Assembly: GCF_036967205.1 (NCBI RefSeq)
Contig: NZ_CP146022.1
Coordinates: 6,572,001 to 6,636,000, forward strand
DNA: 64,000 bases
From: Streptomyces sp. Q6
Lineage (GTDB): Bacteria; Actinomycetota; Actinomycetes; Streptomycetales; Streptomycetaceae
Direction of reading: 5' to 3'
Each line of letters opens with the position of its first letter. Within the stretch, counting starts at the first letter, position 1. The notes beneath the pieces are model-generated. The model ran no database searches. It was not told where the DNA came from and was given only the letters and a program-made list of their open reading frames with translations. The position numbers and the translations under genes are program-made. This document shows, in pieces, positions 1 to 64,000 of the stretch.

Positions 1-370
1 GCTTGCGGCCCTCGGGTATGTGCATCACCAGGGCGGTGTCTGAGCGGGCGCCGGAGACCTTGCCCGTGCCCAGTGAGGCGTTGTCACCGGAGCGGGAGTC
101 GGAGCCGAGGACCAGGATGTTCTGCCCCGAGGTGGGCAGCTTCTCCGGCCGGTCCGTGCCGATGGCCTGATCCAGGTCGACGCCCTTGATGTTGCCGTTC
201 AGGTTGCTGTACAGCCAGTACCCCGTACCGCCGACGGCCAGCAGGACGACGACGAAGCCGAGCGCGACCCAGCGCCAGACCCTCCTGCGCCGGGGCGCCT
301 TGGCCTTCCGGCGTGCAGGCGCGCGCCTGGATCTGCGGCCGTGGCCCGGCTCCGTCGGGGCGTGCGTCAT
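1..370 (-). CDS. LytR-CpsA-Psr (LCP) family glycopolymer ligase, N-terminal part
   Basis: The gene runs leftward off the window, so only the first 123 residues are visible. After a basic cytoplasmic N-terminus (about residues 1-30, rich in R and K) there is one membrane segment at about 31-51 (WVALGFVVVLLAVGG), then an extracytoplasmic stretch with GQNILVLGSDSR, the characteristic start of the LCP domain, and GARSDTALVMHIP, which carries the Arg/Asp pair used to bind the pyrophosphate of the lipid-linked substrate. LCP proteins attach wall teichoic acids, capsule or arabinogalactan-like polymers to peptidoglycan. The ATG at 370 is preceded by GGAGAGG about 6 nt upstream. It is divergent from the phosphoglycan genes at 838 onward and is a plausible ligase for their product, which is inference. 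The C-terminus is not visible. Confidence 0.85.
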   Translation of the reverse strand, partial: MTHAPTEPGHGRRSRRAPARRKAKAPRRRRVWRWVALGFVVVLLAVGGTGYWLYSNLNGNIKGVDLDQAIGTDRPEKLPTSGQNILVLGSDSRSGDNASLGTGKVSGARSDTALVMHIPEGRK

Positions 371-536
371 GCCTCGGTGTCCTCTCCAGCTGATGGCTCG
401 GCGCATGCGGCGGCGAGCCGGGTGACGGCGTTGGGGGAGGGCACGCGTGGGGGGAATGAGTCGGGCCCCGTGCGACCGGCCGAGCGGGTCGCGATGTTTC
501 CGAACTATAGACCGAATCCGAGGGGCGTCGATGGAG

Positions 537-555
537 GATGGTTTACCTAACCATC
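537..555. promoter_or_regulatory. Perfect 7-bp inverted repeat, candidate operator
   Basis: GATGGTT at 537-543 and AACCATC at 549-555 are perfect reverse complements around TACCT. Flanking GAGG and CCTC extend the symmetry imperfectly. It lies in the middle of a divergent intergenic region and has no T-run, so a protein-binding operator is more likely than a terminator. The cognate regulator is unknown. Confidence 0.35.
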
Positions 556-613
556 ACCTCTCGTTAAGTCAAGTTGACCTTCCCTGAGCCCTTTACGTCA
601 TTTGTGACTGCTG

Positions 614-643
614 TTGACAGAAGTGTGAGGGGTTGGTGACTAT
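614..643 (+). promoter_or_regulatory. Possible promoter of the Stealth operon
   Basis: TTGACA at 614-619 is a perfect -35 hexamer. The best partner I see is GACTAT at 638-643 with an 18-base spacer, which matches the -10 consensus only in part. It points toward the Stealth genes. The hexamer match is seen; promoter function is inference. Confidence 0.3.
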
Positions 644-647
644 GTGC

Positions 648-672
648 CGGGCCTTTGAATCTTAAAGGGCCG
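648..672. promoter_or_regulatory. 9-bp inverted repeat in the operon leader
   Basis: CGGGCCTTT (648-656) and AAAGGGCCG (664-672) are reverse complements with a single mismatch around a 7-base loop. It lies just downstream of the possible promoter at 614-643, so it could be an operator at the transcription start or a hairpin in the leader RNA. Confidence 0.3.
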
Positions 673-796
673 TTAAGTGTGTGAGCCGGTGAATGAACAC
701 CGGTGTGCAAGTGGTCGCGGTTCGAGCCGGGGGGCACGAGGCCGAGCGATCACTGGGGCTCGTCATCGGCCTGTCGGCCGGGCGAGGAGAAGGAGG

Positions 797-841
797 GTGG
801 CAGTGCTGTCTGCGCAGGCCCCTGAAGGGCAGCGAACGTGA
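797..841 (+). CDS. Candidate 14-residue upstream peptide coupled to the first Stealth gene
   Basis: GTG at 797 opens a 14-codon frame reading VAVLSAQAPEGQRT that ends in TGA at 839-841. It overlaps the GTG start of the Stealth gene (838-840) as GTGA, the same coupling seen between genes 2 and 3 and between genes 3 and 4 of this operon. It is preceded by a purine-rich stretch at 786-796 (GGAGAAGGAGG), the strongest ribosome-binding signal near the operon start but touching the GTG. The Stealth gene itself has only GAAGGG at 824-829. Translation of this peptide would drive the downstream gene. It may be chance. Confidence 0.3.
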   Translation: MAVLSAQAPEGQRT

Positions 842-2472
842 CGACGGTTTCCGAACCGGCGCTCCGCCAAGCGACCGACGGATCGGGTCGGCCGTGGCCC
901 GCCACCGCCGGCGGAGCACGCCCGACGCCCTCCCACGCCTCGACGGCACCCGCCCAGGCCGAACGCGAGGACGTCTATGTCGAGCCCGGCCTGACCCCGC
1001 TCGCCGCGCGCGAGGCCAACCGGCGCGCCCTCACCGCCCTGCTCGACGTCGTCGGCGTGGCGTACTTCGCCGTCCGCGGCACCTCCGACCACGGCACCGT
1101 GATCGGGGTCGCGGAGCACGACCGGGAGCGGGTGCTCGGCGCCCTCTTCCGCGGTCTGGGGCAGTACCCGGGGCACCTGAGTGTGATCGACCCGGACGCG
1201 CTGCGGGCCGCCAAGCCCGTCTCCTCGCGCGACCCGCGGGCCTGGCGCGAGGTGAACTCCGCCCGGATCGTCCAGGTCAGCTGGTACCGCACCGACCCCG
1301 GACGGCACCTGCTGCTCGGTCACGAGTACGGCTGCGCCATCGAGTTCTGGCAGCCGCAGGGCACCTACCTCGTCGCGCCCCGCGCCAACCGGGCGACCTG
1401 GGCCGTGCTGGCGAACAGTGCGAACGTGCTCGGCGCCGCTCGCCTGTTCAGCCGCTTCGTGTCGGACTGGACCGATCAGCACCTGGCGCCCGCGCTCGCC
1501 ACCCGGCCCGAGTTCCTGGTCAACTGCGCCGACGACATCGCCTTCCCCGTCGACGCCGTCTACACCTGGGTCGACGGCAACGACCCGGCGTGGAAGCAGC
1601 GCAAGGCCCAGGCGAAGGGCGAGGTCTACCACGCGGAGTCGGCCAGCGACGCGCGCTTCATCAGCCGCGACGAACTGCGCTACTCGGTGCGCTCGTTGCA
1701 CCTGTTCGCGCCGTGGATACGCAACATCTACATCGTCACCGACGACCAGGTGCCGGAGTGGCTCCGCGAGGACCTGCCCGGACTGCGTATCGCCAGCCAC
1801 CGGGAGATCTTCCGCAACCCCGCCGACCTGCCGACATTCAACTCGCACTCCATCGAGAGCCAGCTCCACCACATCGAAGGGCTCGCCGAGCACTTCCTCT
1901 ACTTCAACGACGACATGTTCATGGGCCGACCGGTGGCCCCGCACGCCTTCTTCACCCCGTCCGGCACCGCCCGCTACTTCCCGTCGCGCAACCGCATCCC
2001 CCAGGGCCCGGTCGCCGAGTCCGACACACCCGTCGACGCGGCGTGCAAGAACAACCGCGCCCTGCTGCGCGAGCGCTTCGGGCGGGTCATCACGCAGCCC
2101 ATGGAGCACATCCCGTACGCGCTGCGCCGTACGGCGATGGAAGAGGCCGAGCGCGACTTCCCGGAAGCCTGGGCACGGACCTCGGCCAGCCGGTTCCGGG
2201 CCATGACGGACCTGTCACCGACCTCGTCCTTCGCGCTCTACTACGCGGCCCTCACCGGGCGGGCCCAGCCCGGGTCGATGCCGTTCACGTATCTACAGCT
2301 CGCGGTCCCCGACCTCGCCGACCGCCTGCAACGGCTGCTGGACGGCAGAGACCAGGACTCGTTCTGCCTCAACGACGCCTTCTCCACACCCGAGGACATC
2401 GAGGCGCAGCAGGAACTCCTGGACGGCTTCCTCACCTCCTACTTCCCCACCCCCAGCCCCTACGAGCGATGA
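838..2472 (+). CDS. Stealth-family sugar-1-phosphate transferase (first copy)
   Basis: The 544-residue protein has all four conserved Stealth regions: YTWVDGNDPAW (242-252, metal/nucleotide site), RDELRYSVRSLHLFAPW with IYIVTDD, FNSHSIES (334-341) followed by EHFLYFNDDMFMGRP, and FCLND (509-513) near the C-terminus. Stealth proteins transfer a hexose-1-phosphate or GlcNAc-1-phosphate from a UDP-sugar to a glycan, making phosphodiester-linked polysaccharides, and are homologous to the animal lysosomal-enzyme GlcNAc-1-phosphotransferase. The N-terminal 230 residues resemble those of the two following genes. There is no signal peptide, so it acts in the cytoplasm. The GTG start is chosen because the Stealth reading begins soon after it and GAAGGG lies 8 nt upstream. 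Donor and acceptor cannot be read from sequence. Confidence 0.92.
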   Translation: MTTVSEPALRQATDGSGRPWPATAGGARPTPSHASTAPAQAEREDVYVEPGLTPLAAREANRRALTALLDVVGVAYFAVRGTSDHGTVIGVAEHDRERVLGALFRGLGQYPGHLSVIDPDALRAAKPVSSRDPRAWREVNSARIVQVSWYRTDPGRHLLLGHEYGCAIEFWQPQGTYLVAPRANRATWAVLANSANVLGAARLFSRFVSDWTDQHLAPALATRPEFLVNCADDIAFPVDAVYTWVDGNDPAWKQRKAQAKGEVYHAESASDARFISRDELRYSVRSLHLFAPWIRNIYIVTDDQVPEWLREDLPGLRIASHREIFRNPADLPTFNSHSIESQLHHIEGLAEHFLYFNDDMFMGRPVAPHAFFTPSGTARYFPSRNRIPQGPVAESDTPVDAACKNNRALLRERFGRVITQPMEHIPYALRRTAMEEAERDFPEAWARTSASRFRAMTDLSPTSSFALYYAALTGRAQPGSMPFTYLQLAVPDLADRLQRLLDGRDQDSFCLNDAFSTPEDIEAQQELLDGFLTSYFPTPSPYER

Positions 2473-2487
2473 ACCGGAGTTCATGAC

Positions 2488-4101
2488 GTGGCAGATCAGA
2501 CGTCGTTGAGCTCCGCGGCCCACGTCTACCAGCGACTCGTCCCGCAGCCGGTGCGTTCCGTGGCGAAGACCACGGTGCCCGGACGCGTCCGACGCAAGGT
2601 CAAGCGGTCCCTCGCGCAGACCCTCAGCCGACGCGAAGCACGCCTGCACCGGCGTGCCCTGCGCCGTGTCCGCAAAGCCGAGCTGGGCGGTTCCGAGCGC
2701 CGTACGACGGCACCGGACGGTCGCGTCGGACACGTGCACACCGGCCTCACCTTCGACCTCGCCCGTCGGCTCGACCACGAACTCGTCACCCAGGCCCTGG
2801 ACGCGGCGGACATCCCCTGGTTCGCCGTCCCCGCCCTCGACGACCGCAGGATCGTGCTGGCCGTCGAGCAGCGCGACAAGGGCGCGGTGCGCCGCGCCCT
2901 GCGTGCGCTCCTCGAGGAGCACACCGGTTACGTGGTATCCGTATCGCCCGCCAACAGCGACACGCAGAACACCCCCGGCAGCCATGTGAAGGCGTGGAAG
3001 CACTTCGGCAAGGCGCGGGTGATCCGCCTCAACTGGCTGCGCACCGATCCCACCGAGAACCTGTGGACCGGCGAGGACCAGGGCGTCGAGATCGAGTTCT
3101 GGACGGTCAACACCGACCTGCCCCAGGAACGGCTGATCGGTCCCCGCCCCAACCGGGTCCAGCGGTCCGTGCCCCGCGACGCCCCGGGCATCGAGATCGG
3201 GCTCGACCGGCTCTCCGGATACTGCGACATCGACGGTGACATGGAGCCGACGATCACGCTGGAGGACTTCGACATACCGCGCCTGGAGGAGATCACGTTC
3301 CCCGTGGACGCGGTCCTCCTCTGGCAGCACGCCACCCCCTGGGGCGAAGAACTGCTGCGCGCGGCCCTGCGCTCGCTGCACCAGTACGCGCCCTGGATCG
3401 ACGTGGTCCACGTCCTCGCGCAGGCGCCCGTGCCCCCGTGGCTGAGCCCGGACGCGCGGCTCAGCATCGTGCCGGCCGCGCCGGGTGCCGAGTGGTTCCT
3501 GCATCAACTGCCCGACATCGCCGACAACTTCCTCCTGCTGCGCCCCGGCGCACTGCTCGGCCGACCGGTGCGGCCGTTCGACTACTTCACCCCCCACGGC
3601 GGTACCCGCCCGCGCCGCGGCCGGTGGAGCGCCGAGGAGTCCTTCGCTCCATGGACGCACGCCGCCTACTCGGCTACCGGGCGTGTCGTCGCACACGGCT
3701 ACGCCGAAGGCCCGCAGCCCTACAGTTGCGCGGCCCTGAGTCGTTTCACGGGAACCGGAACGAGTCCTGTGCAGGTCTTCGACGGCCAAGGCGTCACCGC
3801 CGTACCCGGCACCCACCCGATGGACGGCCTGATCCATCACGTCGGACACATGGCCGGACTGGCCGACCCGTCCGGCGAGGCCTCGGTGACCCTGCACGCC
3901 GCCCTGCCCGGCCTGAACCAGCACCTGGAACGGCTTCTCGTCCGCAGGGACACCCAACAGATGCAGTTCTACGGGCTGGGCGACCGCCGGGCCCAGAGCC
4001 AAGGCGGTACCAAGGCCGTCATCCGCTTTCTCCGTCGCTACTACCCGGTGCCCAGCGTCTTTGAGGTCGAGGGTCCCAAGGAGCTGGACAAGCAGTCGTG
4101 A
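2488..4101 (+). CDS. Degenerate Stealth-like protein, probable pseudoenzyme
   Basis: This 537-residue protein has the same architecture as its two neighbours, including a related N-terminal half (EIEFWTVNTD and PRPNRVQ match their EFW...APRxNR segment). The catalytic regions are eroded. Where the others have YTWVDGND it has LLWQHAT (277-283) after FPVDAV. The RDELRYS segment is reduced to EELLRAALRSLHQYAPW. FNSHxIES is replaced by WFLHQLPDIADNFLLL, and the FCxND motif by FYGLGD. The family scaffold (ALLGRPVRPFDYFTP, PVPSVFE end) is kept and the frame is open throughout, so it is maintained rather than decaying. A structural or regulatory partner of the active copies is the simplest reading. 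It starts 15 nt after gene one and overlaps gene three by GTGA. Confidence 0.82.
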   Translation: MADQTSLSSAAHVYQRLVPQPVRSVAKTTVPGRVRRKVKRSLAQTLSRREARLHRRALRRVRKAELGGSERRTTAPDGRVGHVHTGLTFDLARRLDHELVTQALDAADIPWFAVPALDDRRIVLAVEQRDKGAVRRALRALLEEHTGYVVSVSPANSDTQNTPGSHVKAWKHFGKARVIRLNWLRTDPTENLWTGEDQGVEIEFWTVNTDLPQERLIGPRPNRVQRSVPRDAPGIEIGLDRLSGYCDIDGDMEPTITLEDFDIPRLEEITFPVDAVLLWQHATPWGEELLRAALRSLHQYAPWIDVVHVLAQAPVPPWLSPDARLSIVPAAPGAEWFLHQLPDIADNFLLLRPGALLGRPVRPFDYFTPHGGTRPRRGRWSAEESFAPWTHAAYSATGRVVAHGYAEGPQPYSCAALSRFTGTGTSPVQVFDGQGVTAVPGTHPMDGLIHHVGHMAGLADPSGEASVTLHAALPGLNQHLERLLVRRDTQQMQFYGLGDRRAQSQGGTKAVIRFLRRYYPVPSVFEVEGPKELDKQS

Positions 4102-5861
4102 GCATGGGCAATCCCGAGGCCTCCGCGGCAGTCGGGGCGTACAGATCCCTCGTCCCTGCAGGGCTGCGGCGTCGTATCGCGCGTCGCGTTCCGTTGCGTC
4201 TACGCGCGGCACTCAAGCATGTGCTGCGTCATCTTCACTCCATCACGCTGGGCGGCAGGCTGTTGCGGGCCGCTCGGGCGAAGCGGCGCTGGCCGCATCT
4301 GTTCCGCGCGCAGGAACGTCTCGCCGTGCTGTCCGGCCACGGGACGCAGATCGCGCTCGTGCGCCCCACGGTGTCGCCGCTCGGTCTGCGCGAGGCCAAC
4401 CTCGAACTCGTCGTCACCCTCCTCGAAGAGGCGGGCGTCGACTACTTCGCGATCCGCGGCAACTCCGACTTCCGGTCCTGCATCGCGGTGGCCGAAGCGG
4501 ACCGCGACCGGGTGGCCGCGGCGCTCGCCGGCTGCGCGGAGCGCGGGCCCGTCTACCTGACGGCCTGCCGGGGCGACGCCGCCGTCGGGCCCAAGGCCCT
4601 GTCCGGCTCACGGCGCGGCCGCCACCTGGTGCGGGAAGCGACGGTGCTCCGGGTCGGCATGGTGTGGAGCGACCCCGCGGGGTCGCTGGTCCTGGGGCTC
4701 GCCTACGGCTGCGACATCGAGTTCTGGCGGCCCGAGGAAGGGCGCCTCGTCGCGCCGCGCTCCAACCGGGTCACGGAGGACGTCCGTTTCGACGAGCCGC
4801 GCGTCACGGTGCCCGTCAGCCGGCTCACCGGCTTCGCCGCGCTGCACACCCGACGCACCCGCCTGGTGCGCACCATCGAGCCGTGCGCCGACGCGCTGCC
4901 CGAGGACGTGCGCTTCCCCGTCGACGTCGTCTACACCTGGGTCGACGGCAACGACCCCGACTGGCAGCGACGCCGGGCCGCGTACGGCCACGGCGGCTAC
5001 CACACGGAGTCCGCGAACGCCGCTCGCTACATCAGCCGTGACGAACTGCGCTACTCGCTACGCGCGTTGGAGCAGAACGCCCCCTGGGTGCGGCACGTCT
5101 ATGTGGTGACGGACCGGCAGCGGCCCGCCTGGCTCACCGACCGCCACCCGCGGATCACGGTCGTCGACCACTCCGAGATATTCGACGACCCTGAGGCGCT
5201 GCCCACGTTCAACTCCCACGCGATCGAAAGCCGCCTGCACCACATCAAGGGCCTCTCCGAGCACTTCCTCTACTTCAACGACGACATGTTCCTGGGCCGG
5301 CCGGTCACCCCGAGCGACTTCTTCCTGTCGAACGGCATGACCCGTACGTTCCTGTCGCCGTCCCAAGTGCCGCGGTGGGAGCGGACGTTGGGTGACCGCC
5401 CGGTGGACGCCGCCGGCAAGAACAACCGGCGTCTGCTGCTCGACAACTTCGGCTCGGCCATCGTCCAGAAGATCCGGCACGCTCCCTACGCCCTGCGGCG
5501 CAGCGTGCTGGAGGAGATCGAGCAGCAGTTCGCCGAGGCGCACCGGCAGACCTCCCTGAGCCGGTTCCGCAGCGCGGACGACATCTCCATCCCGTCCTCG
5601 CTCTACCACTACTACGCGTACTTCACCGGCCGCGCCGTGCCCTCCGAGATCACCTTCGCCTACCTCGACCTGGCCAAGCCCGAGATCCAGCGTCGGCTCG
5701 GGATCCTGCTGGCCCGCCGGGACCGATCGGCGTTCTGCATCAACGACACGCTCTCCGACGGCCGCGACGTGGCCCGGCAGACGGCGATGCTGAGCCGGTT
5801 CCTCAAGGCCTATTACCCCGTGCCCAGCCCGTTCGAGCGCAAGGAGGGCGAGGTCCGGTGA
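4098..5861 (+). CDS. Stealth-family sugar-1-phosphate transferase (third copy)
   Basis: The 587-residue protein has complete Stealth motifs: YTWVDGNDPDW (279-289), RDELRYSLRALEQNAPW, VYVVTDRQ, FNSHAIES (371-378), EHFLYFNDDMFLGRP and FCINDT (546-551). It differs from the first copy in a longer basic N-terminus (about residues 20-75, rich in R and K) that may hold it at the membrane face. The expected reaction is transfer of a sugar-1-phosphate to a growing glycan, giving a phosphodiester bond. The GTG start at 4098 overlaps the upstream stop, and its own stop overlaps the glycosyltransferase start at 5858, so the three genes are almost certainly cotranslated. Two active copies suggest either two linkages in one repeat unit or an alternating polymer. 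Confidence 0.92.
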   Translation: MSMGNPEASAAVGAYRSLVPAGLRRRIARRVPLRLRAALKHVLRHLHSITLGGRLLRAARAKRRWPHLFRAQERLAVLSGHGTQIALVRPTVSPLGLREANLELVVTLLEEAGVDYFAIRGNSDFRSCIAVAEADRDRVAAALAGCAERGPVYLTACRGDAAVGPKALSGSRRGRHLVREATVLRVGMVWSDPAGSLVLGLAYGCDIEFWRPEEGRLVAPRSNRVTEDVRFDEPRVTVPVSRLTGFAALHTRRTRLVRTIEPCADALPEDVRFPVDVVYTWVDGNDPDWQRRRAAYGHGGYHTESANAARYISRDELRYSLRALEQNAPWVRHVYVVTDRQRPAWLTDRHPRITVVDHSEIFDDPEALPTFNSHAIESRLHHIKGLSEHFLYFNDDMFLGRPVTPSDFFLSNGMTRTFLSPSQVPRWERTLGDRPVDAAGKNNRRLLLDNFGSAIVQKIRHAPYALRRSVLEEIEQQFAEAHRQTSLSRFRSADDISIPSSLYHYYAYFTGRAVPSEITFAYLDLAKPEIQRRLGILLARRDRSAFCINDTLSDGRDVARQTAMLSRFLKAYYPVPSPFERKEGEVR

Positions 5862-7954
5862 AGATCTCCTTCCTCATCAACAACATCTACGGCATCGGCG
5901 GCACCAACCGCACGGTCATCAACCTCGCCGAGGCCCTCGCCGTCCACCACGAGGTGGAGATCGTCTCGGTCTTCCGGCGCGCGAACACCACCAAGTTCGA
6001 GATCTCCCCCCGCATCACCGTCCGCGCCCTCGTCGACCTGCGCCCCGGCTCCGCGGACAAGGACGCCGCGGGCAGCGGCGAACCGAGCGAAGTCGTGCCG
6101 CGCCAGGAGGAGTTCTACGCGCAGTACAGCAAGTTCACCGACGCACGCATCATCCGCGACCTGGAGCGCACCGACGCCGACGTGGTGGTCGGCACCCGCC
6201 CCAGCCTCAATCTGTTCGTCGCCGCGTACACGCGTGACGGTGCCCTGCGCGTCGCCCAGGAGCACATGACGCACCTGGGCATCCCGGCCGCGGTGCGGGC
6301 GGAGATGGCCCGCGTGTATCCGCGGCTCGACGCCATCACCACGGTCACCGAGGCCGACGCCCGGTCGTTCATGGAGAACACGCCGATCCCCGGCATCCCC
6401 GTCGTCGGCATCCCCAACAGCGTGCCCCAGCCGTCCGTCCCGCCGTCCGACTGCACGCACAAGGTCGTCGTCAGCGCGGGCCGCATGCACCACATCAAGC
6501 GGTACGACCTGCTCATCCGCGCCTTCGGAATGCTGGCCGACGAGTTTCCCGACTGGCAGTTGCGCATCTACGGCGACGGCGGCGAAGCCGGAAAGCTCCG
6601 CGCCCTGGTCTCAGAACTCGGCCTGGCGGGGCGGGCGTTGCTCATGGGCGGCTTCTCGCCGATCGAGTCGGAGTGGGCCAAGGGTTCCATCGCGGCGGTC
6701 ACCTCCAGCGCGGAGTCCTTCGGTATGACCTTGGTGGAGGCCATGCGCTGCGGGCTGCCCGTGGTCTCCACCGACTGCCCCGTCGGCCCGCGGGAGATCC
6801 TGCACCCCGGTGAGGACGGCTTCCTCGTGCCCAACGGCGAGGTCGAGGGCATCGCCTGGGGGCTGCGCCGCCTCATGGCCGACGAAGTCCTGCGGCGCAC
6901 CATGGGCGCGGCCGCCCTGCGCAACGGGGCCGCGTACGACCCGGCCGCCGTGGCCGGCCGCTACGTCGCCCTGTTCGAGGAGGCCGCCCGCAACCGGGCC
7001 GCGGCCCAGCGCGGGTACCGTGCCCCGGCACCCGCCCGCCGCACCGGTGGCGACCTGCTCACCGTGCCGCCGGTGTCGCTGAGCGCGGCCACCGTCGACG
7101 TCACCACCGACGACACGGGCTGGCTGCGCTTCTCGGCCGACGGCCCGGCGGAGGGCCGCCGCCGCTGGCAGTTCGTGCTGCGCCACAAGCCCGCGGACGG
7201 TCAGCGCCGTCCCGATCTCCCCTTGCGCACGTCCCGCAAGGACCTGGCCAACGGCGGCACCCAGTACACCGCCGCACTCACCCCCGGCGCGTTCGACGAC
7301 CTCGGCGACGGCCGCTGGCAGGTGATGATGAGCGCCCCCAAGACTTCCCCCGTGCACATGAAGGCAGGCGTTCAGGACACCCGTGCACTCATCGACGCAC
7401 GCACCCGCCTGATCTCCCGCCCGCCGACCGGGGCGATCGTCTGGAACCTGCCGTACGCCCAGCCCAACGGGCGGCTCATGCTCCGCACCGTCCTGCGCGA
7501 GGACCACGCCGAGTGCACCGGCGTCGAGGTGGCGGACGACACGATCACGCTGCGCGGTGTGCTGTGCGGCGGCCGCCGGATCGAGCCGGGCGCCCAGTTC
7601 ATCGTCAGCCGTCGCGGCCGGCACGCGCACAACTTCGCCGTCCACGTCCAGATCGTGGGGCGGCAGTCGTTCCGCGCCGAGGTACCGCTGCGCCACGTCG
7701 TGGACCACCGGCTCGAACGATGGGAGGACTGGGACTGGTGGCTGCAACCCGACCCGTACGACCGCCGGAAGGTACGCGTCTGCCATCTCCTCGAGGACTT
7801 TCACGACGTCAAGGCCGCGTACGTCTACCCGTCGGTTCCCCTGGCCGGGGCCGAGGCGTCCGAGTTCGCAGCGATCCACCCGGCGCGCCCGGTATGGGTG
7901 CGCCCCTACTGCTCTGCCTCCGGCGCCATGGCCATGAACGTGGTGGACCGATGA
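5858..7954 (+). CDS. GT4-family glycosyltransferase with C-terminal accessory domain
   Basis: Residues 1-385 form a GT-B, GT4-type retaining glycosyltransferase. The start ISFLINNIYGIGGTNRT is the N-terminal donor-domain glycine loop, KVVVSAGRMHHIKRYDLLI is the usual opening of the second Rossmann domain, and E286-SFGMTLV-E294 is the E-x7-E nucleotide-sugar motif, followed by GLPVVSTDCPVGP. Residues about 395-698 are a separate region of predicted beta strands, rich in W and R, that I cannot assign to a named domain; comparable tails occur on actinobacterial teichoic-acid and capsule glycosyltransferases. It has no signal peptide. The position directly after the Stealth genes with a GTGA overlap makes it the enzyme that adds ordinary glycosidic sugars to the phosphoglycan. 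Confidence 0.88.
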   Translation: MKISFLINNIYGIGGTNRTVINLAEALAVHHEVEIVSVFRRANTTKFEISPRITVRALVDLRPGSADKDAAGSGEPSEVVPRQEEFYAQYSKFTDARIIRDLERTDADVVVGTRPSLNLFVAAYTRDGALRVAQEHMTHLGIPAAVRAEMARVYPRLDAITTVTEADARSFMENTPIPGIPVVGIPNSVPQPSVPPSDCTHKVVVSAGRMHHIKRYDLLIRAFGMLADEFPDWQLRIYGDGGEAGKLRALVSELGLAGRALLMGGFSPIESEWAKGSIAAVTSSAESFGMTLVEAMRCGLPVVSTDCPVGPREILHPGEDGFLVPNGEVEGIAWGLRRLMADEVLRRTMGAAALRNGAAYDPAAVAGRYVALFEEAARNRAAAQRGYRAPAPARRTGGDLLTVPPVSLSAATVDVTTDDTGWLRFSADGPAEGRRRWQFVLRHKPADGQRRPDLPLRTSRKDLANGGTQYTAALTPGAFDDLGDGRWQVMMSAPKTSPVHMKAGVQDTRALIDARTRLISRPPTGAIVWNLPYAQPNGRLMLRTVLREDHAECTGVEVADDTITLRGVLCGGRRIEPGAQFIVSRRGRHAHNFAVHVQIVGRQSFRAEVPLRHVVDHRLERWEDWDWWLQPDPYDRRKVRVCHLLEDFHDVKAAYVYPSVPLAGAEASEFAAIHPARPVWVRPYCSASGAMAMNVVDR

Positions 7955-8020
7955 GCCCCTCGGCGGCTGCCGCCGACCCGCTCCACCGACTGTGACCGAC
8001 CCGACGGCCGAGGAGGCCCG

Positions 8021-10000
8021 ATGACCGTCCCGCAGACCACGCCGACCCGCTCGGTCCTGCACATCATCGCCCACCAGGACGACGATCTGTACTTCATGAA
8101 CCCCGACCTGGTGCGTTCCTTGCAGGACGGCGACGACGTCACCACGGTGATCGTCACCGCTGGTGAGGGCGACGGTGTCAATGTCGACACCAACGACCCC
8201 CAACGCAAGGCCGTCGCGCCGGACTTCGCCCGCTACAGCACCGAGCGTGGCTGCGGCCTGCGCTCCGCGTACGCCCGGATGGCCACCGGGGACCGCGACC
8301 GTCCCTGGCAGCGCGAGCCGGTGGAGCTCGTCCCCGGCTTCGTCGTGGAACGGTTCACCCTGGTCGGCCACCCGTCCGTGCGCCTGTACTTCTTCCAGCT
8401 CCACATGGGCGCGCCCACCGAGAGGGGCACCCGCACCCGGCTGCACGAACTGTGGGAGGGGGCGATGCGCGCCCAGGCCACGCTCCCCGTGCACGGTGCG
8501 GAGGTGACTCAGGTCCAGCACATCACGCGCGAGCAGGTGATCGGCGGGCTCACGGCGTTGCTCGGCCGCATCCGCCCCACCACGGTCCGCACCATGGACC
8601 CCGACCCGGAACACGACGGCGGCGTCCAGGAGTTCGTCTGCTCCGACCACGTCGACCACACCACCACCACGCAGTTCGCGCTCGCGGCCCTCACCCGGCA
8701 CCGCGAGGCGGGTCACGCCCCGGTCGTCGAGCACTACCGGAGCTACGCCAACCGCTTCTGGGGCTACAACCTCGACTCGGACGCGGTGACCGAGAAAGCC
8801 GAGTACCTGGCGACGTACAGCGGTCTCGACGCCCCGGCCGCCTGCCCGCACGGCACCTGCCACACGTGTGGCGACCGGCAGTTGGGGCCGAACCCGTTCC
8901 GCAGTACGCACATGATGAGCGCCGCCTACCGGTACTCGCCGACCACCGACTGGCTGCGTCTGGGCCCGGGCGGACGGCTCAACGCGTTCGGCGTGCTGGG
9001 CGGCCGACTCGCCTTCTGGACGGAGACCGGACCGGCGAGCGGCGAGTGGAAGGGCCCGTTCGTGCTCGGCGACGGCTGGGTGGCGCCCACCCTGGCCGTC
9101 ACCGGTCTGCCCGGCGGTCCCGCCGAACTCGTGGCGCTGCGCCGCCAGCACGTCGTCGGCGGCGGGATCACCGTCGACGTCGTGCACACGGTGCAGGACC
9201 CCGACGGCAACGGGTTCAGCGGCTGGCAGACCCTGGAGAACCCCGACTGGTCACACGGCGACGGGCGTCGCCAGCGCGAGCTGGGTGTGCCGTCGGCGGC
9301 CGTTGACGCGGCCGGCCGGATGTATGTCTTCGTCCGCGACTTCGATCAGGGCATCAGCATGCGTCGCCGCGACACCGACGGCACGTGGGCGCCTTGGGAG
9401 AGCGTCGGCGGCAGTTTCGTCCAGGACGCGGGCACGGCCCTGACCACCGAGCGCGGCACCGTGGAGCTGTACGTGCCGGGCAAGAACACCGTCTGGCGCT
9501 GGCACCAGACCGAACCCGGTGGCCCGGTCCTGCTGGACGACACCCTCAAGACGGGACGGCCGGCCACCGGCGGTCTGTCGGCGGTCGACTCCGGCGACGG
9601 CCGCACCTGCCTCTACTTCCGGGAGGCCGGCACACAGCAGGTCATGGCCTACCGGCAGCACGCCGACGGCCGCTGGCCGGGTTCCGGAGCAGGGCTCGGA
9701 GGCCACGGGGGCACCGGCGCCGTGGCCGCGCTGTGGGCGCCCGAACGAGGAGCGCGCGAGGCTTTCCTGGCCCACCGCGGCAGCCGTGGCCGCCTGGTCG
9801 TGTCGATGCCCGACCGCGACAAGAACGTCTCCGGCACGCGGTGGCGCGAATCGGGCGAGATGTTCACCAACGCTCCGTCCATGGCGTACGACGCGTCGGG
9901 CGCGCTGGTCGTCGCGGTCATCGGTCTGGACGGCCGCCTGCGGATGCGACGCCAGCTGGTGCCCCGGGTGGGGAGTCCGCTCGGGCCCTGGAGTTCGTGA
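8021..10000 (+). CDS. PIG-L (LmbE-like) deacetylase with C-terminal beta-propeller-like repeats
   Basis: Residues 1-250 are a PIG-L zinc deacetylase: the metal-binding AHPDDE motif appears as AHQDDD (17-22), and the distal pair as H210-VD-H213. PIG-L enzymes remove N-acetyl groups from GlcNAc-containing substrates (mycothiol, GPI, antibiotics, polysaccharides). A cysteine/histidine cluster, CPHGTCHTCG, at about 273-282 could bind another metal. Residues about 300-659 contain repeated strands with GRLxxF and GRMYVF-type turns, resembling lectin-like or BNR-like propellers. No signal peptide is visible, so a cytoplasmic role on the nascent polymer or its precursor is likely unless export is non-classical. 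ATG 8021 follows GAGGAGG by 5 nt. Confidence 0.85.
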   Translation: MTVPQTTPTRSVLHIIAHQDDDLYFMNPDLVRSLQDGDDVTTVIVTAGEGDGVNVDTNDPQRKAVAPDFARYSTERGCGLRSAYARMATGDRDRPWQREPVELVPGFVVERFTLVGHPSVRLYFFQLHMGAPTERGTRTRLHELWEGAMRAQATLPVHGAEVTQVQHITREQVIGGLTALLGRIRPTTVRTMDPDPEHDGGVQEFVCSDHVDHTTTTQFALAALTRHREAGHAPVVEHYRSYANRFWGYNLDSDAVTEKAEYLATYSGLDAPAACPHGTCHTCGDRQLGPNPFRSTHMMSAAYRYSPTTDWLRLGPGGRLNAFGVLGGRLAFWTETGPASGEWKGPFVLGDGWVAPTLAVTGLPGGPAELVALRRQHVVGGGITVDVVHTVQDPDGNGFSGWQTLENPDWSHGDGRRQRELGVPSAAVDAAGRMYVFVRDFDQGISMRRRDTDGTWAPWESVGGSFVQDAGTALTTERGTVELYVPGKNTVWRWHQTEPGGPVLLDDTLKTGRPATGGLSAVDSGDGRTCLYFREAGTQQVMAYRQHADGRWPGSGAGLGGHGGTGAVAALWAPERGAREAFLAHRGSRGRLVVSMPDRDKNVSGTRWRESGEMFTNAPSMAYDASGALVVAVIGLDGRLRMRRQLVPRVGSPLGPWSS

Positions 10001-10033
10001 CACCGGCGAGCGTCTGGCGTTCATGAACCCCCT

Positions 10034-10966
10034 ATGCGCACCATGTCCCCCTTGGCGATGTGCTCGATGACGTGCTCCATGACGTGCTCGATGACTGGGG
10101 GGACATTGTCGCGTGGACGATGGGTGGGCTGCGGCGCTGCCGTGGCCACCGTGCTTGCGGTGATCCTCGGGCTGTTCGTCGCGTTTCCCGACGGTCAGGG
10201 TTCGGCGGCCGCGCAGCGGCGGACGGTCCGTGTCCTCCACTACAACCTGTGCGGCGCGGCGGCGGTGTGTCCGTGGAATGCAGGAGGAAGCGGCTCCGGC
10301 ACATCCATCGCGCGCCTCGTGAAGAGCGCCGCGCGGTTCGAGCCCGACGTGATCACCGTCAACGAGATCTGCCTGACGCAGTACGCCGAGCTCAAACGGA
10401 AGCTCGCCAGGGCGGGTTGGACCATGGACGGCACCTACGCCTCGTCCCAGGACAACGTGCCGGCCTGCGGCAGTTCCGGCCGTTTCGGAACGGCGGTGCT
10501 CAGCCGCGGCGACGTCCCTGACGGGCAGCAGGACTACCGCCGCTTCGCGCACACCGGCGGCGAGACCTACACCAACGGCGGCCGTACGGTCCTGGTCCGC
10601 AGGGGCCTGCTGTGCGCGCACACCACAGTGCGGGGCGCGCGCCTGTTCGCGTGCACGGCGCACACGTACTCCAAGGCCCCCGAGCAGCTGCGGGAGATCA
10701 GGGACTGGACGGCGGGGTTCCCTCGCGGCGTGCCCGTCGTCCTCGGCGGAGATCTCAACCTGCCGCCCGACGCGCCCGCGCTGTCCCTGCTCACGAACCG
10801 CTTCGTCGAGGCGGACCACGCGGACGGCGAACACACCGTCGACGGGCGGAAGATCGACTATCTCTTTGCCGGGAAGCGTCACGTCCGGTCGTCCGATGCC
10901 GACGCGGTGCGGTATCCGGAGTCCGATCACGCGCTGCTGAAGGGATGGTTCGGGCTCACGTTCTGA
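10034..10966 (+). CDS. Exported endonuclease/exonuclease/phosphatase-fold protein
   Basis: After a hydrophobic segment (WVGCGAAVATVLAVILGLFV, about residues 31-50) that should be a signal peptide or anchor, the protein has the EEP fold signature. VRVLHYNLC is the first strand, VNEIC carries the metal-binding Glu, GGDLNLPPD the Asp-x-Asn pair and YPESDHALL the terminal Asp-His. EEP enzymes hydrolyse phosphodiester or phosphomonoester bonds, from DNA to sphingomyelin and inositol phosphates. An exported member beside Stealth transferases may act on envelope phosphodiesters, which is inference. The start is ambiguous: ATGs at 10034, 10058, 10067, 10079 and 10091 are all in frame, several inside a 12-bp repeat. 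The first is given here. Confidence 0.8.
   Translation: MRTMSPLAMCSMTCSMTCSMTGGTLSRGRWVGCGAAVATVLAVILGLFVAFPDGQGSAAAQRRTVRVLHYNLCGAAAVCPWNAGGSGSGTSIARLVKSAARFEPDVITVNEICLTQYAELKRKLARAGWTMDGTYASSQDNVPACGSSGRFGTAVLSRGDVPDGQQDYRRFAHTGGETYTNGGRTVLVRRGLLCAHTTVRGARLFACTAHTYSKAPEQLREIRDWTAGFPRGVPVVLGGDLNLPPDAPALSLLTNRFVEADHADGEHTVDGRKIDYLFAGKRHVRSSDADAVRYPESDHALLKGWFGLTF
10061..10096 (+). repeat. Three 12-bp tandem repeats inside the 5' end of the EEP gene
   Basis: TGCTCGATGACG, TGCTCCATGACG and TGCTCGATGACT lie head to tail. Each unit holds one in-frame ATG and encodes C-S-M-T. Because the unit is 12 bp, copy-number change keeps the frame and only alters the number of possible starts and the length of the N-terminus before the signal peptide. 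Confidence 0.85.
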
Positions 10967-11059
10967 GGGTTGCTCGACCGGATCAGCGGCATCCTCTCGT
11001 GATCATTTCGCAACGGCCACGTGTACAACGTCTTTTGGTCGGCGCAAGTCTGACCGGCC

Positions 11060-12631
11060 GTGAGACTTTCCATGGCCCGAGGGGTGCTGTTCCCCCTCGC
11101 TCTGACCGCTGCCGCCGTGGGTGCCTTCGCAGGCCCCGCCGGCGCGCAGGACACGCCCCTGTCCGTCACCGGACTCCCCTCGCAGATCGCCGTCACACCC
11201 GTGACCAAGGACGGCGCGAAGCAGCCCCGGCAGCTCACGCTCTCGGTCGAAGGCGGAGCACAGGCACCGAAGGAGTACGTGCTCCGTCTCGACCTCGGCG
11301 GCCTCAAGGGGGTCGCGGACGTCGACGCGAAGCCGTGCGAGGTGGTGGCCGAACAGGCCACGTGCCGGATCAAGGTGACCGATCCTGACCGCGTACCGGG
11401 TGTGTCCCTGAAACTGACCGCAGCGAGCGGCAGCAAGGCGGGGGACTCCGGCGCTCTCCGGGTGGCGGGCGAGGCGGACGGGCGTGAACTGAAGGCGTCC
11501 GACGCCACGGTGCAGATCGGCGGGGCGAACCTGGTGACCGCGGGCCCGCGGTTCACGAACAGGCCGAGCGTGGGGGACAAGCTGCCGCTGCCCGTCTCCT
11601 TCCGCAACGTGGGCAGCGCACCGGCCTCGGGCGTGCTGATGGTGTTCCGCTCCACCGAGGGCGGCAAGCCCGTGGGGCGCTTCGCCAACTGCGAGTACAG
11701 CGAGCGCAGTTCCTTCGCGGAGAAGCACTACTGGCTGTGCGCCTTCGACGTCGATGTGCCGGCCGGGGCCGAGTTCGCGCTGCCCGAGGAGGCGGCGGTC
11801 GAGGTCGGCGCCGCGGCGTTCCACGACATGGTGCAGGTCTCGGTGTTCCCCGACGCTCCCGGAATGCGGGACTACCTGCGTGCGGGGTACGCGTACGAGC
11901 AGGGCAGCGGACCCCGGTTGAAGCTGCGCGCGCCGCAGGAGGTGCGGCAGTACGGCAACGACAACACGTGGGACTCCACCTTCTACGTGACCAACGCCGC
12001 GGACCTCTCCGTCACCGGGGCCCAGGTCAGCGGCAAGGTGGGGGACGAGGTGACGGCCGAGCTCGGACTGCGCAACCACGGCCCGGCCTGGCTCGGGGAC
12101 GTCCAGGACCCGACGGAATTCGCCTCGCTCCAGGCCGAGTTCCCGGACGGCGTCACCGTCGTCGACGTGCCCAAGGGCTGCTTCCGTGGCACGCCGGGCA
12201 CCTACTCCTGCTCGGTCGGCCCGCTGGCCTCCGACGCCGAGCTCTCCTTCGCGTTCAAGCTGAGGATGACGAAGCCGCTGAAGGAGACCCAGGGGAAGGT
12301 CCGGGTGCTCCAGGCCGAATGGTCCGCGTACGACAAGAACGGGACCAACGACGCCGCGCACATCACCTTCACCGCCTCGTCCGGCGAGAGTCCCAGTGCC
12401 TCCACCGGATCCAGCGCCACGCCCGGCACAGGAGAAGCGACAGGGGAGGCCTCGCCCGGCACCGCGTCCCCGTCGGCCTCTGGCACGTCCGCCACCCGTC
12501 CGCAGGACGGTGACCTGGCATCGACCGGCGCCGGCCCGGCCCTGTGGTGCGCGGCCCTTGCCGCCCTCCTCATCGGTGGCGGCGTCGCCGTCCGCGCAGC
12601 GACGCGCAAGCGCCGGACGCAGCACTCATGA
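11060..12631 (+). CDS. LAxTG-anchored surface protein
   Basis: The 523-residue protein starts with a signal peptide (VLFPLALTAAAVGAFAGPAGA). A long beta-rich ectodomain follows, with two regions around 170-260 and 330-440 resembling bacterial Ig-like or CARDB/DUF11 folds (PVSFRNVGSAP, ELGLRNHGPAW). Next is a Ser/Thr/Pro/Gly-rich wall-spanning linker (about 445-480), the sorting signal LASTG at 486-490, a hydrophobic segment and a basic tail ending KRRTQHS. LAxTG is the motif used by class E sortases in high-GC actinobacteria, so it is covalently fixed to peptidoglycan. GTG 11060 is used; ATG 11072 is also possible. Its stop overlaps the start of the phosphodiester glycosidase gene, so the two products are likely made together. 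Ligand or function is unknown. Confidence 0.85.
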   Translation: MRLSMARGVLFPLALTAAAVGAFAGPAGAQDTPLSVTGLPSQIAVTPVTKDGAKQPRQLTLSVEGGAQAPKEYVLRLDLGGLKGVADVDAKPCEVVAEQATCRIKVTDPDRVPGVSLKLTAASGSKAGDSGALRVAGEADGRELKASDATVQIGGANLVTAGPRFTNRPSVGDKLPLPVSFRNVGSAPASGVLMVFRSTEGGKPVGRFANCEYSERSSFAEKHYWLCAFDVDVPAGAEFALPEEAAVEVGAAAFHDMVQVSVFPDAPGMRDYLRAGYAYEQGSGPRLKLRAPQEVRQYGNDNTWDSTFYVTNAADLSVTGAQVSGKVGDEVTAELGLRNHGPAWLGDVQDPTEFASLQAEFPDGVTVVDVPKGCFRGTPGTYSCSVGPLASDAELSFAFKLRMTKPLKETQGKVRVLQAEWSAYDKNGTNDAAHITFTASSGESPSASTGSSATPGTGEATGEASPGTASPSASGTSATRPQDGDLASTGAGPALWCAALAALLIGGGVAVRAATRKRRTQHS

Positions 12632-14283
12632 GGATGCCCCGCGGAGCCCGGCGCCGGCTCACCCACCTCCTCGCCGTCGTCCCGCTCCTCGCGGCCGTCG
12701 TGCTGCTGCCGCAGAGCCCGGCCGGCGTCGCACGCGCGGCCGACGGTGGCCGGATGCCTCTCGGCCCCGCCGACCTGGCCACTCAGGCCGGGGACGTCCG
12801 TACCCTCGCCACCGGGGTCACGTATCAGACGTACACGCAGGGCACCGCCTCCGACCGCTGGACCGTCTGGGCCCAGCGGGGCGACGGGACGGAGACCTTC
12901 GGCAGCAAGACGGCCGCCGAGGCCTTCGCGGCGCAGCTCGCCGCCGAGGGCTTCAGTGGTGCCCTAGACACTTTCACCGCCCCGGCCTCGGCCGACACCG
13001 CCGGCGGGGTGGTCGGCTACGGCGTCCGCGTGGGCTCCTTCGCGCCCGATCTGAAGGCATCGGCGGACCGACTCGCGGGCTGGTTGGAGACCGCGGGCTT
13101 CAGAGCCCGCGTCATCTACACGGCCCAGGACGGCAATCCCAGCAGTGGCCCCTGGAAGGTCCATGTCGTTCGTGTCGCGCCGACCGCCGACGTGACGTTC
13201 AAGGCGGTGCACGGGACCGACGTGTCCACGTCCGAGACCGTGCGGAGCATGGCCACGGCGAGTGGTGCCCTCGCTGCCGTCAACGGCACCGAGTTTGATA
13301 TCCATACGTTCCTCGGGTCGACGTACGAAGGCGTTCCCCAGGGCCTCTACGTCCAGGACAACGCCCTTCTCGGAGCTGCCAACAACGGCCGCACGGCCCT
13401 CCTCCTCGAAGGTGCGGGTTCCCGGGTCCGAGTCGCCGAAGTCACGTCCACCGTGCAGGTCACGGCGCCCAACGGGGACGTACGGGTTCTCGACGGCGTC
13501 AACCGGGTCCCCGGCCGGATCCTCGGCTGCGGCGGCGTGGGTGGCGACCGGGTCTCCATGAACGGCGTGCAGACGGAGACGGAACGCCCCTGGCGCAACC
13601 AACTCTGCGGCGACGACAGCGAGATCGTCGTCTTCCGCCCCGAATGGGGAAGCACGACTCCCGCACCTACCGACGACGGGACCAACAGTGTCGACGTCGT
13701 CATGAACGGGAACTGGACCGTCCAGCTGATCCGACGGCCGGCGGGCGGTGCGATTCCGGCGGGCGGTCGCGTCCTCCAGGGCACCGGCGAGGGCGCCGAC
13801 TGGCTGCTGCAACACGCCCAGGTGGGCTCGGTGTTCAAGCCCGGTGCCTCGATCAAGGACGCCCAAGGCGGCTCCGTGACGAGTCCGACGCTCTCCGCCG
13901 TGGCAGGCGGCGGACCCGCTCTGGTGCGCGACGGCGAGATCTTCCTCAACACCAAGGCGAACGGTATGACGAACTTCGCGTACGGGCCCAACAACACGCT
14001 CGTACAGCGTCATCCGCGCACCATGGCAGGTGTCACGGCGTCCGGAGAGCTCCTCCTGGTCACCGTCGACGGCCGTGACCCGGCCACCAGCGTCGGGGTC
14101 ACCTGGCCGGAGGCAGCCGGGGTCATGAAGTGGCTGGGCGCCACCGACGCCGTCGGTCTCGGCAGCGGCGGCGACGCGACGATGGTCACCGGCGGCACGC
14201 TCGCCAACCGCCCGATGGACGACTGGGGTTCCCCGACCGAGCGGAAGGTCAGCACCGCGGTGGTGGTCGTCCCCAAGGAGTGA
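12628..14283 (+). CDS. Exported phosphodiester glycosidase (NAGPA / DUF2233 domain)
   Basis: ATG at 12628 overlaps the upstream TGA as ATGA and is followed by a signal peptide (LLAVVPLLAAVVLLPQSP, cleavage near ARA-ADGG). Residues about 60-170 look like a SPOR-type domain (two WTVWAQ/GVRVGSF halves), a fold that can bind denuded peptidoglycan. Residues about 200-551 match the phosphodiester glycosidase domain of the mammalian uncovering enzyme NAGPA: ASGALAAVNGTEFD, GRTALLLEGAG, then the hallmark LGSGGDATMV (about 511-520) and NRPMDDW...ERKVSTA at the end. NAGPA removes GlcNAc from GlcNAc-phospho-sugar diesters, the bond type Stealth enzymes make. Extracellular trimming of the locus product is therefore a reasonable hypothesis. 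The canonical DGGGS of the family is GSGGD here. Confidence 0.85.
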   Translation: MRMPRGARRRLTHLLAVVPLLAAVVLLPQSPAGVARAADGGRMPLGPADLATQAGDVRTLATGVTYQTYTQGTASDRWTVWAQRGDGTETFGSKTAAEAFAAQLAAEGFSGALDTFTAPASADTAGGVVGYGVRVGSFAPDLKASADRLAGWLETAGFRARVIYTAQDGNPSSGPWKVHVVRVAPTADVTFKAVHGTDVSTSETVRSMATASGALAAVNGTEFDIHTFLGSTYEGVPQGLYVQDNALLGAANNGRTALLLEGAGSRVRVAEVTSTVQVTAPNGDVRVLDGVNRVPGRILGCGGVGGDRVSMNGVQTETERPWRNQLCGDDSEIVVFRPEWGSTTPAPTDDGTNSVDVVMNGNWTVQLIRRPAGGAIPAGGRVLQGTGEGADWLLQHAQVGSVFKPGASIKDAQGGSVTSPTLSAVAGGGPALVRDGEIFLNTKANGMTNFAYGPNNTLVQRHPRTMAGVTASGELLLVTVDGRDPATSVGVTWPEAAGVMKWLGATDAVGLGSGGDATMVTGGTLANRPMDDWGSPTERKVSTAVVVVPKE

Positions 14284-14300
14284 GGGACAGCACGGATGCG

Positions 14301-14341
14301 CCGACGGCCGCCCCCCCCCCGCAGGGGAGAGCGGCCGTCGG
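14301..14341. terminator. Strong bidirectional hairpin
   Basis: CCGACGGCCGC (14301-14311) pairs perfectly with GCGGCCGTCGG (14331-14341). The loop begins with a run of C residues and contains an inner C-run/G-run pairing. It lies between the convergent glycosidase and fadB genes and would stop transcription from both sides. There is no U-tract, as is common in Streptomyces. Confidence 0.8.
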
Positions 14342-14360
14342 TGGAACCGGATCAGGTCGA

Positions 14361-16493
14361 TCAGGCGGGGACGGAAGCCACGCCGGCCTCCAGGAACCGC
14401 TTCCCGTTGACCCGCTCGCTCACGCCCTCCCGGTCCAGGTACGGCGTGATGCCGCCCAGGTGGAAGGGCCAGCCCGCGCCCGTGATCAGGCAGAGGTCGA
14501 TGTCCTGGGCCTCGGCGACGACGCCCTCGTCGAGCATGAGCCCGATCTCCTGGGCGACGGCGTCGAGGACGCGGTCGCGGACCTGCTCCTCGGTCAGGAC
14601 GACATCGCCCTGCTTGAGGAGGGCGGCGACCTCGGGGTCGAGCTCCGGCTTCCCGGAGTCGTACACGTAGAAGCCGCGCTTGCCCGCCTTGACGACGGCC
14701 GCGAGGTTCGGGGAGACCGTGAAGCGCTCCGGGAAGGCGCGGTTCAGGGTCTCCGAGACGTGCAGACCGATGGCCGGGCCGACCAGTTCGAGCAGGACCA
14801 GCGGCGACATCGGCAGGCCGAGCGGCTCGATGGCCTTCTCGGCGACCTCGACCGGCGTGCCCTCGTCGATGACGTTCTGGATCTCGCCCATGAAGCGGGT
14901 CAGGATGCGGTTCACGACGAACGCCGGGGCGTCCTTGGTGAGGACCGCGGTCTTCTTCAGCTTCTTGGCGACACCGAACGCCGTGGCCAGCGCCGCGTCG
15001 TCGGTCTGCTCGCCACGCACGATCTCCAGGAGCGGCAGGATCGCGACCGGGTTGAAGAAGTGGAAGCCGACGACCCGCTCGGGGTGCTTCAGCTTCGACG
15101 CCATCTCGGAGACCGAGAGGGACGAGGTGTTCGTGGCGAGGATGGCGTGCGCCGGGGCGACCGCCTCCACCTCCGCGAAGACCTGCTGCTTGACGCCGAT
15201 CTCCTCGAAGACGGCCTCGATGATGAAGTCGGCGTCGGCGAAGCCCTCGGCCTTGTCCAGGACACCGGAGACCAGGCCCTTGAGGCGGTTGGCCTTGTCC
15301 TGGTTGACGCGGCCCTTGCCGAGCAGCTTGTCGATCTCGGCGTGGACGTAGCCCACACCCTTGTCGACGCGCTCCTGGTCGATGTCGGTCAGGACGACCG
15401 GCACCTCCAGGCGGCGCAGGAAGAGCAGGGCGAGCTGCGAGGCCATCAGGCCCGCGCCCACGACGCCGACCTTGGTGACCGGACGCGCGAGCGACTTGTC
15501 CGGCGCACCGGCCGGACGCTTCGCGCGCTTCTGGACGAGGTTGAACGCGTAGATGCCCGCGCGCAGTTCGCCCCCCATGATCAGGTCGGCGAGGGCCTTG
15601 TCCTCGGCGTCGTAACCCGCCTGGAGGTCGCCGTCCTTGGACGCGGCGATGATGTCGAGCGCGCGGTACGCGGCCGGGGCGGCGCCGTGCACCTTGGAGT
15701 CGGCGATGAAGCGGCCGCGCGCGACGGCCTGGTCCCAGGCCTCGCCGCGGTCGACGTCAGGACGCTCGACCTTGACGTCGCCCGTGAGGACCTGCGCGGT
15801 CCACAGGAGTGACTGCTCCAGGAAGTCCGCGCCCTCGAACAGCGCGTCCGCGATGCCGAGTTCGTAGACCTGCTTGCCCTTGAGCTGCTTGTTCTGGTTC
15901 AGGCTGTTCTCGATGATCACCGAGACGGCCTTGTCCGCGCCGATGAGGTTCGGGAGCAGGGTGCAGCCGCCCCAGCCCGGCACCAGGCCGAGGAAGACCT
16001 CGGGCAGCGAGAACGCGGGCAGCGCCTTGGAGACCGTGCGGTACGTGCAGTGCAGGCCGACCTCGACGCCGCCGCCCATGGCGGCACCGTTGTAGTACGC
16101 GAAGGTCGGCACGGCCAGGCCCGCGAGGCGCTTGAAGACCTCGTGGCCGCCCTTGCCGATGGCGAGCGCGTCGTCGTGGTTCTTCAGCAGTTCGACGCCC
16201 TTGAGGTCGGCGCCGACCGCGAAGATGAACGGCTTGCCGGTGACACCGACACCGACGATGTCGCCGGCCGCGGCCTCCGCCTCCACCTGGTCGATGGCGA
16301 CGTTCAGGTTCGCGAGCGAACCCGGGCCGAAGGTCGTGGGCTTCGTGTGGTCGAAGCCGTTGTCCAGCGTGATGAGGGCGAACCGGCCCGCGCCGTGCGG
16401 GAGTTCGAGGTGGCGTACGTGCGCCGACGTGACGACCTCGCCCGGGAACAGCTCGGCCGCGCCCTTCAGGAGCTCAGCGGTGGTGGTGCTCAC
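14361..16493 (-). CDS. fadB: Fatty acid oxidation multifunctional enzyme: enoyl-CoA hydratase / 3-hydroxyacyl-CoA dehydrogenase
   Basis: The 710-residue protein has an N-terminal crotonase domain (residues about 15-210; FIFAVGADLKG and YYNGAAMGGGVEVGL form the oxyanion hole) and a C-terminal 3-hydroxyacyl-CoA dehydrogenase (about 330-700). The latter has a Rossmann loop KVGVVGAGLMASQLA, ILATNTSSLSV, ERVVGFHFFNPV with the catalytic His, and a duplicated helical C-terminal domain. It catalyses the hydration and NAD-dependent oxidation steps of beta-oxidation. The start is the GTG at 16493, which overlaps the thiolase stop as GTGA. Reading further upstream would run out of frame through fadA. 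Together with fadA it forms a two-gene operon transcribed leftward, ending at the hairpin at 14301-14341. Confidence 0.93.
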   Translation of the reverse strand: MSTTTAELLKGAAELFPGEVVTSAHVRHLELPHGAGRFALITLDNGFDHTKPTTFGPGSLANLNVAIDQVEAEAAAGDIVGVGVTGKPFIFAVGADLKGVELLKNHDDALAIGKGGHEVFKRLAGLAVPTFAYYNGAAMGGGVEVGLHCTYRTVSKALPAFSLPEVFLGLVPGWGGCTLLPNLIGADKAVSVIIENSLNQNKQLKGKQVYELGIADALFEGADFLEQSLLWTAQVLTGDVKVERPDVDRGEAWDQAVARGRFIADSKVHGAAPAAYRALDIIAASKDGDLQAGYDAEDKALADLIMGGELRAGIYAFNLVQKRAKRPAGAPDKSLARPVTKVGVVGAGLMASQLALLFLRRLEVPVVLTDIDQERVDKGVGYVHAEIDKLLGKGRVNQDKANRLKGLVSGVLDKAEGFADADFIIEAVFEEIGVKQQVFAEVEAVAPAHAILATNTSSLSVSEMASKLKHPERVVGFHFFNPVAILPLLEIVRGEQTDDAALATAFGVAKKLKKTAVLTKDAPAFVVNRILTRFMGEIQNVIDEGTPVEVAEKAIEPLGLPMSPLVLLELVGPAIGLHVSETLNRAFPERFTVSPNLAAVVKAGKRGFYVYDSGKPELDPEVAALLKQGDVVLTEEQVRDRVLDAVAQEIGLMLDEGVVAEAQDIDLCLITGAGWPFHLGGITPYLDREGVSERVNGKRFLEAGVASVPA

Positions 16494-17716
16494 TTGTCGC
16501 CTCCGGCGTCCTTGTGGTGCGGGTTCTCCCAGATGACCGTGGCGCCCATGCCGAAGCCGACACACATCGTGGTCAGGCCGTAGCGGACCTCGGGCTGCTC
16601 CTCGAACTGCCGCGCCAGCTGCGTCATCAGACGTACGCCGGAGGAGGCGAGGGGGTGGCCGTAGGCGATGGCGCCGCCGTACTGGTTGACGCGCGCGTCG
16701 TCGTCCGCGATGCCGTAGTGCTCCAGGAACGCGAGCACCTGGACCGCGAAGGCCTCGTTGATCTCGAAGAGGTTGATGTCCTCGATCGACAGGCCCGCCT
16801 TGGCGAGGGCCTTCTCCGTGGCCGGGATCGGGCCGTAGCCCATGACCTCCGGCTCGACGCCCGCGAAGGCGTAGGAGACGAGGCGCATCTTCACGGGGAG
16901 GTTGTTCTCGCGGGCGAAGTCCTCGCTCGCGATGATCGAGGCGGTGGCGCCGTCGTTCAGGCCCGCGGCGTTGCCGGCCGTGACGCGTCCGTGGGTACGG
17001 AACGGCGTCTTGAGGCCGGCCAGGTTCTCCAGGGTCGTGCCCGGACGCATCGGCTCGTCGGCGGTGACCAGACCCCAACCGGTCTCGCCCACCTCGGCGT
17101 TGGTGTTGCGCACCGAGATCGGGACCAGGTCCTGCTGGATCTTGCCGTTCGCGTACGCCTTCGCCGCCTTCTCCTGCGAGCGCACGGCGTACTCGTCGGC
17201 GCGCTGCTTGGTGATGGTCGGGTAGCGGTCGTGCAGGTTCTCGGCGGTCATGCCCATGAACAGGGCGGACTCGTCGACGAGCTTCTCGCTCACGAACCGC
17301 GGGTTCGGGTCGACGCCCTCGCCCATGGGGTGGCGGCCCATGTGCTCGACACCACCGGCGATGACGGCGTCGTACGCGCCGAACGCGACGGAGCCCGCGG
17401 CCGTGGTGACGGCCGTCAGCGCGCCCGCGCACATGCGGTCGATCGAGTAGCCGGGGACCGACTGGGGGAGGCCGGCGAGGATCCCGGCCGTGCGGCCGAG
17501 GGTCAGACCCTGGTCGCCGATCTGCGTGGTCGCGGCGATGGCGACCTCGTCGATCCGCGCGGGGTCCAGGTTCGGGTTGCGGCGCAGCAGCTCCCGGATG
17601 GCCTTGACGACGAGGTCGTCGGCGCGGGTCTCGTGGTAGATGCCCTTCGGGCCCGCCTTGCCGAACGGGGTGCGGACGCCGTCGACGAAGACGACGTCCC
17701 TGACGGTACGAGGCAC
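16490..17716 (-). CDS. fadA: Acetyl-CoA C-acyltransferase (3-ketoacyl-CoA thiolase)
   Basis: The 408-residue protein is of normal length for a degradative thiolase. The nucleophile is C96 in DRMCAGALTAV, the second site is NEAFAVQVLAF, followed by NQYGGAIAYGHPLASSG with the catalytic His, and the second Cys is in TMCVGFGMGA. It cleaves 3-ketoacyl-CoA with CoA to release acetyl-CoA, completing beta-oxidation started by the coupled FadB. ATG 17716 is the first start in the conserved reading, with GGAGAG upstream. Translational overlap with fadB fits the alpha2beta2 trifunctional complex known for FadA and FadB. Confidence 0.94.
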   Translation of the reverse strand: MPRTVRDVVFVDGVRTPFGKAGPKGIYHETRADDLVVKAIRELLRRNPNLDPARIDEVAIAATTQIGDQGLTLGRTAGILAGLPQSVPGYSIDRMCAGALTAVTTAAGSVAFGAYDAVIAGGVEHMGRHPMGEGVDPNPRFVSEKLVDESALFMGMTAENLHDRYPTITKQRADEYAVRSQEKAAKAYANGKIQQDLVPISVRNTNAEVGETGWGLVTADEPMRPGTTLENLAGLKTPFRTHGRVTAGNAAGLNDGATASIIASEDFARENNLPVKMRLVSYAFAGVEPEVMGYGPIPATEKALAKAGLSIEDINLFEINEAFAVQVLAFLEHYGIADDDARVNQYGGAIAYGHPLASSGVRLMTQLARQFEEQPEVRYGLTTMCVGFGMGATVIWENPHHKDAGGDK

Positions 17717-17782
17717 GATGGCTCTCCTCCAAGATGCGGGACGGCACTGCCACGGCGCGCGACTGAGCGCGCGCTCACACCC

Positions 17783-18634
17783 TCATGCTACTTGCGGGTA
17801 ACCATGCTGCCCAGTCCCCACGGCCGGAGCGGCGAAGGTCACATCCCGGCCCGCGATCACCGCGGCCATGACGGCGGACGACGCCACGATGTCCCGGACG
17901 AAGACGGACCGGGTGACGCCGCACCTCCGCAGAGCCGCGCCGTGGTCCACGGCGACCAGCACGGCGGCCCCCGCGAGCAGCAGCCGCCAGCCCCCGGTCA
18001 CCGCGTACCGCGCGGGCCGCGGCACCCGGGCGAAGCCCTCGCGCAGCCGGCGGCAGTGGAACGGCACGTGCCGCTCCTCGTCGGCCAGGATCCGCCCGGC
18101 GACCTCGCGGAGCAGCGGATCGGCGCCACCGTCGCGCAGCGCCCGGTAATAGCGCAGTGCCACCGCCTCGGCCACCATCAGGACGAGCAGTTCCAGCCGC
18201 AGCCCGAGCAGCCGGCGCAGCCGCACGAACACGGTGTCGCTCCAGTGCGACTCCAGCGTCCGCGCCCCGCCGGCCTCCAGGAGGAGGGCGAGCAGCCGGG
18301 CGTGGTTCTGCTCCTCGGCGACGAACAGGTGCGCGGCGGCGGTGTACTGGGCGTCTCCGGCCCGCGCCGCCTTGCCGAGCAGCTCGGCGCCGTCCCCGTC
18401 CTCGCCGACCTGGAACCGCTGGAGGCTGCGGACCAGCGAGGGCGGCAGCCGCGCGCCCCGCTCCCACGCCGGATCCCCCCGCCGCGCCCGCCGCTCCCGC
18501 TCGGCCTCGAAGGCCCGTACCCAGTCCCCGTACCCCTGCGTCTCCCGGTCCCGCCCCTTTTTGAACATGCTCAGAAAGTAGCGAGAGGTGAGCGCGTTCA
18601 GAACGGTCCGGATGTCCTGACTCTGCAACAACAC
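17783..18634 (-). CDS. Ferritin-like diiron protein, function unknown
   Basis: The 283-residue protein is rich in helix with di-metal ligand patterns: VAEEQNHARLL, a Glu in MVAEAVALRYYRAL, and ILADEERHVPFH, i.e. two ExxH motifs of a ferritin-like four-helix bundle. A hydrophobic stretch, WRLLLAGAAVLVAVDHG, follows at about 224-240. Relatives include diiron oxygenases and uncharacterised actinobacterial proteins, and I cannot tell a redox enzyme from a storage or stress protein. GTG 18634 is the longest in-frame start and has no good ribosome-binding site; ATG at about 18565 (MFKKGRD) is an alternative. It stands alone between a terminator and fadA, from which it is separated by 66 bases. Confidence 0.65.
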   Translation of the reverse strand: MLLQSQDIRTVLNALTSRYFLSMFKKGRDRETQGYGDWVRAFEAERERRARRGDPAWERGARLPPSLVRSLQRFQVGEDGDGAELLGKAARAGDAQYTAAAHLFVAEEQNHARLLALLLEAGGARTLESHWSDTVFVRLRRLLGLRLELLVLMVAEAVALRYYRALRDGGADPLLREVAGRILADEERHVPFHCRRLREGFARVPRPARYAVTGGWRLLLAGAAVLVAVDHGAALRRCGVTRSVFVRDIVASSAVMAAVIAGRDVTFAAPAVGTGQHGYPQVA

Positions 18635-18658
18635 CCGTCACGACGACCCCACGGCGAA

Positions 18659-18695
18659 GGCCCCGGCCTCGTACGCGACGTACGAAGCCGGGGCC
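18659..18695. terminator. Hairpin terminator after the RNase D gene
   Basis: GGCCCCGGC-c-TCGTACG (18659-18675) pairs with CGTACGA-a-GCCGGGGCC (18679-18695) with one internal mismatch and a 3-base loop. It is directly downstream of the leftward RNase D gene. Confidence 0.8.
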
Positions 18696-18733
18696 TCGAT
18701 GCACCAGCCGGAGGGAGCGAGGGGGCGGACGGC

Positions 18734-20020
18734 TCAGCCGCGCGCCGCCTTCAGGGCCGCCACGAGCACGGGCGTGACCTGCTCGACCTGCCAGCGCCGC
18801 GCCCCGTGCGAGGCCAGGGCTGCGGCGACGGAGTCCGCGTCCACCACGGACGGCGGCTCCCAGCACACGCGCCGCACGGTGTCCGGCGTCATGAGGTTCT
18901 CCTGCGGCATGTTCAGCGTCTCGGCGAGGGCCGACACCGCGGTCCGCGCCGCCGACAGCCGGGCCGCGGCGGCCGGGTCCTTGTCCGCCCAGGCGCGCGG
19001 CGGCGGCGGTCCCGCGATCGGCTGGCCGGGCTGCGGCAGCTCGGCCTCCGGCAGCTCCCTGGCCCGGTCGACGGCGGCCTGCCACTGCTCCAGCTGACGC
19101 CGCCCCATCCGGTGCCCGAATCCGGGCAGCGCGGCCAGCGCGTGCGCGTTCACCGGCAGGGAGAGCGCGGCCTCGACGATCGCCGTGTCCCCGAGGACCT
19201 TGCCCGGCGACACGTCACGCCGCTGCGCGATCTTGTCCCGCGCGGTCCACAGCTCCCGTACGACGGCCATCTGCCGGCGGCGACGCACCTTGTGCATGCC
19301 GGACGTGCGGCGCCACGGGTCCTTGCGGGGCGGCGCGGGCGGCGCGGAGGCGATCGCGTCGAACTCCTGGTGGGCCCAGTCGAGCTTGCCCTGCCGGTCG
19401 AGCTCCTTCTCCAGGGCGTCCCGCAGGTCGACGAGGAGCTCCACGTCGAGCGCCGCGTAGCGCAGCCAGGGGTCGGGCAGCGGGCGCGTCGACCAGTCGA
19501 CGGCCGAGTGGCCCTTCTCCAGCTGGTAGCCGAGGACGCTCTCGACCATGGCGCCGAGTCCCACGCGCGGGAACCCGGCGAGGCGTCCGGCCAGCTCGGT
19601 GTCGAACAGCTTGGTGGGCACCATGCCTATTTCGCGCAGACAGGGCAGATCCTGAGTGGCGGCGTGCAGATCCCACTCGGCGTCGGCGATGGCCGCGCCG
19701 AGTCCGGACAGGTCGGGGCAGGCGACCGGGTCGATGAGCGCGGAGCCCGCACCCTCGCGGCGCAGCTGCACGAGATACGCGCGCTGCCCGTAGCGGTAGC
19801 CGGACGCGCGCTCGGCGTCGACGGCCACGGGTCCGGTGCCCGCGGCGAAGGCCGCGACCACCTCGGCGAGCGCGTCCGCGTCGGCGATCACCGGCGGGAT
19901 GCCCTCGCGCGGTTCGAGAAGGGGGATCGGCGCCTCTTCAACAGATCCGCCGTCGTCCGGAGGGGCGCCTCCGGTGGTGCGCAGTGAACTGTCTGCTGCG
20001 GTCTCTTGGGCGTCGGTCAC
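18734..20020 (-). CDS. rnd: Ribonuclease D-like 3'-5' exoribonuclease with HRDC domain
   Basis: This 428-residue DEDD exonuclease has exonuclease motif I in AVDAERASGYRYGQRAYL (Asp-x-Glu, about 68-85), motif II around LHAATQDLPCL, and motif III in YAALDVELLVDLRDAL, where the Y-x3-D form marks the DEDDy group. An HRDC domain follows at about 240-330 (VVRELWTARDKIAQ, LPGFGHRMGRRQ). A C-terminal helical extension of about 100 residues is common in actinobacterial members. RNase D trims the 3' ends of tRNA precursors and other small RNAs in the cytoplasm. The start is GTG 20020, with no strong ribosome-binding site. The acidic, Ser/Gly-rich first 35 residues lie before the fold. Confidence 0.9.
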   Translation of the reverse strand: MTDAQETAADSSLRTTGGAPPDDGGSVEEAPIPLLEPREGIPPVIADADALAEVVAAFAAGTGPVAVDAERASGYRYGQRAYLVQLRREGAGSALIDPVACPDLSGLGAAIADAEWDLHAATQDLPCLREIGMVPTKLFDTELAGRLAGFPRVGLGAMVESVLGYQLEKGHSAVDWSTRPLPDPWLRYAALDVELLVDLRDALEKELDRQGKLDWAHQEFDAIASAPPAPPRKDPWRRTSGMHKVRRRRQMAVVRELWTARDKIAQRRDVSPGKVLGDTAIVEAALSLPVNAHALAALPGFGHRMGRRQLEQWQAAVDRARELPEAELPQPGQPIAGPPPPRAWADKDPAAAARLSAARTAVSALAETLNMPQENLMTPDTVRRVCWEPPSVVDADSVAAALASHGARRWQVEQVTPVLVAALKAARG

Positions 20021-20046
20021 CTGTCAAGGGTATCTGTGAACGGACG

Positions 20047-20080
20047 ACGCCCGTCGACGGAACGTTCCGTCGACGGGCGT
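20047..20080. terminator. 34-bp perfect palindrome after the response regulator gene
   Basis: The 17-base arms 20047-20063 and 20064-20080 are exact reverse complements (ACGCCCGTCGACGGAAC and its complement) with no spacer. It lies 40 bases downstream of the response regulator stop, and the RNase D gene starts 27 bases beyond it. In RNA it would be a very stable hairpin, so it is a probable terminator. Confidence 0.75.
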
Positions 20081-20119
20081 TGAAGAGCCGTAAACCGGAA
20101 AGATCCGGCCACTCTTGGA

Positions 20120-20782
20120 TCAGTGGATGATTCCGGTACGGAGGGCGACCGCCACCATTCCGGCACGGTCACCCGTGCCGAGCTTGCGGGCGATCCGGGC
20201 GAGGTGGCTCTTGACGGTCAGGGCGGACAGGCCCATCGAGACGCCGATGGCCTTGTTCGACTGGCCCTCGGCGACGAGCCGGAGCACCTCCACTTCACGG
20301 CCCGACAGCTCCCGGTAGCCGCCCGGGTGGCTCGGGGCACCCGGGGGGCGGCGGTGCATACGGGCGGCCGCGGACCCGATGGGGGCGGCGCCGGGACGGG
20401 TGGGCAGACCGATGTTGGTCCGGGTGCCGGTGACGACGTAGCCCTTCACGCCGCCCGCGAGGGCGTTGCGAACGGCGCCGATGTCGTCGGCGGCGGAGAG
20501 GGCGAGGCCGTTGGGCCAGCCCGCGGCTCGGGTTTCGGAGAGGAGCGTCAGGCCGGATCCGTCGGGGAGGTGGACGTCGGCGACGCAGATGTCACGGGGG
20601 TTGCCGATGCGGGGACGAGCCTCCGCGACGGACGAGGCCTCGATCACGTCACGCACACCGAGCGCCCAGAGATGGCGCGTGACGGTGGAGCGGACGCGGG
20701 GGTCGGCCACGACCACCATCGCGGTCGGCTTGTTCGGGCGGTAGGCGACCAGGCTTGAGGGCTGCTCGAGGAGAACGGACAC
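20120..20782 (-). CDS. LuxR-type response regulator
   Basis: The 220-residue regulator has a receiver domain at about 20-130: phosphoacceptor D69 in CVADVHLPDGSG, conserved Ser in ALSAADD, and Lys in GGVKGYVV. The usual acidic pair after strand one is reduced to VVADPRV. The C-terminal LuxR helix-turn-helix is at about 158-205 (LSGREVEVLRLVAEGQSNKAIG, then LTVKSHLARIARKL). The GTG at 20782 is chosen over an upstream start at 20893 because AGGAGG lies about 5 nt before it and the preceding 37 residues are not domain-like. No sensor kinase gene is adjacent, so it is an orphan in this window. Its targets are unknown. Confidence 0.9.
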   Translation of the reverse strand: MSVLLEQPSSLVAYRPNKPTAMVVVADPRVRSTVTRHLWALGVRDVIEASSVAEARPRIGNPRDICVADVHLPDGSGLTLLSETRAAGWPNGLALSAADDIGAVRNALAGGVKGYVVTGTRTNIGLPTRPGAAPIGSAAARMHRRPPGAPSHPGGYRELSGREVEVLRLVAEGQSNKAIGVSMGLSALTVKSHLARIARKLGTGDRAGMVAVALRTGIIH

Positions 20783-21010
20783 CAGGCCTCCTGGGGTGCG
20801 GGGACGAACCGTGCTGTCAAGGTCACAGGTGTCTTCGGCAGCAAACCCGCCCGCCTTTAGAGAAAGATCACGATTTAGTGAGTAACAATTCACGCAATTC
20901 GGACACAGTATCGATCATCCGAAGATCGAACCGAATCGGAACCGCACCGGAACGAGCGAAGGCCGCGCCGGGCAGACGCTCGACGCGGCCGAAAATGATC
21001 GGTTCTGAAT

Positions 21011-21733
21011 CTACGAAGGATGCGGTCCGCGGCGCTGCGGAAGCGTGACCACGGCCCCCTCCGAGCCGTGGCCCCCGGCCGCGGGCGGCAGACCCGCGAT
21101 CTGACAGAGCAGTTCGCACCACGCCGCGAGGTGCGCCGCCGTGTCCGGGACGCCGCCCAGACCCTCGCGCGGCGTCCACGACGCGCGGATCTCGATCTGT
21201 GAGGTCGGCGGCCGGTCACCGATCCCGCCGAAGTAGTGCGAGCCGGCCCGGGTGACCGTCCCGGACGGCTCCCCGTACCCGAGGCCGCGGGCCTGCAACG
21301 CGCCGGTCAGCCACGACCAGCAGACGTCCGGCAGCATCGGATCCGCCGCCATCTCCGGCTCCAGCTCCGCGCGCACCAGCGTCACCAGGCGGAACGTGCC
21401 GCGCCACGCCTCGTGCCCCTCCGGATCGTGCAGCAGGACGAGCCGGCCGTCGGCCAGGGCGTCGTCATCGTCCGCGGGGTCGACGACCGTCGCCTCCAAC
21501 GCGTAGGAGAAAGGGGCCAGGCGCTGCGGCGGGCGCGTGGGGTCGATCTCGATCTCCCGCCGCAACCGCGCCGACCGCAGGGCGTCGACCGCCGTGCGGA
21601 ACGCCGGCGGAGTGGAGGGCGCCGTGTCGTCCTTCTTCTGTGCAGCGTTCATGTCCCGAGCGTTCTGCCCCTCCCGCACCGATTCACTCATCCCGTCCGC
21701 GCCGTTCGACCGTCGTACCTGAGCCGCAGCCAT
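21011..21733 (-). CDS. DUF3000 family protein
   Basis: The 240-residue protein is of unknown function, found throughout actinobacteria next to hemE. The conserved core begins near FRTAVDALRSARL and includes EIEIDPTRPPQRLAPFSYAL, DGRLVLLHDPEGHEAWRGTF, LPDVCWSWLTGAL, GTVTRAGSHYFGG and EIRASWTPRE. There is no signal peptide or membrane segment. Start choice is uncertain: ATG 21733 (MAAAQVRR) gives the N-terminus I associate with this family, but ATGs at 21691 and 21652 are also in frame and the first 30 residues are low in complexity. It is divergent from hemE with 100 bases between them. Confidence 0.85.
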   Translation of the reverse strand: MAAAQVRRSNGADGMSESVREGQNARDMNAAQKKDDTAPSTPPAFRTAVDALRSARLRREIEIDPTRPPQRLAPFSYALEATVVDPADDDDALADGRLVLLHDPEGHEAWRGTFRLVTLVRAELEPEMAADPMLPDVCWSWLTGALQARGLGYGEPSGTVTRAGSHYFGGIGDRPPTSQIEIRASWTPREGLGGVPDTAAHLAAWCELLCQIAGLPPAAGGHGSEGAVVTLPQRRGPHPS

Positions 21734-21833
21734 GCGGGGAAGGTTAAGGGGAACGAGGCCTTCGCGCAGGCAAGGACACCCGCCGCCCGACACCCTTCTC
21801 GGCAGGGCGCGCGGGCGTGCGAGACTTTCCGAC

Positions 21834-22913
21834 GTGAGTGCCAACACCCTGCCCACGGGCCAGCAGCCGTCAGCGACGTACGAAGCCACCAAGGATTCCG
21901 CCTTCCTCAAGGCGTGCAGGCGCGAGGCCGTGCCGCACACTCCGGTCTGGTTCATGCGGCAGGCGGGGCGTTCGCTTCCCGAGTACCACAAGGTGCGCGC
22001 GGGCATCCCGATGCTCGAGTCCTGCATGCGGCCCGAGCTGGTCGCCGAGATCACGATGCAGCCGGTCCGCCGGCACAACGTCGACGCGGCGATCTACTTC
22101 AGCGACATCGTCGTGCCGCTCAAGGCCATCGGCATCGACCTCGACATCAAGCCCGGCGTCGGCCCGGTCATCGCGAACCCGATCCGCTCGCGCGCCGACC
22201 TGGCCCAGCTGCGGGACCTGACCCCGGACGACGTCCACTACGTCACCGAGGCCATCGGCCTGCTCACCGCGGAACTCGGCGCCACCCCGCTCATCGGCTT
22301 CGCGGGCGCGCCGTTCACCCTGGCCAGCTACCTCGTCGAGGGCGGCCCGTCGCGCAACCACGAGCACACCAAGGCGCTCATGTACGGCGACCCCGAGCTC
22401 TGGGCCGAGCTGCTCGACCGGCTCGCCGAGATCACCTCGACGTTCCTGAAGGTGCAGATCGAGGCCGGCGCGAGTGCCGTGCAGCTGTTCGACTCGTGGG
22501 TCGGCGCGCTCGCCCCGGCCGACTACCGGCGCTCCGTCATGCCCGCCTCGCAGAAGGTGTTCCGGGCCGTCGAGTCGTACGGCGTACCGCGCATCCACTT
22601 CGGTGTCGGCACCGGTGAGCTGCTCGGCCTCATGGGCGAGGCCGGTGCGGACGTCGTCGGCGTCGACTGGCGCGTGCCGCTCGACGAGGCCGCGCGCCGC
22701 GTCGGCCCCGGCAAGGCGCTCCAGGGCAACTTCGACCCCGCGATCCTCTTCTCCACGCAGGCCGCGGTGGAGGAGAAGGCGCGCGAGGTGCTCGACGCCG
22801 CCGCCGACCTGGAGGGCCACGTCTTCAACCTCGGCCACGGCGTGCCGCCGAACACCGACCCGGACGCGCTGACCCGGCTCGTGGAGTACGTCCACACGCA
22901 GACCGCGGTGTGA
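21834..22913 (+). CDS. hemE: Uroporphyrinogen decarboxylase
   Basis: The 359-residue enzyme has the family signatures PVWFMRQAGRSLPEY near the N-terminus (substrate-binding Arg residues), AIYFSDIVVPL with the essential Asp, GFAGAPFTLASYLVEGG in the middle, and FNLGHGVPPNTDPD near the C-terminus with the conserved His. It removes four acetate carboxyls from uroporphyrinogen III to give coproporphyrinogen III in the cytoplasm, the branch-point substrate for the coproporphyrin route to haem. The start is GTG 21834, just before the conserved reading. The other two haem genes seen here, cgoX and chdC, lie 15 kb downstream, beyond a catabolic gene block. Confidence 0.97.
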   Translation: MSANTLPTGQQPSATYEATKDSAFLKACRREAVPHTPVWFMRQAGRSLPEYHKVRAGIPMLESCMRPELVAEITMQPVRRHNVDAAIYFSDIVVPLKAIGIDLDIKPGVGPVIANPIRSRADLAQLRDLTPDDVHYVTEAIGLLTAELGATPLIGFAGAPFTLASYLVEGGPSRNHEHTKALMYGDPELWAELLDRLAEITSTFLKVQIEAGASAVQLFDSWVGALAPADYRRSVMPASQKVFRAVESYGVPRIHFGVGTGELLGLMGEAGADVVGVDWRVPLDEAARRVGPGKALQGNFDPAILFSTQAAVEEKAREVLDAAADLEGHVFNLGHGVPPNTDPDALTRLVEYVHTQTAV

Positions 22914-22916
22914 GAC

Positions 22917-22955
22917 CCGCGGGGACGCTTCGGAATCACCGAAGGGTCCCTGCGG
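22917..22955 (+). terminator. Hairpin terminator after hemE
   Basis: CCGC-g-GGGAC-g-CTTCGG (22917-22933) pairs with CCGAAG-g-GTCCC-t-GCGG (22939-22955) around AATCA, with two internal mismatches. It begins 4 bases after the hemE stop. Confidence 0.8.
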
Positions 22956-23041
22956 AAAGCGGCCATTGTTCGCGGCCTCCCCCTCCGATTCCCTGTGCTG
23001 TGCGTCACCCGACCCGGTGACGCACGACCGTGGAGGTGGAC

Positions 23042-24415
23042 GTGACCGCGCATGCAGCGCCGCAGGCGACGGCCGGGACCGGAACAGCACAGGAGTCCGG
23101 ACCCGGTCGGGGGGTGACCCCGAGGGACTGGTGGATCATCGGTCTGCTCCTGGCCTTCTTCACCCTCAACTTCGCCGACAAGGCGGCCATCGGGCTCGCC
23201 GCGCCGGACCTGGAGAAGGACCTCGGGCTCACCGCCGGTCAGTACGGCCTGATGTCCAGCGCGTTCTTCTGGCTGTTCGCCGCGGGTGCCGTGGTCCTCG
23301 CGCTGTTCTTCCGGCGGATCGGCTGGCGCTGGTCCGCGGCCGCGCTGATGATCGCCTGGGTGGCGAGCATGGCGCCGCTGACCGTACCCACCACGGTGAC
23401 CGTGGTGATCGCGTCGCGGATGGTCCTCGGCTTCTTCGAAGGGCCCGCGCACGCCCTGTGCCAGTCCGTCGTCGCGGACCGCTTCCCGTCCGAGCGGCGC
23501 GCCTTCGCCGGCGCGATCGTCAACGCGGGCTCCTCGGTCGGACCGCTGATCGCCACCCCGCTGCTCACCTGGATCATCGTGACGTGGACGTGGCACGCCG
23601 CGTTCACCGTACTCGTCGCGGTCGGCGCCCTGTGGGCGGTGGTCTGGCTCGTCGTGACACGGCGCGAGCCCGGCATGGGACCGCGCGAGAGCGCCGCTCC
23701 CGTCGCGGAGGAACCCGACCCCAACGGCGACATCGACGTCCCCCTGTACGTGCTCCTGCGCACCGGCAGCTTCTGGGGGCTGGCCCTGCTCTCCTTCGCC
23801 GGCTACCTCATCACCTCGCTGAAGGTGTCCTGGCTGCCGTCCTTCCTGCACGACGGGATGGGCTACTCCCGTGGCACGGTCGGACTGCTCGCCACCCTCC
23901 CGTACGGCTGCGCGATCGTCGTGCTGCTCACCGCCGGGTGGCTGTCCGGGCGCATGCTGCGGGCGGGCCGTTCGGCGCGGGCCGCGCGCGGGTTCCTGAC
24001 CATGGCGTTCCTGTGCTTCGCGGGCCTCGCCATGATCGCCTTCACCCGGGTTCCGCCGGGCGGACTCCAACTGGCCCTGGTCGTCGCCGCGTTCTCGATC
24101 AACAGCGTGGCGTTCTCCGTCGCCTTCGCGGGCGCCGCCGACTTCCTGCCCCGTAAGCACCGGCCCGGATTCTTCGGCTGCATCATCGCGGCCTACAGCG
24201 TCGCCGGGATCATCGCGCCCTGGCTGCTCGGCGCCATCGTGGACGCCGCCGACACCGTCTCCCAGGGCTACGCCGACGGATTCCTCGTCGTCGGCATCAC
24301 CATCTGCGTCTTCGCGGTGGCCGGCGGCCTGCTCCTCGACCCGGGGCGCTCGCGCGCAGTGCTGCTCGCCGAGACCGCCCGGCGCCGCGCCGCCGCCACC
24401 GAGGCCGCCCGATGA
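23042..24415 (+). CDS. MFS transporter (module 1)
   Basis: The protein of about 457 residues has twelve predicted membrane segments in two groups of six, with a cytoplasmic loop near 205-240 (RREPGMGP...DPNGDIDVPL). LNFADKAAIGLAAPDLEKD after helix one and FFEGPAHALCQSVVADRF resemble anion/organic-acid symporters of the ACS and aromatic-acid groups. It probably takes up the carboxylic acid that the downstream CoA-transferase activates, which is inferred from context. GTG at 23042 is preferred because GGAGGTGG lies just upstream; GTG 23030 would place the start inside that site. It overlaps the CoA-transferase start as ATGA and is paralogous to the transporter at 30028. Confidence 0.88.
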   Translation: MTAHAAPQATAGTGTAQESGPGRGVTPRDWWIIGLLLAFFTLNFADKAAIGLAAPDLEKDLGLTAGQYGLMSSAFFWLFAAGAVVLALFFRRIGWRWSAAALMIAWVASMAPLTVPTTVTVVIASRMVLGFFEGPAHALCQSVVADRFPSERRAFAGAIVNAGSSVGPLIATPLLTWIIVTWTWHAAFTVLVAVGALWAVVWLVVTRREPGMGPRESAAPVAEEPDPNGDIDVPLYVLLRTGSFWGLALLSFAGYLITSLKVSWLPSFLHDGMGYSRGTVGLLATLPYGCAIVVLLTAGWLSGRMLRAGRSARAARGFLTMAFLCFAGLAMIAFTRVPPGGLQLALVVAAFSINSVAFSVAFAGAADFLPRKHRPGFFGCIIAAYSVAGIIAPWLLGAIVDAADTVSQGYADGFLVVGITICVFAVAGGLLLDPGRSRAVLLAETARRRAAATEAAR

Positions 24416-25634
24416 CCCCCTCACCGGACTGCGCGTCGTCGACTTCGGCCAGTACATCGCCGCGCCCGGCGCCGGACAGAACCTCGCCGACCTCGGCGCC
24501 GACGTCATCAAGGTCGAGCCGCCCGGCGGCGACCAGGCGCGCGGCATCGGACCCTTCGGCCAGGCCATGGTCCGCGCCAACAACCGCGGCAAGCGCAGCC
24601 TCGCCGTCGACCTGCGCGACCCGGCCGGGCACGCCGTCGTCCGCGATCTCGTCGCCTCCGCCGACGTGGTGCTGCACAACTTCCGGCACGGCGTCAGCGA
24701 ACGCCTCCGGCTCGACGCGGACACCCTGCGCGCCCGCCACCCCCGCCTCGTCTACGGCTTCGTCACCGGGTTCGGGACCCGCGGCCCGTCGGCGTACCGG
24801 GTGGGCCTGGACATCGCCGCACAGGCCGAGTTCGCCGTCATGGACCTCACCGGGGAGGCGGACGGCGACCCGCAGCGCGTCGGCTTCACCGTCGCCGACG
24901 TGCTCGCCGCGCAGGCGCTCACGTCCGGGGTGCTCGCCGCGCTGCTCCAGCGCGCGACCACCGGCCGCGGCGACGTCGTGGAGACCTCGCTCATGGAGGC
25001 GGTCGTCCACGCGCAGGCCGCCACCTGGGCCGAGTACGAACTCGCCGGCGCGGCCCCGCGCCGACGTGGCAACGGCCAGGCCCTCGCCGCCCCCGCCGCC
25101 GACCTCGTGCGTACGCGCGACGGCGGGACGCTCGTCGTCTCCGCGTACACGCAGGAGAAGTTCGCGGCGCTGTGCGAGGCCATCGGCCGCCCCGGACTCG
25201 CCAGCGACCCGCGGTTCGCGACCAATCCCGACCGCGTCGCCCACCGCCCCGCGCTGCTCGACGCCCTGCACGACACGCTCGGCCGGCTCGACCGCGCCAC
25301 CGCCCAGGAGCGGCTGCGGGCGGCCGGCATCGTGTGCGGCGCCGTCCGCCGCTTCGACGAGATCGTCGACGACGCCGACCTGCTGGCGTCCGGGATCGTC
25401 GCCGACTGCCCCGACGGACGGGGCGGCCGCACGGCGCCCACCACCCCGTTCTCCCTGGGCGGCCGGCGCCCCACGCGCACACCGCCCGCGCCCCGCACCG
25501 GCGAACACACCGCCCGCGTCCTCGCCGAACTCGGCCGCAGCGAGGACGAGATCCGGGCCCTGATCGACAGCGGCGCTGTGCGCGCCGCTCCGCGCGACCC
25601 CGCCGCCCACGACCTCACGGAGGAACCCGCATGA
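24412..25634 (+). CDS. CaiB/BaiF (family III) CoA-transferase, apparent frameshift at the start
   Basis: The conserved protein reads LTGLRVVDFGQYIAAPGAGQ from about 24420, and continues with DLGADVIKVEPPGGD, NNRGKRSLAVDL, GFGTRGPSAYR, the nucleophile-region Asp in YRVGLDIAAQAEFAVMDLTGE, and EHTARVLAELGRSEDEI at the end. This is a full-length family III CoA-transferase, which moves CoA between acyl-CoA and a free acid. No ATG, GTG or TTG precedes it in that frame; the first is ATG 24567, inside the fold. ATG 24412, which overlaps the transporter stop as ATGA just as in the paralogue at 31338, would be in frame if the C-run at 24416-24420 had one more C. Either a base is missing from the sequence or the gene is inactivated. 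The downstream dehydrogenase overlaps it as ATGA. Confidence 0.8.
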
Positions 25635-26848
25635 TCGACCCCGACGTCCTCACCCTCGACTTCGAGGCGTACCTCGCGCGGGTGGCCGCCCTCACCGACG
25701 ACGTCCTCATCCCCGCCGAGCGGGAGATGGTGGAGGCGGGCGCGGTCCCGGACCACGTACTCGACGCGCTGGCCAGGGGCGGCCTGTTCGCGGTGTCCAT
25801 CCCCCGGCGCCTCGGCGGCCTGGAGTGGACCATGACCCAACAGGTGCGGCTCACCATGGAGTTCACCCGCGCCTCCTGCGTCTACCGGTCCCGGTTCTCC
25901 ACCGTCATCGGCCTGTGCTCGCAGGCGATCCTCGACCACGGCACCGACGCGCAGCGCGAGGGACTGCTGCCGAGGATGGCCGCCGGTGAGCACGTCACCG
26001 CGTTCGCGCTGACCGAGCCCGGCGCCGGATCGGACGCCGCCTCGCTGACCACCACGGCCCGCCGCGTCGACGGCGGCTGGGTCATCGACGGCCGCAAGCG
26101 GTACATCACCAACGCCCACTGGGCCGACGAACTGGTCGTCTTCGCGCGGACCGGCGCACCCGCCGACGGCGCCGCCGGTGTCTCCGCCTTCCTCGTGCCC
26201 CGCGCCACCGAGGGCGTACGCACCAGCCTGCCCACCCGGATGAACGGGCACGCCGAGGCCCCCGTCGCCGAGATCGAGCTGACCGGCGTACGGGTGGCCG
26301 ACTCCGCCCTGCTCGGCGGCCGGACCGGCACCGGGTTCGCGGCGGCGCTGCGCGGCATCAACCACGCCCGCCTGCACGTCGCCGCGACCTGCGTCGGCCA
26401 GGCCACCCGCATGCTGGAGGAGACCTCCCGGCACCTGTCCGACCGGGAACAGTTCGGGGCGCCGCTCGCCGATCTCGGCGCCGTCCAGGCCGACCTCGGC
26501 CGCTGCTTCGCCGACCTGGAGGCCGCGCGGGCCCTGACCATGGAGGCGGCCCGCGCCTTCGACTCCGGCACCGTGCCGCGCCACCGCATCGCCGCCGCCA
26601 AGCTGTTCGCGTCCGAGATGGCGAGCCGCGTCGCCGACCGCTGCGTCCAGCTGATGGGCGGCGAGGGCATCGTCGGCGACCACCCCGTACCGCGCATGTG
26701 GCGCGACGTGCGGGCGCTGCGGATCTATGAAGGGTCCTCGCCGGTGCACGAGCGCAACCTCGGCCGGGCCGTGAACCGGCAGGTGGGACGGGATGGCACG
26801 CTCCCCGACACGTACCGTGTCACCCGCCGGTCTGCCGTAGAGGTGTAG
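25631..26848 (+). CDS. Acyl-CoA dehydrogenase (module 1)
   Basis: The 405-residue flavoenzyme has the ACAD signatures AFALTEPGAGSDAASL (FAD and substrate contact), WVIDGRKRYITNA, DREQFGAPLADLGAVQADL, and QLMGGEGIVGDHPVPRMWRD. The catalytic base is probably E367 in RIYEGSSPVHE. It oxidises a CoA thioester to the 2,3-enoyl-CoA and passes electrons to an electron-transfer flavoprotein. Substrate is unknown: the tail after the catalytic region (VGRDGTLPDTYRVTRRS) is unusual. GGAGGAA precedes ATG 25631, which overlaps the CoA-transferase stop. It is the last catabolic gene before the two LysR regulators. Confidence 0.92.
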   Translation: MIDPDVLTLDFEAYLARVAALTDDVLIPAEREMVEAGAVPDHVLDALARGGLFAVSIPRRLGGLEWTMTQQVRLTMEFTRASCVYRSRFSTVIGLCSQAILDHGTDAQREGLLPRMAAGEHVTAFALTEPGAGSDAASLTTTARRVDGGWVIDGRKRYITNAHWADELVVFARTGAPADGAAGVSAFLVPRATEGVRTSLPTRMNGHAEAPVAEIELTGVRVADSALLGGRTGTGFAAALRGINHARLHVAATCVGQATRMLEETSRHLSDREQFGAPLADLGAVQADLGRCFADLEAARALTMEAARAFDSGTVPRHRIAAAKLFASEMASRVADRCVQLMGGEGIVGDHPVPRMWRDVRALRIYEGSSPVHERNLGRAVNRQVGRDGTLPDTYRVTRRSAVEV

Positions 26849-26867
26849 GCCGCGGAGGAGGGAACCG

Positions 26868-27836
26868 GTGGAGCTGAGACAGCTCGAACACTTTCTGGCG
26901 GTCGTGGACCACGGCGGGCTCGGCCGCGCCGCCGAGCACCTGTATCTGTCGCAGCCCACCCTCTCCGGCTCGATCCGGTCCCTGGAGCGGGAGCTGAAGG
27001 TCGAGCTGTTCCACCGCACCGCGCGCCGCCTCGCCCCCACCTCCGCGGGCACGCAACTGGTACCGCTGGCCCGCCGCGTCCTGGACGACGTGGTCGCCGT
27101 CCAGGACGCGATGCGCGGCGCTCGCGAGGTCGGCGGCGGCGTGCTCACCGTGATGTGCACGCCCGACATGTCGGCGGAGGCGGTGGCCGCCTGGGCGGGC
27201 GGCTTCACCCGCGAGTACCCGGCCGTCCGGCTCGACATCAGCGAGGTCGACTCCCGCCACGCGCTGGTGGCGGCGGTCGCCGACGGGCGCGCCGAACTGG
27301 GCTTCACCCTCGCCCCCGACGACCTGCGCAGCGACCTGGCCTTCATCGAACTCGGCGTGCAGCGGCTGCTGCTGGTCCGCCCCGGCGGCCGCCGTCCGGC
27401 CACCCGCGACGGTCGCGCCCCGCTCGACGGCATCGGCGACCTGCCGCTCGCCCGCCGCCAGGTCGCCCGCAACGAGGAGGACGCCGTCCAGGCCGCCCTC
27501 GCCGCGCACGGCGTCGACCTCACGACCGGCGCCACCGTGCCCAGCCGCAGCGCCCAACTGGCTTTCGTCCTCCGCTCCGGGTTCCAGGCGTTCCTGCCGC
27601 TGCGGATGTGCGCGGCCGCCCTGGACGCGGGGGCCTGCGTCGTCGAGACGGATCCGCTGATCGAGTCCCCGTTCGGCGTCGTGCACCGGGCCGGCGTCCT
27701 CGCGCCCGCGGCCCAGCAGTTCGTGACCGACGTACGCGACGCGCTGCGCGGCTGGTACGAGACGATCGCCGCTCACCGGGCGGCCGGGCTCGACCTGGTC
27801 GACGCGGTCGTCGCGGCGCGCGACGCGGCGCTCTGA
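26868..27836 (+). CDS. LysR-family transcriptional regulator (first of two)
   Basis: The 322-residue protein has an N-terminal winged helix-turn-helix (ELRQLEHFLAVVDHGGLGRA, then LSQPTLSGSIRSLE) and a periplasmic-binding-like effector domain at about 90-300. It is transcribed in the same direction as, and 19 bases after, the dehydrogenase, rather than divergently as LysR genes usually are. It probably responds to a substrate or CoA intermediate of the neighbouring pathway. It is paralogous to the gene that follows 10 bases later, sharing the FLAVVDHGG helix. Confidence 0.92.
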   Translation: MELRQLEHFLAVVDHGGLGRAAEHLYLSQPTLSGSIRSLERELKVELFHRTARRLAPTSAGTQLVPLARRVLDDVVAVQDAMRGAREVGGGVLTVMCTPDMSAEAVAAWAGGFTREYPAVRLDISEVDSRHALVAAVADGRAELGFTLAPDDLRSDLAFIELGVQRLLLVRPGGRRPATRDGRAPLDGIGDLPLARRQVARNEEDAVQAALAAHGVDLTTGATVPSRSAQLAFVLRSGFQAFLPLRMCAAALDAGACVVETDPLIESPFGVVHRAGVLAPAAQQFVTDVRDALRGWYETIAAHRAAGLDLVDAVVAARDAAL

Positions 27837-27846
27837 GGCCGCGGCC

Positions 27847-28944
27847 ATGGACTTCAGACAGCTCGAGTACTTCCTCGCCGTCGTCGACCACGGCGGTGTG
27901 CACCGCGCGGCGGACGCCCTGCACGTCGCCCAGCCGTCGCTGTCGCAGTCGGTACGCAGACTGGAGAAGGAGCTGCGCACCCAGCTCTTCCACCGGGTCG
28001 GTCGCGGTCTCGTCCTCGCGCCCGCCGGCGAGGCCCTGGTCGGGCCCGCCCGGCAGGTGCTGCGCGATCTCGACCAGGCCAGGGAGGCTGTGCGCGAGGT
28101 CGGTGACGTCGAGGGCGGACGGATCGACATCGCGGGCCTGTCGGCCGTGTCGACGGACCCGCTGTCGGTGTGGGTCGCGCAGTTCCGGGTGCGGCGGCCG
28201 CAGGTGCGACTGCGGGTGGAGGAGCGCGACCGGCACGCCGAGGTGGTCGACCTCGTGAAGTCGGGCGCCTGCGAACTGGGCGTCACCGTGCTGCCCACGC
28301 CGTACGACGGGCTGGCCCAGGAGTTCCTCGTCGAACAGCACTTCATGCTGGTCCTGCCGCCGGGCTGCGAGCAGGACCTGCCGGACGCGGTGCCGCTGGC
28401 GGCGATGCGCGACGTGCCCCTGGTGATGGGGGAGCGCAACACGGCGAGCCGCGAGTACGTGGAGTCCGTGCTGCGCGCCCACGGCGTGGAGCCCGCGGTG
28501 GTCGTCGAGGTGCCGCAGCGGGGCGCGGTCGTCCCCATGGTGCTGTCCGGCGCGGGCGCCGCGATCCTGCCGCTGCGGGTCGCGCTGGAGGCCCGGCAGC
28601 GCGGCGCCGTCGTACGGGACCTGGCACCGCACACCTCCTGGCGCGTCGGTGTCGTCCACCGGCCGGGGCGGCTCACCCCGGCGGCCGCGGCGTTCCTCGC
28701 GCACACCCAGGACCGGCTCGCGTCCTGGTCCCGGGCCGTGGAGCGGCGGATGGCGGCCGGCGAGTCCCTGGTCGAGGCGTCGGCCGCCACCATGGCCGCG
28801 GTCGAACAGCGGCAACGCGAACGCTTCCGGCGCTCGCTGCCGGTCCGGGTCGACGCGCCGGACGGACCGGACGGACCGGACGTGCCGGACGGACCGGACG
28901 TGCCGGACGGACCACCGCATGGCACGGCACCTACGGATCGATAG
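27847..28944 (+). CDS. LysR-family transcriptional regulator (second of two) with repeat tail
   Basis: The N-terminal winged helix is DFRQLEYFLAVVDHGGVHRA with VAQPSLSQSVRRLE, and an effector domain spans about 90-300. After about residue 325 the protein ends in a disordered tail built from repeated D-G-P / D-V-P triplets, encoded by six 9-bp units at 28861-28914. The DNA-binding and effector domains are complete, so the tail is an addition. The two adjacent LysR proteins may form separate switches for the two catabolic modules on either side. The stop codon lies inside the first member of a direct-repeat array that continues to 29080. Confidence 0.9.
   Translation: MDFRQLEYFLAVVDHGGVHRAADALHVAQPSLSQSVRRLEKELRTQLFHRVGRGLVLAPAGEALVGPARQVLRDLDQAREAVREVGDVEGGRIDIAGLSAVSTDPLSVWVAQFRVRRPQVRLRVEERDRHAEVVDLVKSGACELGVTVLPTPYDGLAQEFLVEQHFMLVLPPGCEQDLPDAVPLAAMRDVPLVMGERNTASREYVESVLRAHGVEPAVVVEVPQRGAVVPMVLSGAGAAILPLRVALEARQRGAVVRDLAPHTSWRVGVVHRPGRLTPAAAAFLAHTQDRLASWSRAVERRMAAGESLVEASAATMAAVEQRQRERFRRSLPVRVDAPDGPDGPDVPDGPDVPDGPPHGTAPTDR
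28861..28914 (+). repeat. Six 9-bp tandem repeats at the 3' end of the second LysR gene
   Basis: The units are GACGGACCG or GACGTGCCG, six in a row, the last ending in A. The 9-bp unit keeps the frame, so copy-number change would lengthen or shorten the acidic, Pro/Gly-rich tail by three residues at a time. Confidence 0.85.
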
Positions 28945-29080
28945 GCGGGGGCGGTCGGCCCCGTTCGGCGGTGAGGGTCGATGTGCGCGGTCGGTCGGGT
29001 TCGGCGGTGAGGGTCGATGGGCGGGGGGCGGTCCCTTGGGTTCGGCCGTGAGGATCGATAGGCGCGGACAGTCGGTCCGG
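28936..29080. repeat. Imperfect direct-repeat array between LysR2 and the hydratase gene
   Basis: Three copies of TTCGGCGGTGAGGGTCGATG-like sequence begin at 28964, 29000 and 29041. A shorter copy (GGATCGATAGGCGGGGGCGG) begins at 28936 and overlaps the LysR2 stop. Each contains GRTCGAT followed by GGCG and CGGTC-type sequence. Spacing is 36-41 bp, about four helical turns. No open frame fits it. It could be a multi-site operator for one of the LysR proteins or a non-coding repeat family. Confidence 0.7.
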
Positions 29081-29193
29081 CTCGAATTGGGTCTTGGACC
29101 CTCCCGGTCGGCAGGCGCTTCGATGGGAGGCACATCAAGTCCGGCCTCGGGCCCGCGACTTGAGAGCCGCCGCACCGCACCTGGAGGTCCGCC

Positions 29194-29988
29194 ATGTCCG
29201 CGCAGGTCACCTGCTCCATCGCCGGATCCGTCGCGACGGTCGCGCTCCGCAACACCGAGCGCCGCAACGCCGTGTCCGTACAACTCCTGCGCGAGCTCTC
29301 CGAGGTGCTCGGCGACCTGGAGGCGAGCCCCGAGGTACGGGTCGTCGTCCTCACCGGATCCGGCTCGGCGTTCAGCGTCGGCGCCGACCTCGCCGCCCCG
29401 CCCGAGGCCAGGTCGCTGCGCGGCGACTCGGTCGAGGGCGACACGGCGCGGCTGCGCCGGGCGGGCCGCGTCGTGCAACAGCTGCACCACATGCCGCAGG
29501 TCACGGTCGCCGCGATCAACGGCGCCTGCGCGGGGGCCGGGTTCTCCCTCGCCCTGGCCACGGACCTGCGGATCGCCGCCGAGGGCGCGGTGTTCAACAC
29601 GGCCTTCCTCAACGCGGGCCTCTCCGGCGACTTCGGCGGCATCTGGCTCCTGACCCGGCTGCTCGGCGCCGCCCGCGCCCGCGAACTGTTCCTGCTGCCC
29701 GGCAAGTTCGACGCGCGCCGCGCCGCCGCGCTCGGCCTCGTCATGGAGGTCGCGCCGGACGGCGAGCTGGAGAAGACCGTCGAGGGGATCGCCGGCCGGC
29801 TCGCGGCCTCGGCGCCGCTCGCGGTGCGCGCCATGAAGCAGAACCTGCTCGACGCCACCACGGTGCCGTTCGCCGACTACCTCGGCCCGGAGACCGACCG
29901 GATGGTGCGCTGCTTCCACTCCGAGGACGCCCGCGAAGCCGCCGCGGCGTTCCTCGAACGTCGACGGCCCGTCTTCACCGGCCGCTGA
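29194..29988 (+). CDS. Enoyl-CoA hydratase/isomerase family protein
   Basis: The 264-residue crotonase-fold protein has oxyanion-hole segments SAFSVGADLAAPPEA and INGACAGAGFSLALATDL. The hydratase positions that often carry catalytic Glu residues read FNTAFLNAGLSGDFGG, so the first Glu is not conserved and isomerase, hydrolase or decarboxylase chemistry is possible. It would act on the 2,3-enoyl-CoA made by the flanking acyl-CoA dehydrogenases. GGAGGT lies 6 nt before ATG 29194. It opens the second half of the island, downstream of the repeat array, and is followed 39 bases later by the second MFS gene. Confidence 0.88.
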   Translation: MSAQVTCSIAGSVATVALRNTERRNAVSVQLLRELSEVLGDLEASPEVRVVVLTGSGSAFSVGADLAAPPEARSLRGDSVEGDTARLRRAGRVVQQLHHMPQVTVAAINGACAGAGFSLALATDLRIAAEGAVFNTAFLNAGLSGDFGGIWLLTRLLGAARARELFLLPGKFDARRAAALGLVMEVAPDGELEKTVEGIAGRLAASAPLAVRAMKQNLLDATTVPFADYLGPETDRMVRCFHSEDAREAAAAFLERRRPVFTGR

Positions 29989-30027
29989 CCTTCCTTCCGC
30001 GCGGTCTCTTTCACCCCTGGAGTCGCC

Positions 30028-31341
30028 ATGACCGTCATCAGCCCCCGGAGTCGGCCCGCGCCGACTCGCAGCCGCCCGGTGGGACGCCGGGCCTGGGTGG
30101 TCACGTTCCTGCTGCTCGCGTTCATGCTGCTGAACTTCGCCGACAAGGCCGTACTCGGATTCGCCGGCGTCGAGTTCAAGCGGGACCTGGGCATATCAGC
30201 CGAGCAGTTCGGCGTCCTTCAGTCGTCCTTCTTCTGGCTGTTCGCCGTCGGCGCGGTCCTGCTCGGCGCCCTCACCGCACGCTTCAAGGCGCGGTGGCTG
30301 GTCGCCGCCCTGATGTTCCTGTGGGTCGCGGCCATGGTGCCGCTGCTCGGCCCCGTCGGCTTCGGCACGGTCCTGGCCTGCCGGATCGTGCTCGGCTTCG
30401 CCGAGGGCCCGGCGTACGCGCTGGCCACGCACGTCGTGCACTCCTGGTTCCCGCCGGAGAAGCGGGGCCTGCCCGGCGGCCTGGTCACCGCGGGCGCCTC
30501 GATCGGCCCGCTGCTCGCGGCACCCCTGCTGACCTGGGTGATCGCGCGCTGGTCCTGGCACACGGCGTTCGGCGTGCTCGTCGTCGCCGGCGCGCTGTGG
30601 CTGGTGGCGTGGCTGACCCTCGGCAAGGACGCGCCCGAGGCCGGTCCGGAGGCGAGTGTCTTCACCGCGGAGGCGCTGCCCGTCGAGGCCCCGCTGCGCG
30701 TCCTCGTCGGCACGCGCACCGTGATCGGCATCGCGCTCCTGACCGCCTTCGCCTACCTGGCGACCACCCTCAAGGTCGCCTGGCTGCCGCTCTACCTGAA
30801 CGAGGGGCTCGGTTACGGGACCGTCACCAGCGGCTGGCTGGTCACCGTGCCGTACGGGGTCGCGGCGGTGGCGGCGGTCTCGGCGGGCCTGCTGTCCAAC
30901 CGGCTCACCGCGCGCGGCGTGAGCAGACGCGTCACGCGCGGCTGGCTCGCGGGCGGCCTGGTGATGCTGGCCGGGGCGTCGATGTACCTGTTCACCGTGA
31001 TCGACGACCGGCCGTTGCAGATGGTCTTCATCAGCCTGGCCTTCTCCATGAACTCGGCGGCGTACGGCGTGGCGTTCATCGCCGTCGGCGACGTCGTGCA
31101 CCCCGAGCAGCGCGGTGCCGTGATGGGCGGCCTGGCCGCCTTCTACAGCCTGGCCGGCATCCTCGCGCCGCTCCTGCTCGGCCACCTCGTCGACGCGGCC
31201 CCCTCCGCCGAGATCGGCTACGGCAACGGGTTCGGGCTCACCGGTGCCCTGATGGTGGCCGGCGGCGCCGTCGCCGTGTACCTCGTACGACCCGAACGAG
31301 ACCTGGCCCGGATCCGCGAGCGCGTGGGAGGCACCCGATGA
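30028..31341 (+). CDS. MFS transporter (module 2)
   Basis: The 437-residue protein has twelve predicted membrane segments. It shares with the module 1 transporter the segment LNFADKAVLGFAGVEFKRDL after the first helix, SSFFWLFAVGAVLLG, and the EGPAYALATHVVHSWFP region, so the two are paralogues of the same organic-acid subfamily. CTGGAG stands 9-10 nt before ATG 30028. It overlaps the following CoA-transferase as ATGA, reproducing exactly the module 1 junction. It probably imports a different carboxylate from module 1. Confidence 0.9.
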   Translation: MTVISPRSRPAPTRSRPVGRRAWVVTFLLLAFMLLNFADKAVLGFAGVEFKRDLGISAEQFGVLQSSFFWLFAVGAVLLGALTARFKARWLVAALMFLWVAAMVPLLGPVGFGTVLACRIVLGFAEGPAYALATHVVHSWFPPEKRGLPGGLVTAGASIGPLLAAPLLTWVIARWSWHTAFGVLVVAGALWLVAWLTLGKDAPEAGPEASVFTAEALPVEAPLRVLVGTRTVIGIALLTAFAYLATTLKVAWLPLYLNEGLGYGTVTSGWLVTVPYGVAAVAAVSAGLLSNRLTARGVSRRVTRGWLAGGLVMLAGASMYLFTVIDDRPLQMVFISLAFSMNSAAYGVAFIAVGDVVHPEQRGAVMGGLAAFYSLAGILAPLLLGHLVDAAPSAEIGYGNGFGLTGALMVAGGAVAVYLVRPERDLARIRERVGGTR

Positions 31342-32549
31342 ACACCCCGGTCGACGCTGCCGGGCACGCCCCGCTGGAAGGCGTCCGAGTCCTCGACTTC
31401 GGGCAGTACATCGCCGCCCCGGCCGCCACCCAGACCCTCGTCGACCTCGGCGCCGATGTCGTCAAGGTCGAACCGGTGCGCGGCGAGGCCGCCCGCGGCA
31501 TCGGCCTCTACGGCGACGCGATCCTGCGCACGTACAACCGCGGCAAGCGCGCCGTCGCCCTCGACCTCAAGGACCCGCGCGGCCGCGAGGTGGCCCGCCG
31601 GCTGATCTCCGGAGCGGACATCGTGGTGCAGAACCTGCGCCCCGGCGTCATGGACGGCTTCGGGCTCGGCGCCGCCGCGATGCGCGCCGCCCACCCGCAC
31701 CTCGTCTACGCGACCGTGACCGGCTTCGGCCCGCACGGCCCGTCCCGCGGCCGTGCCGGGCTCGACATCGCGGCGCAGGCCGAGAGCGGCATCATGTGGG
31801 TCACCGGCGAGGCGGACGGCGCACCGCAGCGCGTCGGCTTCCCCGTCGTCGACGCCGCGGCCGGACACGTGTTCGCCGAGGCCGTCCTCGGCGCCTACAT
31901 CCGCAGGCTGCGGCACGGCGTCGGCGACGAGGTCGAGGTGTCCCTGCTCGAAGTGGCCATCCACCTCCAGGGCCCCAACTGGGGCGAGTACCTGATCACC
32001 GGCAAGGCCCCCGTCCGCAGCGGCAACGGCCAGCCCGCCGTCGCACCCGCCGCCGACCTCGTGCCCACCGCCGACGGCCTCCTCGTCCTTTCCGCCTACG
32101 CGCCCCCGCACTTCGCCAAGCTGTGCGCGCTGCTCGGCCGCGACGACCTGCCCGCCGACGACCGCTTCGCGACCAACTCGGCGCGCGTCGCGCACCGCCC
32201 CGCCCTCCTCGCCGAACTCCGCGCCTCCTTCGCGCACATGACGACCGACGCGGCGATGGACCTGCTCACCTCGAACGGTCTCGTCGCCGGCCGGATCAGC
32301 GGCTACGACGACGTGATCAAGAGCCCCGACGCCGTGGCGAGCGGCCTGTTCGTCGAGGCCGAGGCCGCCGACGGCACCCGCGCCACCACCCTCGGCTCGC
32401 CCTGGCACCTCGGCTCGACCGGTCCCGGCAGCCTCCGCGCCGCCCCCGCCCTCGGCGAGCACACCGCCGAACTGCTCACCGAACTCGGTTACGCCCAGGC
32501 CGAGATCGACGCCCTCGCCGCCGCCTCGGTGATCCACGTCGGCGTCTGA
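31338..32549 (+). CDS. CaiB/BaiF (family III) CoA-transferase (module 2)
   Basis: The 403-residue intact protein contains LEGVRVLDFGQYIAAPAATQ, DLGADVVKVEPVRGE, YNRGKRAVALDLKDP, GFGPHGPSRGRAGLDIAAQA with the likely nucleophilic Asp, MWVTGEADGAPQRVGFPVVD, and GNGQPAVAPAADLV. It transfers CoA onto an imported carboxylic acid. It aligns along its whole length with the module 1 enzyme and shows what that gene's start should look like: ATG overlapping the transporter stop, then a short leader before LEGVRVLDF. It is followed, after 46 bases, by the dehydrogenase genes. Confidence 0.93.
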   Translation: MNTPVDAAGHAPLEGVRVLDFGQYIAAPAATQTLVDLGADVVKVEPVRGEAARGIGLYGDAILRTYNRGKRAVALDLKDPRGREVARRLISGADIVVQNLRPGVMDGFGLGAAAMRAAHPHLVYATVTGFGPHGPSRGRAGLDIAAQAESGIMWVTGEADGAPQRVGFPVVDAAAGHVFAEAVLGAYIRRLRHGVGDEVEVSLLEVAIHLQGPNWGEYLITGKAPVRSGNGQPAVAPAADLVPTADGLLVLSAYAPPHFAKLCALLGRDDLPADDRFATNSARVAHRPALLAELRASFAHMTTDAAMDLLTSNGLVAGRISGYDDVIKSPDAVASGLFVEAEAADGTRATTLGSPWHLGSTGPGSLRAAPALGEHTAELLTELGYAQAEIDALAAASVIHVGV

Positions 32550-32595
32550 ACCGCACCCCACCACCGCAGACACCCATCAGGAGCGAGACACAGCC

Positions 32596-33744
32596 ATGCG
32601 CAGAGACGTCTACACCGAGGACCACGAGGCGTTCCGCGAGGTCGTCCGGCAGTTCTTCGACAAGGAGATCGTCCCGCACGTCCCGGCGTGGGAGAGCGCC
32701 GGGCTCGTGCCCCGCGACCTGTTCCGCAGGACGGCGGCGATCGGCATCAACGGCCTCCAGATACCCGAGGAGTTCGGCGGCGGCGGCGTCGAGGGCTTCC
32801 GCTTCAACGCCGTCGTCCTGGAGGAGACCGGTTACGCCGCCGCCACCGTCGGCGGGCTCCAGGTGCACCTCAACACGGTCCTGCCGTACTTCCTGGAGTA
32901 CGCGGACGACGAGCAGCGCCGGCGCTGGTTCCCCGGCTTCGCCGACGGCTCCCTGATCGCCTCGATCGCAATGACCGAACCCGGCACCGGCTCCGACCTG
33001 GCCGGCATGGCCACCCGGGCCGTCCGCGACGGCGACGACTACGTCCTCAGCGGCGCCAAGACGTTCATCACCGGCGGGATCAACGCCGACCTCGTCGTGG
33101 TCGTCGCCCGCACCTCGGACGACGCCGAGGACCGGCGCAAGGGCCTGTCGCTGCTGGTCGTCGAGGCGGGCATGCCCGGCTTCGCCCGCGGCCGCAACCT
33201 CGACAAGATGGGCCTCAAGGCGCAGGACACCGCCGAGCTGTCGTTCGACGAGGTGCGGGTGCCGGCCGCCAACCTGCTCGGCGCCGAGGGCGACGCGTTC
33301 ACGATGCTCACCGCGAACCTGCCGCAGGAGCGCCTCACCATCGCCATCAATGCGCAGGCGACGGCGACCGCGGCCCTGCGCCTGGCCGTGGACTACGTCA
33401 AGGAGCGCAAGGTGTTCGGCCGCCGCGTCGCCGACTTCCAGAACACCAAGTTCGTCCTCGCCGACTGCGCCACCGAACTGGAGGCGGGCCAGGCCCTCGT
33501 CGACCGGGCGCTCGCAGCCCTCGACGCGGGCACCCTCACCGTCGCCGACGCAGCGAAGACCAAGTTGTTCTGCACCGAGACGCAGGCCCGCGTTATCGAC
33601 CGCTGCCTCCAACTGCACGGCGGCTACGGCTACATGAGGGAGTACGACATCTCCCGGCTCTACACCGACGCCCGGGTGTCGCGGATCTTCGGCGGCACCA
33701 GCGAGGTCATGAAGAGCGTCGTGTCCAAGTCCCTTGGTCTTTAA
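32596..33744 (+). CDS. Acyl-CoA dehydrogenase (module 2, long-chain/isovaleryl type base position)
   Basis: The 382-residue protein has SIAMTEPGTGSDLAGM, YVLSGAKTFITGG, VKERKVFGRRVADFQNTKF and QLHGGYGYMREYDISRLYTDARV. In place of the YEGT catalytic motif of the short-chain and medium-chain enzymes it has RIFGGTSEVMK. Like long-chain acyl-CoA dehydrogenase it has Glu in NLPQERL (E245), the alternative catalytic base. It is therefore a different ACAD subtype from the module 1 enzyme, fitting the idea that the two modules handle different acids. GGAGCGAGA precedes ATG 32596. It ends 38 bases before the AidB-like gene. Confidence 0.92.
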   Translation: MRRDVYTEDHEAFREVVRQFFDKEIVPHVPAWESAGLVPRDLFRRTAAIGINGLQIPEEFGGGGVEGFRFNAVVLEETGYAAATVGGLQVHLNTVLPYFLEYADDEQRRRWFPGFADGSLIASIAMTEPGTGSDLAGMATRAVRDGDDYVLSGAKTFITGGINADLVVVVARTSDDAEDRRKGLSLLVVEAGMPGFARGRNLDKMGLKAQDTAELSFDEVRVPAANLLGAEGDAFTMLTANLPQERLTIAINAQATATAALRLAVDYVKERKVFGRRVADFQNTKFVLADCATELEAGQALVDRALAALDAGTLTVADAAKTKLFCTETQARVIDRCLQLHGGYGYMREYDISRLYTDARVSRIFGGTSEVMKSVVSKSLGL

Positions 33745-33781
33745 GTCGTTCGAGGTCTTCGAGGCCTTTGAGGAGGCAGTG

Positions 33782-35416
33782 GTGAACACCGGTTACGAAG
33801 TCGTCAACCAGACCCCCGAACTCGTCGACTACGACGTCTCCGCCGACCCCGCCCTGCGCGAGGGCCTGGTCCGGGAGGGCGCCGGGTGGGCGCTCGACGA
33901 CCTGGCCCGGGTCGGCCGGCACGCGGGCAGCCGCGAGGCACAGGAGTGGGGCCGCCTGGCCAACGAGCACGCGCCCGTCCTGCACCGCTACGACGCGGTC
34001 GGCAACCGCCGCGACGAGGTCGAGTACCACCCGGCGTACCACGCGCTCATGGCCGCGGCCTGCGCGTACGGGCTCAACGCCGCCCCCTGGTTCGAGGAGC
34101 GGCCCGGCGCCCACGCCGCCCGCACCGCGAAGGCGTTCGCCTGGGGCCAGGCCGAGTCCGGACACATGTGCCCCATCGGCATGTCGTACGCCGCCGTCCC
34201 GACCCTGCGTCACGCCCCGGACCTCGCCGCCGCCTACGAACGCCGCCTCGCCGTCCCCGACTACGACGGCGCGCCGGGCCGCCTCGACGACAAGCCGGGC
34301 CTCGTCCTCGGCATGTCGATGACCGAACGCCAGGGCGGCTCCGACGTCCGCGCCAACATCTCGAACGCCCGCCCCCGCCCGGACGGCACGTACGAGGTGT
34401 TCGGCCACAAGTGGTTCACCTCGGCGCCCATGTGCGACGCGTTCCTGACCCTCGTCCAGACGCGGAACGGGATCACGTGCCTGCTGCTGCCCCGCGTCCT
34501 GCCCGACGGCACCCGCAACGCGATCCGTATCGAGCAGCTCAAGGACAAGCTCGGCAACCGGTCCAACGCGTCCGCCGAGATCGAGTACCACGGCGCCACC
34601 GGCTGGCTCATCGGCGACGAGGGGCGCGGGGTGCGCACGATCATGGAGATGGTCAACTTCACGCGCCTCAACTGCACCGTGCTCAGCTCGTCGTTCATGC
34701 GCAAGGGCCTGGTGCGCGCCGTCCACCACGCGCGGCACCGCTCGGCGTTCGGCAAGCGCCTCGTCGACCAGCCGATCATGCGCAACGTCCTCGCCGACCT
34801 CACCCTGGAGTCCGAGGCCGCCGTGTTCGCGCTGATGCGGCTCGGCGGGGCGACCGACCGGGCGGGTGAGTCCGAGACGGAGTCGCACGTGCGGCGGCTC
34901 GGCCTCGCGGTGACCAAGTACTGGGTGTGCAAGCGCGCCCAGGCCGTGGTCGGCGAGGCCCTGGAGTGCCTGGGCGGCAACGGCTACATCGAGACGTCCG
35001 GGATGCCGCGCCTCTACCGGGAGGCGCCGCTCCAGTCGATCTGGGAGGGCGCGGGGAACGTGGCCGCGCTCGACGTGCTGCGCGCCCTGCGCAAGCAGCC
35101 CGAGGTCCTCGACAGCTTCCTCGGCGAGGTCGAGCTCGCCCGGGGCGCGGACCGGCGCCTGGACGCCGCCGTCACCGCACTGCGCAAGGACCTCCAGGAC
35201 ACCGACACCCTGGAGTTCCAGGCCCGCCGGCTCGTCGAGCGCATGGCCCTGGTGTTCCAGGGCTCGCTCCTGGTGCGCCACGGCACGCCCGCCGTCGCCG
35301 ACGCCTTCAACTCCTCGCGGCTCGGCGGCTCCTGGGGCATCGCGTTCGGCACGCTGCCGCCCGAGGTCGACACCGAGGCGATCCTGACGCGGGTCCCCGC
35401 GGGGCTCGCGGACTGA
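33782..35416 (+). CDS. AidB-like acyl-CoA dehydrogenase family flavoprotein
   Basis: The 544-residue protein is longer than catabolic ACADs. Its opening NQTPELVDYDVSADPALREG, EVEYHPAYHALMAAACAYG, GHMCPIGMSYA, LGMSMTERQGGSDVRANIS, HKWFTSAPMCDAFL and ECLGGNGYIETSGMPRLYREAP are typical of AidB, the DNA-alkylation-response flavoprotein. The C-terminal helical domain (about 450-540) is present. AidB binds FAD and has weak isovaleryl-CoA dehydrogenase activity, and Streptomyces has several paralogues with catabolic roles. GTG 33782 is chosen because AGGAGG lies 5 nt upstream; a longer frame from 33734 would overlap the previous gene. Here it is the last gene of the island. Confidence 0.88.
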   Translation: MNTGYEVVNQTPELVDYDVSADPALREGLVREGAGWALDDLARVGRHAGSREAQEWGRLANEHAPVLHRYDAVGNRRDEVEYHPAYHALMAAACAYGLNAAPWFEERPGAHAARTAKAFAWGQAESGHMCPIGMSYAAVPTLRHAPDLAAAYERRLAVPDYDGAPGRLDDKPGLVLGMSMTERQGGSDVRANISNARPRPDGTYEVFGHKWFTSAPMCDAFLTLVQTRNGITCLLLPRVLPDGTRNAIRIEQLKDKLGNRSNASAEIEYHGATGWLIGDEGRGVRTIMEMVNFTRLNCTVLSSSFMRKGLVRAVHHARHRSAFGKRLVDQPIMRNVLADLTLESEAAVFALMRLGGATDRAGESETESHVRRLGLAVTKYWVCKRAQAVVGEALECLGGNGYIETSGMPRLYREAPLQSIWEGAGNVAALDVLRALRKQPEVLDSFLGEVELARGADRRLDAAVTALRKDLQDTDTLEFQARRLVERMALVFQGSLLVRHGTPAVADAFNSSRLGGSWGIAFGTLPPEVDTEAILTRVPAGLAD

Positions 35417-35430
35417 GCGCGCCGAGGACG

Positions 35431-35459
35431 GCGGTGCGGGCCCCGGGGGTTCGCACCGC
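35431..35459. terminator. Hairpin between convergent genes
   Basis: GCGGTGCG (35431-35438) and CGCACCGC (35452-35459) pair perfectly around a G/C-rich 13-base loop, ending at the stop codon of the leftward oxidoreductase. It probably terminates both genes. Confidence 0.65.
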
Positions 35460-36838
35460 TACCCGGCGCGCACCGCCGCCACCGCCTTGCGCGCCGCCAC
35501 CAGGACCGGGTCCCACACCGGGGAGAACGGTGGCGCGTAGCCGAGGTCCAGGGCCGTCATCTGCTCGACCGTCATGCCGGCCGTGAGGGCGACCGCCGCG
35601 ACGTCGACCCGCTTGCCCGCGCCCTCGCGGCCCACGATCTGCACCCCGAGGAGCTTTCCGGTGCGCCGCTCGGCGAGCATCTTCACCGTCATCAGCGCCG
35701 CGCCCGGGTAGTAACCCGCCCTGCTGGTCGACTCGATGGACACGGTCACGTACTGCAGTCCGGCCCGCCGCGCGTCCTTCTCGCGCAGCCCCGTCCGCGC
35801 GATCTCCAGGTCGCACACCTTGCTGACGGCCGTTCCGACGACGCCGGGGAACGTCGCGTACCCGCCGCCCACGTTCGAGCCGATGATCTGGCCGTGCTTG
35901 TTGGCGTGCGTGCCGAGCGCGATGTGCCGCTCGCGCCCCGACACCAGGTCGAGGACCTCGACGCAGTCGCCGCCCGCCCAGATGTCGTCGTGCCCGCGCA
36001 CCCGCATCGCCAGGTCCGTGAGCAGCCCGCCGTGGTCGCCGAGCGGCAGCCCGGCCGCCTTCGCCAGGGTCGTCTCCGGCCGCACGCCGATGCCCAGCAC
36101 CACGACGTCCGCCGGGTACTCGGCGTCCTGCGTCGCGACCGCCCGCACCCGCCCGTCGTCGCCGGTGAGGACCTTCGTCACCTCGGCGTCGTCGACCATG
36201 GTGATGCCCATGCCCGTCATCGCCTCGTGCACCAGGCGCCCCATGTCCGGGTCGAGCGTCGACATCGGCTGGGAGCCCCGGTTGACGACCGTCACCTCGT
36301 AGCCCCGGTTGATCAGCGCCTCGGCCATCTCCACGCCGATGTACCCGGCGCCCACCACCACCGCGCGGCGCCCCTTCGTCACCCGCAGGGTGTCGAGCAG
36401 CGCCTGCCCGTCGTCCAGGGTCTGCACACCGTGCACGCCCGCCGCGTCGATGCCGGGCAGCGCGGGGCGGATCGGCCGCGCGCCCGTCGCGATCACGAGC
36501 TTGTCGTACGACGTCCAGGACTCGGCCCCGCCGTCCAGCTCGCGCGCCCGGACCCGCCGCCCCGCGGTGTCGATCTCCACGACCTCGGTCCGCATCCGCA
36601 GATCGATGCCCCGCTCCCGGTGCGCGGCCGGCGAGCGTGCCACGAGGTCGTCCCGCTCGTCGACCTGGCCGCCGACCCAGTACGGGATCCCGCACGCCGA
36701 GTACGACGTGAAGTGCCCCCGCTCGAAGGCCACGATCTCCAGCTCGTCAGGACCGCGCAGTCGGCGTGCCTGCGACGCGGCGGACATGCCCGCCGCGTCG
36801 CCGCCGATGACCACGAGTCGCTCATTCCCAGTGCTCAT
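35459..36838 (-). CDS. FAD-dependent pyridine nucleotide-disulfide oxidoreductase (CoA-disulfide reductase / NADH oxidase type)
   Basis: The 459-residue protein has an N-terminal FAD loop, VVIGGDAAGMSAASQARRL, and the single redox-active cysteine C49 in SYSACGIPYWVGG as in CoA-disulfide reductases and Nox/Npx enzymes. An NAD(P)H-binding Rossmann motif, AVVVGAGYIGVEMAEAL, is at about 155-171, IWAGGDCVEV contacts FAD, and a dimerisation domain occupies the last 120 residues. It probably reduces a small disulfide or persulfide, or oxygen, with NAD(P)H. ATG 36838 (MSTGNERL) is chosen over GTG 36847 because the fold begins immediately. It stands alone, convergent with the catabolic island. Confidence 0.9.
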   Translation of the reverse strand: MSTGNERLVVIGGDAAGMSAASQARRLRGPDELEIVAFERGHFTSYSACGIPYWVGGQVDERDDLVARSPAAHRERGIDLRMRTEVVEIDTAGRRVRARELDGGAESWTSYDKLVIATGARPIRPALPGIDAAGVHGVQTLDDGQALLDTLRVTKGRRAVVVGAGYIGVEMAEALINRGYEVTVVNRGSQPMSTLDPDMGRLVHEAMTGMGITMVDDAEVTKVLTGDDGRVRAVATQDAEYPADVVVLGIGVRPETTLAKAAGLPLGDHGGLLTDLAMRVRGHDDIWAGGDCVEVLDLVSGRERHIALGTHANKHGQIIGSNVGGGYATFPGVVGTAVSKVCDLEIARTGLREKDARRAGLQYVTVSIESTSRAGYYPGAALMTVKMLAERRTGKLLGVQIVGREGAGKRVDVAAVALTAGMTVEQMTALDLGYAPPFSPVWDPVLVAARKAVAAVRAG

Positions 36839-36877
36839 GCGCCCCACGCTACGTGGGCGGGGGTGCGCGGAAGGCCC

Positions 36878-37849
36878 TCAGCCCCGCTGGTCCGGATCGG
36901 ACGTGGGGTGGGCGGGCAGCGGGCCGAGCGCCGTCTGCACCGCGGGCTCCTCGGGGCGGCGCGGCAGCCGGGGCCGCACGAGCCGCAGCCATGCGACCAC
37001 CAGGAGCGCCGTCACCGCCGCGAACGGCAGGACGGCCGCGAGCGCCATCGCGATCCACTTCAGCACCGTCACGAACGCGCTCCAGCCGCCGGACAGCGCG
37101 TCCAGGAAGCCGGGGTCGTCGTCGGCGGCCGCGGCCCCGGCCGGCGGGGCCTCGGTGAGCTTCAGGGTGATCGTGGCGAGCGTCGTGCGGTCCTTCAGGG
37201 ACGCCTGCTGCGCGAGCAGCGCCTCCAGCTCCGACTGGCGGTTGCTCAACTCCCCTTCCAGAGTGACCACATCGCTCAACTTCGTCGCCCGGTCCATGAG
37301 TTCACGGACGCGCGCGACGCTCGCCCGCTGCGACTTGATGCGGCTGTCCACGTCGACGACCTGGTCGGTGACGTCCTTCGCGCTCTCGTCGAGCGCCAAC
37401 AGGCGCCCGGAGCCCGAGAGTTGGTCGAGCACCTCGGCGTACGACTCCTGTGGCACCCGCAGGGTCAGCCGGGACCGCTCGCGGCCGTGGCCGTCGCGGT
37501 CGGTGTTCTCGTTGCCGACCATGCCGCCCGCGTCCTCGGCGGCGGTACGCGCCTCGGCGCGGGCGTCCGGGACGTCCTTGACGCGGAGGGAGAGGTTCGC
37601 GGTGCGGATGATGTGGACGCCGGTGAGCTTGGGCGGCTTCTTCGCCTCCTGCGACGAGGACGAGTCGGCGCCGGCGCCGCCGGCGCCCTTCGCCGCGCTG
37701 TCGGCCTGGCTCTTCGCGTCGCTGCTGTCGTTGCCGCCACCACCGGCCGAGCAGCCGGTGAGCGCGAGTGCCGCGGCGAGCAGGACGCTCGCGACGGCAT
37801 GGACGGGCCGCGGGCGCGGCGCGGTGCGGGTCGTACCTGGAACGTGCAT
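36878..37849 (-). CDS. DUF4349 lipoprotein with C-terminal membrane anchor
   Basis: The 323-residue protein has a lipoprotein signal peptide with lipobox ALTGC (C33), then a Gly/Ser/Ala-rich linker. The DUF4349 domain runs from about 75 to 235: IIRTANLSLRVKDVPDARAE, GGMVGNENTDRDG, LTLRVPQESYAEVLDQL, and a helical hairpin around SRIKSQRASVARVRELMDRA and SELEALLAQQASL that may form a coiled coil. A membrane segment follows at about 245-270 (WIAMALAAVLPFAAVTALLV) with a basic cytoplasmic tail. Function is unknown. It is divergent from cgoX, with 131 bases between them that must hold both promoters. Confidence 0.88.
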   Translation of the reverse strand: MHVPGTTRTAPRPRPVHAVASVLLAAALALTGCSAGGGGNDSSDAKSQADSAAKGAGGAGADSSSSQEAKKPPKLTGVHIIRTANLSLRVKDVPDARAEARTAAEDAGGMVGNENTDRDGHGRERSRLTLRVPQESYAEVLDQLSGSGRLLALDESAKDVTDQVVDVDSRIKSQRASVARVRELMDRATKLSDVVTLEGELSNRQSELEALLAQQASLKDRTTLATITLKLTEAPPAGAAAADDDPGFLDALSGGWSAFVTVLKWIAMALAAVLPFAAVTALLVVAWLRLVRPRLPRRPEEPAVQTALGPLPAHPTSDPDQRG

Positions 37850-37980
37850 CGACGTACCCCCCGAAGGACGTGACGGTCATCGGACGACTCCTTCGACGCG
37901 CGAGCACCCCGGTTCGGTGGTTGCCGCGCGGTCCCGAACCGGTCACGGTCGGGACTCGGACGTTCTGACAGAGTGGGGGC

Positions 37981-39468
37981 ATGCGCGAAACGGACACATC
38001 CACGGGTACGGGTACGGGGCACGGCCGGAACGTCCTCGTCATCGGCGGCGGCATCGCGGGACTCGCGGCCGCCCACCGGCTGCTCGACCACGACCCCGAC
38101 GCCCGGGTCACGGTCCTGGAGAGCTCCGACCGGGTCGGCGGCAAGCTCCGCGCCGGCGAGATCGCCGGGGCGCGGGTCGACCTCGGCGCCGAGTCGCTGC
38201 TCGCGCGCCGGCCCGAGGCGGTGGGCCTGGCCCGTGAGGTCGGTCTCGCCGACCGCCTCCAGCCGCCGTCCACGGCGACGGCCTCGATCTGGACCCGCGG
38301 CGAGCTGCGCCCCATGCCCAAGGGCCACGTCATGGGCGTGCCCGGCACGGCCGACGCGCTCGCCGGCGTCCTCTCCGACGAGGGCCTGGCCCGCATCGGA
38401 CGGGACGCCGAGCTCCCGCCCACCGAGATCGGCGACGACATCGCGGTCGGCGAGTACGTCGCCGCGCGCCTCGGCCGGGAGGTCGTCGACCGCCTCGTCG
38501 AGCCCCTCCTCGGCGGCGTCTACGCGGGCGACGCCTACCGCATCTCGCTGCGCAGCGCCGTCCCCCAGCTCTTCGAGGAGGCCCGCCGTTACACCTCCCT
38601 CACGGAGGCGGTCCGCGCGATCCAGGCCCGTACGGCAGCGAACCAGCAGCTCGGCCCGGTCTTCATGGGCATCGAGGGCGGCGTCGGCACGCTGCCCGAG
38701 GCGGTCGCGGACGCGGTGCGCGCCAAGGGCGGCACCATCCTGCACGGGGTGCGCGCGACGGCCCTGGGCGCCCGTGGGGCGGAGCGCGCCTGGCGCGTGG
38801 ACACCGAGTCGGGCCGCACCTTCGAGGCCGACCAGGTGATCGTCGCCCTGCCGGCCGCCCCCGCCGCTAGCCTGCTGCGCACGGCGTCCCCCATGGCCTC
38901 CCAGGAGCTGCGCGGGATCGAGTACGCCTCCATGGCCCTGATCACGCTCGCCTACCGCAAGGCCGGCGCCGACCTGCCCGAGGGCAGCGGCTTCCTCGTC
39001 CCGCCCGTCGACGGCCACACCATCAAGGCCGCCACCTTCGCCTCCCACAAGTGGGGCTGGATCGCCGAGGAGAACCCCGACCTCCTGGTCGTGCGCACCT
39101 CGGTGGGCCGCTACGGCGACGAGAAGGACCTGGCCCGCGACGACGCGGAGCTGACCGGCATCGCCCGCGACGACCTGCGCGAGGCCACCGGCCTGTCCGC
39201 CGCCCCCGTCGCGTCCCACGTGACCCGCTGGCAGGACGGCCTGCCGCAGTACCCCGTCGGCCACACGGCGCGCGTCGCCCGCATCCGCGAGCACCTCGCC
39301 CCGCTGCCCGGCCTCGCCGTCTGCGGAGCGGCGTACGACGGCGTCGGCATCCCCGCCTGCATCGCGAGCGCGTACGCCGCGGTGGACGAGCTGAGCGGCG
39401 ACACGGGCGCCCGCGAGGAGCTGAAGGCCCACCCGGTGCAGAGCCTGCACGGCGGAGCGGGAGAATGA
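37981..39468 (+). CDS. cgoX: Coproporphyrinogen III / protoporphyrinogen oxidase (HemY/CgoX type)
   Basis: The 495-residue FAD enzyme has the dinucleotide motif [18 protein letters not shown] (18-35), [35 protein letters not shown] and the C-terminal FAD motif [15 protein letters not shown]. In actinobacteria this family oxidises coproporphyrinogen III to coproporphyrin III in the coproporphyrin-dependent haem pathway; it is often annotated hemG or hemY. The N-terminus has a short 6-bp repeat encoding T-G-T-G before the fold. The product of HemE is its substrate, and the next gene, chdC, overlaps or abuts its stop, so the two are cotranscribed. The ferrochelatase gene is not in the window. 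Confidence 0.93.
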
Positions 39469-39473
39469 GGGAC

Positions 39474-40211
39474 ATGAGCGACGAGAACCCCACCACCGAC
39501 CCGGCGGCAGAGCGCATCCCGAACAAGGGCAAGCTGGCGAAGGACCTGAACGAGGTCATCCGCTACACGCTCTGGTCGGTCTTCAAGCTGAAGGACGTCC
39601 TGCCCGAGGACCGCTCCGGGTACGCCGACGAGGTCCAGGAGCTGTTCGACCAGCTCGCCGCGAAGGACGTCACCGTCCGCGGCACGTACGACGTGTCGGG
39701 CCTGCGCGCCGACGCCGACCTCATGATCTGGTGGCACGCGGAGACCGCCGACCAGCTGCAGGAGGCGTACAACCTGTTCCGCCGCACCCGGCTGGGCCGC
39801 GCCCTGGAGCCGGTGTGGTCGAACATGGCGCTGCACCGCCCCGCCGAGTTCAACCGCTCGCACATCCCGGCGTTCCTGGCCGACGAGACGCCTCGCGACT
39901 ACGTCTCCGTCTACCCCTTCGTGCGCTCCTACGACTGGTACCTGCTGCCCGACGACGAGCGCCGCAAGATGCTCGCCGACCACGGCAAGATGGCCCGTGG
40001 CTACCCGGACGTGCGCGCCAACACGGTCGCCTCGTTCTCGCTCGGCGACTACGAGTGGATCCTCGCGTTCGAGGCCGACGAGCTGTACCGGATCGTCGAC
40101 CTCATGCGTCTCCTGCGTGCCTCCGAGGCGCGCCGCCACGTGCGCGAAGAGGTCCCGTTCTACACGGGCCGCCGCAAGTCCGTCGCCGAGCTCGTCGAGG
40201 GTCTCGCGTAA
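39474..40211 (+). CDS. chdC: Coproheme decarboxylase (HemQ, chlorite dismutase family)
   Basis: The 245-residue protein shows the family regions [16 protein letters not shown]-like helix near the N-terminus, [42 protein letters not shown] (the Tyr needed for radical-based decarboxylation lies in this segment), [14 protein letters not shown] and [20 protein letters not shown] with the proximal His region. It converts coproheme to haem b with hydrogen peroxide, the last step of the coproporphyrin route. ATG 39474 (MSDENPTT) is preferred; ATG 39465, overlapping the cgoX stop as ATGA, is in frame and would add three residues. There is no export signal. Confidence 0.93.
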
Positions 40212-40302
40212 ATCGGTTGTCGCACGGTCATGGCTCGGGCTTTCATGCGAAGGTCCGAGCCCTTGACGTAGAGGTGGTGTTGTATGCCCACGGCCCTCGG
40301 GA

Positions 40303-40345
40303 CCGTTCTCGCATCCGCTGCGTGAACTCCCGGATGCGAGACGGG
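40303..40345 (+). promoter_or_regulatory. Inverted repeat upstream of the RNHCP gene
   Basis: TCTCGCATCCG (40307-40317) pairs perfectly with CGGATGCGAGA (40331-40341). With one bulged T the outer CCG/CGG also pair. It stands 100-140 bases after the chdC stop and 51 bases before the next start, so it is either a terminator for chdC or a leader hairpin of the RNHCP gene. Confidence 0.5.
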
Positions 40346-40395
40346 AATTCAGCTGACCGCTGTCCCTTCCGTATCGCTCAGGAGTCGTTTCCACG

Positions 40396-40770
40396 ATGTC
40401 CCGCAACACCTCACGACGGGCCCGCACCGAGGCCCGCGCGCAGTCCTTCCGCTGTCTGAACTGCGGCCTCGACGTCTCGATGACCGCCGTCGGCACGGAC
40501 CACCGCAACCACTGCCCGACCTGCCTGTGGAGCCGTCACCTCGACGACACCCCGGGCGACCGGGCGGCCGACTGCGGTGCCCGGATGGAGCCGCTCGCCA
40601 TCTCCGTACGCGGTGACGGCGAGTGGGTGCTCGTCCACCGCTGCACGCGCTGCGGCGTACTGCACGCCAACCGCACGGCGGGCGACGACAACGCGCTGCC
40701 GCTGACCAGGCTGGCGGTCAGGCCCCTGGTCCAGTCGCCGTTCCCGTTCGAGCGGCTGGGCGCGCTGTAG
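40396..40770 (+). CDS. RNHCP-domain zinc-binding protein
   Basis: The 124-residue protein is built around the eponymous motif HRNHCPTCLWSRHLD (about 36-50), with further cysteines in FRCLNCGLDV, ADCGARM and VHRCTRCGVLHANR, giving several CxxC-type metal sites. The family is small, cytoplasmic and of unknown function; zinc or nucleic-acid binding is likely. The basic N-terminus (SRRARTEARAQS) would suit RNA or DNA contact. AGGAG lies 11 nt before ATG 40396. It is a single gene flanked by hairpins on both sides. Confidence 0.9.
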   Translation: MSRNTSRRARTEARAQSFRCLNCGLDVSMTAVGTDHRNHCPTCLWSRHLDDTPGDRAADCGARMEPLAISVRGDGEWVLVHRCTRCGVLHANRTAGDDNALPLTRLAVRPLVQSPFPFERLGAL

Positions 40771-40789
40771 CCCGACCGCGTGGCACACA

Positions 40790-40826
40790 GGAGCGGGGCC
40801 CGGGGCACTGCCCCGGGCCCCGCTCC
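40790..40826. terminator. Perfect 16-bp hairpin between convergent genes
   Basis: GGAGCGGGGCCCGGGG (40790-40805) pairs exactly with CCCCGGGCCCCGCTCC (40811-40826) around a 5-base loop. It is a bidirectional terminator for the RNHCP and peptidase genes. Confidence 0.85.
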
Positions 40827-40852
40827 TCGTGCTCTGAGCTCTCCGAGGGGCC

Positions 40853-42421
40853 CTAGCCGCCCAGCGGCGTCGGCTCGGCGTGCGGCGCGCAGGTCGCGGC
40901 GCGCCGCATCGGGACCTGGCCGTCGAGCAGGTACGCGTCCAGGTGGCCGTTGACGCAGGCGTTCGGGCCGCCCGCGATCCCGTGCGTGCCCGCCTCCCGC
41001 TCCGTGACCAGGACCGAACCCGCGAGACGGCGGTTCAGCTCGCGCGCGCCCGCGTACGGCGTCGCCGCGTCCCGTTCGGCCGCCAGGATCAGCGTGGGCG
41101 GCAGCGCGCCCGGCCGGGTGCGCACGTCGACGGGACGCTGCCGCGGCGCCGACCAGTAGGCGCACGGCAGGTTCATCCACGCGTTGTCCCACGTCTCGAA
41201 CGGCGCGACGCGCGCGAGCCGCGAGTTGTCGCGGTCCCAGGTGTCGAAGTCCGTCGGCCAGGGCGCGTCGTTGCACTCGACGGCCGTGTAGACGGCGTTG
41301 CCGTTCTCGTTCTCGGCGGCGGCCTGTGGCGCCGGCGCGGCCTGGCCGATCAGCGGCTTCGGGTTGCCCTTCAGATACTCGGACAGCGCCACGGCCCGCA
41401 TCGGCCAGTAGTCGTCGTAGTAGCCCGTCTGAAGGAACGCCGCCTGCAACTGGCCGGGTCCGACCTTCCCGCCCGCCGGCTCGTGCGCGAGCTGCGCGCG
41501 CGCCTTCTCGTACGAGTGCAGCACCTCCTCGGGCGTCGTGCCCAGGTGGTACGTGGCGTCGTGCCGGGCGACCCACGCCCGGAAGTCGCTCCAGCGGCGC
41601 TCGAACGCGGCAGACTGCTCCAGGTTGTTGACGTACCAGATCTGGTCCGGATCCGGGTTGACCGCCGAGTCGAAGACGATGCGCCGCACGTGCGAGGGGA
41701 ACAGCTGTGCGTAGACGGCGCCGATGTACGTGCCGTAGCTGGCGCCCATGTACGTCAGCTTCGGCTCGCCGAGCGCGGCCCGCAGGACGTCCAGGTCACG
41801 GGCGTTGTTGAGGGTCGTGTAGTGCTGGAGCCCGGGGTTCTTGGCGCAGCCCCGCGCGTACGACTGCGCCTGCGCGACGCGCTCCTTCTTGTACGAGGGC
41901 GAGGGGTACGTCGGCGACTGGCTGGGGGCCTTGGCGAACCGCTCGGGATCCTGGCAGGACAGCGGCGCGGAGCGGCCCACGCCGCGCGGCGCGTAGCCGA
42001 CCAGGTCGTACGCGGAGCCGATGTTCTTCCACTCCGGCATCATCGAGACCAGCGGGAAGTACATGCCGTTGCCGCCGGGACCGCCGGGGTTGAAGACCAG
42101 CGCGCCCTGGCGCGCGACCTTCTCGCCGCCCCGCTTGCCGGTCGCCTTCACACGGCTGACGGTCAGCTTGATCTGCCGGCCGTCGGGGCGGGCGTAGTCC
42201 AGGGGGACGGTGACGGTGCCGCAGGTGACCGGTTCCGGGAGGTTCTCCACGGCGGGGCAGGCGCCGAAGGTGATGCCGGCCGCCGCGGCGCGCCGGGCGG
42301 CGAGTTCCGTGCCCTGGGATTCGGGGGAGGTGGTGCCGGTCGCACTGCCCGCGGGGGCGGCGACCAGGGCCGAGAGGACCAGGGATCCCGCGGCGGCATA
42401 AAGGGCGGATGCTGCTCTCAT
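40853..42421 (-). CDS. Secreted alpha/beta-hydrolase, tripeptidyl aminopeptidase-like (TAP C-terminal domain)
   Basis: The protein of about 522 residues has a signal peptide (ALYAAAGSLVLSALVAAPAGS) and the S33-family layout: VTCGTVTVPLDYARP, LVFNPGGPGGNGMYF (oxyanion hole), the nucleophile S228 in MGASYGTYIGAVYA, and the TAP-like C-terminal domain with the acid in LAAERDAATPYAG and His in EAGTHGIAGG. Streptomyces homologues are secreted tripeptidyl aminopeptidases or proteinases. One oddity is VGYAPRGVGRS, where the family usually has Asp before Pro-Arg-Gly. ATG 42421 is preferred over an upstream ATG at 42475 because it begins the signal peptide directly. Confidence 0.87.
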   Translation of the reverse strand: MRAASALYAAAGSLVLSALVAAPAGSATGTTSPESQGTELAARRAAAAGITFGACPAVENLPEPVTCGTVTVPLDYARPDGRQIKLTVSRVKATGKRGGEKVARQGALVFNPGGPGGNGMYFPLVSMMPEWKNIGSAYDLVGYAPRGVGRSAPLSCQDPERFAKAPSQSPTYPSPSYKKERVAQAQSYARGCAKNPGLQHYTTLNNARDLDVLRAALGEPKLTYMGASYGTYIGAVYAQLFPSHVRRIVFDSAVNPDPDQIWYVNNLEQSAAFERRWSDFRAWVARHDATYHLGTTPEEVLHSYEKARAQLAHEPAGGKVGPGQLQAAFLQTGYYDDYWPMRAVALSEYLKGNPKPLIGQAAPAPQAAAENENGNAVYTAVECNDAPWPTDFDTWDRDNSRLARVAPFETWDNAWMNLPCAYWSAPRQRPVDVRTRPGALPPTLILAAERDAATPYAGARELNRRLAGSVLVTEREAGTHGIAGGPNACVNGHLDAYLLDGQVPMRRAATCAPHAEPTPLGG

Positions 42422-42567
42422 CGCTTGGATGCATCCCTTTCGTCGGGCTCTCGAACCCTTGCGGCTCGGGAACAAAGGGATACTTGGGGCGGTCGTTGGC
42501 GATGTAAAGCACCAGGTCGCCGGTGTCGGATCAATGACTCCGATGCGCCACTCGGGCGTTTCTCAGC

Positions 42568-43332
42568 TCACTCGGCCGTGGCGTTCCGGGCGCCGCCGAG
42601 TGCCGCCCGCATCTCCGGATCGTCCACGGCGCGCACCCCGCGCACGGCGACCGCGAGCAGCGATCCCGTGCCCCTGGGCAGCGCGGCGAGCAGCCGCTGC
42701 CCGGTCGGGGAGGCCCAGCGCGTGTACGGGTGGATCTCCATACGGGCGATGCCCAGGCAGCTCACGGTGAGCAGCAGCGGCAGCGCGAACCAGAGGGCCA
42801 CCGGCGTCTGCCCGGGGTCGGTCTGCCCCGGCATCAGCACCGCGACCGCGCCCAGCGCCACCACCCCGACGGTGGCCGCCTGCACCTGCCGCACGGCCCC
42901 CGCGACCGTCGCCCGCTCGGCGTCCGGCACGGCCAGCCCCGTCGCGACGAGGTGCTCGGCGAGCGCGCGCACGGCCTCGCCCGCCGCGGCCGCGGCCCGC
43001 AGCGGGGCTGTCCGCGACTGCCCGGCGGGCCCGATCGCGCCGAGCACGGAGCGCTCCAGGTCGTCCCGGCCCACGGGGTCGACGACCGTCGCCCAGCCGG
43101 TGTGCGCGAGCAGCAGGCGGCGGGCACGGGCCATGGACACCAGCGTCACGTCGGCGACCCGGACCGGACCGCCCGACAGGAACGCCGTCTCGTACAGGGA
43201 CAGCTCGTATCCCCGGTGGGCGTCGCCCGCGCGGCGCTCGCTCTCGGCGGCGCGTACGGCGGCCAGGCACAGGCGCCCGCAGGACGCGATGGCCACGCCG
43301 CAGGCCAGGACGAGAAACAGCACCCAGAACAT
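42568..43332 (-). CDS. TIGR04222-type membrane protein
   Basis: The 254-residue protein has an N-terminal membrane segment (FWVLFLVLACGVAIASCG), a cytoplasmic helical region with SLYETAFLSGGPVRVADVTLVSMARARRL, the hallmark of TIGR04222, and a central hydrophobic pair at about 155-195 (VGVVALGAVAVL, WFALPLLLTVSCLG). Many TIGR04222 proteins end in a Gly/Cys-rich tail that looks like a modified-peptide precursor. This one does not, ending in ordinary sequence (ALGGARNATAE). It lies in the same strand cluster as DUF4142 and the MNIO enzyme, an association I believe is conserved in Streptomyces. Function unknown. Confidence 0.75.
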   Translation of the reverse strand: MFWVLFLVLACGVAIASCGRLCLAAVRAAESERRAGDAHRGYELSLYETAFLSGGPVRVADVTLVSMARARRLLLAHTGWATVVDPVGRDDLERSVLGAIGPAGQSRTAPLRAAAAAGEAVRALAEHLVATGLAVPDAERATVAGAVRQVQAATVGVVALGAVAVLMPGQTDPGQTPVALWFALPLLLTVSCLGIARMEIHPYTRWASPTGQRLLAALPRGTGSLLAVAVRGVRAVDDPEMRAALGGARNATAE

Positions 43333-43395
43333 GCCGTGTTTCTACGACAGTTGTCCGCGTATCCGCTACGGCTCGTTCAGTATGCGGACAACATG

Positions 43396-44289
43396 TCAGC
43401 GGTGGCTCGCCTTCCGCTCGGGCGGCTGCGCGTCCTGCGGGTCCCGCGCGTCCTGAGGCCCCTGCGCGTTCTCGGGCTTCTTCCGCGGCCCCTTCGTTCC
43501 GGAGGCCCCGGGTTGCCGCTCCCCGTCGTCCTCGCCCGGGGGGCGGGACGCGGCGGGCGGCAGCGGGTACGAGGTCGTCGGCGACGGCGTCACGGGCGTC
43601 GGCTCGTCCGGCGACGTCGTCGGTCCCGGCGGGGCGGGGGAGCGGGTCGCCGGCGGCGGGCTCGCGGTGGCGCCGTCCCTGGCGAGCGAGTCGAAGTCGA
43701 CCAGGCCCGTGGCCTCCAGGACCTTGATGTGGTCGAGGACCGTGGTGTTCGCGTCGTCCGCGAGGTCCCGGACGAGGGAGTTGCGGGTCGACGCGCGCAC
43801 CTGGGCCACCAGCGAGAACACCTGGCCGTGCGCCCGGCGCAGCACGTTCGCGAACTTCCGCTCGTAGTCCTGCCCCTGAGCGGCCGTCAACTGCCGTAGC
43901 CAGCCCTGCTGTTGCTCGTTCGGCTGATTGGGCAGCTCCAGGTTCAGCTGCGCCGCGACCTCCCGCACCCGCGCGTCCAGGAAGGTGTGCCCCTGCACGA
44001 GGTGCTCGCCCGCCGTCTCCACCGCCTTGCTCGGCGCGCGCTCCTCGGCCTGCTGCCCGGCCGGGAGTTCCCACAGCCCGGCGAGCCGCACCTTCGTGAT
44101 GAAGATCCGGTCGGTGGCCGACAGCGGGCCGAATCTGGTCGACACGGTCTCGGCGTTGAGCGTGTCCAGACCGGTGCCCGAGCGGTCCGCGTACGACCAG
44201 ATCGGGAAGACGAGCGCGGCGAGGGTCGCCAGCAGGCCGGTCACGATGAGTGCCGTGCCGTTGACGCGGTGGGGTATGTGTCGTCGCAT
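43396..44289 (-). CDS. DUF4142 domain protein with Pro-rich tail
   Basis: The 297-residue protein has a membrane segment at about 11-31 (ALIVTGLLATLAALVFPIWSY) and an extracytoplasmic four-helix DUF4142 domain at about 55-200: LSATDRIFITKVRLAGLWEL, GEHLVQGHTFLDARVREVAAQL, FANVLRRAHGQVFSLVAQV, STRNSLVRDLADDANTTVLDHI. A long Pro/Ser/Thr then Gln/Asp/Pro-rich disordered tail follows, including repeats of P-Q-D-A. DUF4142 is ferritin-like in predicted fold but lacks an obvious metal site here. Function unknown. It lies 124 bases downstream of the small Pro-rich frame that follows the MNIO gene. Confidence 0.85.
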   Translation of the reverse strand: MRRHIPHRVNGTALIVTGLLATLAALVFPIWSYADRSGTGLDTLNAETVSTRFGPLSATDRIFITKVRLAGLWELPAGQQAEERAPSKAVETAGEHLVQGHTFLDARVREVAAQLNLELPNQPNEQQQGWLRQLTAAQGQDYERKFANVLRRAHGQVFSLVAQVRASTRNSLVRDLADDANTTVLDHIKVLEATGLVDFDSLARDGATASPPPATRSPAPPGPTTSPDEPTPVTPSPTTSYPLPPAASRPPGEDDGERQPGASGTKGPRKKPENAQGPQDARDPQDAQPPERKASHR

Positions 44290-44413
44290 GGTGCCTCCTG
44301 TTGCGGCACCGCACGCTAGTGCGCCTCGGGCGCGGGGTGCCAGGCATCAGCATGGACTACGTCAACCACCGTACGGGACAAGGGGGTTGTGCGGCTCGCG
44401 CGCCCCGCTGGGG

Positions 44414-44491
44414 TCAGTACGCCGCCGCTGGGGCGGGCGGGGGAGGCGGCTGGAACACCGGCGCGTCGGGGGGTCCGCCACGGCCGGTCAT
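44414..44491 (-). CDS. Candidate 25-residue Pro-rich peptide overlapping the MNIO gene
   Basis: ATG at 44491 overlaps the MNIO gene stop as ATGA and opens a 25-codon frame reading [19 protein letters not shown] then APAAAY. The overlap implies translation by coupling if real. MNIO enzymes often modify a short peptide encoded beside them, but their known substrates carry Cys, Asn or Asp residues and this peptide has no Cys. It may be a genuine small protein or chance in Pro-biased GC-rich sequence. Confidence 0.3.
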
Positions 44492-45801
44492 CCCCGGCGC
44501 AGCGCGAACCGTGCGGCCCGCAGCGCCCGCGCCACCGGGCGCCCCGTGAGCGGCGCGGGACCCGAGCGCTCCAGCCACCACTGGGTCAACCGCCGCCGCG
44601 CGCCCGGCTCCTGGACGGCCTGCGTGAGGAGCAGGTCCTCGGCGAAGTCGAGCGCGTCACGCCGGTAGCCGCCCGCCATGGGCCGCCGCTGCGCGTACGC
44701 GAGGAACGCCGTGCGATACGCCGACGCCCCCAGGACGACGGGGAGTTCGGGCGCCACCTTCGCGACGATGTCGGCCCGCTTGCCGGCCAGGGCCCGGCTC
44801 TGCACGGCGAGCCGGGCCCGGTCGAAGCCCTCGGGGGCCGGGGTCCCGGCGACGAGCGAGGAGAGCAGGGCGGCCTGGGCGAGCCCGACCCGTCCGCGTA
44901 CCGACTCGTCGACGTCGCTCGCGTGCACGGGAGTTGAGCGGGAACCAGGGGGTGACGGGGTGGCTGCCGCCGCGGCGACGGTCTCGCGGATCGTCGCGAC
45001 CTCGCGCCCCAACTCCCCTTCGTCCTCGGGGAAGTTCTCGTCCCGCTCCAGCAGGACCCCCGGCGGCGTCACCCGCGACGCCAGGTCGGCCAGGATGTCC
45101 AGGACGGGGCGCGGCACCGGGTGGGCGTGGCTGTCGTGCCACACGCCGTCCCGCTCGAAGCCGCCCGCCACATGCACGTACGCGATGGCCTCGACCGGCA
45201 GCTCGTCGAGCGCCTTGGCCGGGTCCTCGCCGCGGTTCACGTGGTTGGTGTGCAGGTTCGCCACGTCGATGAGCAGCCGGACGCCCGTGCGCTCCACCAG
45301 CTCGTACAGGAACTGCCCCTCGGACATCTCCTCACCGGGCCAGCCGAACAGCGCCGCGATGTTCTCCACGGCCAGCGGCACGGGCAGCGCTTCCTGCGCG
45401 ATCCGGATGTTCGCGCACAGCACGTCGAGCGCGTCCCGGGTGCGCGGCACGGGCAGCAGGTGCCCGGCCTCCAGCGGCTGTGTCGCGGTCCGCTCGCCGC
45501 CCGCCCGTACGAACGCGATGTGCTCGGTCACCAGCGGCGAGCCCAGCGCCTCGGCGCGCGCCGCGAGGTCCGCGAGACGCTGCTCGTCGGGCCGGTCGGC
45601 ACCGCCGAGACCGAGCGAGACGCCGTGCGGCACGACGGTGACGCCGCGCTCGCGCAGCCGCAGCAGGGAGTCGGGCAGATGTCCCGGACACAGGTTCTCG
45701 GCGACGGCCTCGACCCAGTCGATGCCCGGCATCGCCTCCACGATGTCGGCGATCTCGGGCCGCCAGCCGATCCCCGTACCCAGGTGCGTCAGATGCTCCA
45801 T
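44488..45801 (-). CDS. DUF692 multinuclear non-haem iron oxidase (MNIO) fused to a partner domain
   Basis: Residues 1-280 form the DUF692 TIM-barrel: [13 protein letters not shown] at the start, [41 protein letters not shown] and [21 protein letters not shown] supply the His, Asp and Glu ligands of a two- or three-iron centre. Residues about 300-437 ([43 protein letters not shown]) resemble the separate SCO6045-like or recognition-partner proteins that accompany MNIO enzymes, here fused. Known MNIOs (MbnB, TglH, ChrH) oxidise cysteines or other residues of ribosomal peptides. No clear precursor is adjacent. Downstream are TIGR04222 and DUF4142 membrane proteins. ATG 45801 starts at the fold. 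Confidence 0.88.
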
Positions 45802-45913
45802 GTGCCCGTCCCCCTCCTGCTCCGTGCAGGTCTTCTGACCCCGGCGCGCCCGGCCGAACCCCTGAAGGGGGACGTTCAGAGCTAGATCTGAGGTTTCCCG
45901 ACGGGGTCCCGGC

Positions 45914-46537
45914 CTACCGCGCGGCGGGTCGGCGCCGGGGGTCCCTGCCCAGCGCCATCAGCATGCGGTCGAAGGGCAGGGCGCCGGGCGGCACGGACAC
46001 CGGCGGTGCGAACGCGGCCCCCGGCCCCCGCGCGGCCGCCCCCGTCGGGACCCGCAGAGCGACCTTCAGCGCGGCGGCGACGACCGGCTCGGGCAGCTCG
46101 ACCCCGGCGCCGACGGCCACCGCGACGTCCCAGGCGTGGACGGCGTGGTCCACCAGATGGAACCCCACGGCGCTCCGCGCGGGCCAGCCGCCGCCGGGCC
46201 CTGGCCCGGGGTCCAGCTCCGGCAGCGTGAACTCCCGCTCGGCGGTGCCCGGTTCGGCGAACGCCGCGATCAGATCGAGGGCGGCGTCCCGGTGCGCACC
46301 CGCGGGGTCCGCCTCCGCCCATGCCTCCCGCCAGACGTCGGGGTCGCCGCCCCGGCCCCGCGCGGCAGCGGCGAAACCGCGGTGCTGAGCCGTCATGTGC
46401 GCGACGAGCCGGCGCACCGTCCAGGCCGCGCAGGGGGTGTCACGGACCCAGTCGTCGGCGCGGACCAGGCCGACGAGACGTACGGACTCCTCCACGGCGA
46501 CGCGGTCCAGCGTGACGAGACGGGTCAGGTCGGTCAT
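45914..46537 (-). CDS. TIGR03086 / DinB-like metal-binding protein (mycothiol-dependent isomerase family)
   Basis: The 207-residue protein has the N-terminal helical bundle of the maleylpyruvate isomerase/DinB superfamily: [19 protein letters not shown] (first His ligand), the helix around [18 protein letters not shown] (HxxxH ligands at about 130-140) and a C-terminal [11 protein letters not shown] motif. Members bind zinc and some use mycothiol as cosubstrate. The specific reaction is unknown. ATG 46537 overlaps the stop of the upstream hypothetical gene as ATGA, so the two are cotranslated and probably controlled by the operator-like site at 47024-47035. Confidence 0.82.
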
Positions 46538-47004
46538 CGGGACGCCTCTTCCGGCCAGGGCGTCGCCCCGACGAGCAGGTCGTGGGCGGTGCCCCAGGCG
46601 GCCGCCGCGTCGAAGCGCGGCTGGGACCAGAGGGTGGCCCGCATCGTCCCGTGGGCGCGGAACGCCCCCGCGATCCGGGCGTGGTCGGGGCGGCCGACGA
46701 ACCCGGCGATCGCGGGCCCGCCGGACCACACCGAGACGGCTCCCGAGCGGCGGCGCCGCGGATCGGCCCAGAGCCACATGCCGACGGCGCCGTCGGTGGC
46801 GGGCCAGCCGCGGCGCAGGCGAAGGCCGTTGAGCGCGACACCGAGCGCGCGCCGGTGCCCGTCGGCGGTGAACTCCGTGACGCTGATCCAGACCGGGGCG
46901 TCGGCCGGGTCCGGGTCGGGGCCCGGCTGCCAACGGGCCCGCAGGAGGGAGGCTTTCGTGCCTCGACGTGTCGTGCCTCGATCTGTCCTGTCCCCAGACT
47001 TCAT
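46534..47004 (-). CDS. Hypothetical protein, possible ABM-like / monooxygenase-type fold
   Basis: The 156-residue protein has a basic first 20 residues, then PVWISVTEFTADGHRRALGVAL, VGMWLWADPRRRRSGAVSVWSG, a GFVGRPDHARIAGAFRAHG helix and TMRATLWSQPRFDAAAAWG. The alternation of tryptophan-containing strands resembles dimeric alpha/beta-barrel proteins such as ABM monooxygenases and spheroidene monooxygenase-like proteins, but no catalytic motif is clear. The start is uncertain: the first 15 codons come from sequence with a repeated TGCCTCGA unit, and a later start is possible. It is coupled to the DinB-like gene by ATGA. I do not recognise it beyond this. Confidence 0.6.
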   Translation of the reverse strand: MKSGDRTDRGTTRRGTKASLLRARWQPGPDPDPADAPVWISVTEFTADGHRRALGVALNGLRLRRGWPATDGAVGMWLWADPRRRRSGAVSVWSGGPAIAGFVGRPDHARIAGAFRAHGTMRATLWSQPRFDAAAAWGTAHDLLVGATPWPEEASR

Positions 47005-47023
47005 GCCTCGACCATAAAACTAA

Positions 47024-47035
47024 ACGAACGGTCGT
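47024..47035. promoter_or_regulatory. TetR-type operator candidate
   Basis: AACGAACGGTCGTG contains ACGA (47024-47027) and TCGT (47032-47035) as inverted half-sites around ACGG, the pattern common to many Streptomyces TetR regulators. It lies 20-31 bases upstream of the start at 47004 in locally AT-rich sequence (TAAAACTAAA). The TetR gene at 47715-48365 is the obvious candidate. Confidence 0.45.
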
Positions 47036-47123
47036 GCTGAAAGTTTGTCCAAGAAGTGGGCGGAACCGCGCAGTCGACCCTGATCCGCCCGGCCCCGCCC
47101 GCCGCTCGTTCAGTCGGCCTCGC

Positions 47124-47681
47124 TCACCGGCGCCCGCCGAACTCCCAGTCGTGCACCTCGATCCCGGCGTACCGCTCCACGCCCTCCAGGACGGCCCGCG
47201 CGGCGTCCGCGTCCGCCGCCCGCAGCAGCGCCGCCGTCCCCAGCCGTGCCGACCCGTCGTCGGACAGCAGCGGCCCGAACGCGATCAGCTCGTCCCGGAA
47301 CGTGGCCGGTACGGCGAGGTCGTCCACGGGCCGCTCCGGGCCGAGGCCGAGCACGAGATAGCGGTTGCCGCCGCTGCGGCCGCCGGGGAACTCCCACATC
47401 GTGCGGCCCAGCAGATTGCGCCACCGGCGCACCAGCACGTCCCGGTAGGCGCCGGCCTGCCACCCCGGCTCCTCGAACGCGAACGCGCGGGCCGCGGCCG
47501 CGTCCGGCAGGTCGACGATGTGCACGCTGCCGGTGGGTGTCTCGCCGTCGGCGCCGAACGTCGGGCCGCGCGCGATCAACTCCTTGTCGAAACCGTCCAT
47601 GTAGGACCAGTGGGCCTCGACGAGCCGCTCACGCAGCGCAAGGGAACCGGGCCGGTCGCGGTGGTAGCAGAAGAACTCCAT
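47124..47681 (-). CDS. YCII-related (YciI-like) protein, two repeats
   Basis: The 185-residue protein contains two YCII-type ferredoxin-like units. The first (1-90) reads FFCYHRDRPGS, ARGPTFGADGETPTGSVHIVD with the conserved Gly-rich strand, and FEEPGWQAGAYRDVLVRRW. The second (about 105-180) reads YLVLGLGPERP, FGPLLSDDGSARLGTAALLRA, EGVERYAGIEVHDWEFG. YCII domains may be catalytic or act as small-molecule sensors. A conserved His-Asp pair seen in YciI is present only in part. ATG 47681 is the start. It lies 33 bases downstream of the TetR gene in the same orientation, so the two are likely one operon. Confidence 0.82.
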   Translation of the reverse strand: MEFFCYHRDRPGSLALRERLVEAHWSYMDGFDKELIARGPTFGADGETPTGSVHIVDLPDAAAARAFAFEEPGWQAGAYRDVLVRRWRNLLGRTMWEFPGGRSGGNRYLVLGLGPERPVDDLAVPATFRDELIAFGPLLSDDGSARLGTAALLRAADADAARAVLEGVERYAGIEVHDWEFGGRR

Positions 47682-47714
47682 GACCGCAGACCCTCCCGCA
47701 CGGAGGGCCGCCGC

Positions 47715-48365
47715 TCAACCGACTTCCGGCGCCAGACCCGGATCGGTGACCTGCGCGGAGAGCCGCGTCGCGATGCCCACGCGGGCGCGCCGGTAGCCGG
47801 CCGGGTCGCCGTGCAGTACGGAGTGGGCGTTCGCCATCTCCATCAGGGCGATCAACTCGAAGGCCAGCTGCGCCACTTCGGTGTCCGGGCGCAGCTCGCC
47901 CAGGTCCCGCGCCTCGGCCGCGCACCGCTCCACCAGCTCCACCCAGGTGCGCTGCGCCCCGGCCAGCGCGTCGTGCACCGCGCCTTCCCGGGCGTCGTAC
48001 TCGGCGAGCACCCCGGAGAAGAAGCAGCCGCCGGGGAAGACGCGCCGGCGCGAGTACTCCAGCCAGCTCTCGCACAGCGCCCGGAGGCGGGCGATGCCGG
48101 GCGGGGTCGTGAAGGCGGGATCGACGACCTCGTCCTGGTAGACGCGGGCCGCCGCGCGGACGGTCGCGAGCTGGAGTTCCTCCTTGGAACCGAAGAGGGC
48201 GAAGACGCCGCTCTTGCTGAGCCCCAGTTCCGTGGCGATCCGGCCGAGCGACAGGGCTTCGAGCCCTTCCACCGAGGCGAGGTCGACCGTCCTGCGCAGC
48301 ACGAGCCGCCGGGTCTCGTTCCCGCGCTCGACCCTGCCGTCCACCACGCCGCCCGCCTCCGTCAT
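47715..48365 (-). CDS. TetR-family transcriptional regulator
   Basis: The 216-residue regulator has an N-terminal helix-turn-helix at about 15-60 (DLASVEGLEALSLGRIATEL then LSKSGVFALFGSKEELQLAT, the TetR recognition helix). Its all-helical ligand domain contains CESWLEYSRRRVFPGGCFF, VHDALAGAQRTWVELVERCA and QLAFELIALMEMANAHSVL, typical of the TetR_C_6 group (RutR/YcdC-like relatives). ATG 48365 is chosen because the fold begins within 20 residues. It precedes the YCII gene and may control itself and the coupled pair at 45914-47004 through the ACGA-N4-TCGT site. Confidence 0.9.
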   Translation of the reverse strand: MTEAGGVVDGRVERGNETRRLVLRRTVDLASVEGLEALSLGRIATELGLSKSGVFALFGSKEELQLATVRAAARVYQDEVVDPAFTTPPGIARLRALCESWLEYSRRRVFPGGCFFSGVLAEYDAREGAVHDALAGAQRTWVELVERCAAEARDLGELRPDTEVAQLAFELIALMEMANAHSVLHGDPAGYRRARVGIATRLSAQVTDPGLAPEVG

Positions 48366-48830
48366 ACGTCCATGATGAGGTACGGGGGAGCGGCCGCCGC
48401 CGGCGGCTGAGCCGGCATCGGCGGCGGCCCGCGAGCGCGGGCTCACACGTCTCCCCCGGCGTGTGTGCACGCGCTCACCGTCCCCACCGGCCGGAGGGGG
48501 CGTGCGGGAGTTCGCCCCGGTGTGCCAGGAGGACGTGTGACCGGGGTCGAATGTCGGCGAAAACGCCCCCGGCCGCTGTGGGTGCTGCGGTCGTACGTGC
48601 CCGGGGTCTCGGGGGCGATGCGCGGGCGGACTCAACGGAGTCGACCCGTCCGAGTGTGAAGAAGCTCGGCTGTCTCGATGCTAGAACTCCACACGCCGGG
48701 CCGCCAGGGGGCGAATCGGACAGGTGCCGGTGCGGTCGCCGAACTCCGTCCGCCCGCCCGGCGGTCACGCCGGGAGTGCCGGACGGGCCAGGTGGTGCGG
48801 CGCGGGCAGGAGAGATCTGGGAGACAGGCC
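48366..48830. other. 465-base intergenic region, no gene recognised
   Basis: This lies between the TetR start and the stop of the next leftward gene. It holds several G/C-rich inverted segments, including GCCGCCGCCGGCGGC near 48391 and CGGGCGGACTC/GAGTC-type pairing near 48625-48655. Short open frames exist in it but none has a convincing ribosome-binding site plus recognisable protein. The TetR promoter must lie in its left part. Confidence 0.5.
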
Positions 48831-49604
48831 CTAGGCCGGGTCCGCGGTGCCGAGTCCCGGCAGGGCGCCGCCCGTACGCGGCCCCTCGGCCACCACCGTG
48901 CACGAGCCCGGTGCGATCTCCGTGAACCCGGCGTCCCGCACCACCGGAAGCCCGGCGCGCGTCAGCGGCTCCCAGCGGGCCGGGTCGGCCGTGCGCACCG
49001 ACAGCGGGAAGCCCGCCTCGCGCCACTCCTTGCGCTCCGCGTCGGACAGCGCCCACCAGGCGAGTTGGGCCCCGTGCCCGGCCTGCGCCATCGCCTTGCC
49101 CGCCGTCATGTCGAGGTCGGGGTTGAGCCACAGGACCGGGGCCGTGGTGTCGGGCGCGGCCGGCGGCTCCGGGTCGGTGAGGTCCGTGCCGGAGACCTGG
49201 AGGCGGGCGAGGTCCTTCGGCCAGCCGTCGAGCGGGACCGGTGGGAAGACCCGGACCTGCGCGCCGCCACGGCCCGTGACCGTGATCCCGTCGAGCGCCT
49301 CGGCGCGCCGCCACTCCGCGCCCCTGGCCCGCCGCACCACCTTGCGGATCCGGGCGTCCTGCCAGTCACGCATGACCTGCGCCCACTCGCCGTCGCCGAG
49401 CGAACGCTCGTCGGAGAGGATCACCAGCACGGCGCGCGCCGCCGTCTCCAGCGCGTCCGTACGGGCCGGGGGCTCGGCGCGCTCGATGCGCACGACGAGT
49501 GGCAGCACGAACTGCGGTGCCTCGTCGCGGGCGGTGCGCTCGTCGCGGAACGGACTGTCGGAGGCCGGGGCCGTCGGCGTGGTGCCGGTGTCATCGCTGG
49601 TCAC
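48831..49604 (-). CDS. PTH2-family peptidyl-tRNA hydrolase-like protein
   Basis: In the 257-residue protein the C-terminal half is the Pth2 domain: VLWLNPDLDMTAGKAMAQAG, the helix QLAWWALSDAERKEWREAG, and LPVVRDAGFTEIAPGSCTVV, matching the K-x-x-A-Q-x-x-H active-site helix (KAMAQAGHGA). PTH2 releases amino acids from peptidyl-tRNA in archaea and eukaryotes; actinobacterial members are an accessory form with an N-terminal extension (about 1-135, rich in A and R) of unknown role. GTG 49604 has GGAGGG 5-6 nt upstream, which decides the start over a longer frame. The protein is cytoplasmic. Confidence 0.85.
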   Translation of the reverse strand: MTSDDTGTTPTAPASDSPFRDERTARDEAPQFVLPLVVRIERAEPPARTDALETAARAVLVILSDERSLGDGEWAQVMRDWQDARIRKVVRRARGAEWRRAEALDGITVTGRGGAQVRVFPPVPLDGWPKDLARLQVSGTDLTDPEPPAAPDTTAPVLWLNPDLDMTAGKAMAQAGHGAQLAWWALSDAERKEWREAGFPLSVRTADPARWEPLTRAGLPVVRDAGFTEIAPGSCTVVAEGPRTGGALPGLGTADPA

Positions 49605-49695
49605 GCCCTCCAGTCTGCCAGCACACCCCGCACCGCCTCCCGCCCGCCGGTCACCCCCTGCCCCGCACCCACGCCCCGTACGCGACCATGACCGC

Positions 49696-50579
49696 ATGCA
49701 CACCACCGACCCGCTCCCGGCCCACCTGGCGCTGCGCACGGTCGGCCGCCGCTACGGACTCGGCGGCCCCTGGGTGCTGCGCGGCGTCGACCTCGACGTG
49801 CGGCCGGGCACCCTCGTGCGGGTGCAGGGACCCAACGGCACCGGGAAGTCGACGCTCCTGCGGCTCGTCGCCGGGATCGACGCGCCGAGCGAGGGCCGGA
49901 TCACCGGACGCCCGCGCACCGCGTACGTACCCGAACGCTTCCCGGCCGCCCTCCCCTTCAGCGCGCTCGGCTACCTCACCCACCTGGGCCGCGTCCACGG
50001 ACTCGTCCGGCGCGAGGCCGTACGGCGGGCGGGGGAGTGGCTGGAGCGGTTCGGCGCCGACGGGTACGCGCACACGCCGCTCGCCGCGCTGTCCAAGGGC
50101 AGCAGCCAGAAGGTCGCGGTGGCCCAAGCGCTGCTCGCCGCACCGGAGCTGCTCGTCCTCGACGAGGCGTGGACCGGCCTCGACACCGCCGCCCGCGACG
50201 AACTCGACCGGGCCGTCGCCGAACGCACCGCGGCCGGCGGCGCCGTCGTCTTCGTCGACCACGACCCGCGCCGCCTCGCGGGCGCCGCCGACGCCACATA
50301 CCTGATCGAGGGCACACGCCTCCGCCGTGACGGGGAGGCGAGGTGCCGACGGTCGTCGAAGGGCCGCGCGTCGTCGTGGAGGCGACGGGCCCCGCCCACG
50401 ACCCCGAGGGCCTGCCCCACCCGCACACCCTCACCCGCGCGGACGCCCGCACCGTACGGATCACCGCGCCCGCCACGCACTCGGACGCCGTCCTGCGGGC
50501 GCTGCTCGACGCGCGGCCGCCCTGGCACGTCGTCGCGCTCCGCACCGAGCCCGCGACCGCCCCCACGGAGCCCCGATGA
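49696..50579 (+). CDS. ABC transporter ATP-binding protein, apparent frameshift near the C-terminus
   Basis: The ATPase core is complete in the frame from ATG 49696: Walker A GPNGTGKSTLL, Q-loop region AYVPERFP, signature LSKGSSQKVAVAQAL, Walker B ELLVLDEAWTGLD and switch VFVDHDPRR. After GTRLRRDGEA (about 50339) that frame becomes nonsense and does not stop for 1.4 kb. A sensible C-terminal stretch (PTVVEGPRVVVEATGPAHD, ending at 50579) continues in the frame beginning GTG 50343. One extra G in GAGGTG at 50339-50345 would join them into a protein of about 294 residues. Alternatively the last 78 codons are a separate coupled gene, since GGGGAGG precedes the GTG. It overlaps the permease start as ATGA. 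Confidence 0.8.
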
Positions 50580-51244
50580 CCACCGCACTCCTCGCGTACC
50601 AGTCGGCCCTGCTGCTCCGCTCGCAGCGCTGGCTCGCCCCGGTCGTCCTGTACGCCGCGTTCGTCGCGATCGGTGTGCAGGGCGGCCAGCCGGTGCTCGA
50701 CTCGCTCGGCTACGCCGCCGCGTCCCTGCTGCCCGTCGGCGCCTGGCTCGTACGGATCTGCGTCTCCAACGAGCCGTCCGCCGCCCGCAGTTGCACCGCC
50801 GCGGCGACCACCCCGTGGCGCGCGCACCTGGCGAGTCTGGTCACCGGGTTCCTCGCCACGGCGGCCCTCGGCGCGGTGGCGACCGCCGTCGTCGCCCTCG
50901 TCAGCGACGGCGCGAGCACGAACCACCAGGTCAAGGTGGCGATCGTGCCCGCGGCGGGCGCGGGCCTGCTCGCGATGCTGGTGTGCGCGCTGGTCGGCAC
51001 CGTCGTGGGCGCCGTCACCACCTGGCCGGTGCTGCGCGCCCCCGGGCTCGGCGTCGCCGCGCTGCTGCTGTGCGCGCTGCTCGCCCTGGTCGTCCCCGGC
51101 TCCCCGGCGAGCGCGGCGGTGACGGCCCTCGTCGAGGGATCGCAGCGGGGCTCGGTCCCGCTCCCGCTGCTGCCGCTCGCCGCGTCCGCGCTCCTGGCGG
51201 CGGCCTGCGCGACCACCGCGTGCTTCCTGTCGTCCCGCCGCTAG
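50576..51244 (+). CDS. ABC transporter membrane protein
   Basis: The 222-residue protein has about six hydrophobic segments (WLAPVVLYAAFVAIGV, AAASLLPVGAWLVRIC, LVTGFLATAALGAVATAVVA, AGLLAMLVCALVGTVVGAV, VAALLLCALLALVVPG, LPLAASALLAAACATTACF). This is the layout of a small export-type permease paired with one ATPase. It is coupled to the ATPase frame by ATGA and is presumably the membrane half of the same exporter. Substrate cannot be deduced; no adjacent gene suggests one. TAG at 51242-51244 lies at the base of a hairpin. Confidence 0.82.
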   Translation: MTTALLAYQSALLLRSQRWLAPVVLYAAFVAIGVQGGQPVLDSLGYAAASLLPVGAWLVRICVSNEPSAARSCTAAATTPWRAHLASLVTGFLATAALGAVATAVVALVSDGASTNHQVKVAIVPAAGAGLLAMLVCALVGTVVGAVTTWPVLRAPGLGVAALLLCALLALVVPGSPASAAVTALVEGSQRGSVPLPLLPLAASALLAAACATTACFLSSRR

Positions 51245-51306
51245 GGTCTGTCCGGCGCTGGTCGCGGACGCGACCCGCGCCGCGACCTGATCCGCCGGAC
51301 AGGCCC
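51244..51306. terminator. Hairpin after the ABC permease gene
   Basis: GGGTCTGTCCGGCG (51244-51257) pairs with CGCCGGACAGGCCC (51293-51306) with one G-T pair, and an inner GGTCGCGG/CCGCGACC-type stem fills the loop. It lies between convergent genes and could terminate both. Confidence 0.65.
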
Positions 51307-51333
51307 CGGCCCCGCCGCATCCCGAGCGGGTCC

Positions 51334-51510
51334 TCAGCCCGAGCAGGCCGTGCGCTGCGCCTCCTGCCACTCGCACACCGGGCACAGCGTCGCGCCCTTC
51401 GTCGACTCCGGGTACTCGGTGGGCCTGCGGCACAGCACGCACTCGGCGAACGGCCCTTCGGCGGCGGGTGCGGGACGGTCCGCGGGCGGGGTGCAGTAGT
51501 CGTCGGCCAT
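51334..51510 (-). CDS. Small zinc-ribbon-like protein (two CxxC)
   Basis: The 58-residue protein has two CxxC pairs, ECVLCRRPT and LCPVCEW, separated by about 18 residues (EYPESTKGAT between), the spacing of a rubredoxin-like or zinc-ribbon knuckle. It also has isolated cysteines near each end (DDYC, TACSG). ATG 51510 (MADDYC) is chosen because the upstream extension is Arg-rich noise. Such proteins are common in Streptomyces, usually unannotated, and likely bind zinc. It is transcribed leftward, 76 bases upstream of the deacetylase gene's left end. Confidence 0.7.
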   Translation of the reverse strand: MADDYCTPPADRPAPAAEGPFAECVLCRRPTEYPESTKGATLCPVCEWQEAQRTACSG

Positions 51511-51586
51511 ACCGTTCAGCCTACGGTCAGCACCTTCCCTGCGTGGTCGCGGCCGCGGGCGCACGGTCGCGGCCCTCGGCGTACGG

Positions 51587-52449
51587 TCACGCCGTCCTGG
51601 CCGCCCCGAGCAGCTCCGAGACACGGACGAAGCGGAAGCCCTTCGCGCGCAGCGCGGGCACCACGGCGCGCACCACGCGCTCCGTCGTCGGCGCCGCGCT
51701 GCGCGTGCAGTGCATGACGACCACCGAACCGGCGCGCACCCCGTCGAGCACCTGCCGCGTCACCGCGTCGGCGTCCGTCGCGAAGGCGTCCCCGCTCACC
51801 ACGTCCCACTGCACGGCCGTGACCCCGGCCGGGGTGAGGGCCCGCAGCGCCTGCTTGTCGTAGCAGCCGCCCGGGAAGCGGAAGTACGGGACGACGTGCT
51901 CGACCCCGGCCTTGCGGAACGCCGTGAACGCCCGCTCCACGTCCGCGCGCATCCCGGCGGCCGGGACCCTCGGCAGCCCGTAGCAGTCGCCGGTGAAGGC
52001 GTAGTGGCTGTACGAGTGGTTGGCGACCTCGAAGAGCGGGTCGCGCCCGATGTCCTTGGCCGCGGCCGGATACTCCTCGGCCCAGCGTCCCGTCATGAAG
52101 ACGGTCGCGGGCACCTTCAACGTCCGCAACGCCGAGATGAGTTGTGGGTTGTCGAAGTGCTCGCCCGCCGCGGCGCGCGCGCCCTGGTCGGCGGTCATGT
52201 CGGCGTCGAAGGTGAGCGCGACGGTGCGCTCCTTCGCGCGCGCGGCGCTCTTGAAGACCGGAGTGAGACCGGCCGGGCCCGGGGCGAGCGTGGGCGGCAC
52301 GGTCGGCGACGGCCGAACCGAGGGCTCGCGGCCGGATGCCCGGCCCGCCCCGGCTGCGTGGGCTCGGTGCCGCCACCACAGGCGGCGGCACCGAGGGCGA
52401 GAGCGCCGAGGGCGCAGGTCGACACGAGACGGCGTACGTAGCTGATCAC
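51587..52449 (-). CDS. Polysaccharide deacetylase (NodB-type) lipoprotein, apparent frameshift
   Basis: The deacetylase domain is complete from about 52327 leftward: RTVALTFDADMTADQG (the D-D metal/base pair), FEVANHSYSHYAF (HxxxH zinc ligands), FRFPGGCYDKQAL, VQWDVVSGD and VVVMHCTRS. It removes acetyl groups from cell-wall or capsule GlcNAc. Its own frame has no start before GTG 52300. A lipoprotein signal peptide with lipobox-like ALGAAAC begins at GTG 52449 in another frame, reading through GRAGHPAA to about 52329. One extra base near 52328 would join them as HPAAEPSVRPSP; the total length, 863 bases, is one short of a multiple of three. It is either a missing base or a natural mutation. 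Confidence 0.82.
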
Positions 52450-52476
52450 GCCGTGACCATAACGCCGTAAATGGGA

Positions 52477-54030
52477 TTATTCGGTCAGCCGGCGACCGGT
52501 CTCACCCCACAGCGCCCGCCGCTCCCCGAACGGGTCAAGCGCGACCTCACCCACCTGCTCGCCGCCCGTCGCCGTGGCGTCGCGGCCGCCGAGCAGCAGC
52601 GTCTCCCGCCGTGTCCCGGTGAACCGGGGCCAGGTCGGCAGCAGGTGGTGCGCCGGGGAGCCCTCGCGCGCGAAGTGCGCCCAGGCCCCGCTCATCGCGT
52701 CCGCGAGCCGCTGCGGCGCCTTGTCGCCGACCCAGGCGCGCAGTCCGGGCCCGTCCAGGACGTCGAACACGTACGGGATGTCGAGGGTGTGCGCCGCGCC
52801 CAGCTGCCCGCCGAGCGCCGGGGTCGGCTCCCGGAACAGATACGACCACACGCGCCCGCCGCCCTCGGCGGCCGCGTCCAGGAACGCGTCGGTGGGCTCG
52901 CGGAACAGGTCGTCGGTGAGCAGCGCGGCGAGCCTCGCCGTGGCCGAACTCCCCTCCTGCGCACGGTAGACGGCACGCGCCCGGCCCCGCGGGTCCGCGT
53001 CGGGGAAGGCCCCGGCGAGCGCGTCCTCGAAGTCCTCCTCCGTCGCGCCGGGCCCGAGCCCGGTGAACAGCCGGCCCTCGTGCTCGTTCGTCCCCGCGAG
53101 CACGGGTATGTGGGCGCACGAGCCGTTGCGCAGTGCCCGCAACGGATGCACCGGCAGCACGGCCCCGTCCACGACCGGCGTGAACGGGATCGCCCGTACG
53201 GCATGTCGGCGCATCAACTCGTCCTGTGCGACCAGCAGTTGCTCCGCACTCGCCGTCCGCAGGGCGTCTCGTACGTCGCCCGCGCCCGTCCGCTCCTTCA
53301 GTACGACCGCGTACGCCCGCGCCACCTCGGCGGCCTCGGCCGCGGAGCGCACCGCACGGGCCGGCGGGCTCTGGAGGATCGCCCGGTGGATCAGCGGCCG
53401 GGCCGCGGGCGCCCCGAGCAGCGCGGCGACACTGCCGCCGCCCGCGGACTCCCCGAACACGGTGACCCGCCCCGGATCGCCCCCGAACCGCGCGATGTTG
53501 TCCCGCACCCACGTCAGCGCGGCGATCTGGTCCTGGAGCCCCAGGTTCGCGGACGCCGCGTACTCCTCGCCGAGCAGTTCGGGCACGTACAGCCAACCGA
53601 GCGCGCCCAGGCGGTAGTTGAGCGACACGACCACGACGCCGTACCGCTCGGCGAGCCGCGCGCCGTCGGTCCACACCTGGTGGCCGTACCCCTGGACGTA
53701 GCCGCCGCCGTGCACCCACACGAGCACCGGGCAGCCCGAACGGCCGCTCGGCGTCCACACGTTGACGGTCAGGCTGCCCGCCTCGTCGGTGGCCACCCGT
53801 CCGGTTCCGACCACCTCCTCCAGGAGCGGGTCGGGTCCCTGCGGCGGTGCGGGCGAGGCGGCGAGACAGTGCCGTACGCCGGTCCACGCCGCCGGTCTCC
53901 CCGGCGGCCTGAACCTCGCCTCGCCGACGGGATCGGCCGCGTACGGAATCCCCAGATACCGCTGGACACCACCGCGCAGCCGGGTGCCGCGCACCTCGCC
54001 GCTCGCCGTGAGCGTGGTCACGGCCGTCAC
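52477..54030 (-). CDS. Type B carboxylesterase/lipase family protein
   Basis: The 517-residue protein is of usual length for the family. The N-terminal opening RYLGIPYAADPVGEARFRPP, oxyanion-hole WVHGGGYVQG, nucleophile S195 in VFGESAGGGSVA, acid Glu in AGTNEHEGRLF and His in GAAHTLDIPYVF give a complete catalytic triad. It hydrolyses carboxylic esters, and Streptomyces members act on xenobiotic or secondary-metabolite esters. No signal peptide is seen. GTG 54030 overlaps the stop of the upstream hydrolase gene as GTGA, so the two hydrolases are cotranslated, downstream of an MFS gene in the same direction. Confidence 0.9.
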   Translation of the reverse strand: MTAVTTLTASGEVRGTRLRGGVQRYLGIPYAADPVGEARFRPPGRPAAWTGVRHCLAASPAPPQGPDPLLEEVVGTGRVATDEAGSLTVNVWTPSGRSGCPVLVWVHGGGYVQGYGHQVWTDGARLAERYGVVVVSLNYRLGALGWLYVPELLGEEYAASANLGLQDQIAALTWVRDNIARFGGDPGRVTVFGESAGGGSVAALLGAPAARPLIHRAILQSPPARAVRSAAEAAEVARAYAVVLKERTGAGDVRDALRTASAEQLLVAQDELMRRHAVRAIPFTPVVDGAVLPVHPLRALRNGSCAHIPVLAGTNEHEGRLFTGLGPGATEEDFEDALAGAFPDADPRGRARAVYRAQEGSSATARLAALLTDDLFREPTDAFLDAAAEGGGRVWSYLFREPTPALGGQLGAAHTLDIPYVFDVLDGPGLRAWVGDKAPQRLADAMSGAWAHFAREGSPAHHLLPTWPRFTGTRRETLLLGGRDATATGGEQVGEVALDPFGERRALWGETGRRLTE

Positions 54031-54713
54031 AGCCAGCCCTCCAGCGACGCCAGGAAACCGTCGAGGTCGTCACGGTGGATCGTGTGCCCCGCGCCCTTCA
54101 CGGTCCGCACCTCGAACCCGCGCCGCACCAGCTCCTCCCTCATCTCCTCCGGGACCAGGAAGCTCGGGTCGGCGACCTGTACGAGGGACGGCACGACGGC
54201 GGTCGCCGGGGTGCGGTCGATCGCCCGCTCCCCGGCGACGGCGAGCGCGGACCGCGGGTCCCAGTCGGCGAGCGTCGCCAACTCGACGTCGATGTCGGCC
54301 TCTTCCCAGCGCGGGTTGAGGTTCCGGATCATCTCGCGGCTCGCCCCGCGGAACTCCATGAACACCGCCGGGTCGAACTCCTGGCTGAGCGCCCACGCCG
54401 GATCCGCGTACACCGCGCGACGCGGGGCGAGCCGCTCCACGGCCAGCGAGAGCGCGAGCCCGCCGAGCGAGTGCCCCAGCGCCAGCTCGGCACCGGCGGG
54501 CAGGGTCTCCACGAGGTCGTCGGCGAACGCGTCGACGCTGTACGCCCCGCGCCCGCTCGCCCCGTGCCCGCGCAGATCGACGGCGATCACCCGGTACCCG
54601 AGCCCCGCGAGCGCGGGTCCCACCCGCCGCCAGGTCCGGTGGTCCGACATGATCCCGTGGACCAGCAGGGCGACGCGGTCACCGCTGCCCCACTCACGGG
54701 TGTGCAACTTCAT
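54027..54713 (-). CDS. Alpha/beta-hydrolase
   Basis: The 228-residue protein has the classic fold signatures: LLVHGIMSDHRTW (oxyanion), VIAVDLRGHGASG, nucleophile Ser in LALGHSLGGLALSLA, an Asp in VADPSFLVPEEM and the terminal His in VKGAGHTIHRDDLDGFL. It is most like small esterases or C-C hydrolases; the substrate is unknown. ATG 54713 (MKLHTREWGSG) is preferred to a start at 54761 because the fold begins at once. It lies 34 bases downstream of the MFS gene, and the three genes 56034-52477 probably form one operon under the divergent LacI-family regulator. Confidence 0.87.
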   Translation of the reverse strand: MKLHTREWGSGDRVALLVHGIMSDHRTWRRVGPALAGLGYRVIAVDLRGHGASGRGAYSVDAFADDLVETLPAGAELALGHSLGGLALSLAVERLAPRRAVYADPAWALSQEFDPAVFMEFRGASREMIRNLNPRWEEADIDVELATLADWDPRSALAVAGERAIDRTPATAVVPSLVQVADPSFLVPEEMREELVRRGFEVRTVKGAGHTIHRDDLDGFLASLEGWL

Positions 54714-54747
54714 CAGGGGATGCCTCTCTCTCACGTACGTACGGTGC

Positions 54748-56034
54748 TCAGCGCACGCCACGGATGGGGCGCACGGCGAGCGCGCCGAGCACGGCCAGTG
54801 CCGCGCCGACGACGAACAGGGTGGTGTAGCCGCCGGACACGGACACGATCACGGAGGCCACGAACGGGGCGACGATCTGCGGCCCCGCGGTCGCCATGTT
54901 CAGGACGCCGAGGTCGCGGGCCGTGTCGCCCTCGCTCGGCAGGATCATCGTCACCAGGGCGTTGTCGACGGCCATGAAGCAGCCGAAACCGAGGCCGTTG
55001 AGGCCGGCGAAGACGAGCATGGCGGGCCATGTCGGCGAGATCGCCGGGACGAGCAGCGAGACGGCGGAGACGAACGCCGAGACGCCGACGAACAGCTTGC
55101 GCCGGTCCATCCGGTCGGACAGGACGCCGCCCACCAGCGTGGCGACGGCCATGGCGACCGCGGAGACGGGCGTGAGGATCGCGACGGCATCGGCGGGCTC
55201 CATCCCCTTCGGCAGCGAGACATGATCATCCAGGATGTACAGCTGGTAGCCGAAGACCGAGAAGTAGCCGAGCACGAGCAACGCCCGCCCGATGAAAGCC
55301 CACTTGAAATCGTGATCGCGCAGGGCGCTCATGAACGCGGCCACCTGCTGCTTCAGCGGGGCCACTTCACGCGCGGGCTGCTTCTCCTCCCGCGTACAGG
55401 CGGTGAACACCACACCGGCGACGGCCACGAAGAGGCCGAGGATCAGATATCCGGTACGCAACTGCTCGGTGAACGCCGCGCCTATGACGGCTCCGAGCGT
55501 CGACCCGAGGGGCATGCCGAGACCGACGGCGGCCGAGGCCCTGCCGCGCGCGGAGACGGGCACGCGGTCGGGCACGACGGAGGTGAGGGCGGCCTGGAAC
55601 ACGTTCATGACGGCCTGTCCCACGCACCAGGCGATGGCGACGAGCAGCACCGTGTTCACCCCGCCGAGCAGCGCCATCGCCCCGACGGCGGCGAGCCCGC
55701 CGCCGAGGATCCAGGGGTTGCGCCGCCCGGAGCGGTCGGACAGGGCTCCGGCCACCGGGTTGAAGAGCGTGGCGAACACCGCGCTCACCCCACTGACCAG
55801 TCCGAGCAGGGCGACCTTGTCCGCCCGGTCGATGTCCTCGATCTGCAGGGGCAGCAGGACGCCGCCCACCCCGACGTACAGGGTGAACATCGCGGTGTTG
55901 CCGAGGGTGAGCAACGGCAGCAGGCCGCGCGGGGCGCGGGCCGGGGCGCCAGGCGTGGCGTCCGGCGCGGCGTCGGGGGTGGCATCAGGGGTGGTGGCGC
56001 CGGCCACGGGATCGTGCTGGGCGGAAAGGGCCAC
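54748..56034 (-). CDS. MFS transporter controlled by the divergent LacI regulator
   Basis: The 428-residue protein has twelve predicted membrane segments. SDRSGRRNPWILGGG between helices 2 and 3 is the MFS loop signature, repeated as SDRMDRRKLFVG in the second half. The N-terminus has a low-complexity TPDATPDAAPDATPG repeat before the first helix. The family includes sugar and drug transporters of the GPH/SLC45-like type; a LacI neighbour favours a sugar or glycoside. GTG 56034 has GAGGAGGAGG upstream. The palindromes at 56083-56106 lie in its promoter region. Downstream hydrolases may act on the imported ester or glycoside. Confidence 0.88.
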   Translation of the reverse strand: MALSAQHDPVAGATTPDATPDAAPDATPGAPARAPRGLLPLLTLGNTAMFTLYVGVGGVLLPLQIEDIDRADKVALLGLVSGVSAVFATLFNPVAGALSDRSGRRNPWILGGGLAAVGAMALLGGVNTVLLVAIAWCVGQAVMNVFQAALTSVVPDRVPVSARGRASAAVGLGMPLGSTLGAVIGAAFTEQLRTGYLILGLFVAVAGVVFTACTREEKQPAREVAPLKQQVAAFMSALRDHDFKWAFIGRALLVLGYFSVFGYQLYILDDHVSLPKGMEPADAVAILTPVSAVAMAVATLVGGVLSDRMDRRKLFVGVSAFVSAVSLLVPAISPTWPAMLVFAGLNGLGFGCFMAVDNALVTMILPSEGDTARDLGVLNMATAGPQIVAPFVASVIVSVSGGYTTLFVVGAALAVLGALAVRPIRGVR

Positions 56035-56082
56035 GTTGCCCTCCTCCTCGGAGTCCTCATGAGTGTCCTCATGACAGAGTGG

Positions 56083-56106
56083 TTACACGTGTAAGCTGAC
56101 ACGTGT
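56083..56106. promoter_or_regulatory. Double LacI-type operator
   Basis: TTACACGTGTAA (56083-56094) is a perfect palindrome with central CG, the hallmark of LacI-family operators. The core ACACGTGT recurs at 56099-56106, within TGACACGTGTAAC, with centres 14 bp apart. They lie 49-72 bases upstream of the MFS start, overlapping where its promoter must be, and in the intergenic region shared with the LacI-family gene. Confidence 0.75.
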
Positions 56107-56311
56107 AACGGATTCTTAGCACCCGGGTGCCGTCGCGCACCAGACCTTCGCGCAGGGAATCCGGTCCGATCGCCGCCGAGGGGGGTGTCGCGGGGGTGCT
56201 GGGGCTTCCGTGGGTCTCGTGCCCGATGTGCCTGAGGCGGCCGAGGGTGGCGAGGTGAGCGAGGTGGCCGACATGGCCGAGGTGGCCGACGTGAAAGGAT
56301 GCGGGACTCAC

Positions 56312-56447
56312 CAGTCGTGAAGTCGGAACCTCGTGAATGTCGGAACCTCATGAATCCCCGAGCCTCATGAATCCCCGAGCCTCATGAACCTCAGAACGTC
56401 GTGATCGCCAGAACGTCATGAATCCCGGAACGCCATGAACGACAGTC
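56312..56447 (+). repeat. Eight 17-bp tandem repeats running into the LacI gene start
   Basis: Eight head-to-tail units, each 17 bases, fit the consensus CcTCATGAAtCCCcgAg; units 3 and 4 (56346-56379) are identical. Each unit has ATG or GTG at the same position, and in unit 8 (56431-56447) that ATG is the LacI start codon at 56435. Since 17 is not a multiple of three, successive units present start-like codons in different frames. Confidence 0.88.
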
Positions 56448-57496
56448 CGCGCAACGCGCCCACGCCGCCCACGCCGCCCACCAGTTCCGCGGTCGCCCGC
56501 CACGCCGGGGTGTCCCGCGCGACGGTCAGCTACGTCCTCAACGGTCAGGCCGCCGGCCGGGTCAGCGCCGCCACCCAGGCCAAGGTCAAACAGGCGGCGC
56601 AGGACCTGGGCTACGTCCCGCACGCGGCCGCGCGTTCCCTGCGGTCCGGGAGCAGCGCCCTGGTCCTGATCGCGGTCCCCGCCGACAAGGTCCCGGCCTT
56701 CGGGCCGCTCTTCGCGGGTTTCGTCGCGCGTTTCCAGACGGCGCTGGAGGAGTACGGCTACACCGGCGTCCTGCACGGCGCCCGCGCGGACCGTTCACCG
56801 CTGGACACCGCCCGCGCCTGGGCCGAACTGCGCCCCGCGGCCGTTCTCACCACCTTCGGCGCCCCGCTCACCGAGGAGTCGGTCGCCCTGCTGCACCGTT
56901 CGGGCACCCGCGCGGTCCTCTCCCTCGGGCCCGCGCCGACGCCCGGCGCGCACGGCATCACGATCGACCAGGAGGAGATCGGCGCCGTCGCGGCGGCCCA
57001 CCTCCTGGCGACAGGTCGCCGCGCCCTGGGCGTGGTGGTCCCGGACGAGCGCGGCCTCGACTCCTTCAGCGGTCCGCGCCTCGCGGGAGCGCGGGCGGCG
57101 GCGCGCGCCTTCCCCGGGGCGACCGTGACCCCGCTGCCGCTCGCCCCTACGGAGGAATCGGCGGCCCGAGCCCGACAGGCCATCTCGGAAGGCCACGTGG
57201 ACGGCGTCTTCGCGTACAACGACGAGTACGCGATGCTCCTCATGCGCGCGCTCCAGGACGCGGGCGTCGACATCCCCGGCGAGGTGGCGCTGGTCGGCGC
57301 CGACGATCTCCTCCTCGCCCGGCTGCTGCGCCCGCGCCTGACGAGCGTGCGCACGGAACTCCCCGCACCGCACGAGGTGGCGGCGCTCGTGGACCGCGCG
57401 ATCACGGACCCGTCCTTCGCGCCCGGGGTGAGCTACCGCACGAAGGCGCAGGTCGAACCGCGTGACTCGACGGGTGACGGAGCGGGACCGGCGTGA
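56435..57496 (+). CDS. LacI-family transcriptional regulator
   Basis: The 353-residue protein has the LacI helix-turn-helix at about 17-65 (SSAVARHAGVSRATVSYVLN, hinge region LGYVPHAAARSLRSG), displaced by a low-complexity T-P-P N-terminus. A periplasmic-binding-protein-like effector domain follows (ALVLIAVPADKVP, GITIDQEEIGAVAAAHLLA, DGVFAYNDEYAMLLMRAL, VALVGADDLLLARLLRPRLT), with sugar-type ligand features. It is divergent from the MFS-hydrolase operon, and the double palindrome between them is its likely binding site. The start codon lies inside a 17-bp repeat and has no standard ribosome-binding site, so initiation may be weak or variable. Confidence 0.9.
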   Translation: MNDSPRNAPTPPTPPTSSAVARHAGVSRATVSYVLNGQAAGRVSAATQAKVKQAAQDLGYVPHAAARSLRSGSSALVLIAVPADKVPAFGPLFAGFVARFQTALEEYGYTGVLHGARADRSPLDTARAWAELRPAAVLTTFGAPLTEESVALLHRSGTRAVLSLGPAPTPGAHGITIDQEEIGAVAAAHLLATGRRALGVVVPDERGLDSFSGPRLAGARAAARAFPGATVTPLPLAPTEESAARARQAISEGHVDGVFAYNDEYAMLLMRALQDAGVDIPGEVALVGADDLLLARLLRPRLTSVRTELPAPHEVAALVDRAITDPSFAPGVSYRTKAQVEPRDSTGDGAGPA

Positions 57497-57546
57497 CGTC
57501 TCCGTCGCCGGAGGCGTGATCGCCGAGTCGTGGGTACCCGGCTCCC

Positions 57547-57885
57547 ATGAACCGACTCGCCACCACCACCGTCACCGCACTCCCTGACGTCTCCGCGGCG
57601 GTCGTCTCGTTCGTCGGAGGCCTGGTCATCGCCCTGGCCCTGATCTGGGCCGTGTGGTTCGGCATCAGGACCCGCCGGCGCGAGCCCGGCCCTCCCGCAC
57701 CGGAGGAGCAGCCGAAGCTCCCCGACAGCGGCCCCGTGCGCGAGGTCCAGGAAGTGCGGGAGCCCGAGGAGATGCCGAAGACGGACGACAACCGACACCG
57801 GCTGACCCCGCACCAGCTCAAGCACCAGAGCAGCAGGCCCAGCGACGACCAGCACCGCCCCCGCTGGAGCGGCGACAGCGGCTGA
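57547..57885 (+). CDS. DUF6479 family small membrane protein
   Basis: The 112-residue protein has one N-terminal membrane segment (VVSFVGGLVIALALIWAVWFGI, about 20-41), a basic stop-transfer RTRRREPG, and the family's Pro/Glu-rich cytoplasmic stretch PPAPEEQPKLPDSGPVREV and REPEEMP. It ends in a charged tail, RHRLTPHQLKHQSS. The family is Streptomyces-specific and of unknown function. ATG 57547 starts just before the membrane segment. It is convergent with the WhiB-type gene, with 9 bases between the stops. Confidence 0.82.
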   Translation: MNRLATTTVTALPDVSAAVVSFVGGLVIALALIWAVWFGIRTRRREPGPPAPEEQPKLPDSGPVREVQEVREPEEMPKTDDNRHRLTPHQLKHQSSRPSDDQHRPRWSGDSG

Positions 57886-57894
57886 TCGTCCGGG

Positions 57895-58179
57895 TCAGCG
57901 GGCCCCGGCCCGCCGGGCCCGTCGTCGTTCGGCGCGCAGCAGGCCCGCACGCTCGGTCTCCGACGTGCCGCCCCACACCCCCGTCGTCTGTCCGGTCGCG
58001 ACGGCCCATTCCAGGCACGCCGCGATGACCGGGCAGCGTCGGCAGACCTCCTTCGCCTCGTGTACGTCGTGCACGGCGGGCCCCGTCGTGCCGACCGGGA
58101 AGAACAGCTCAGGGTCCTCACCGACGCACGCGGCCCGCTCGAGCCACTCCATTTCCGTTTCCCTCACAGGTACCGGCAT
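57895..58179 (-). CDS. WhiB-family Fe-S transcription factor
   Basis: The 94-residue protein has the four conserved cysteines C18, C46, C49 and C55 (AACVGEDPELFFP, EVCRRCPVIAACLEWA) that bind a [4Fe-4S] cluster. The GVWGG turn follows, then a basic Arg-rich tail (RRRARRAG) for DNA contact. WhiB-like proteins bind the principal sigma factor and tune transcription in sporulation, redox stress or antibiotic control. ATG 58179 is used; an internal ATG ten residues later (MEWLERAAC) is also possible. It is divergent from the gene at 58382. Confidence 0.92.
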   Translation of the reverse strand: MPVPVRETEMEWLERAACVGEDPELFFPVGTTGPAVHDVHEAKEVCRRCPVIAACLEWAVATGQTTGVWGGTSETERAGLLRAERRRARRAGAR

Positions 58180-58381
58180 GACGGCGCGGGTGCCCCACAA
58201 CAGCCGCGTGAAAACGCCGAGTTTGGGCGCACGGACCACGGGGACCCGAGCCCCCGGCCCGAGTGGCCGGGGAGCGAAGGGGAACCGGGGCCGCGGGACC
58301 ACACGGACCGCGGCCCCGGCCACGCCCGGAACCCGGCAACCGAGCCCGCGCACCGAACCGACACGGAAGGGAGACGAGAAG

Positions 58382-58705
58382 ATGCCGAGCGGATCCGATG
58401 CCGAGCGCGAGCGCCAGTACGAGAAGATCAAGCGGAGCGCCCTGGACCGCGGCGAGAGCACCCGCCGGGCCGAGGAGATCGCCGCCCGCACCGTGAACAA
58501 GGAGCGCGCGAGGTCCGGCGAGGCGAGGACGGCGAGCCGTACCTCGACCCACGACCTCTCGTCCGGCCGACGTGGCGGCCTCCGCTCGCACCAGGGAGCC
58601 GCGGGCCCCACACGCGATCAGCTCTACGAAGAGGCCAGGAGCCGCGACATCAAGGGCCGTTCGTCGATGACGAAGGCCGAACTGGCCGAGGCACTCGGCC
58701 GCTGA
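58382..58705 (+). CDS. DUF7218-like / Rho-N-terminal-type small basic protein
   Basis: The 107-residue hydrophilic protein contains ERERQYEKIKRSALDRGES and RRAEEIAARTVNKERARSGE (the family's helical core), a flexible Ser/Arg/Gly region, and a C-terminal Rho_N/SAP-like helix-extended-helix TRDQLYEEARSRDIKGRSS with MTKAELAEALG. Such motifs bind nucleic acid. Close relatives are often labelled plasmid stabilisation protein, without evidence that I know of. AAGGGAGA precedes ATG 58382. The stop codon lies inside the first unit of the tandem repeat that follows. Confidence 0.8.
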   Translation: MPSGSDAERERQYEKIKRSALDRGESTRRAEEIAARTVNKERARSGEARTASRTSTHDLSSGRRGGLRSHQGAAGPTRDQLYEEARSRDIKGRSSMTKAELAEALGR

Positions 58706-58795
58706 ACGACGGAACCGCTGAACGACGGAACGCAGAACGACGGAACCGCAGAACGACCGAACCGCAGAACCACTGAGCCGGCGAGCCGATGAGCC
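58701..58795 (+). repeat. Six 15-16-bp tandem repeats after the DUF7218-like gene
   Basis: The units begin at 58701, 58717, 58732, 58748, 58764 and 58780. The consensus is GCwGAACGACsGAACC, the second unit is 15 bp, and the last two are more divergent. The first unit contains the stop codon of the upstream gene (GCTGAACG). No gene lies in the array. Confidence 0.8.
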
Positions 58796-58840
58796 GCAGT
58801 GCCATCGAGTCGCCGTCGAACATGAAGGAGGGCCGTCACC

Positions 58841-59101
58841 GTGACCAGGCACCCCGAGCCGGAGATCCGTCCCGAGACGCCGGGCAAGACAGCGCCGGCC
58901 GTCCCCCGGGACCTGCCCGACCAGCAGGCGGGCGCCCACGACGGCGACCCGCTCGACGTCACCCCGCCGGAAGCGGCGCGGGAGGAGGCGCCGGACGACA
59001 CCGTGCCCGAGCCCGACGAATCCGGGACGGGCCGCAAGGGCTCACCGCGCTCCGGCGGCGTCCACCCCGACCAGCCGGTCCCCGACGAGCCCTCCGGCTG
59101 A
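58841..59101 (+). CDS. Small acidic disordered protein
   Basis: The 86-residue protein is rich in Pro, Glu, Asp and Gly (EPEIRPETPGKTAPAVPRDL, AREEAPDDTVPEPDESG, VHPDQPVPDEPSG), with no hydrophobic core or recognised domain. GTG 58841 is preceded by GAAGGAGGG, a strong ribosome-binding site, which argues that it is translated. It follows the basic DUF7218-like gene by 135 bases of mostly repeats. Its last 60 bases overlap the 3' end of the leftward solute-binding-like gene on the other strand. Function unknown. Confidence 0.6.
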   Translation: MTRHPEPEIRPETPGKTAPAVPRDLPDQQAGAHDGDPLDVTPPEAAREEAPDDTVPEPDESGTGRKGSPRSGGVHPDQPVPDEPSG

Positions 59102-60007
59102 CGGCCCGACCGGACCCGGGGCGTCACGCCCGCGCGCGCAGCGCCCCGCGACCGCGTCGAAGAACGCCGCGTGGGCCACCGCGCTGGCCGCGAGCTCCGG
59201 GTTCCACGGCAGCACCAGAGCCCGCTCGGCGACGGCGGCCCACTGCGGGTCGCCCACGTACTCGTCGGCCGGAGCCGCGTTGGCCCGCGCGTCCAACAGG
59301 ACGACATCCGGGGCGAGTTCGGCCGCGTCACCCCAGGTCCCCGTGTGCCAGTTGGCGCCGGGGCCCTCGGGCGGCTCCACCGTGCGCACGCCGAGACCGC
59401 CGAGCGCGCTCAGGTCGGGCCACTTCCCGGGCCGCGCCAGATGCACGCTGTCGGCGCCGCCCGGCGACAGGGCGAGCACCCTGGCCCCGCCCGCGCTCCG
59501 TGCCGCGACGTCCGCCAACTCCCGCTCGGCACGCTCCAGTTCGGCCAGGACGGACGGCTCCTCCGCAGCGCCGAGCGAACGCCCGAGCTCCGCGAACCGC
59601 TCCCGCACCCCGGCCAGGCTCCGCCCCTGCCCCACGTCGATCACGACGACCGGGACGTGCTCCTCCAGGTGCTTGGCCGTGTCGGGCTCGATCCCGTACA
59701 CCTGCCCGCCGCCGTACGTGAGGGCCACGACCAGATCGGGCCGCACCGCGAGCACGTCGTCGAGGCCGAGCCCCGCCCCCGCGCCCAGATACGCCACGTC
59801 GTCGAGCGGCAGGACGCCCGACTTGGCGCGGTCCGGATGCTCTCCGTCGTGGTACGAGCCGAAGATCCCGACAGGCCGTATCCCGAGATCCCACAGGCCC
59901 GCCCCGGCCTGTATGTAGGCGACGACCCGGGCGGGCGGCTCCGCCGCAGCGGCCGGATGGCCGCGGTCGTCGGTGAACTCCCACGCTGTGGTTGACCGTT
60001 GTTCCAT
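59042..60007 (-). CDS. ABC transporter substrate-binding-like protein (siderophore/B12 type) without signal peptide
   Basis: The 321-residue protein resembles class III periplasmic binding proteins: PARVVAYIQAGAGLWDLGIR at the start of lobe one, GVLPLDDVAYLGAGAGLGLDD and VLAVRPDLVVALTYGGGQVYG, a long helix around ELGRSLGAAEEPSVLAELERA, and lobe two with LALSPGGADSVHLARPGKWP and ELAPDVVLLDARA. Iron-siderophore receptors share this layout. The N-terminus (MEQRSTTAWEFTDDRG) has no signal peptide or lipobox, and no permease or ATPase gene is adjacent, so it may be a cytoplasmic relative or depend on another start. ATG 60007 is used. Confidence 0.75.
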   Translation of the reverse strand: MEQRSTTAWEFTDDRGHPAAAAEPPARVVAYIQAGAGLWDLGIRPVGIFGSYHDGEHPDRAKSGVLPLDDVAYLGAGAGLGLDDVLAVRPDLVVALTYGGGQVYGIEPDTAKHLEEHVPVVVIDVGQGRSLAGVRERFAELGRSLGAAEEPSVLAELERAERELADVAARSAGGARVLALSPGGADSVHLARPGKWPDLSALGGLGVRTVEPPEGPGANWHTGTWGDAAELAPDVVLLDARANAAPADEYVGDPQWAAVAERALVLPWNPELAASAVAHAAFFDAVAGRCARGRDAPGPVGPSAGGLVGDRLVGVDAAGAR

Positions 60008-60081
60008 GCAGGGACCTTGCCCAGGCCGCCCGCGCGGCACGCGGCCCCCCACCCGCCAAATCCGGCCACGCGTACGGCGGT

Positions 60082-60999
60082 TCACTCGGTGGCGAGCAGC
60101 CGCCTGCGGCACTCCTCGACGTCGAAGTCGGCCTTCGGGTACTGCGGGTCCATCGCCTCCAGATGCTCCGACAGCAGCTTGCTGATGGCCCAGTTGCGAT
60201 ACCACTTGCGGTCGGCCGGGACCACGAACCACGGAGCCGCGTCCGTCGAGCACCGCTCCAGGGCGATCTCGTACGCCTCCTGGTACGCGGGCCACAGCGC
60301 GCGCTCGTCGATGTCGCCGGGGTTGAACTTCCAGTGCTTGTCGGGGTTGTCGAGCCGTTCCAGGAGCCGTCGCTCCTGCTGCTCGTAGGAGACGTGCAGG
60401 AAGCACTTCACGACGACCACGCCGTCGTCGACGAGGGACTGCTCGAACCGGTTGATCTGCCCGTAGCGCCGGCCGAGCTGACTGCGCGGCACCAACTCCC
60501 GTACGCGCGCGATGAGCACGTCCTCGTACTGGGACCGGTCGAAGATGCCGATCTCGCCGGGCTCCGGCAGCGCCTTCATCACCCGCCACAGGAACGGGTG
60601 GTTCAGCTCCTCCCTGGTCGGCGCCTTGAAGGCCTTGATGCGGCAGCCCGACGGATTGAAGAGCCCGATCACGTGCTTGACGGTGCCGCCCTTCCCGCTG
60701 GTGTCCATGCCCTGGAGGATCAGCAGGACACGCCGCCGGTCGCCGGCCGACCCCGCGGCCCACAGCCGCTCCTGGAGGCCCGCGAGGCGCTCGCCCATCC
60801 GGGCGGTCGCGGCGACGCCCGCCGCCTTGTCCGCGGGGCCGCCGGGCGTCGCCGCCGCGTCGTACGACGACAGGTCGATCGGCTCGCCCCCGGGGACGCG
60901 CAGCAGCTCGCGCAGCGGAGGCGGGGCGCTCCGGGACGCCTTGCGGGCGGCCTTGCTCTGTCCGCCGGCCTTCCCGCCGCCCTTCTTGTTCTTCGCCAC
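60082..60999 (-). CDS. ppk2: Polyphosphate kinase 2 family protein
   Basis: The 305-residue protein contains Walker A GMDTSGKGG (97-105), GCRIKAFKAPTREELNHPFLW-type region, the Walker B/lid motif IFDRSQYEDVLIARV, and the segment HVSYEQQERRLLERLDNP with DKHWKFNPGDIDER, all diagnostic of PPK2. It uses polyphosphate to phosphorylate nucleotides (AMP, ADP or GDP; subclass not readable here). An extra Lys-rich N-terminus (AKNKKGGGKAGG) precedes the fold. It is cytoplasmic and a single gene, divergent from the alpha/beta-hydrolase leader at 61146. Confidence 0.92.
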   Translation of the reverse strand: MAKNKKGGGKAGGQSKAARKASRSAPPPLRELLRVPGGEPIDLSSYDAAATPGGPADKAAGVAATARMGERLAGLQERLWAAGSAGDRRRVLLILQGMDTSGKGGTVKHVIGLFNPSGCRIKAFKAPTREELNHPFLWRVMKALPEPGEIGIFDRSQYEDVLIARVRELVPRSQLGRRYGQINRFEQSLVDDGVVVVKCFLHVSYEQQERRLLERLDNPDKHWKFNPGDIDERALWPAYQEAYEIALERCSTDAAPWFVVPADRKWYRNWAISKLLSEHLEAMDPQYPKADFDVEECRRRLLATE

Positions 61000-61145
61000 A
61001 GCGCACCCCTTCAGGTCAGGTCCTCCGATCCTGCGTCGGGATGCGGACCACCGCTACCCGGCCTCAGCGGAAAACCGTTCGCGGGACCGCGGCCCCGCCT
61101 GGTAGCTTGCGGGCGGCCGTGCGGAAGAACGAGGAGGTGGTACCC

Positions 61146-61199
61146 GTGAAGACACAACTGACATGGGTGCTCCCCTCTGGGGTCACGGCCGGGCGATAG
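61146..61199 (+). CDS. Candidate 17-residue leader peptide
   Basis: GTG 61146 with GGAGGTGG 6 nt upstream opens an 18-codon frame, VKTQLTWVLPSGVTAGR, ending in TAG at 61197-61199. It lies 44 bases before the alpha/beta-hydrolase gene, with a hairpin between them that ends at the hydrolase ribosome-binding site. The strong ribosome-binding site on a very short frame suggests a regulatory leader. Confidence 0.45.
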   Translation: MKTQLTWVLPSGVTAGR

Positions 61200-61205
61200 G
61201 TCGTC

Positions 61206-61231
61206 CGGGAGCGCCACGCTGTGCACTCCCG
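61206..61231 (+). promoter_or_regulatory. Hairpin next to the hydrolase ribosome-binding site
   Basis: CGGGAG (61206-61211) pairs with CTCCCG (61226-61231) around a 14-base loop with some inner GC pairing. GAAAGG, the only ribosome-binding site of the hydrolase (start 61244), begins at the foot of the stem, so the structure could gate translation depending on ribosomes on the leader peptide. Confidence 0.45.
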
Positions 61232-61243
61232 AAAGGCACGACC

Positions 61244-61978
61244 ATGCGTTTCCTCTCTGAGCAGCGCCTCGACGACGGCATCGTCGAGCGCGAGTTCACC
61301 CTCGGCGAGATCCCCGGCACCCTGTGGACACCCGCGTCCGCTTCCGCGTCCGCACCGGTCCCGCTGATCCTGATGTCCCACAACAACGGCCTGCCCAAGG
61401 CGCAGCCCCGCCTCGTGGCCCGCGCCCGGCACACCGCGGCCTGCGGCTACGCCGTCGTCACCATCGACGCCGCCGGATGCGGCGACCGGCCCCGGTCCGC
61501 CGAGGCCGAGCGGACCCGCGCCGAGCTGGGCCGCGCGATGCGGGCCGGTGAGCCGGTCGACGAGATCTTCGAAGCCCTCATCGGCCCGCTGGTCGAGAAC
61601 GCGGTCCCGGAATGGCTGACCACACTGGACGCCGCCCTTGAGCTGCCGGAGGTCGACGACGGGCCGGTCGGATACACGAGCTGGACCGCCCTCGGCATCC
61701 GCCTCGCGGCGGTCGAGCCGCGCATCAAGGCCGCGGGCTTCTTCGCCGGGGGCTACGTGCCCCGCGCCCAGCGCGAGGAGGCCCGGCAGCTCACCGTCCC
61801 CCTGCTGATGCTGTTGCAGTGGGACGACGAGGGGAACCCGCGCCGGCGGGCCCTGGAGCTGTTCGACACCTTCGGCAGCAAGGAGAAGACGCTGCACGCC
61901 AACCTGGGCGGGCACACCGGCACCCCGTGGTTCGAGGCGGAGGACGGCAACCGGTTCTTCGGGCGGCACCTGAAGTGA
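61244..61978 (+). CDS. Alpha/beta-hydrolase (dienelactone-hydrolase-like)
   Basis: The 244-residue cytoplasmic protein contains VPLILMSHNNGLPKAQPR (oxyanion loop), YAVVTIDAAGCGDRPRS, a nucleophile elbow reading GPVGYTSWTALGIRLA, LLMLLQWDDEGNPRRRAL with a candidate Asp, and NLGGHTGTPWFEAE with the His. The elbow departs from G-x-S-x-G, having Y-T-S-W-T, so the exact nucleophile is uncertain but the triad order fits. The Ala/Ser repeat ASASASAP lies before the first strand. Substrate unknown. Expression may be governed by the upstream leader peptide and hairpin. It is convergent with the PhoX-type gene. Confidence 0.82.
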   Translation: MRFLSEQRLDDGIVEREFTLGEIPGTLWTPASASASAPVPLILMSHNNGLPKAQPRLVARARHTAACGYAVVTIDAAGCGDRPRSAEAERTRAELGRAMRAGEPVDEIFEALIGPLVENAVPEWLTTLDAALELPEVDDGPVGYTSWTALGIRLAAVEPRIKAAGFFAGGYVPRAQREEARQLTVPLLMLLQWDDEGNPRRRALELFDTFGSKEKTLHANLGGHTGTPWFEAEDGNRFFGRHLK

Positions 61979-61995
61979 GATGAGGTGGGACCGGG

Positions 61996-62030
61996 CCGGA
62001 ACCTGTGCCGCCCGGCGGCACAGGTTCCGG
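61996..62030. terminator. Perfect 15-bp hairpin between convergent genes
   Basis: CCGGAACCTGTGCCG (61996-62010) pairs exactly with CGGCACAGGTTCCGG (62016-62030) around a 5-base loop, between the hydrolase and PhoX-type gene stops. Confidence 0.85.
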
Positions 62031-62050
62031 CGGGTCGGTGACGCACACGG

Positions 62051-63436
62051 TCAGGAGTGCCAGGGACCCGTCACCGCGAACGTCGTGCCGGGCGTGTAGC
62101 AGTTCACGTACATCGTGTCGCCGTCGGGGGAGAAAGTGACCCCCGCGAACTCGCCCCACTCCGGGGCCTCGGGCGTCCCGATGTTCTGCCGGCCCCGCGC
62201 CATGGCGTACACCTCGCCCTTGCGCGTGACGCCGAAGACGTGCTGCGCGCCCTCACCGTCCTCGCACACCATCAGGCCGCCGCTGGGCGCGAGGCAGATG
62301 TTGTCGGGCTCCTCGCCGGGCAGTTGCACGTCGGTGTCCGGCCCGAAGACGATGACCAGCGTGAGGCGGCGCGACGCCGGGTCGTACCGCCAGATCTGCC
62401 CGAAGTGGTCGGCGGCCGAGCCCTCCCTGCTGCGCGCGTACGACGACACGAAGTAGACGCACGACCCGCCCCAGTAGCAGCCCTCCAGCTTCTGGGCGTG
62501 CGTGATGCCCTTCGGCCCGAAGTCCTGGTTGCGGATGGGGGTCTGCGCGGCCAGCGGGTCCGGTACGTCGACCCACTCGACGCCGCCGAAGCTCGCCCCG
62601 GTCTCCTGGACCGCCGACAGGTCGGGCACGCCCGGCACCCGCATCGCCTGGAGCCGGCCGCCCGCGCGCAGCGAACCCAGGCCGCCCTCGGGCTTGTTGG
62701 GCAGGAAGCGGTAGAACAGGCCGAACGGGGACTGGAACGCGTCCTCCGTCTCGTAGACGATGCCGCGCCGCGGATCGACGGCGACGGCCTCGTGCTGGAA
62801 GCGACCCATCGCGGTCAGCGGGACGGCACCCGAGCGGTGCGGGTCGACCGGGTCGACCTCGAAGATGAAGCCGTGGTCCTTCGTGTAGCCGTTCGTACCG
62901 GCCCGGTCCTCGGTCTCCTCGCAGGTGAGCCAGGTGCCCCAAGGGGTGTGGCCGCCCGCGCAGTTGACGGCCGTACCGGCGATCGCGACCCGCTCCGACA
63001 GCACGTTCCCGTGCCGGTCGACGGTGAGCGCCGTACAGCCGCCCTTGCCCATCGGGTCGTAGGTGAGGCCGGCGACGGTCGGCACCTGGATCTTCGCGGT
63101 GACCCGGTTCTCGTGGTTGCGCACGAGGTGCACGCGGCCCTGTCTCCCGGCGAAGGCGGCCATGCCGTCGTGGTTGCTCGGCACCTTGCCCTCCCCGGAC
63201 CGCAGGGGGTCCCCTTCGCGGGAGAGCACCTTGTACGAGAACCCCTTCGGCAGGTCGAGCAGTCCGGCCGGGTCGGGCACCAACGGCCCGTAGCCGCCCT
63301 TCCCCTGTGCCGCGGCGGACCCGGCGAACAGCTCGGAGACGGCCCCGGCGAAGGTGATCCCCACCCCCAGCGCGCCGGTGCGGGCGAGGACTTGACGTCG
63401 TGTTGCGGACTGCCGTGCATCGGTGGTGCGTGACAT
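62051..63436 (-). CDS. Tat-exported PhoX-type (DUF839) protein
   Basis: The 461-residue protein has a twin-arginine signal (TRRQVLARTGALGVGITFAG, cleavage after SAAAQ). The DUF839/PhoX propeller segments are LVRNHENRVTAKIQV, LTYDPMGKGGCTALTVDRHG, GGHTPWGTWLTCEETEDRAG, GRFQHEAVAVDPRRGIVYETE and EEPDNICLAPSGGLMVCEDG. PhoX is a calcium/iron alkaline phosphatase; many DUF839 proteins in this clade are exported and probably phosphatases. The E-T-E/E-D residues expected to hold metal are present. A phosphodiester or phosphomonoester target in the envelope would suit the wider locus. ATG 63436 is used. Confidence 0.88.
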   Translation of the reverse strand: MSRTTDARQSATRRQVLARTGALGVGITFAGAVSELFAGSAAAQGKGGYGPLVPDPAGLLDLPKGFSYKVLSREGDPLRSGEGKVPSNHDGMAAFAGRQGRVHLVRNHENRVTAKIQVPTVAGLTYDPMGKGGCTALTVDRHGNVLSERVAIAGTAVNCAGGHTPWGTWLTCEETEDRAGTNGYTKDHGFIFEVDPVDPHRSGAVPLTAMGRFQHEAVAVDPRRGIVYETEDAFQSPFGLFYRFLPNKPEGGLGSLRAGGRLQAMRVPGVPDLSAVQETGASFGGVEWVDVPDPLAAQTPIRNQDFGPKGITHAQKLEGCYWGGSCVYFVSSYARSREGSAADHFGQIWRYDPASRRLTLVIVFGPDTDVQLPGEEPDNICLAPSGGLMVCEDGEGAQHVFGVTRKGEVYAMARGRQNIGTPEAPEWGEFAGVTFSPDGDTMYVNCYTPGTTFAVTGPWHS

Positions 63437-63617
63437 GAGAGCAACTTCCTGTTGGCGGACAGGACTGTGACCCGGCTGTGTCTATCACGCACACTCCGTC
63501 ACGGGAACCACGCGCGTAGCAAGTGCAGCTAGAGGATGGTTACTCGTGTAGCCAAGCGGCCTTCCCGCCCCGGGACCTACGGGGGAGGAGGCGCGGCCCC
63601 TGGGCGCGGACGAGCCC

Positions 63618-64000
63618 CTATGCGCGGACGAGCCCCTTCGCGTCCCGGGCCAGTGCCGTGAGCCGCGAGATCGCCCGGAAGTACTTCTTCCGGTAGCCGC
63701 CGTTCAGCATCTCCTCGCTGAAGAGCCGGTCGAACGGCTCGCCCGCCGCCAGCACCGGGATCTCGCGGTCGTAGAGCCGGTCCGCGAGGACCACGAGGCG
63801 CAGGGCCGTCGACTGGTCGGGGACGGCGGAGACATCGGTGAGGCAGACGGCCTTGAGGTGGTCCGTCAGGGCGCCGTAGCGGCTCGGGTGCACCCGGGCG
63901 AGATGCTCCAGGAGGTGCGGGAAGTCGTCGAGCGACGCGCCCTCGGTGGCGTACGCGGCCTTGGTGACCTGCTCGTCGGAGAACGGCGCGGGGGCCTCGG
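63618..64000 (-). CDS. ZapE/AFG1-like ATPase, C-terminal part
   Basis: The gene enters from the right edge; 127 residues are visible. ATEGASLDDFPHLLEHLARV, HPSRYGALTDHLKAVCLTDV, TALRLVVLADRLYDREIPVL and RLFSEEMLNGGYRKKYFRAISRL match the C-terminal lobe of the AFG1/ZapE family (sensor region and arginine-finger helix of a P-loop ATPase). ZapE interacts with FtsZ in E. coli; actinobacterial members are cell-division-associated or mitochondrial-LACE1-like in annotation. The Walker motifs are outside the window. Confidence 0.82.
   Translation of the reverse strand, partial: EAPAPFSDEQVTKAAYATEGASLDDFPHLLEHLARVHPSRYGALTDHLKAVCLTDVSAVPDQSTALRLVVLADRLYDREIPVLAAGEPFDRLFSEEMLNGGYRKKYFRAISRLTALARDAKGLVRA

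Follow-up and report, generated by a model that had tools for sequence, protein, structure and literature searches.

Hexosamine-1-phosphate transferases of the Stealth type include CpsY (PDB 8j2n) and animal GNPTAB, and CpsY requires positions E305, N322, D324 and R419 (PMC10668966, section 3.5). In the bacterial wall, LCP (LytR-CpsA-Psr) proteins attach glycopolymers to peptidoglycan (PMC11481543). A phosphodiester wall polymer of Streptomyces, polydiglycosylphosphate (PDP), has the LCP protein PdtA (SCO2578) as its ligase; in S. coelicolor, whose table of LCP proteins includes SCO6020, a review gives no severe phenotype for the ten LCP homologs besides PdtA (PMC7831098). The poly(oligosaccharide phosphate) capsule polymerases of Gram-negative bacteria combine glycosyltransferase and hexose-phosphate transferase activities (PMC5974469). 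Apart from SCO6020 in the LCP table, searches of open-licence literature, judged by titles and abstract openings, showed no paper on a dead Stealth protein or on the island described here.

The island lies in a window of 64,000 nucleotides, the whole stretch analysed, from Streptomyces sp. Q6. Eight genes in one orientation (838-14283, plus strand) encode three Stealth proteins (St1, St2 and St3), a GT4 glycosyltransferase, a PIG-L deacetylase, an exported EEP-fold enzyme, an LAxTG-tailed protein and a SPOR-NAGPA protein. The first-pass annotation had described this run, which the gene calls bear out, and had seen many 4-nt overlaps in it; these are found at three of the seven junctions (St2/St3, St3/GT4 and LAxTG/NAGPA), short of a majority. 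Terminators dividing the run were set aside as uninformative, since the three terminator-like matches, against 3.6 expected, all lie on the minus strand. Beyond the eight genes, the unit takes in a divergent LCP ligase gene and two propeller-type genes that precede it. The 5' part of the LCP gene (PF03816, E=2e-47) occupies 1-406 on the minus strand; the gene starts at position 406, runs about 730 bases past the left window edge (15270-16406 in L004) and is separated from St1 by an intergenic region at 407-837, as placed by the gene calls. The right-hand border is formed by fadB and fadA (14361-17753, minus strand, with fadA at 16490-17716 and a single open frame covering the stretch). All 60 other genomes of the genus have fadB, with 78-96% identity.

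St1 (P0001, 838-2472, plus strand) and St3 (P0003, 4098-5861, plus strand) have Stealth regions CR1-CR4 above the Pfam cut-offs, and equivalents of E305, N322, D324 and R419 are kept in each of them in 34 of 34 cases. With the E, N and D of CR2 and the R of CR3 in place, both are predicted Stealth phosphotransferases, in agreement with the two intact Stealth genes of the first-pass annotation. Together with St2, they are the only Stealth matches in the whole genome.

A type I set was defined as 32 named loci picked for holding St1, St2 and St3; L061, L066 and L084 were left out of these counts because, despite a close St3, they lack at least one of the three Stealth genes. A GT4 gene, an LCP gene and the upstream propeller gene were each found in 32/32 loci. 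In the window, the GT4 gene (5858-7954, plus strand, PF00534 E=5e-32) has a C-terminal extension. Having both an LCP ligase and polymer genes throughout, these islands are predicted to be LCP-linked wall glycopolymer loci. By locus-tag order, SCO6020 may lie at this same site. The constant Stealth, GT4 and LCP genes of all 32 islands also support the earlier proposal of a phosphodiester-linked wall or surface glycan made inside the cell and served by exported accessories.

The accessory genes, all on the plus strand, are far less constant. PIG-L (8021-10000, PF02585), whose C-terminal region we call propeller-like by eye, is present in 11/32 islands, the EEP gene (10034-10966, PF03372, Exo_endo_phos) in 9/32, and a relative of the LASTG-tailed exported protein (11060-12631) in a single one (L057). 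The latter had been called sortase-anchored. Its tail, read by eye, does consist of LASTG, a hydrophobic stretch and RKRR, but its scores against the NCBIfam LAxTG models do not reach the cut-offs.

The site between dxs/permease and fadBA differs in its core between genomes. In a comparison with G059, the fadBA flank has 92% DNA identity from window position 14299 rightwards, and no aligned stretch longer than 150 bases lies between that position and the LCP gene; the G059 island has a GT2-TagF polymerase in place of the Stealth core. Other alleles carry two Stealth genes, one of them fused to GT4 (L166 and L167), two Stealth genes and a GT4 gene (L168, L094 and L105), or a GT2-type polymerase with PF04464 (L139, L169 and L170), G007 and G052 being among the matches listed for PF04464. 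Even relative to the orthologous island of G033, a 4.4 kb segment holding EEP, LASTG and NAGPA has no counterpart. We read the site as a putative exchange island for wall glycopolymers, equipped with an LCP ligase, in preference to a tag-and-uncover system; in the window its core is St1-St2-St3-GT4, shared with the 32 named loci.

The last gene of the run encodes the exported SPOR-NAGPA protein P0008 (12628-14283, plus strand), which probably starts at ATG 12628 rather than at GTG 12544, where the open frame begins. P0008 matches NAGPA (PF09992) at 93.5 bits (cut-off 25) and SPOR at 21.5 bits (cut-off 21); the whole genome has three NAGPA matches. The closest relatives of P0008 (61% and 53%) are found in the Stealth-free genomes G004 and G015. 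In these three proteins, LDGGGS is changed to LGxGGD (LGSGGD in P0008 itself), and in P0008 a Glu replaces the aromatic residue of the NG[ST][YF]F segment. LDGGGS is present in 36 other distinct NAGPA proteins examined (31 in the main motif comparison, 4 from plasmids and 1 island protein), and the weight given to it rests on this conservation among relatives. A plasmid search returned seven NAGPA records, with LDGGGS in 4/4 inspected. P0008 thus carries the PF09992 domain and, judging by its motif, lacks the LDGGGS expected of a phosphodiester glycosidase. The carboxylates of P0008 may have been re-sited, with G for the D and D for the S of LDGGGS and with E for the aromatic residue.

Neighbourhoods of about 20 kb were examined for 19 of the 45 other NAGPA matches and for the third NAGPA gene of the genome itself, 20 in all. 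NAGPA was at the island in 11 of them (G116, G070, G078, G171, G155, G059, G176, G206, G074, G019 and G098) and outside it in nine (L137, L138, L152-L155 and L157-L159, with L159 lacking a marker match). Among the 18 non-variant genes, 11 are at the fadB end of the island site (63-183 bases from fadB in six, 1.1-3.4 kb in five), and all 11 lie beside the same teichoic-acid-type GT2-TagF polymerase and a CDP-alcohol phosphotransferase. A phage search gave 11 NAGPA records, in which SPO1-type phages of Bacillus subtilis show 34-36% identity to the domain across some 90 residues. These observations favour NAGPA-type proteins as an exchange-site accessory for teichoic-acid-type polymers, of which the window copy would be a divergent form, now beside a Stealth allele. 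Against this, seven of the 18 genes are elsewhere, and the 18 were picked by NAGPA similarity, so that the converse rate, of GT2-TagF islands with NAGPA, falls outside the sample; the GT2-type islands of G007 and G052 have no NAGPA near fadB, and in the tree P0008 groups with the non-island G004 and G015 proteins, split from the island NAGPA proteins with a support of 0.64. We give this explanation an even chance.

The gene may instead be a passenger, functionally unrelated to its neighbours, as its closest relatives occur in other contexts (L137 and L138) and NAGPA is rare in type I islands. However, it sits at the same island end as the other island NAGPA genes and its first 4 nt lie within the LASTG gene, and a passenger is rather unlikely.

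The first-pass annotation had seen Stealth and NAGPA as consecutive steps of a single pathway, with NAGPA removing a GlcNAc cap from Stealth diesters outside the cell. The gene is indeed co-oriented, last in the run, exported in its product and joined to the preceding LASTG gene by the same overlap. Within 20 kb, however, Stealth and NAGPA co-occur in 1/61 genomes of the genus, the window's own, in 1/70 named Stealth loci (flanks of at most 10 kb, some ended by contig edges) and, in a phylum sample of 246 genomes, in 0/7 other Stealth-bearing genomes, just one of them with a NAGPA gene; these counts bear on gene linkage, not on biochemistry. Co-occurrence beyond close relatives was thus absent from these samples, which is the outcome that the first-pass annotation had named as refuting its proposal, and a general Stealth-NAGPA association was rejected on the same counts. 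Among the 32 orthologous islands, one has NAGPA, and there it is a different gene; in L037, the one locus of the 70, a 32%-identical NAGPA gene lies on the opposite side of St1. In the 61 genomes, NAGPA was near fadB in 1/5 Stealth islands versus 2/56 (Fisher test, p=0.23), by counts made by eye in which cases could be hidden where an assembly is fragmented and fadB lies at a contig end (G032 and G046). In the samples examined, transferase and uncovering enzyme genes are not kept together as in a mannose-6-phosphate-type pathway. The Stealth-free genomes of the nearest relatives, the altered motif and the G033 island without the segment also speak against the two-step proposal, which we consider very improbable. 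Since NAGPA is rare among relatives and its motif is altered, the likeness to the human lysosomal pathway looks coincidental.

St2 (P0002, 2488-4101, plus strand) shows a weak CR2 match (41.0 bits, cut-off 39.4) and a sub-threshold CR4. The VDG of CR1 is lost, NDD is changed to RPG, the segment before CR3 is missing and the CR3 Arg is replaced. In 34/34 sequences R and G occupy the positions of CpsY N322 and D324, the residues RPGA are invariant, and no Arg is found at R419. Not every active-site residue is gone, since Glu or Asp is kept at the E305 position in 30/34 and the CR1 Trp in 32/34. Without the CR2 N and D and the CR3 Arg, St2 is apparently an inactive pseudoenzyme homolog. That it is a decaying pseudogene, as the loss of the catalytic N, D and R and of the pre-CR3 segment and a dN/dS somewhat above that of its neighbours (median 0.32 versus 0.22 for St1 and 0.26 for St3; 558/561 pairs usable) might suggest, can be dismissed in view of its frame, open and full-length (537-577 codons) in each of the 33 further islands, the invariant RPGA, a maximum dN/dS of 0.69 and a 4-nt overlap with St3 (alignment-placed start) in 32/33. 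By these measures St2 is maintained under purifying selection; of the "degenerate" Stealth gene first described, the loss of catalytic residues stands and the decay does not. St2 is separable from St3, as L061 has St3-GT4 and lacks St1, St2 and LCP within 10 kb upstream. Type II and III loci have Stealth pairs without any St2 match.

The parallel with lysosomal targeting is thus striking but misleading, and three testable points take its place: in Streptomyces, the polymerases of wall polymers seem to be exchanged at a single chromosomal site, in the manner of capsule loci; an apparently dead Stealth protein is retained beside live ones; and a branch of NAGPA has rebuilt its signature motif.

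The locus is probably one allele of an exchangeable wall-glycopolymer island that Streptomyces carry between dxs/permease and fadBA. Gene content, conservation, the exchanged core, the catalytic residues missing from St2 and the changed NAGPA motif are observed, whereas polymer chemistry, complex formation and enzyme roles are predicted. In the cytoplasm, St1 and St3 would add hexose-1-phosphate from a UDP-sugar and GT4 a glycosidic sugar, together yielding a sugar-1-phosphate-linked polymer. The apparently dead St2, presumably coupled in translation to St3, may be a subunit without catalytic function, holding or positioning acceptor chains or the other Stealth proteins. The divergent LCP enzyme would transfer the finished polymer to peptidoglycan, and the PIG-L, EEP, LASTG and NAGPA proteins would provide variable decorations from the right-hand end of the island. 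Outside the cell, NAGPA would most likely bind or trim this polymer, its phosphodiester-glycosidase site having apparently been remodelled or lost. A bolder version, in which the Stealth machine needs dead St2 to make the wall glycopolymer, the dxs-fadBA island is serotype-like and NAGPA with its re-sited carboxylates catalyses a different reaction or acts as a lectin, is possible but somewhat doubtful.

P0008 shares PF09992 with the uncovering enzyme NAGPA and matches the exported bacterial protein 6ozd over nearly its whole length (E=6.2e-40), but unlike them it has LGSGGD for LDGGGS and Glu for the aromatic residue of NG[ST][YF]F. St1 and St3 resemble CpsY and GNPTAB in CR1-CR4 and the catalytic positions, with St3 matching CpsY 8j2n (E=1.6e-75) and GNPTAB-type chains of animals (E from 5e-46 to 1e-36); here, however, there are three adjacent paralogs, one apparently dead, and a translationally coupled GT4 gene. 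With the PDP system, the island shares a putative phosphodiester wall polymer and an LCP ligase, and the resemblance extends to the GT4-Stealth fusion of 14/70 named Stealth loci and the Obg-like gene of 13/70. By locus order, the Obg-side cluster may be linked to PDP. The present island differs in its genomic site, its separate GT4 and its extra dead Stealth protein. Like the capsule polymerases of PMC5974469, it combines glycosyltransferase and hexose-phosphate transferase activities (predicted here), but whereas those serve a Gram-negative capsule, the island keeps the two functions in separate, coupled genes and has an LCP ligase besides.

The eight-gene run and its order, as described in the first-pass annotation, are borne out by reading frames and Pfam. 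Three Stealth genes, St1 (838..2472), St2 (2488..4101) and St3 (4098..5861), are followed on the same strand by genes for GT4, PIG-L, EEP, LASTG (named for its LAxTG-type tail) and NAGPA (12628..14283), with 4-nt overlaps at three of the seven junctions. St1 and St3 each encode a complete Stealth protein, while St2 shows only a weak CR2 in Pfam. The NAGPA gene product has a signal-peptide-like start (judged by eye), then a SPOR region and the NAGPA domain. The window itself (bases 6572001-6636000 of contig C1, in an 8.95 Mb genome of two contigs) has a GC content of 67-78% per kilobase. The immediate left neighbour of St1 is a divergently oriented gene for an LCP glycopolymer ligase; farther out come two genes of propeller type and one for a PMT_2 membrane protein, and then a permease gene and dxs; fadB and fadA lie to the right of the run. 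Syntenic loci, at 60-91% protein identity, are from Streptomyces, plus one Actinacidiphila.

This frame of dxs, permease, propeller genes, LCP and fadBA is constant, and the core within it varies. Type I (St1-St2-St3-GT4) is found in the window, 32 named loci and genome G033; type II has two Stealth genes with a GT4-Stealth fusion and PIG-L (G024, G027), and type III two Stealth genes and GT4 (G053 and loci L094 and L105). A GT2-TagF type with NAGPA occupies eleven loci, and shorter GT2 types without it are present in G007 and G052. The fadB of G059 is 96% identical to that of the window, and from the LCP gene to position 14299 the two share no DNA match above 150 bases. The orthologous island of G033 aligns with window positions 711 to 9991 at 83%, and the next match is fadB, so the window carries EEP, LASTG and NAGPA in addition to what the two islands share.

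The 32 type I loci were selected for St1-St3 and exclude L061 (no St1 or St2), L066 (contig edge) and L084 (in-frame deletion). All 32 contain GT4, LCP and a propeller gene upstream, and 30 extend as far as fadB. PIG-L follows GT4 in 11, EEP is found in nine, and LASTG and NAGPA in one each. At L084 (10001-12211), from Streptomyces sp. NBC_01549, the deletion joins St3 to PIG-L in frame and GT4 is gone; this locus has no match to St1, St2 or LCP. The two propeller-type proteins preceding the LCP gene at L004 (12585-15201) are homologues of the PIG-L protein's C-terminal half, and the one of them scanned has no Pfam match. Propeller-type proteins are possibly secreted glycan-binding parts.

Stealth and NAGPA had been read as two steps of one mannose-6-phosphate-like pathway. 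Among 61 genus genomes, Stealth is present in 22 (21 above the cut-off) and NAGPA in 55, and by coordinates, with some assemblies fragmented, the genome of the window is the only one that places them within 20 kb of each other. The near-complete Stealth-bearing genomes G007, G036, G047 and G055 lack such a pairing as well. A scan with St3 gave 70 named Stealth loci from the best 80 of 238 matches, opened to at most 10 kb on each side and some clipped at contig ends. A NAGPA profile matched one of these 70, L037, where the protein is 32% identical and encoded on the opposite side of St1, between the permease gene and a propeller gene. In a 246-genome phylum sample, Stealth occurs in eight genomes, and of the seven other than the window's one, G423 (5.1 Mb), has a NAGPA gene, which lies at 4.29 Mb while its Stealth lies at 0.14 Mb. 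NAGPA is present somewhere in 25 of the 31 searchable type I genomes (of 32), so an island without NAGPA need not mean a genome without it.

The closest relatives of the window NAGPA among 246 genus genomes are in G004 (61%) and G015 (53%), which have no Stealth match in the genome and no island marker around the NAGPA gene. For 18 more NAGPA genes, all picked by NAGPA similarity, the neighbourhood was examined, so the counts run from NAGPA genes to islands and not the reverse. Eleven (40-49% identical) occupy this site, at its fadB border: six are 63-183 bases away from fadB and five 1.1-3.4 kb; the other seven lie elsewhere. In all eleven, a GT2-TagF polymerase (about 1,470 aligned residues) and a CDP-alcohol phosphotransferase adjoin NAGPA. 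An Asp2-like protein (L146, 7815-9500; weak, under the Pfam cut-off) is found in six of these islands and partially in G007 and G052, and on a Paenibacillus plasmid (L163, 1-1342) a NAGPA gene precedes a GT2/GtrA gene. The window, G004 and G015 proteins form one group (support 1.00) in an unrooted tree, in which a split of 0.64 support separates these and the non-island proteins from the island proteins.

These three proteins also share an altered motif. LDGGGS, present in the 36 other distinct NAGPA proteins compared and in three aligned solved proteins, is replaced by LGSGGD in the window and G015 and by LGIGGD in G004, and the NG[ST][YF]F of many relatives becomes NG[ST]EF in all three. The window NAGPA may be inactive, mechanistically changed or a binder.

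St2 was compared across the window and 33 other islands. Equivalents of E305, N322, D324 and R419 of CpsY, the solved Stealth reference, are kept in all 34 St1 and all 34 St3 proteins. In St2, N322/D324 are R/G in 34/34 and Arg is never found at R419, while an acidic residue (Glu or Asp) remains at E305 in 30/34. All 34 have lost the CR1 VDG and the KNNR segment ahead of CR3; the CR1 Trp is kept in 32. The N-terminal region shares GxxIEFW and PRxNR with St1 and St3. In the 33 other islands St2 is 537-577 codons long, and in 32 of them the end of its frame and the St3 start (placed by alignment) have 4 nt in common; its median dN/dS is 0.32 (maximum 0.69; simple Nei-Gojobori counting, 558 of 561 pairs). 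This pattern of sequence conservation suggests that a non-catalytic role, or at minimum the fold, has been kept.

Stealth enzymes are described as moving hexosamine-1-phosphate from UDP-sugars (PMC10668966, PMC11418123). Fusions of GT4 to Stealth, found in 14 of the 70 Stealth loci (from the best 80 of 238 matches), speak for a common product. A second Streptomyces Stealth cluster (L072, 8157-15572), with a GT4-Stealth fusion of 946 residues and a 330-residue gene without a Pfam match, adjoins an Obg-like GTPase gene, which is found in 13 of the same 70 loci. In the most economical model, St1, St3 and GT4 would build a wall polymer of the poly(glycosyl phosphate) type, and St2 would be a structural subunit of this machinery. 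LCP proteins attach such polymers to peptidoglycan (PMC11481543, PMC7831098). PDP is described as a minor wall component of the poly(glycosyl phosphate) type in S. coelicolor (PMC7831098).
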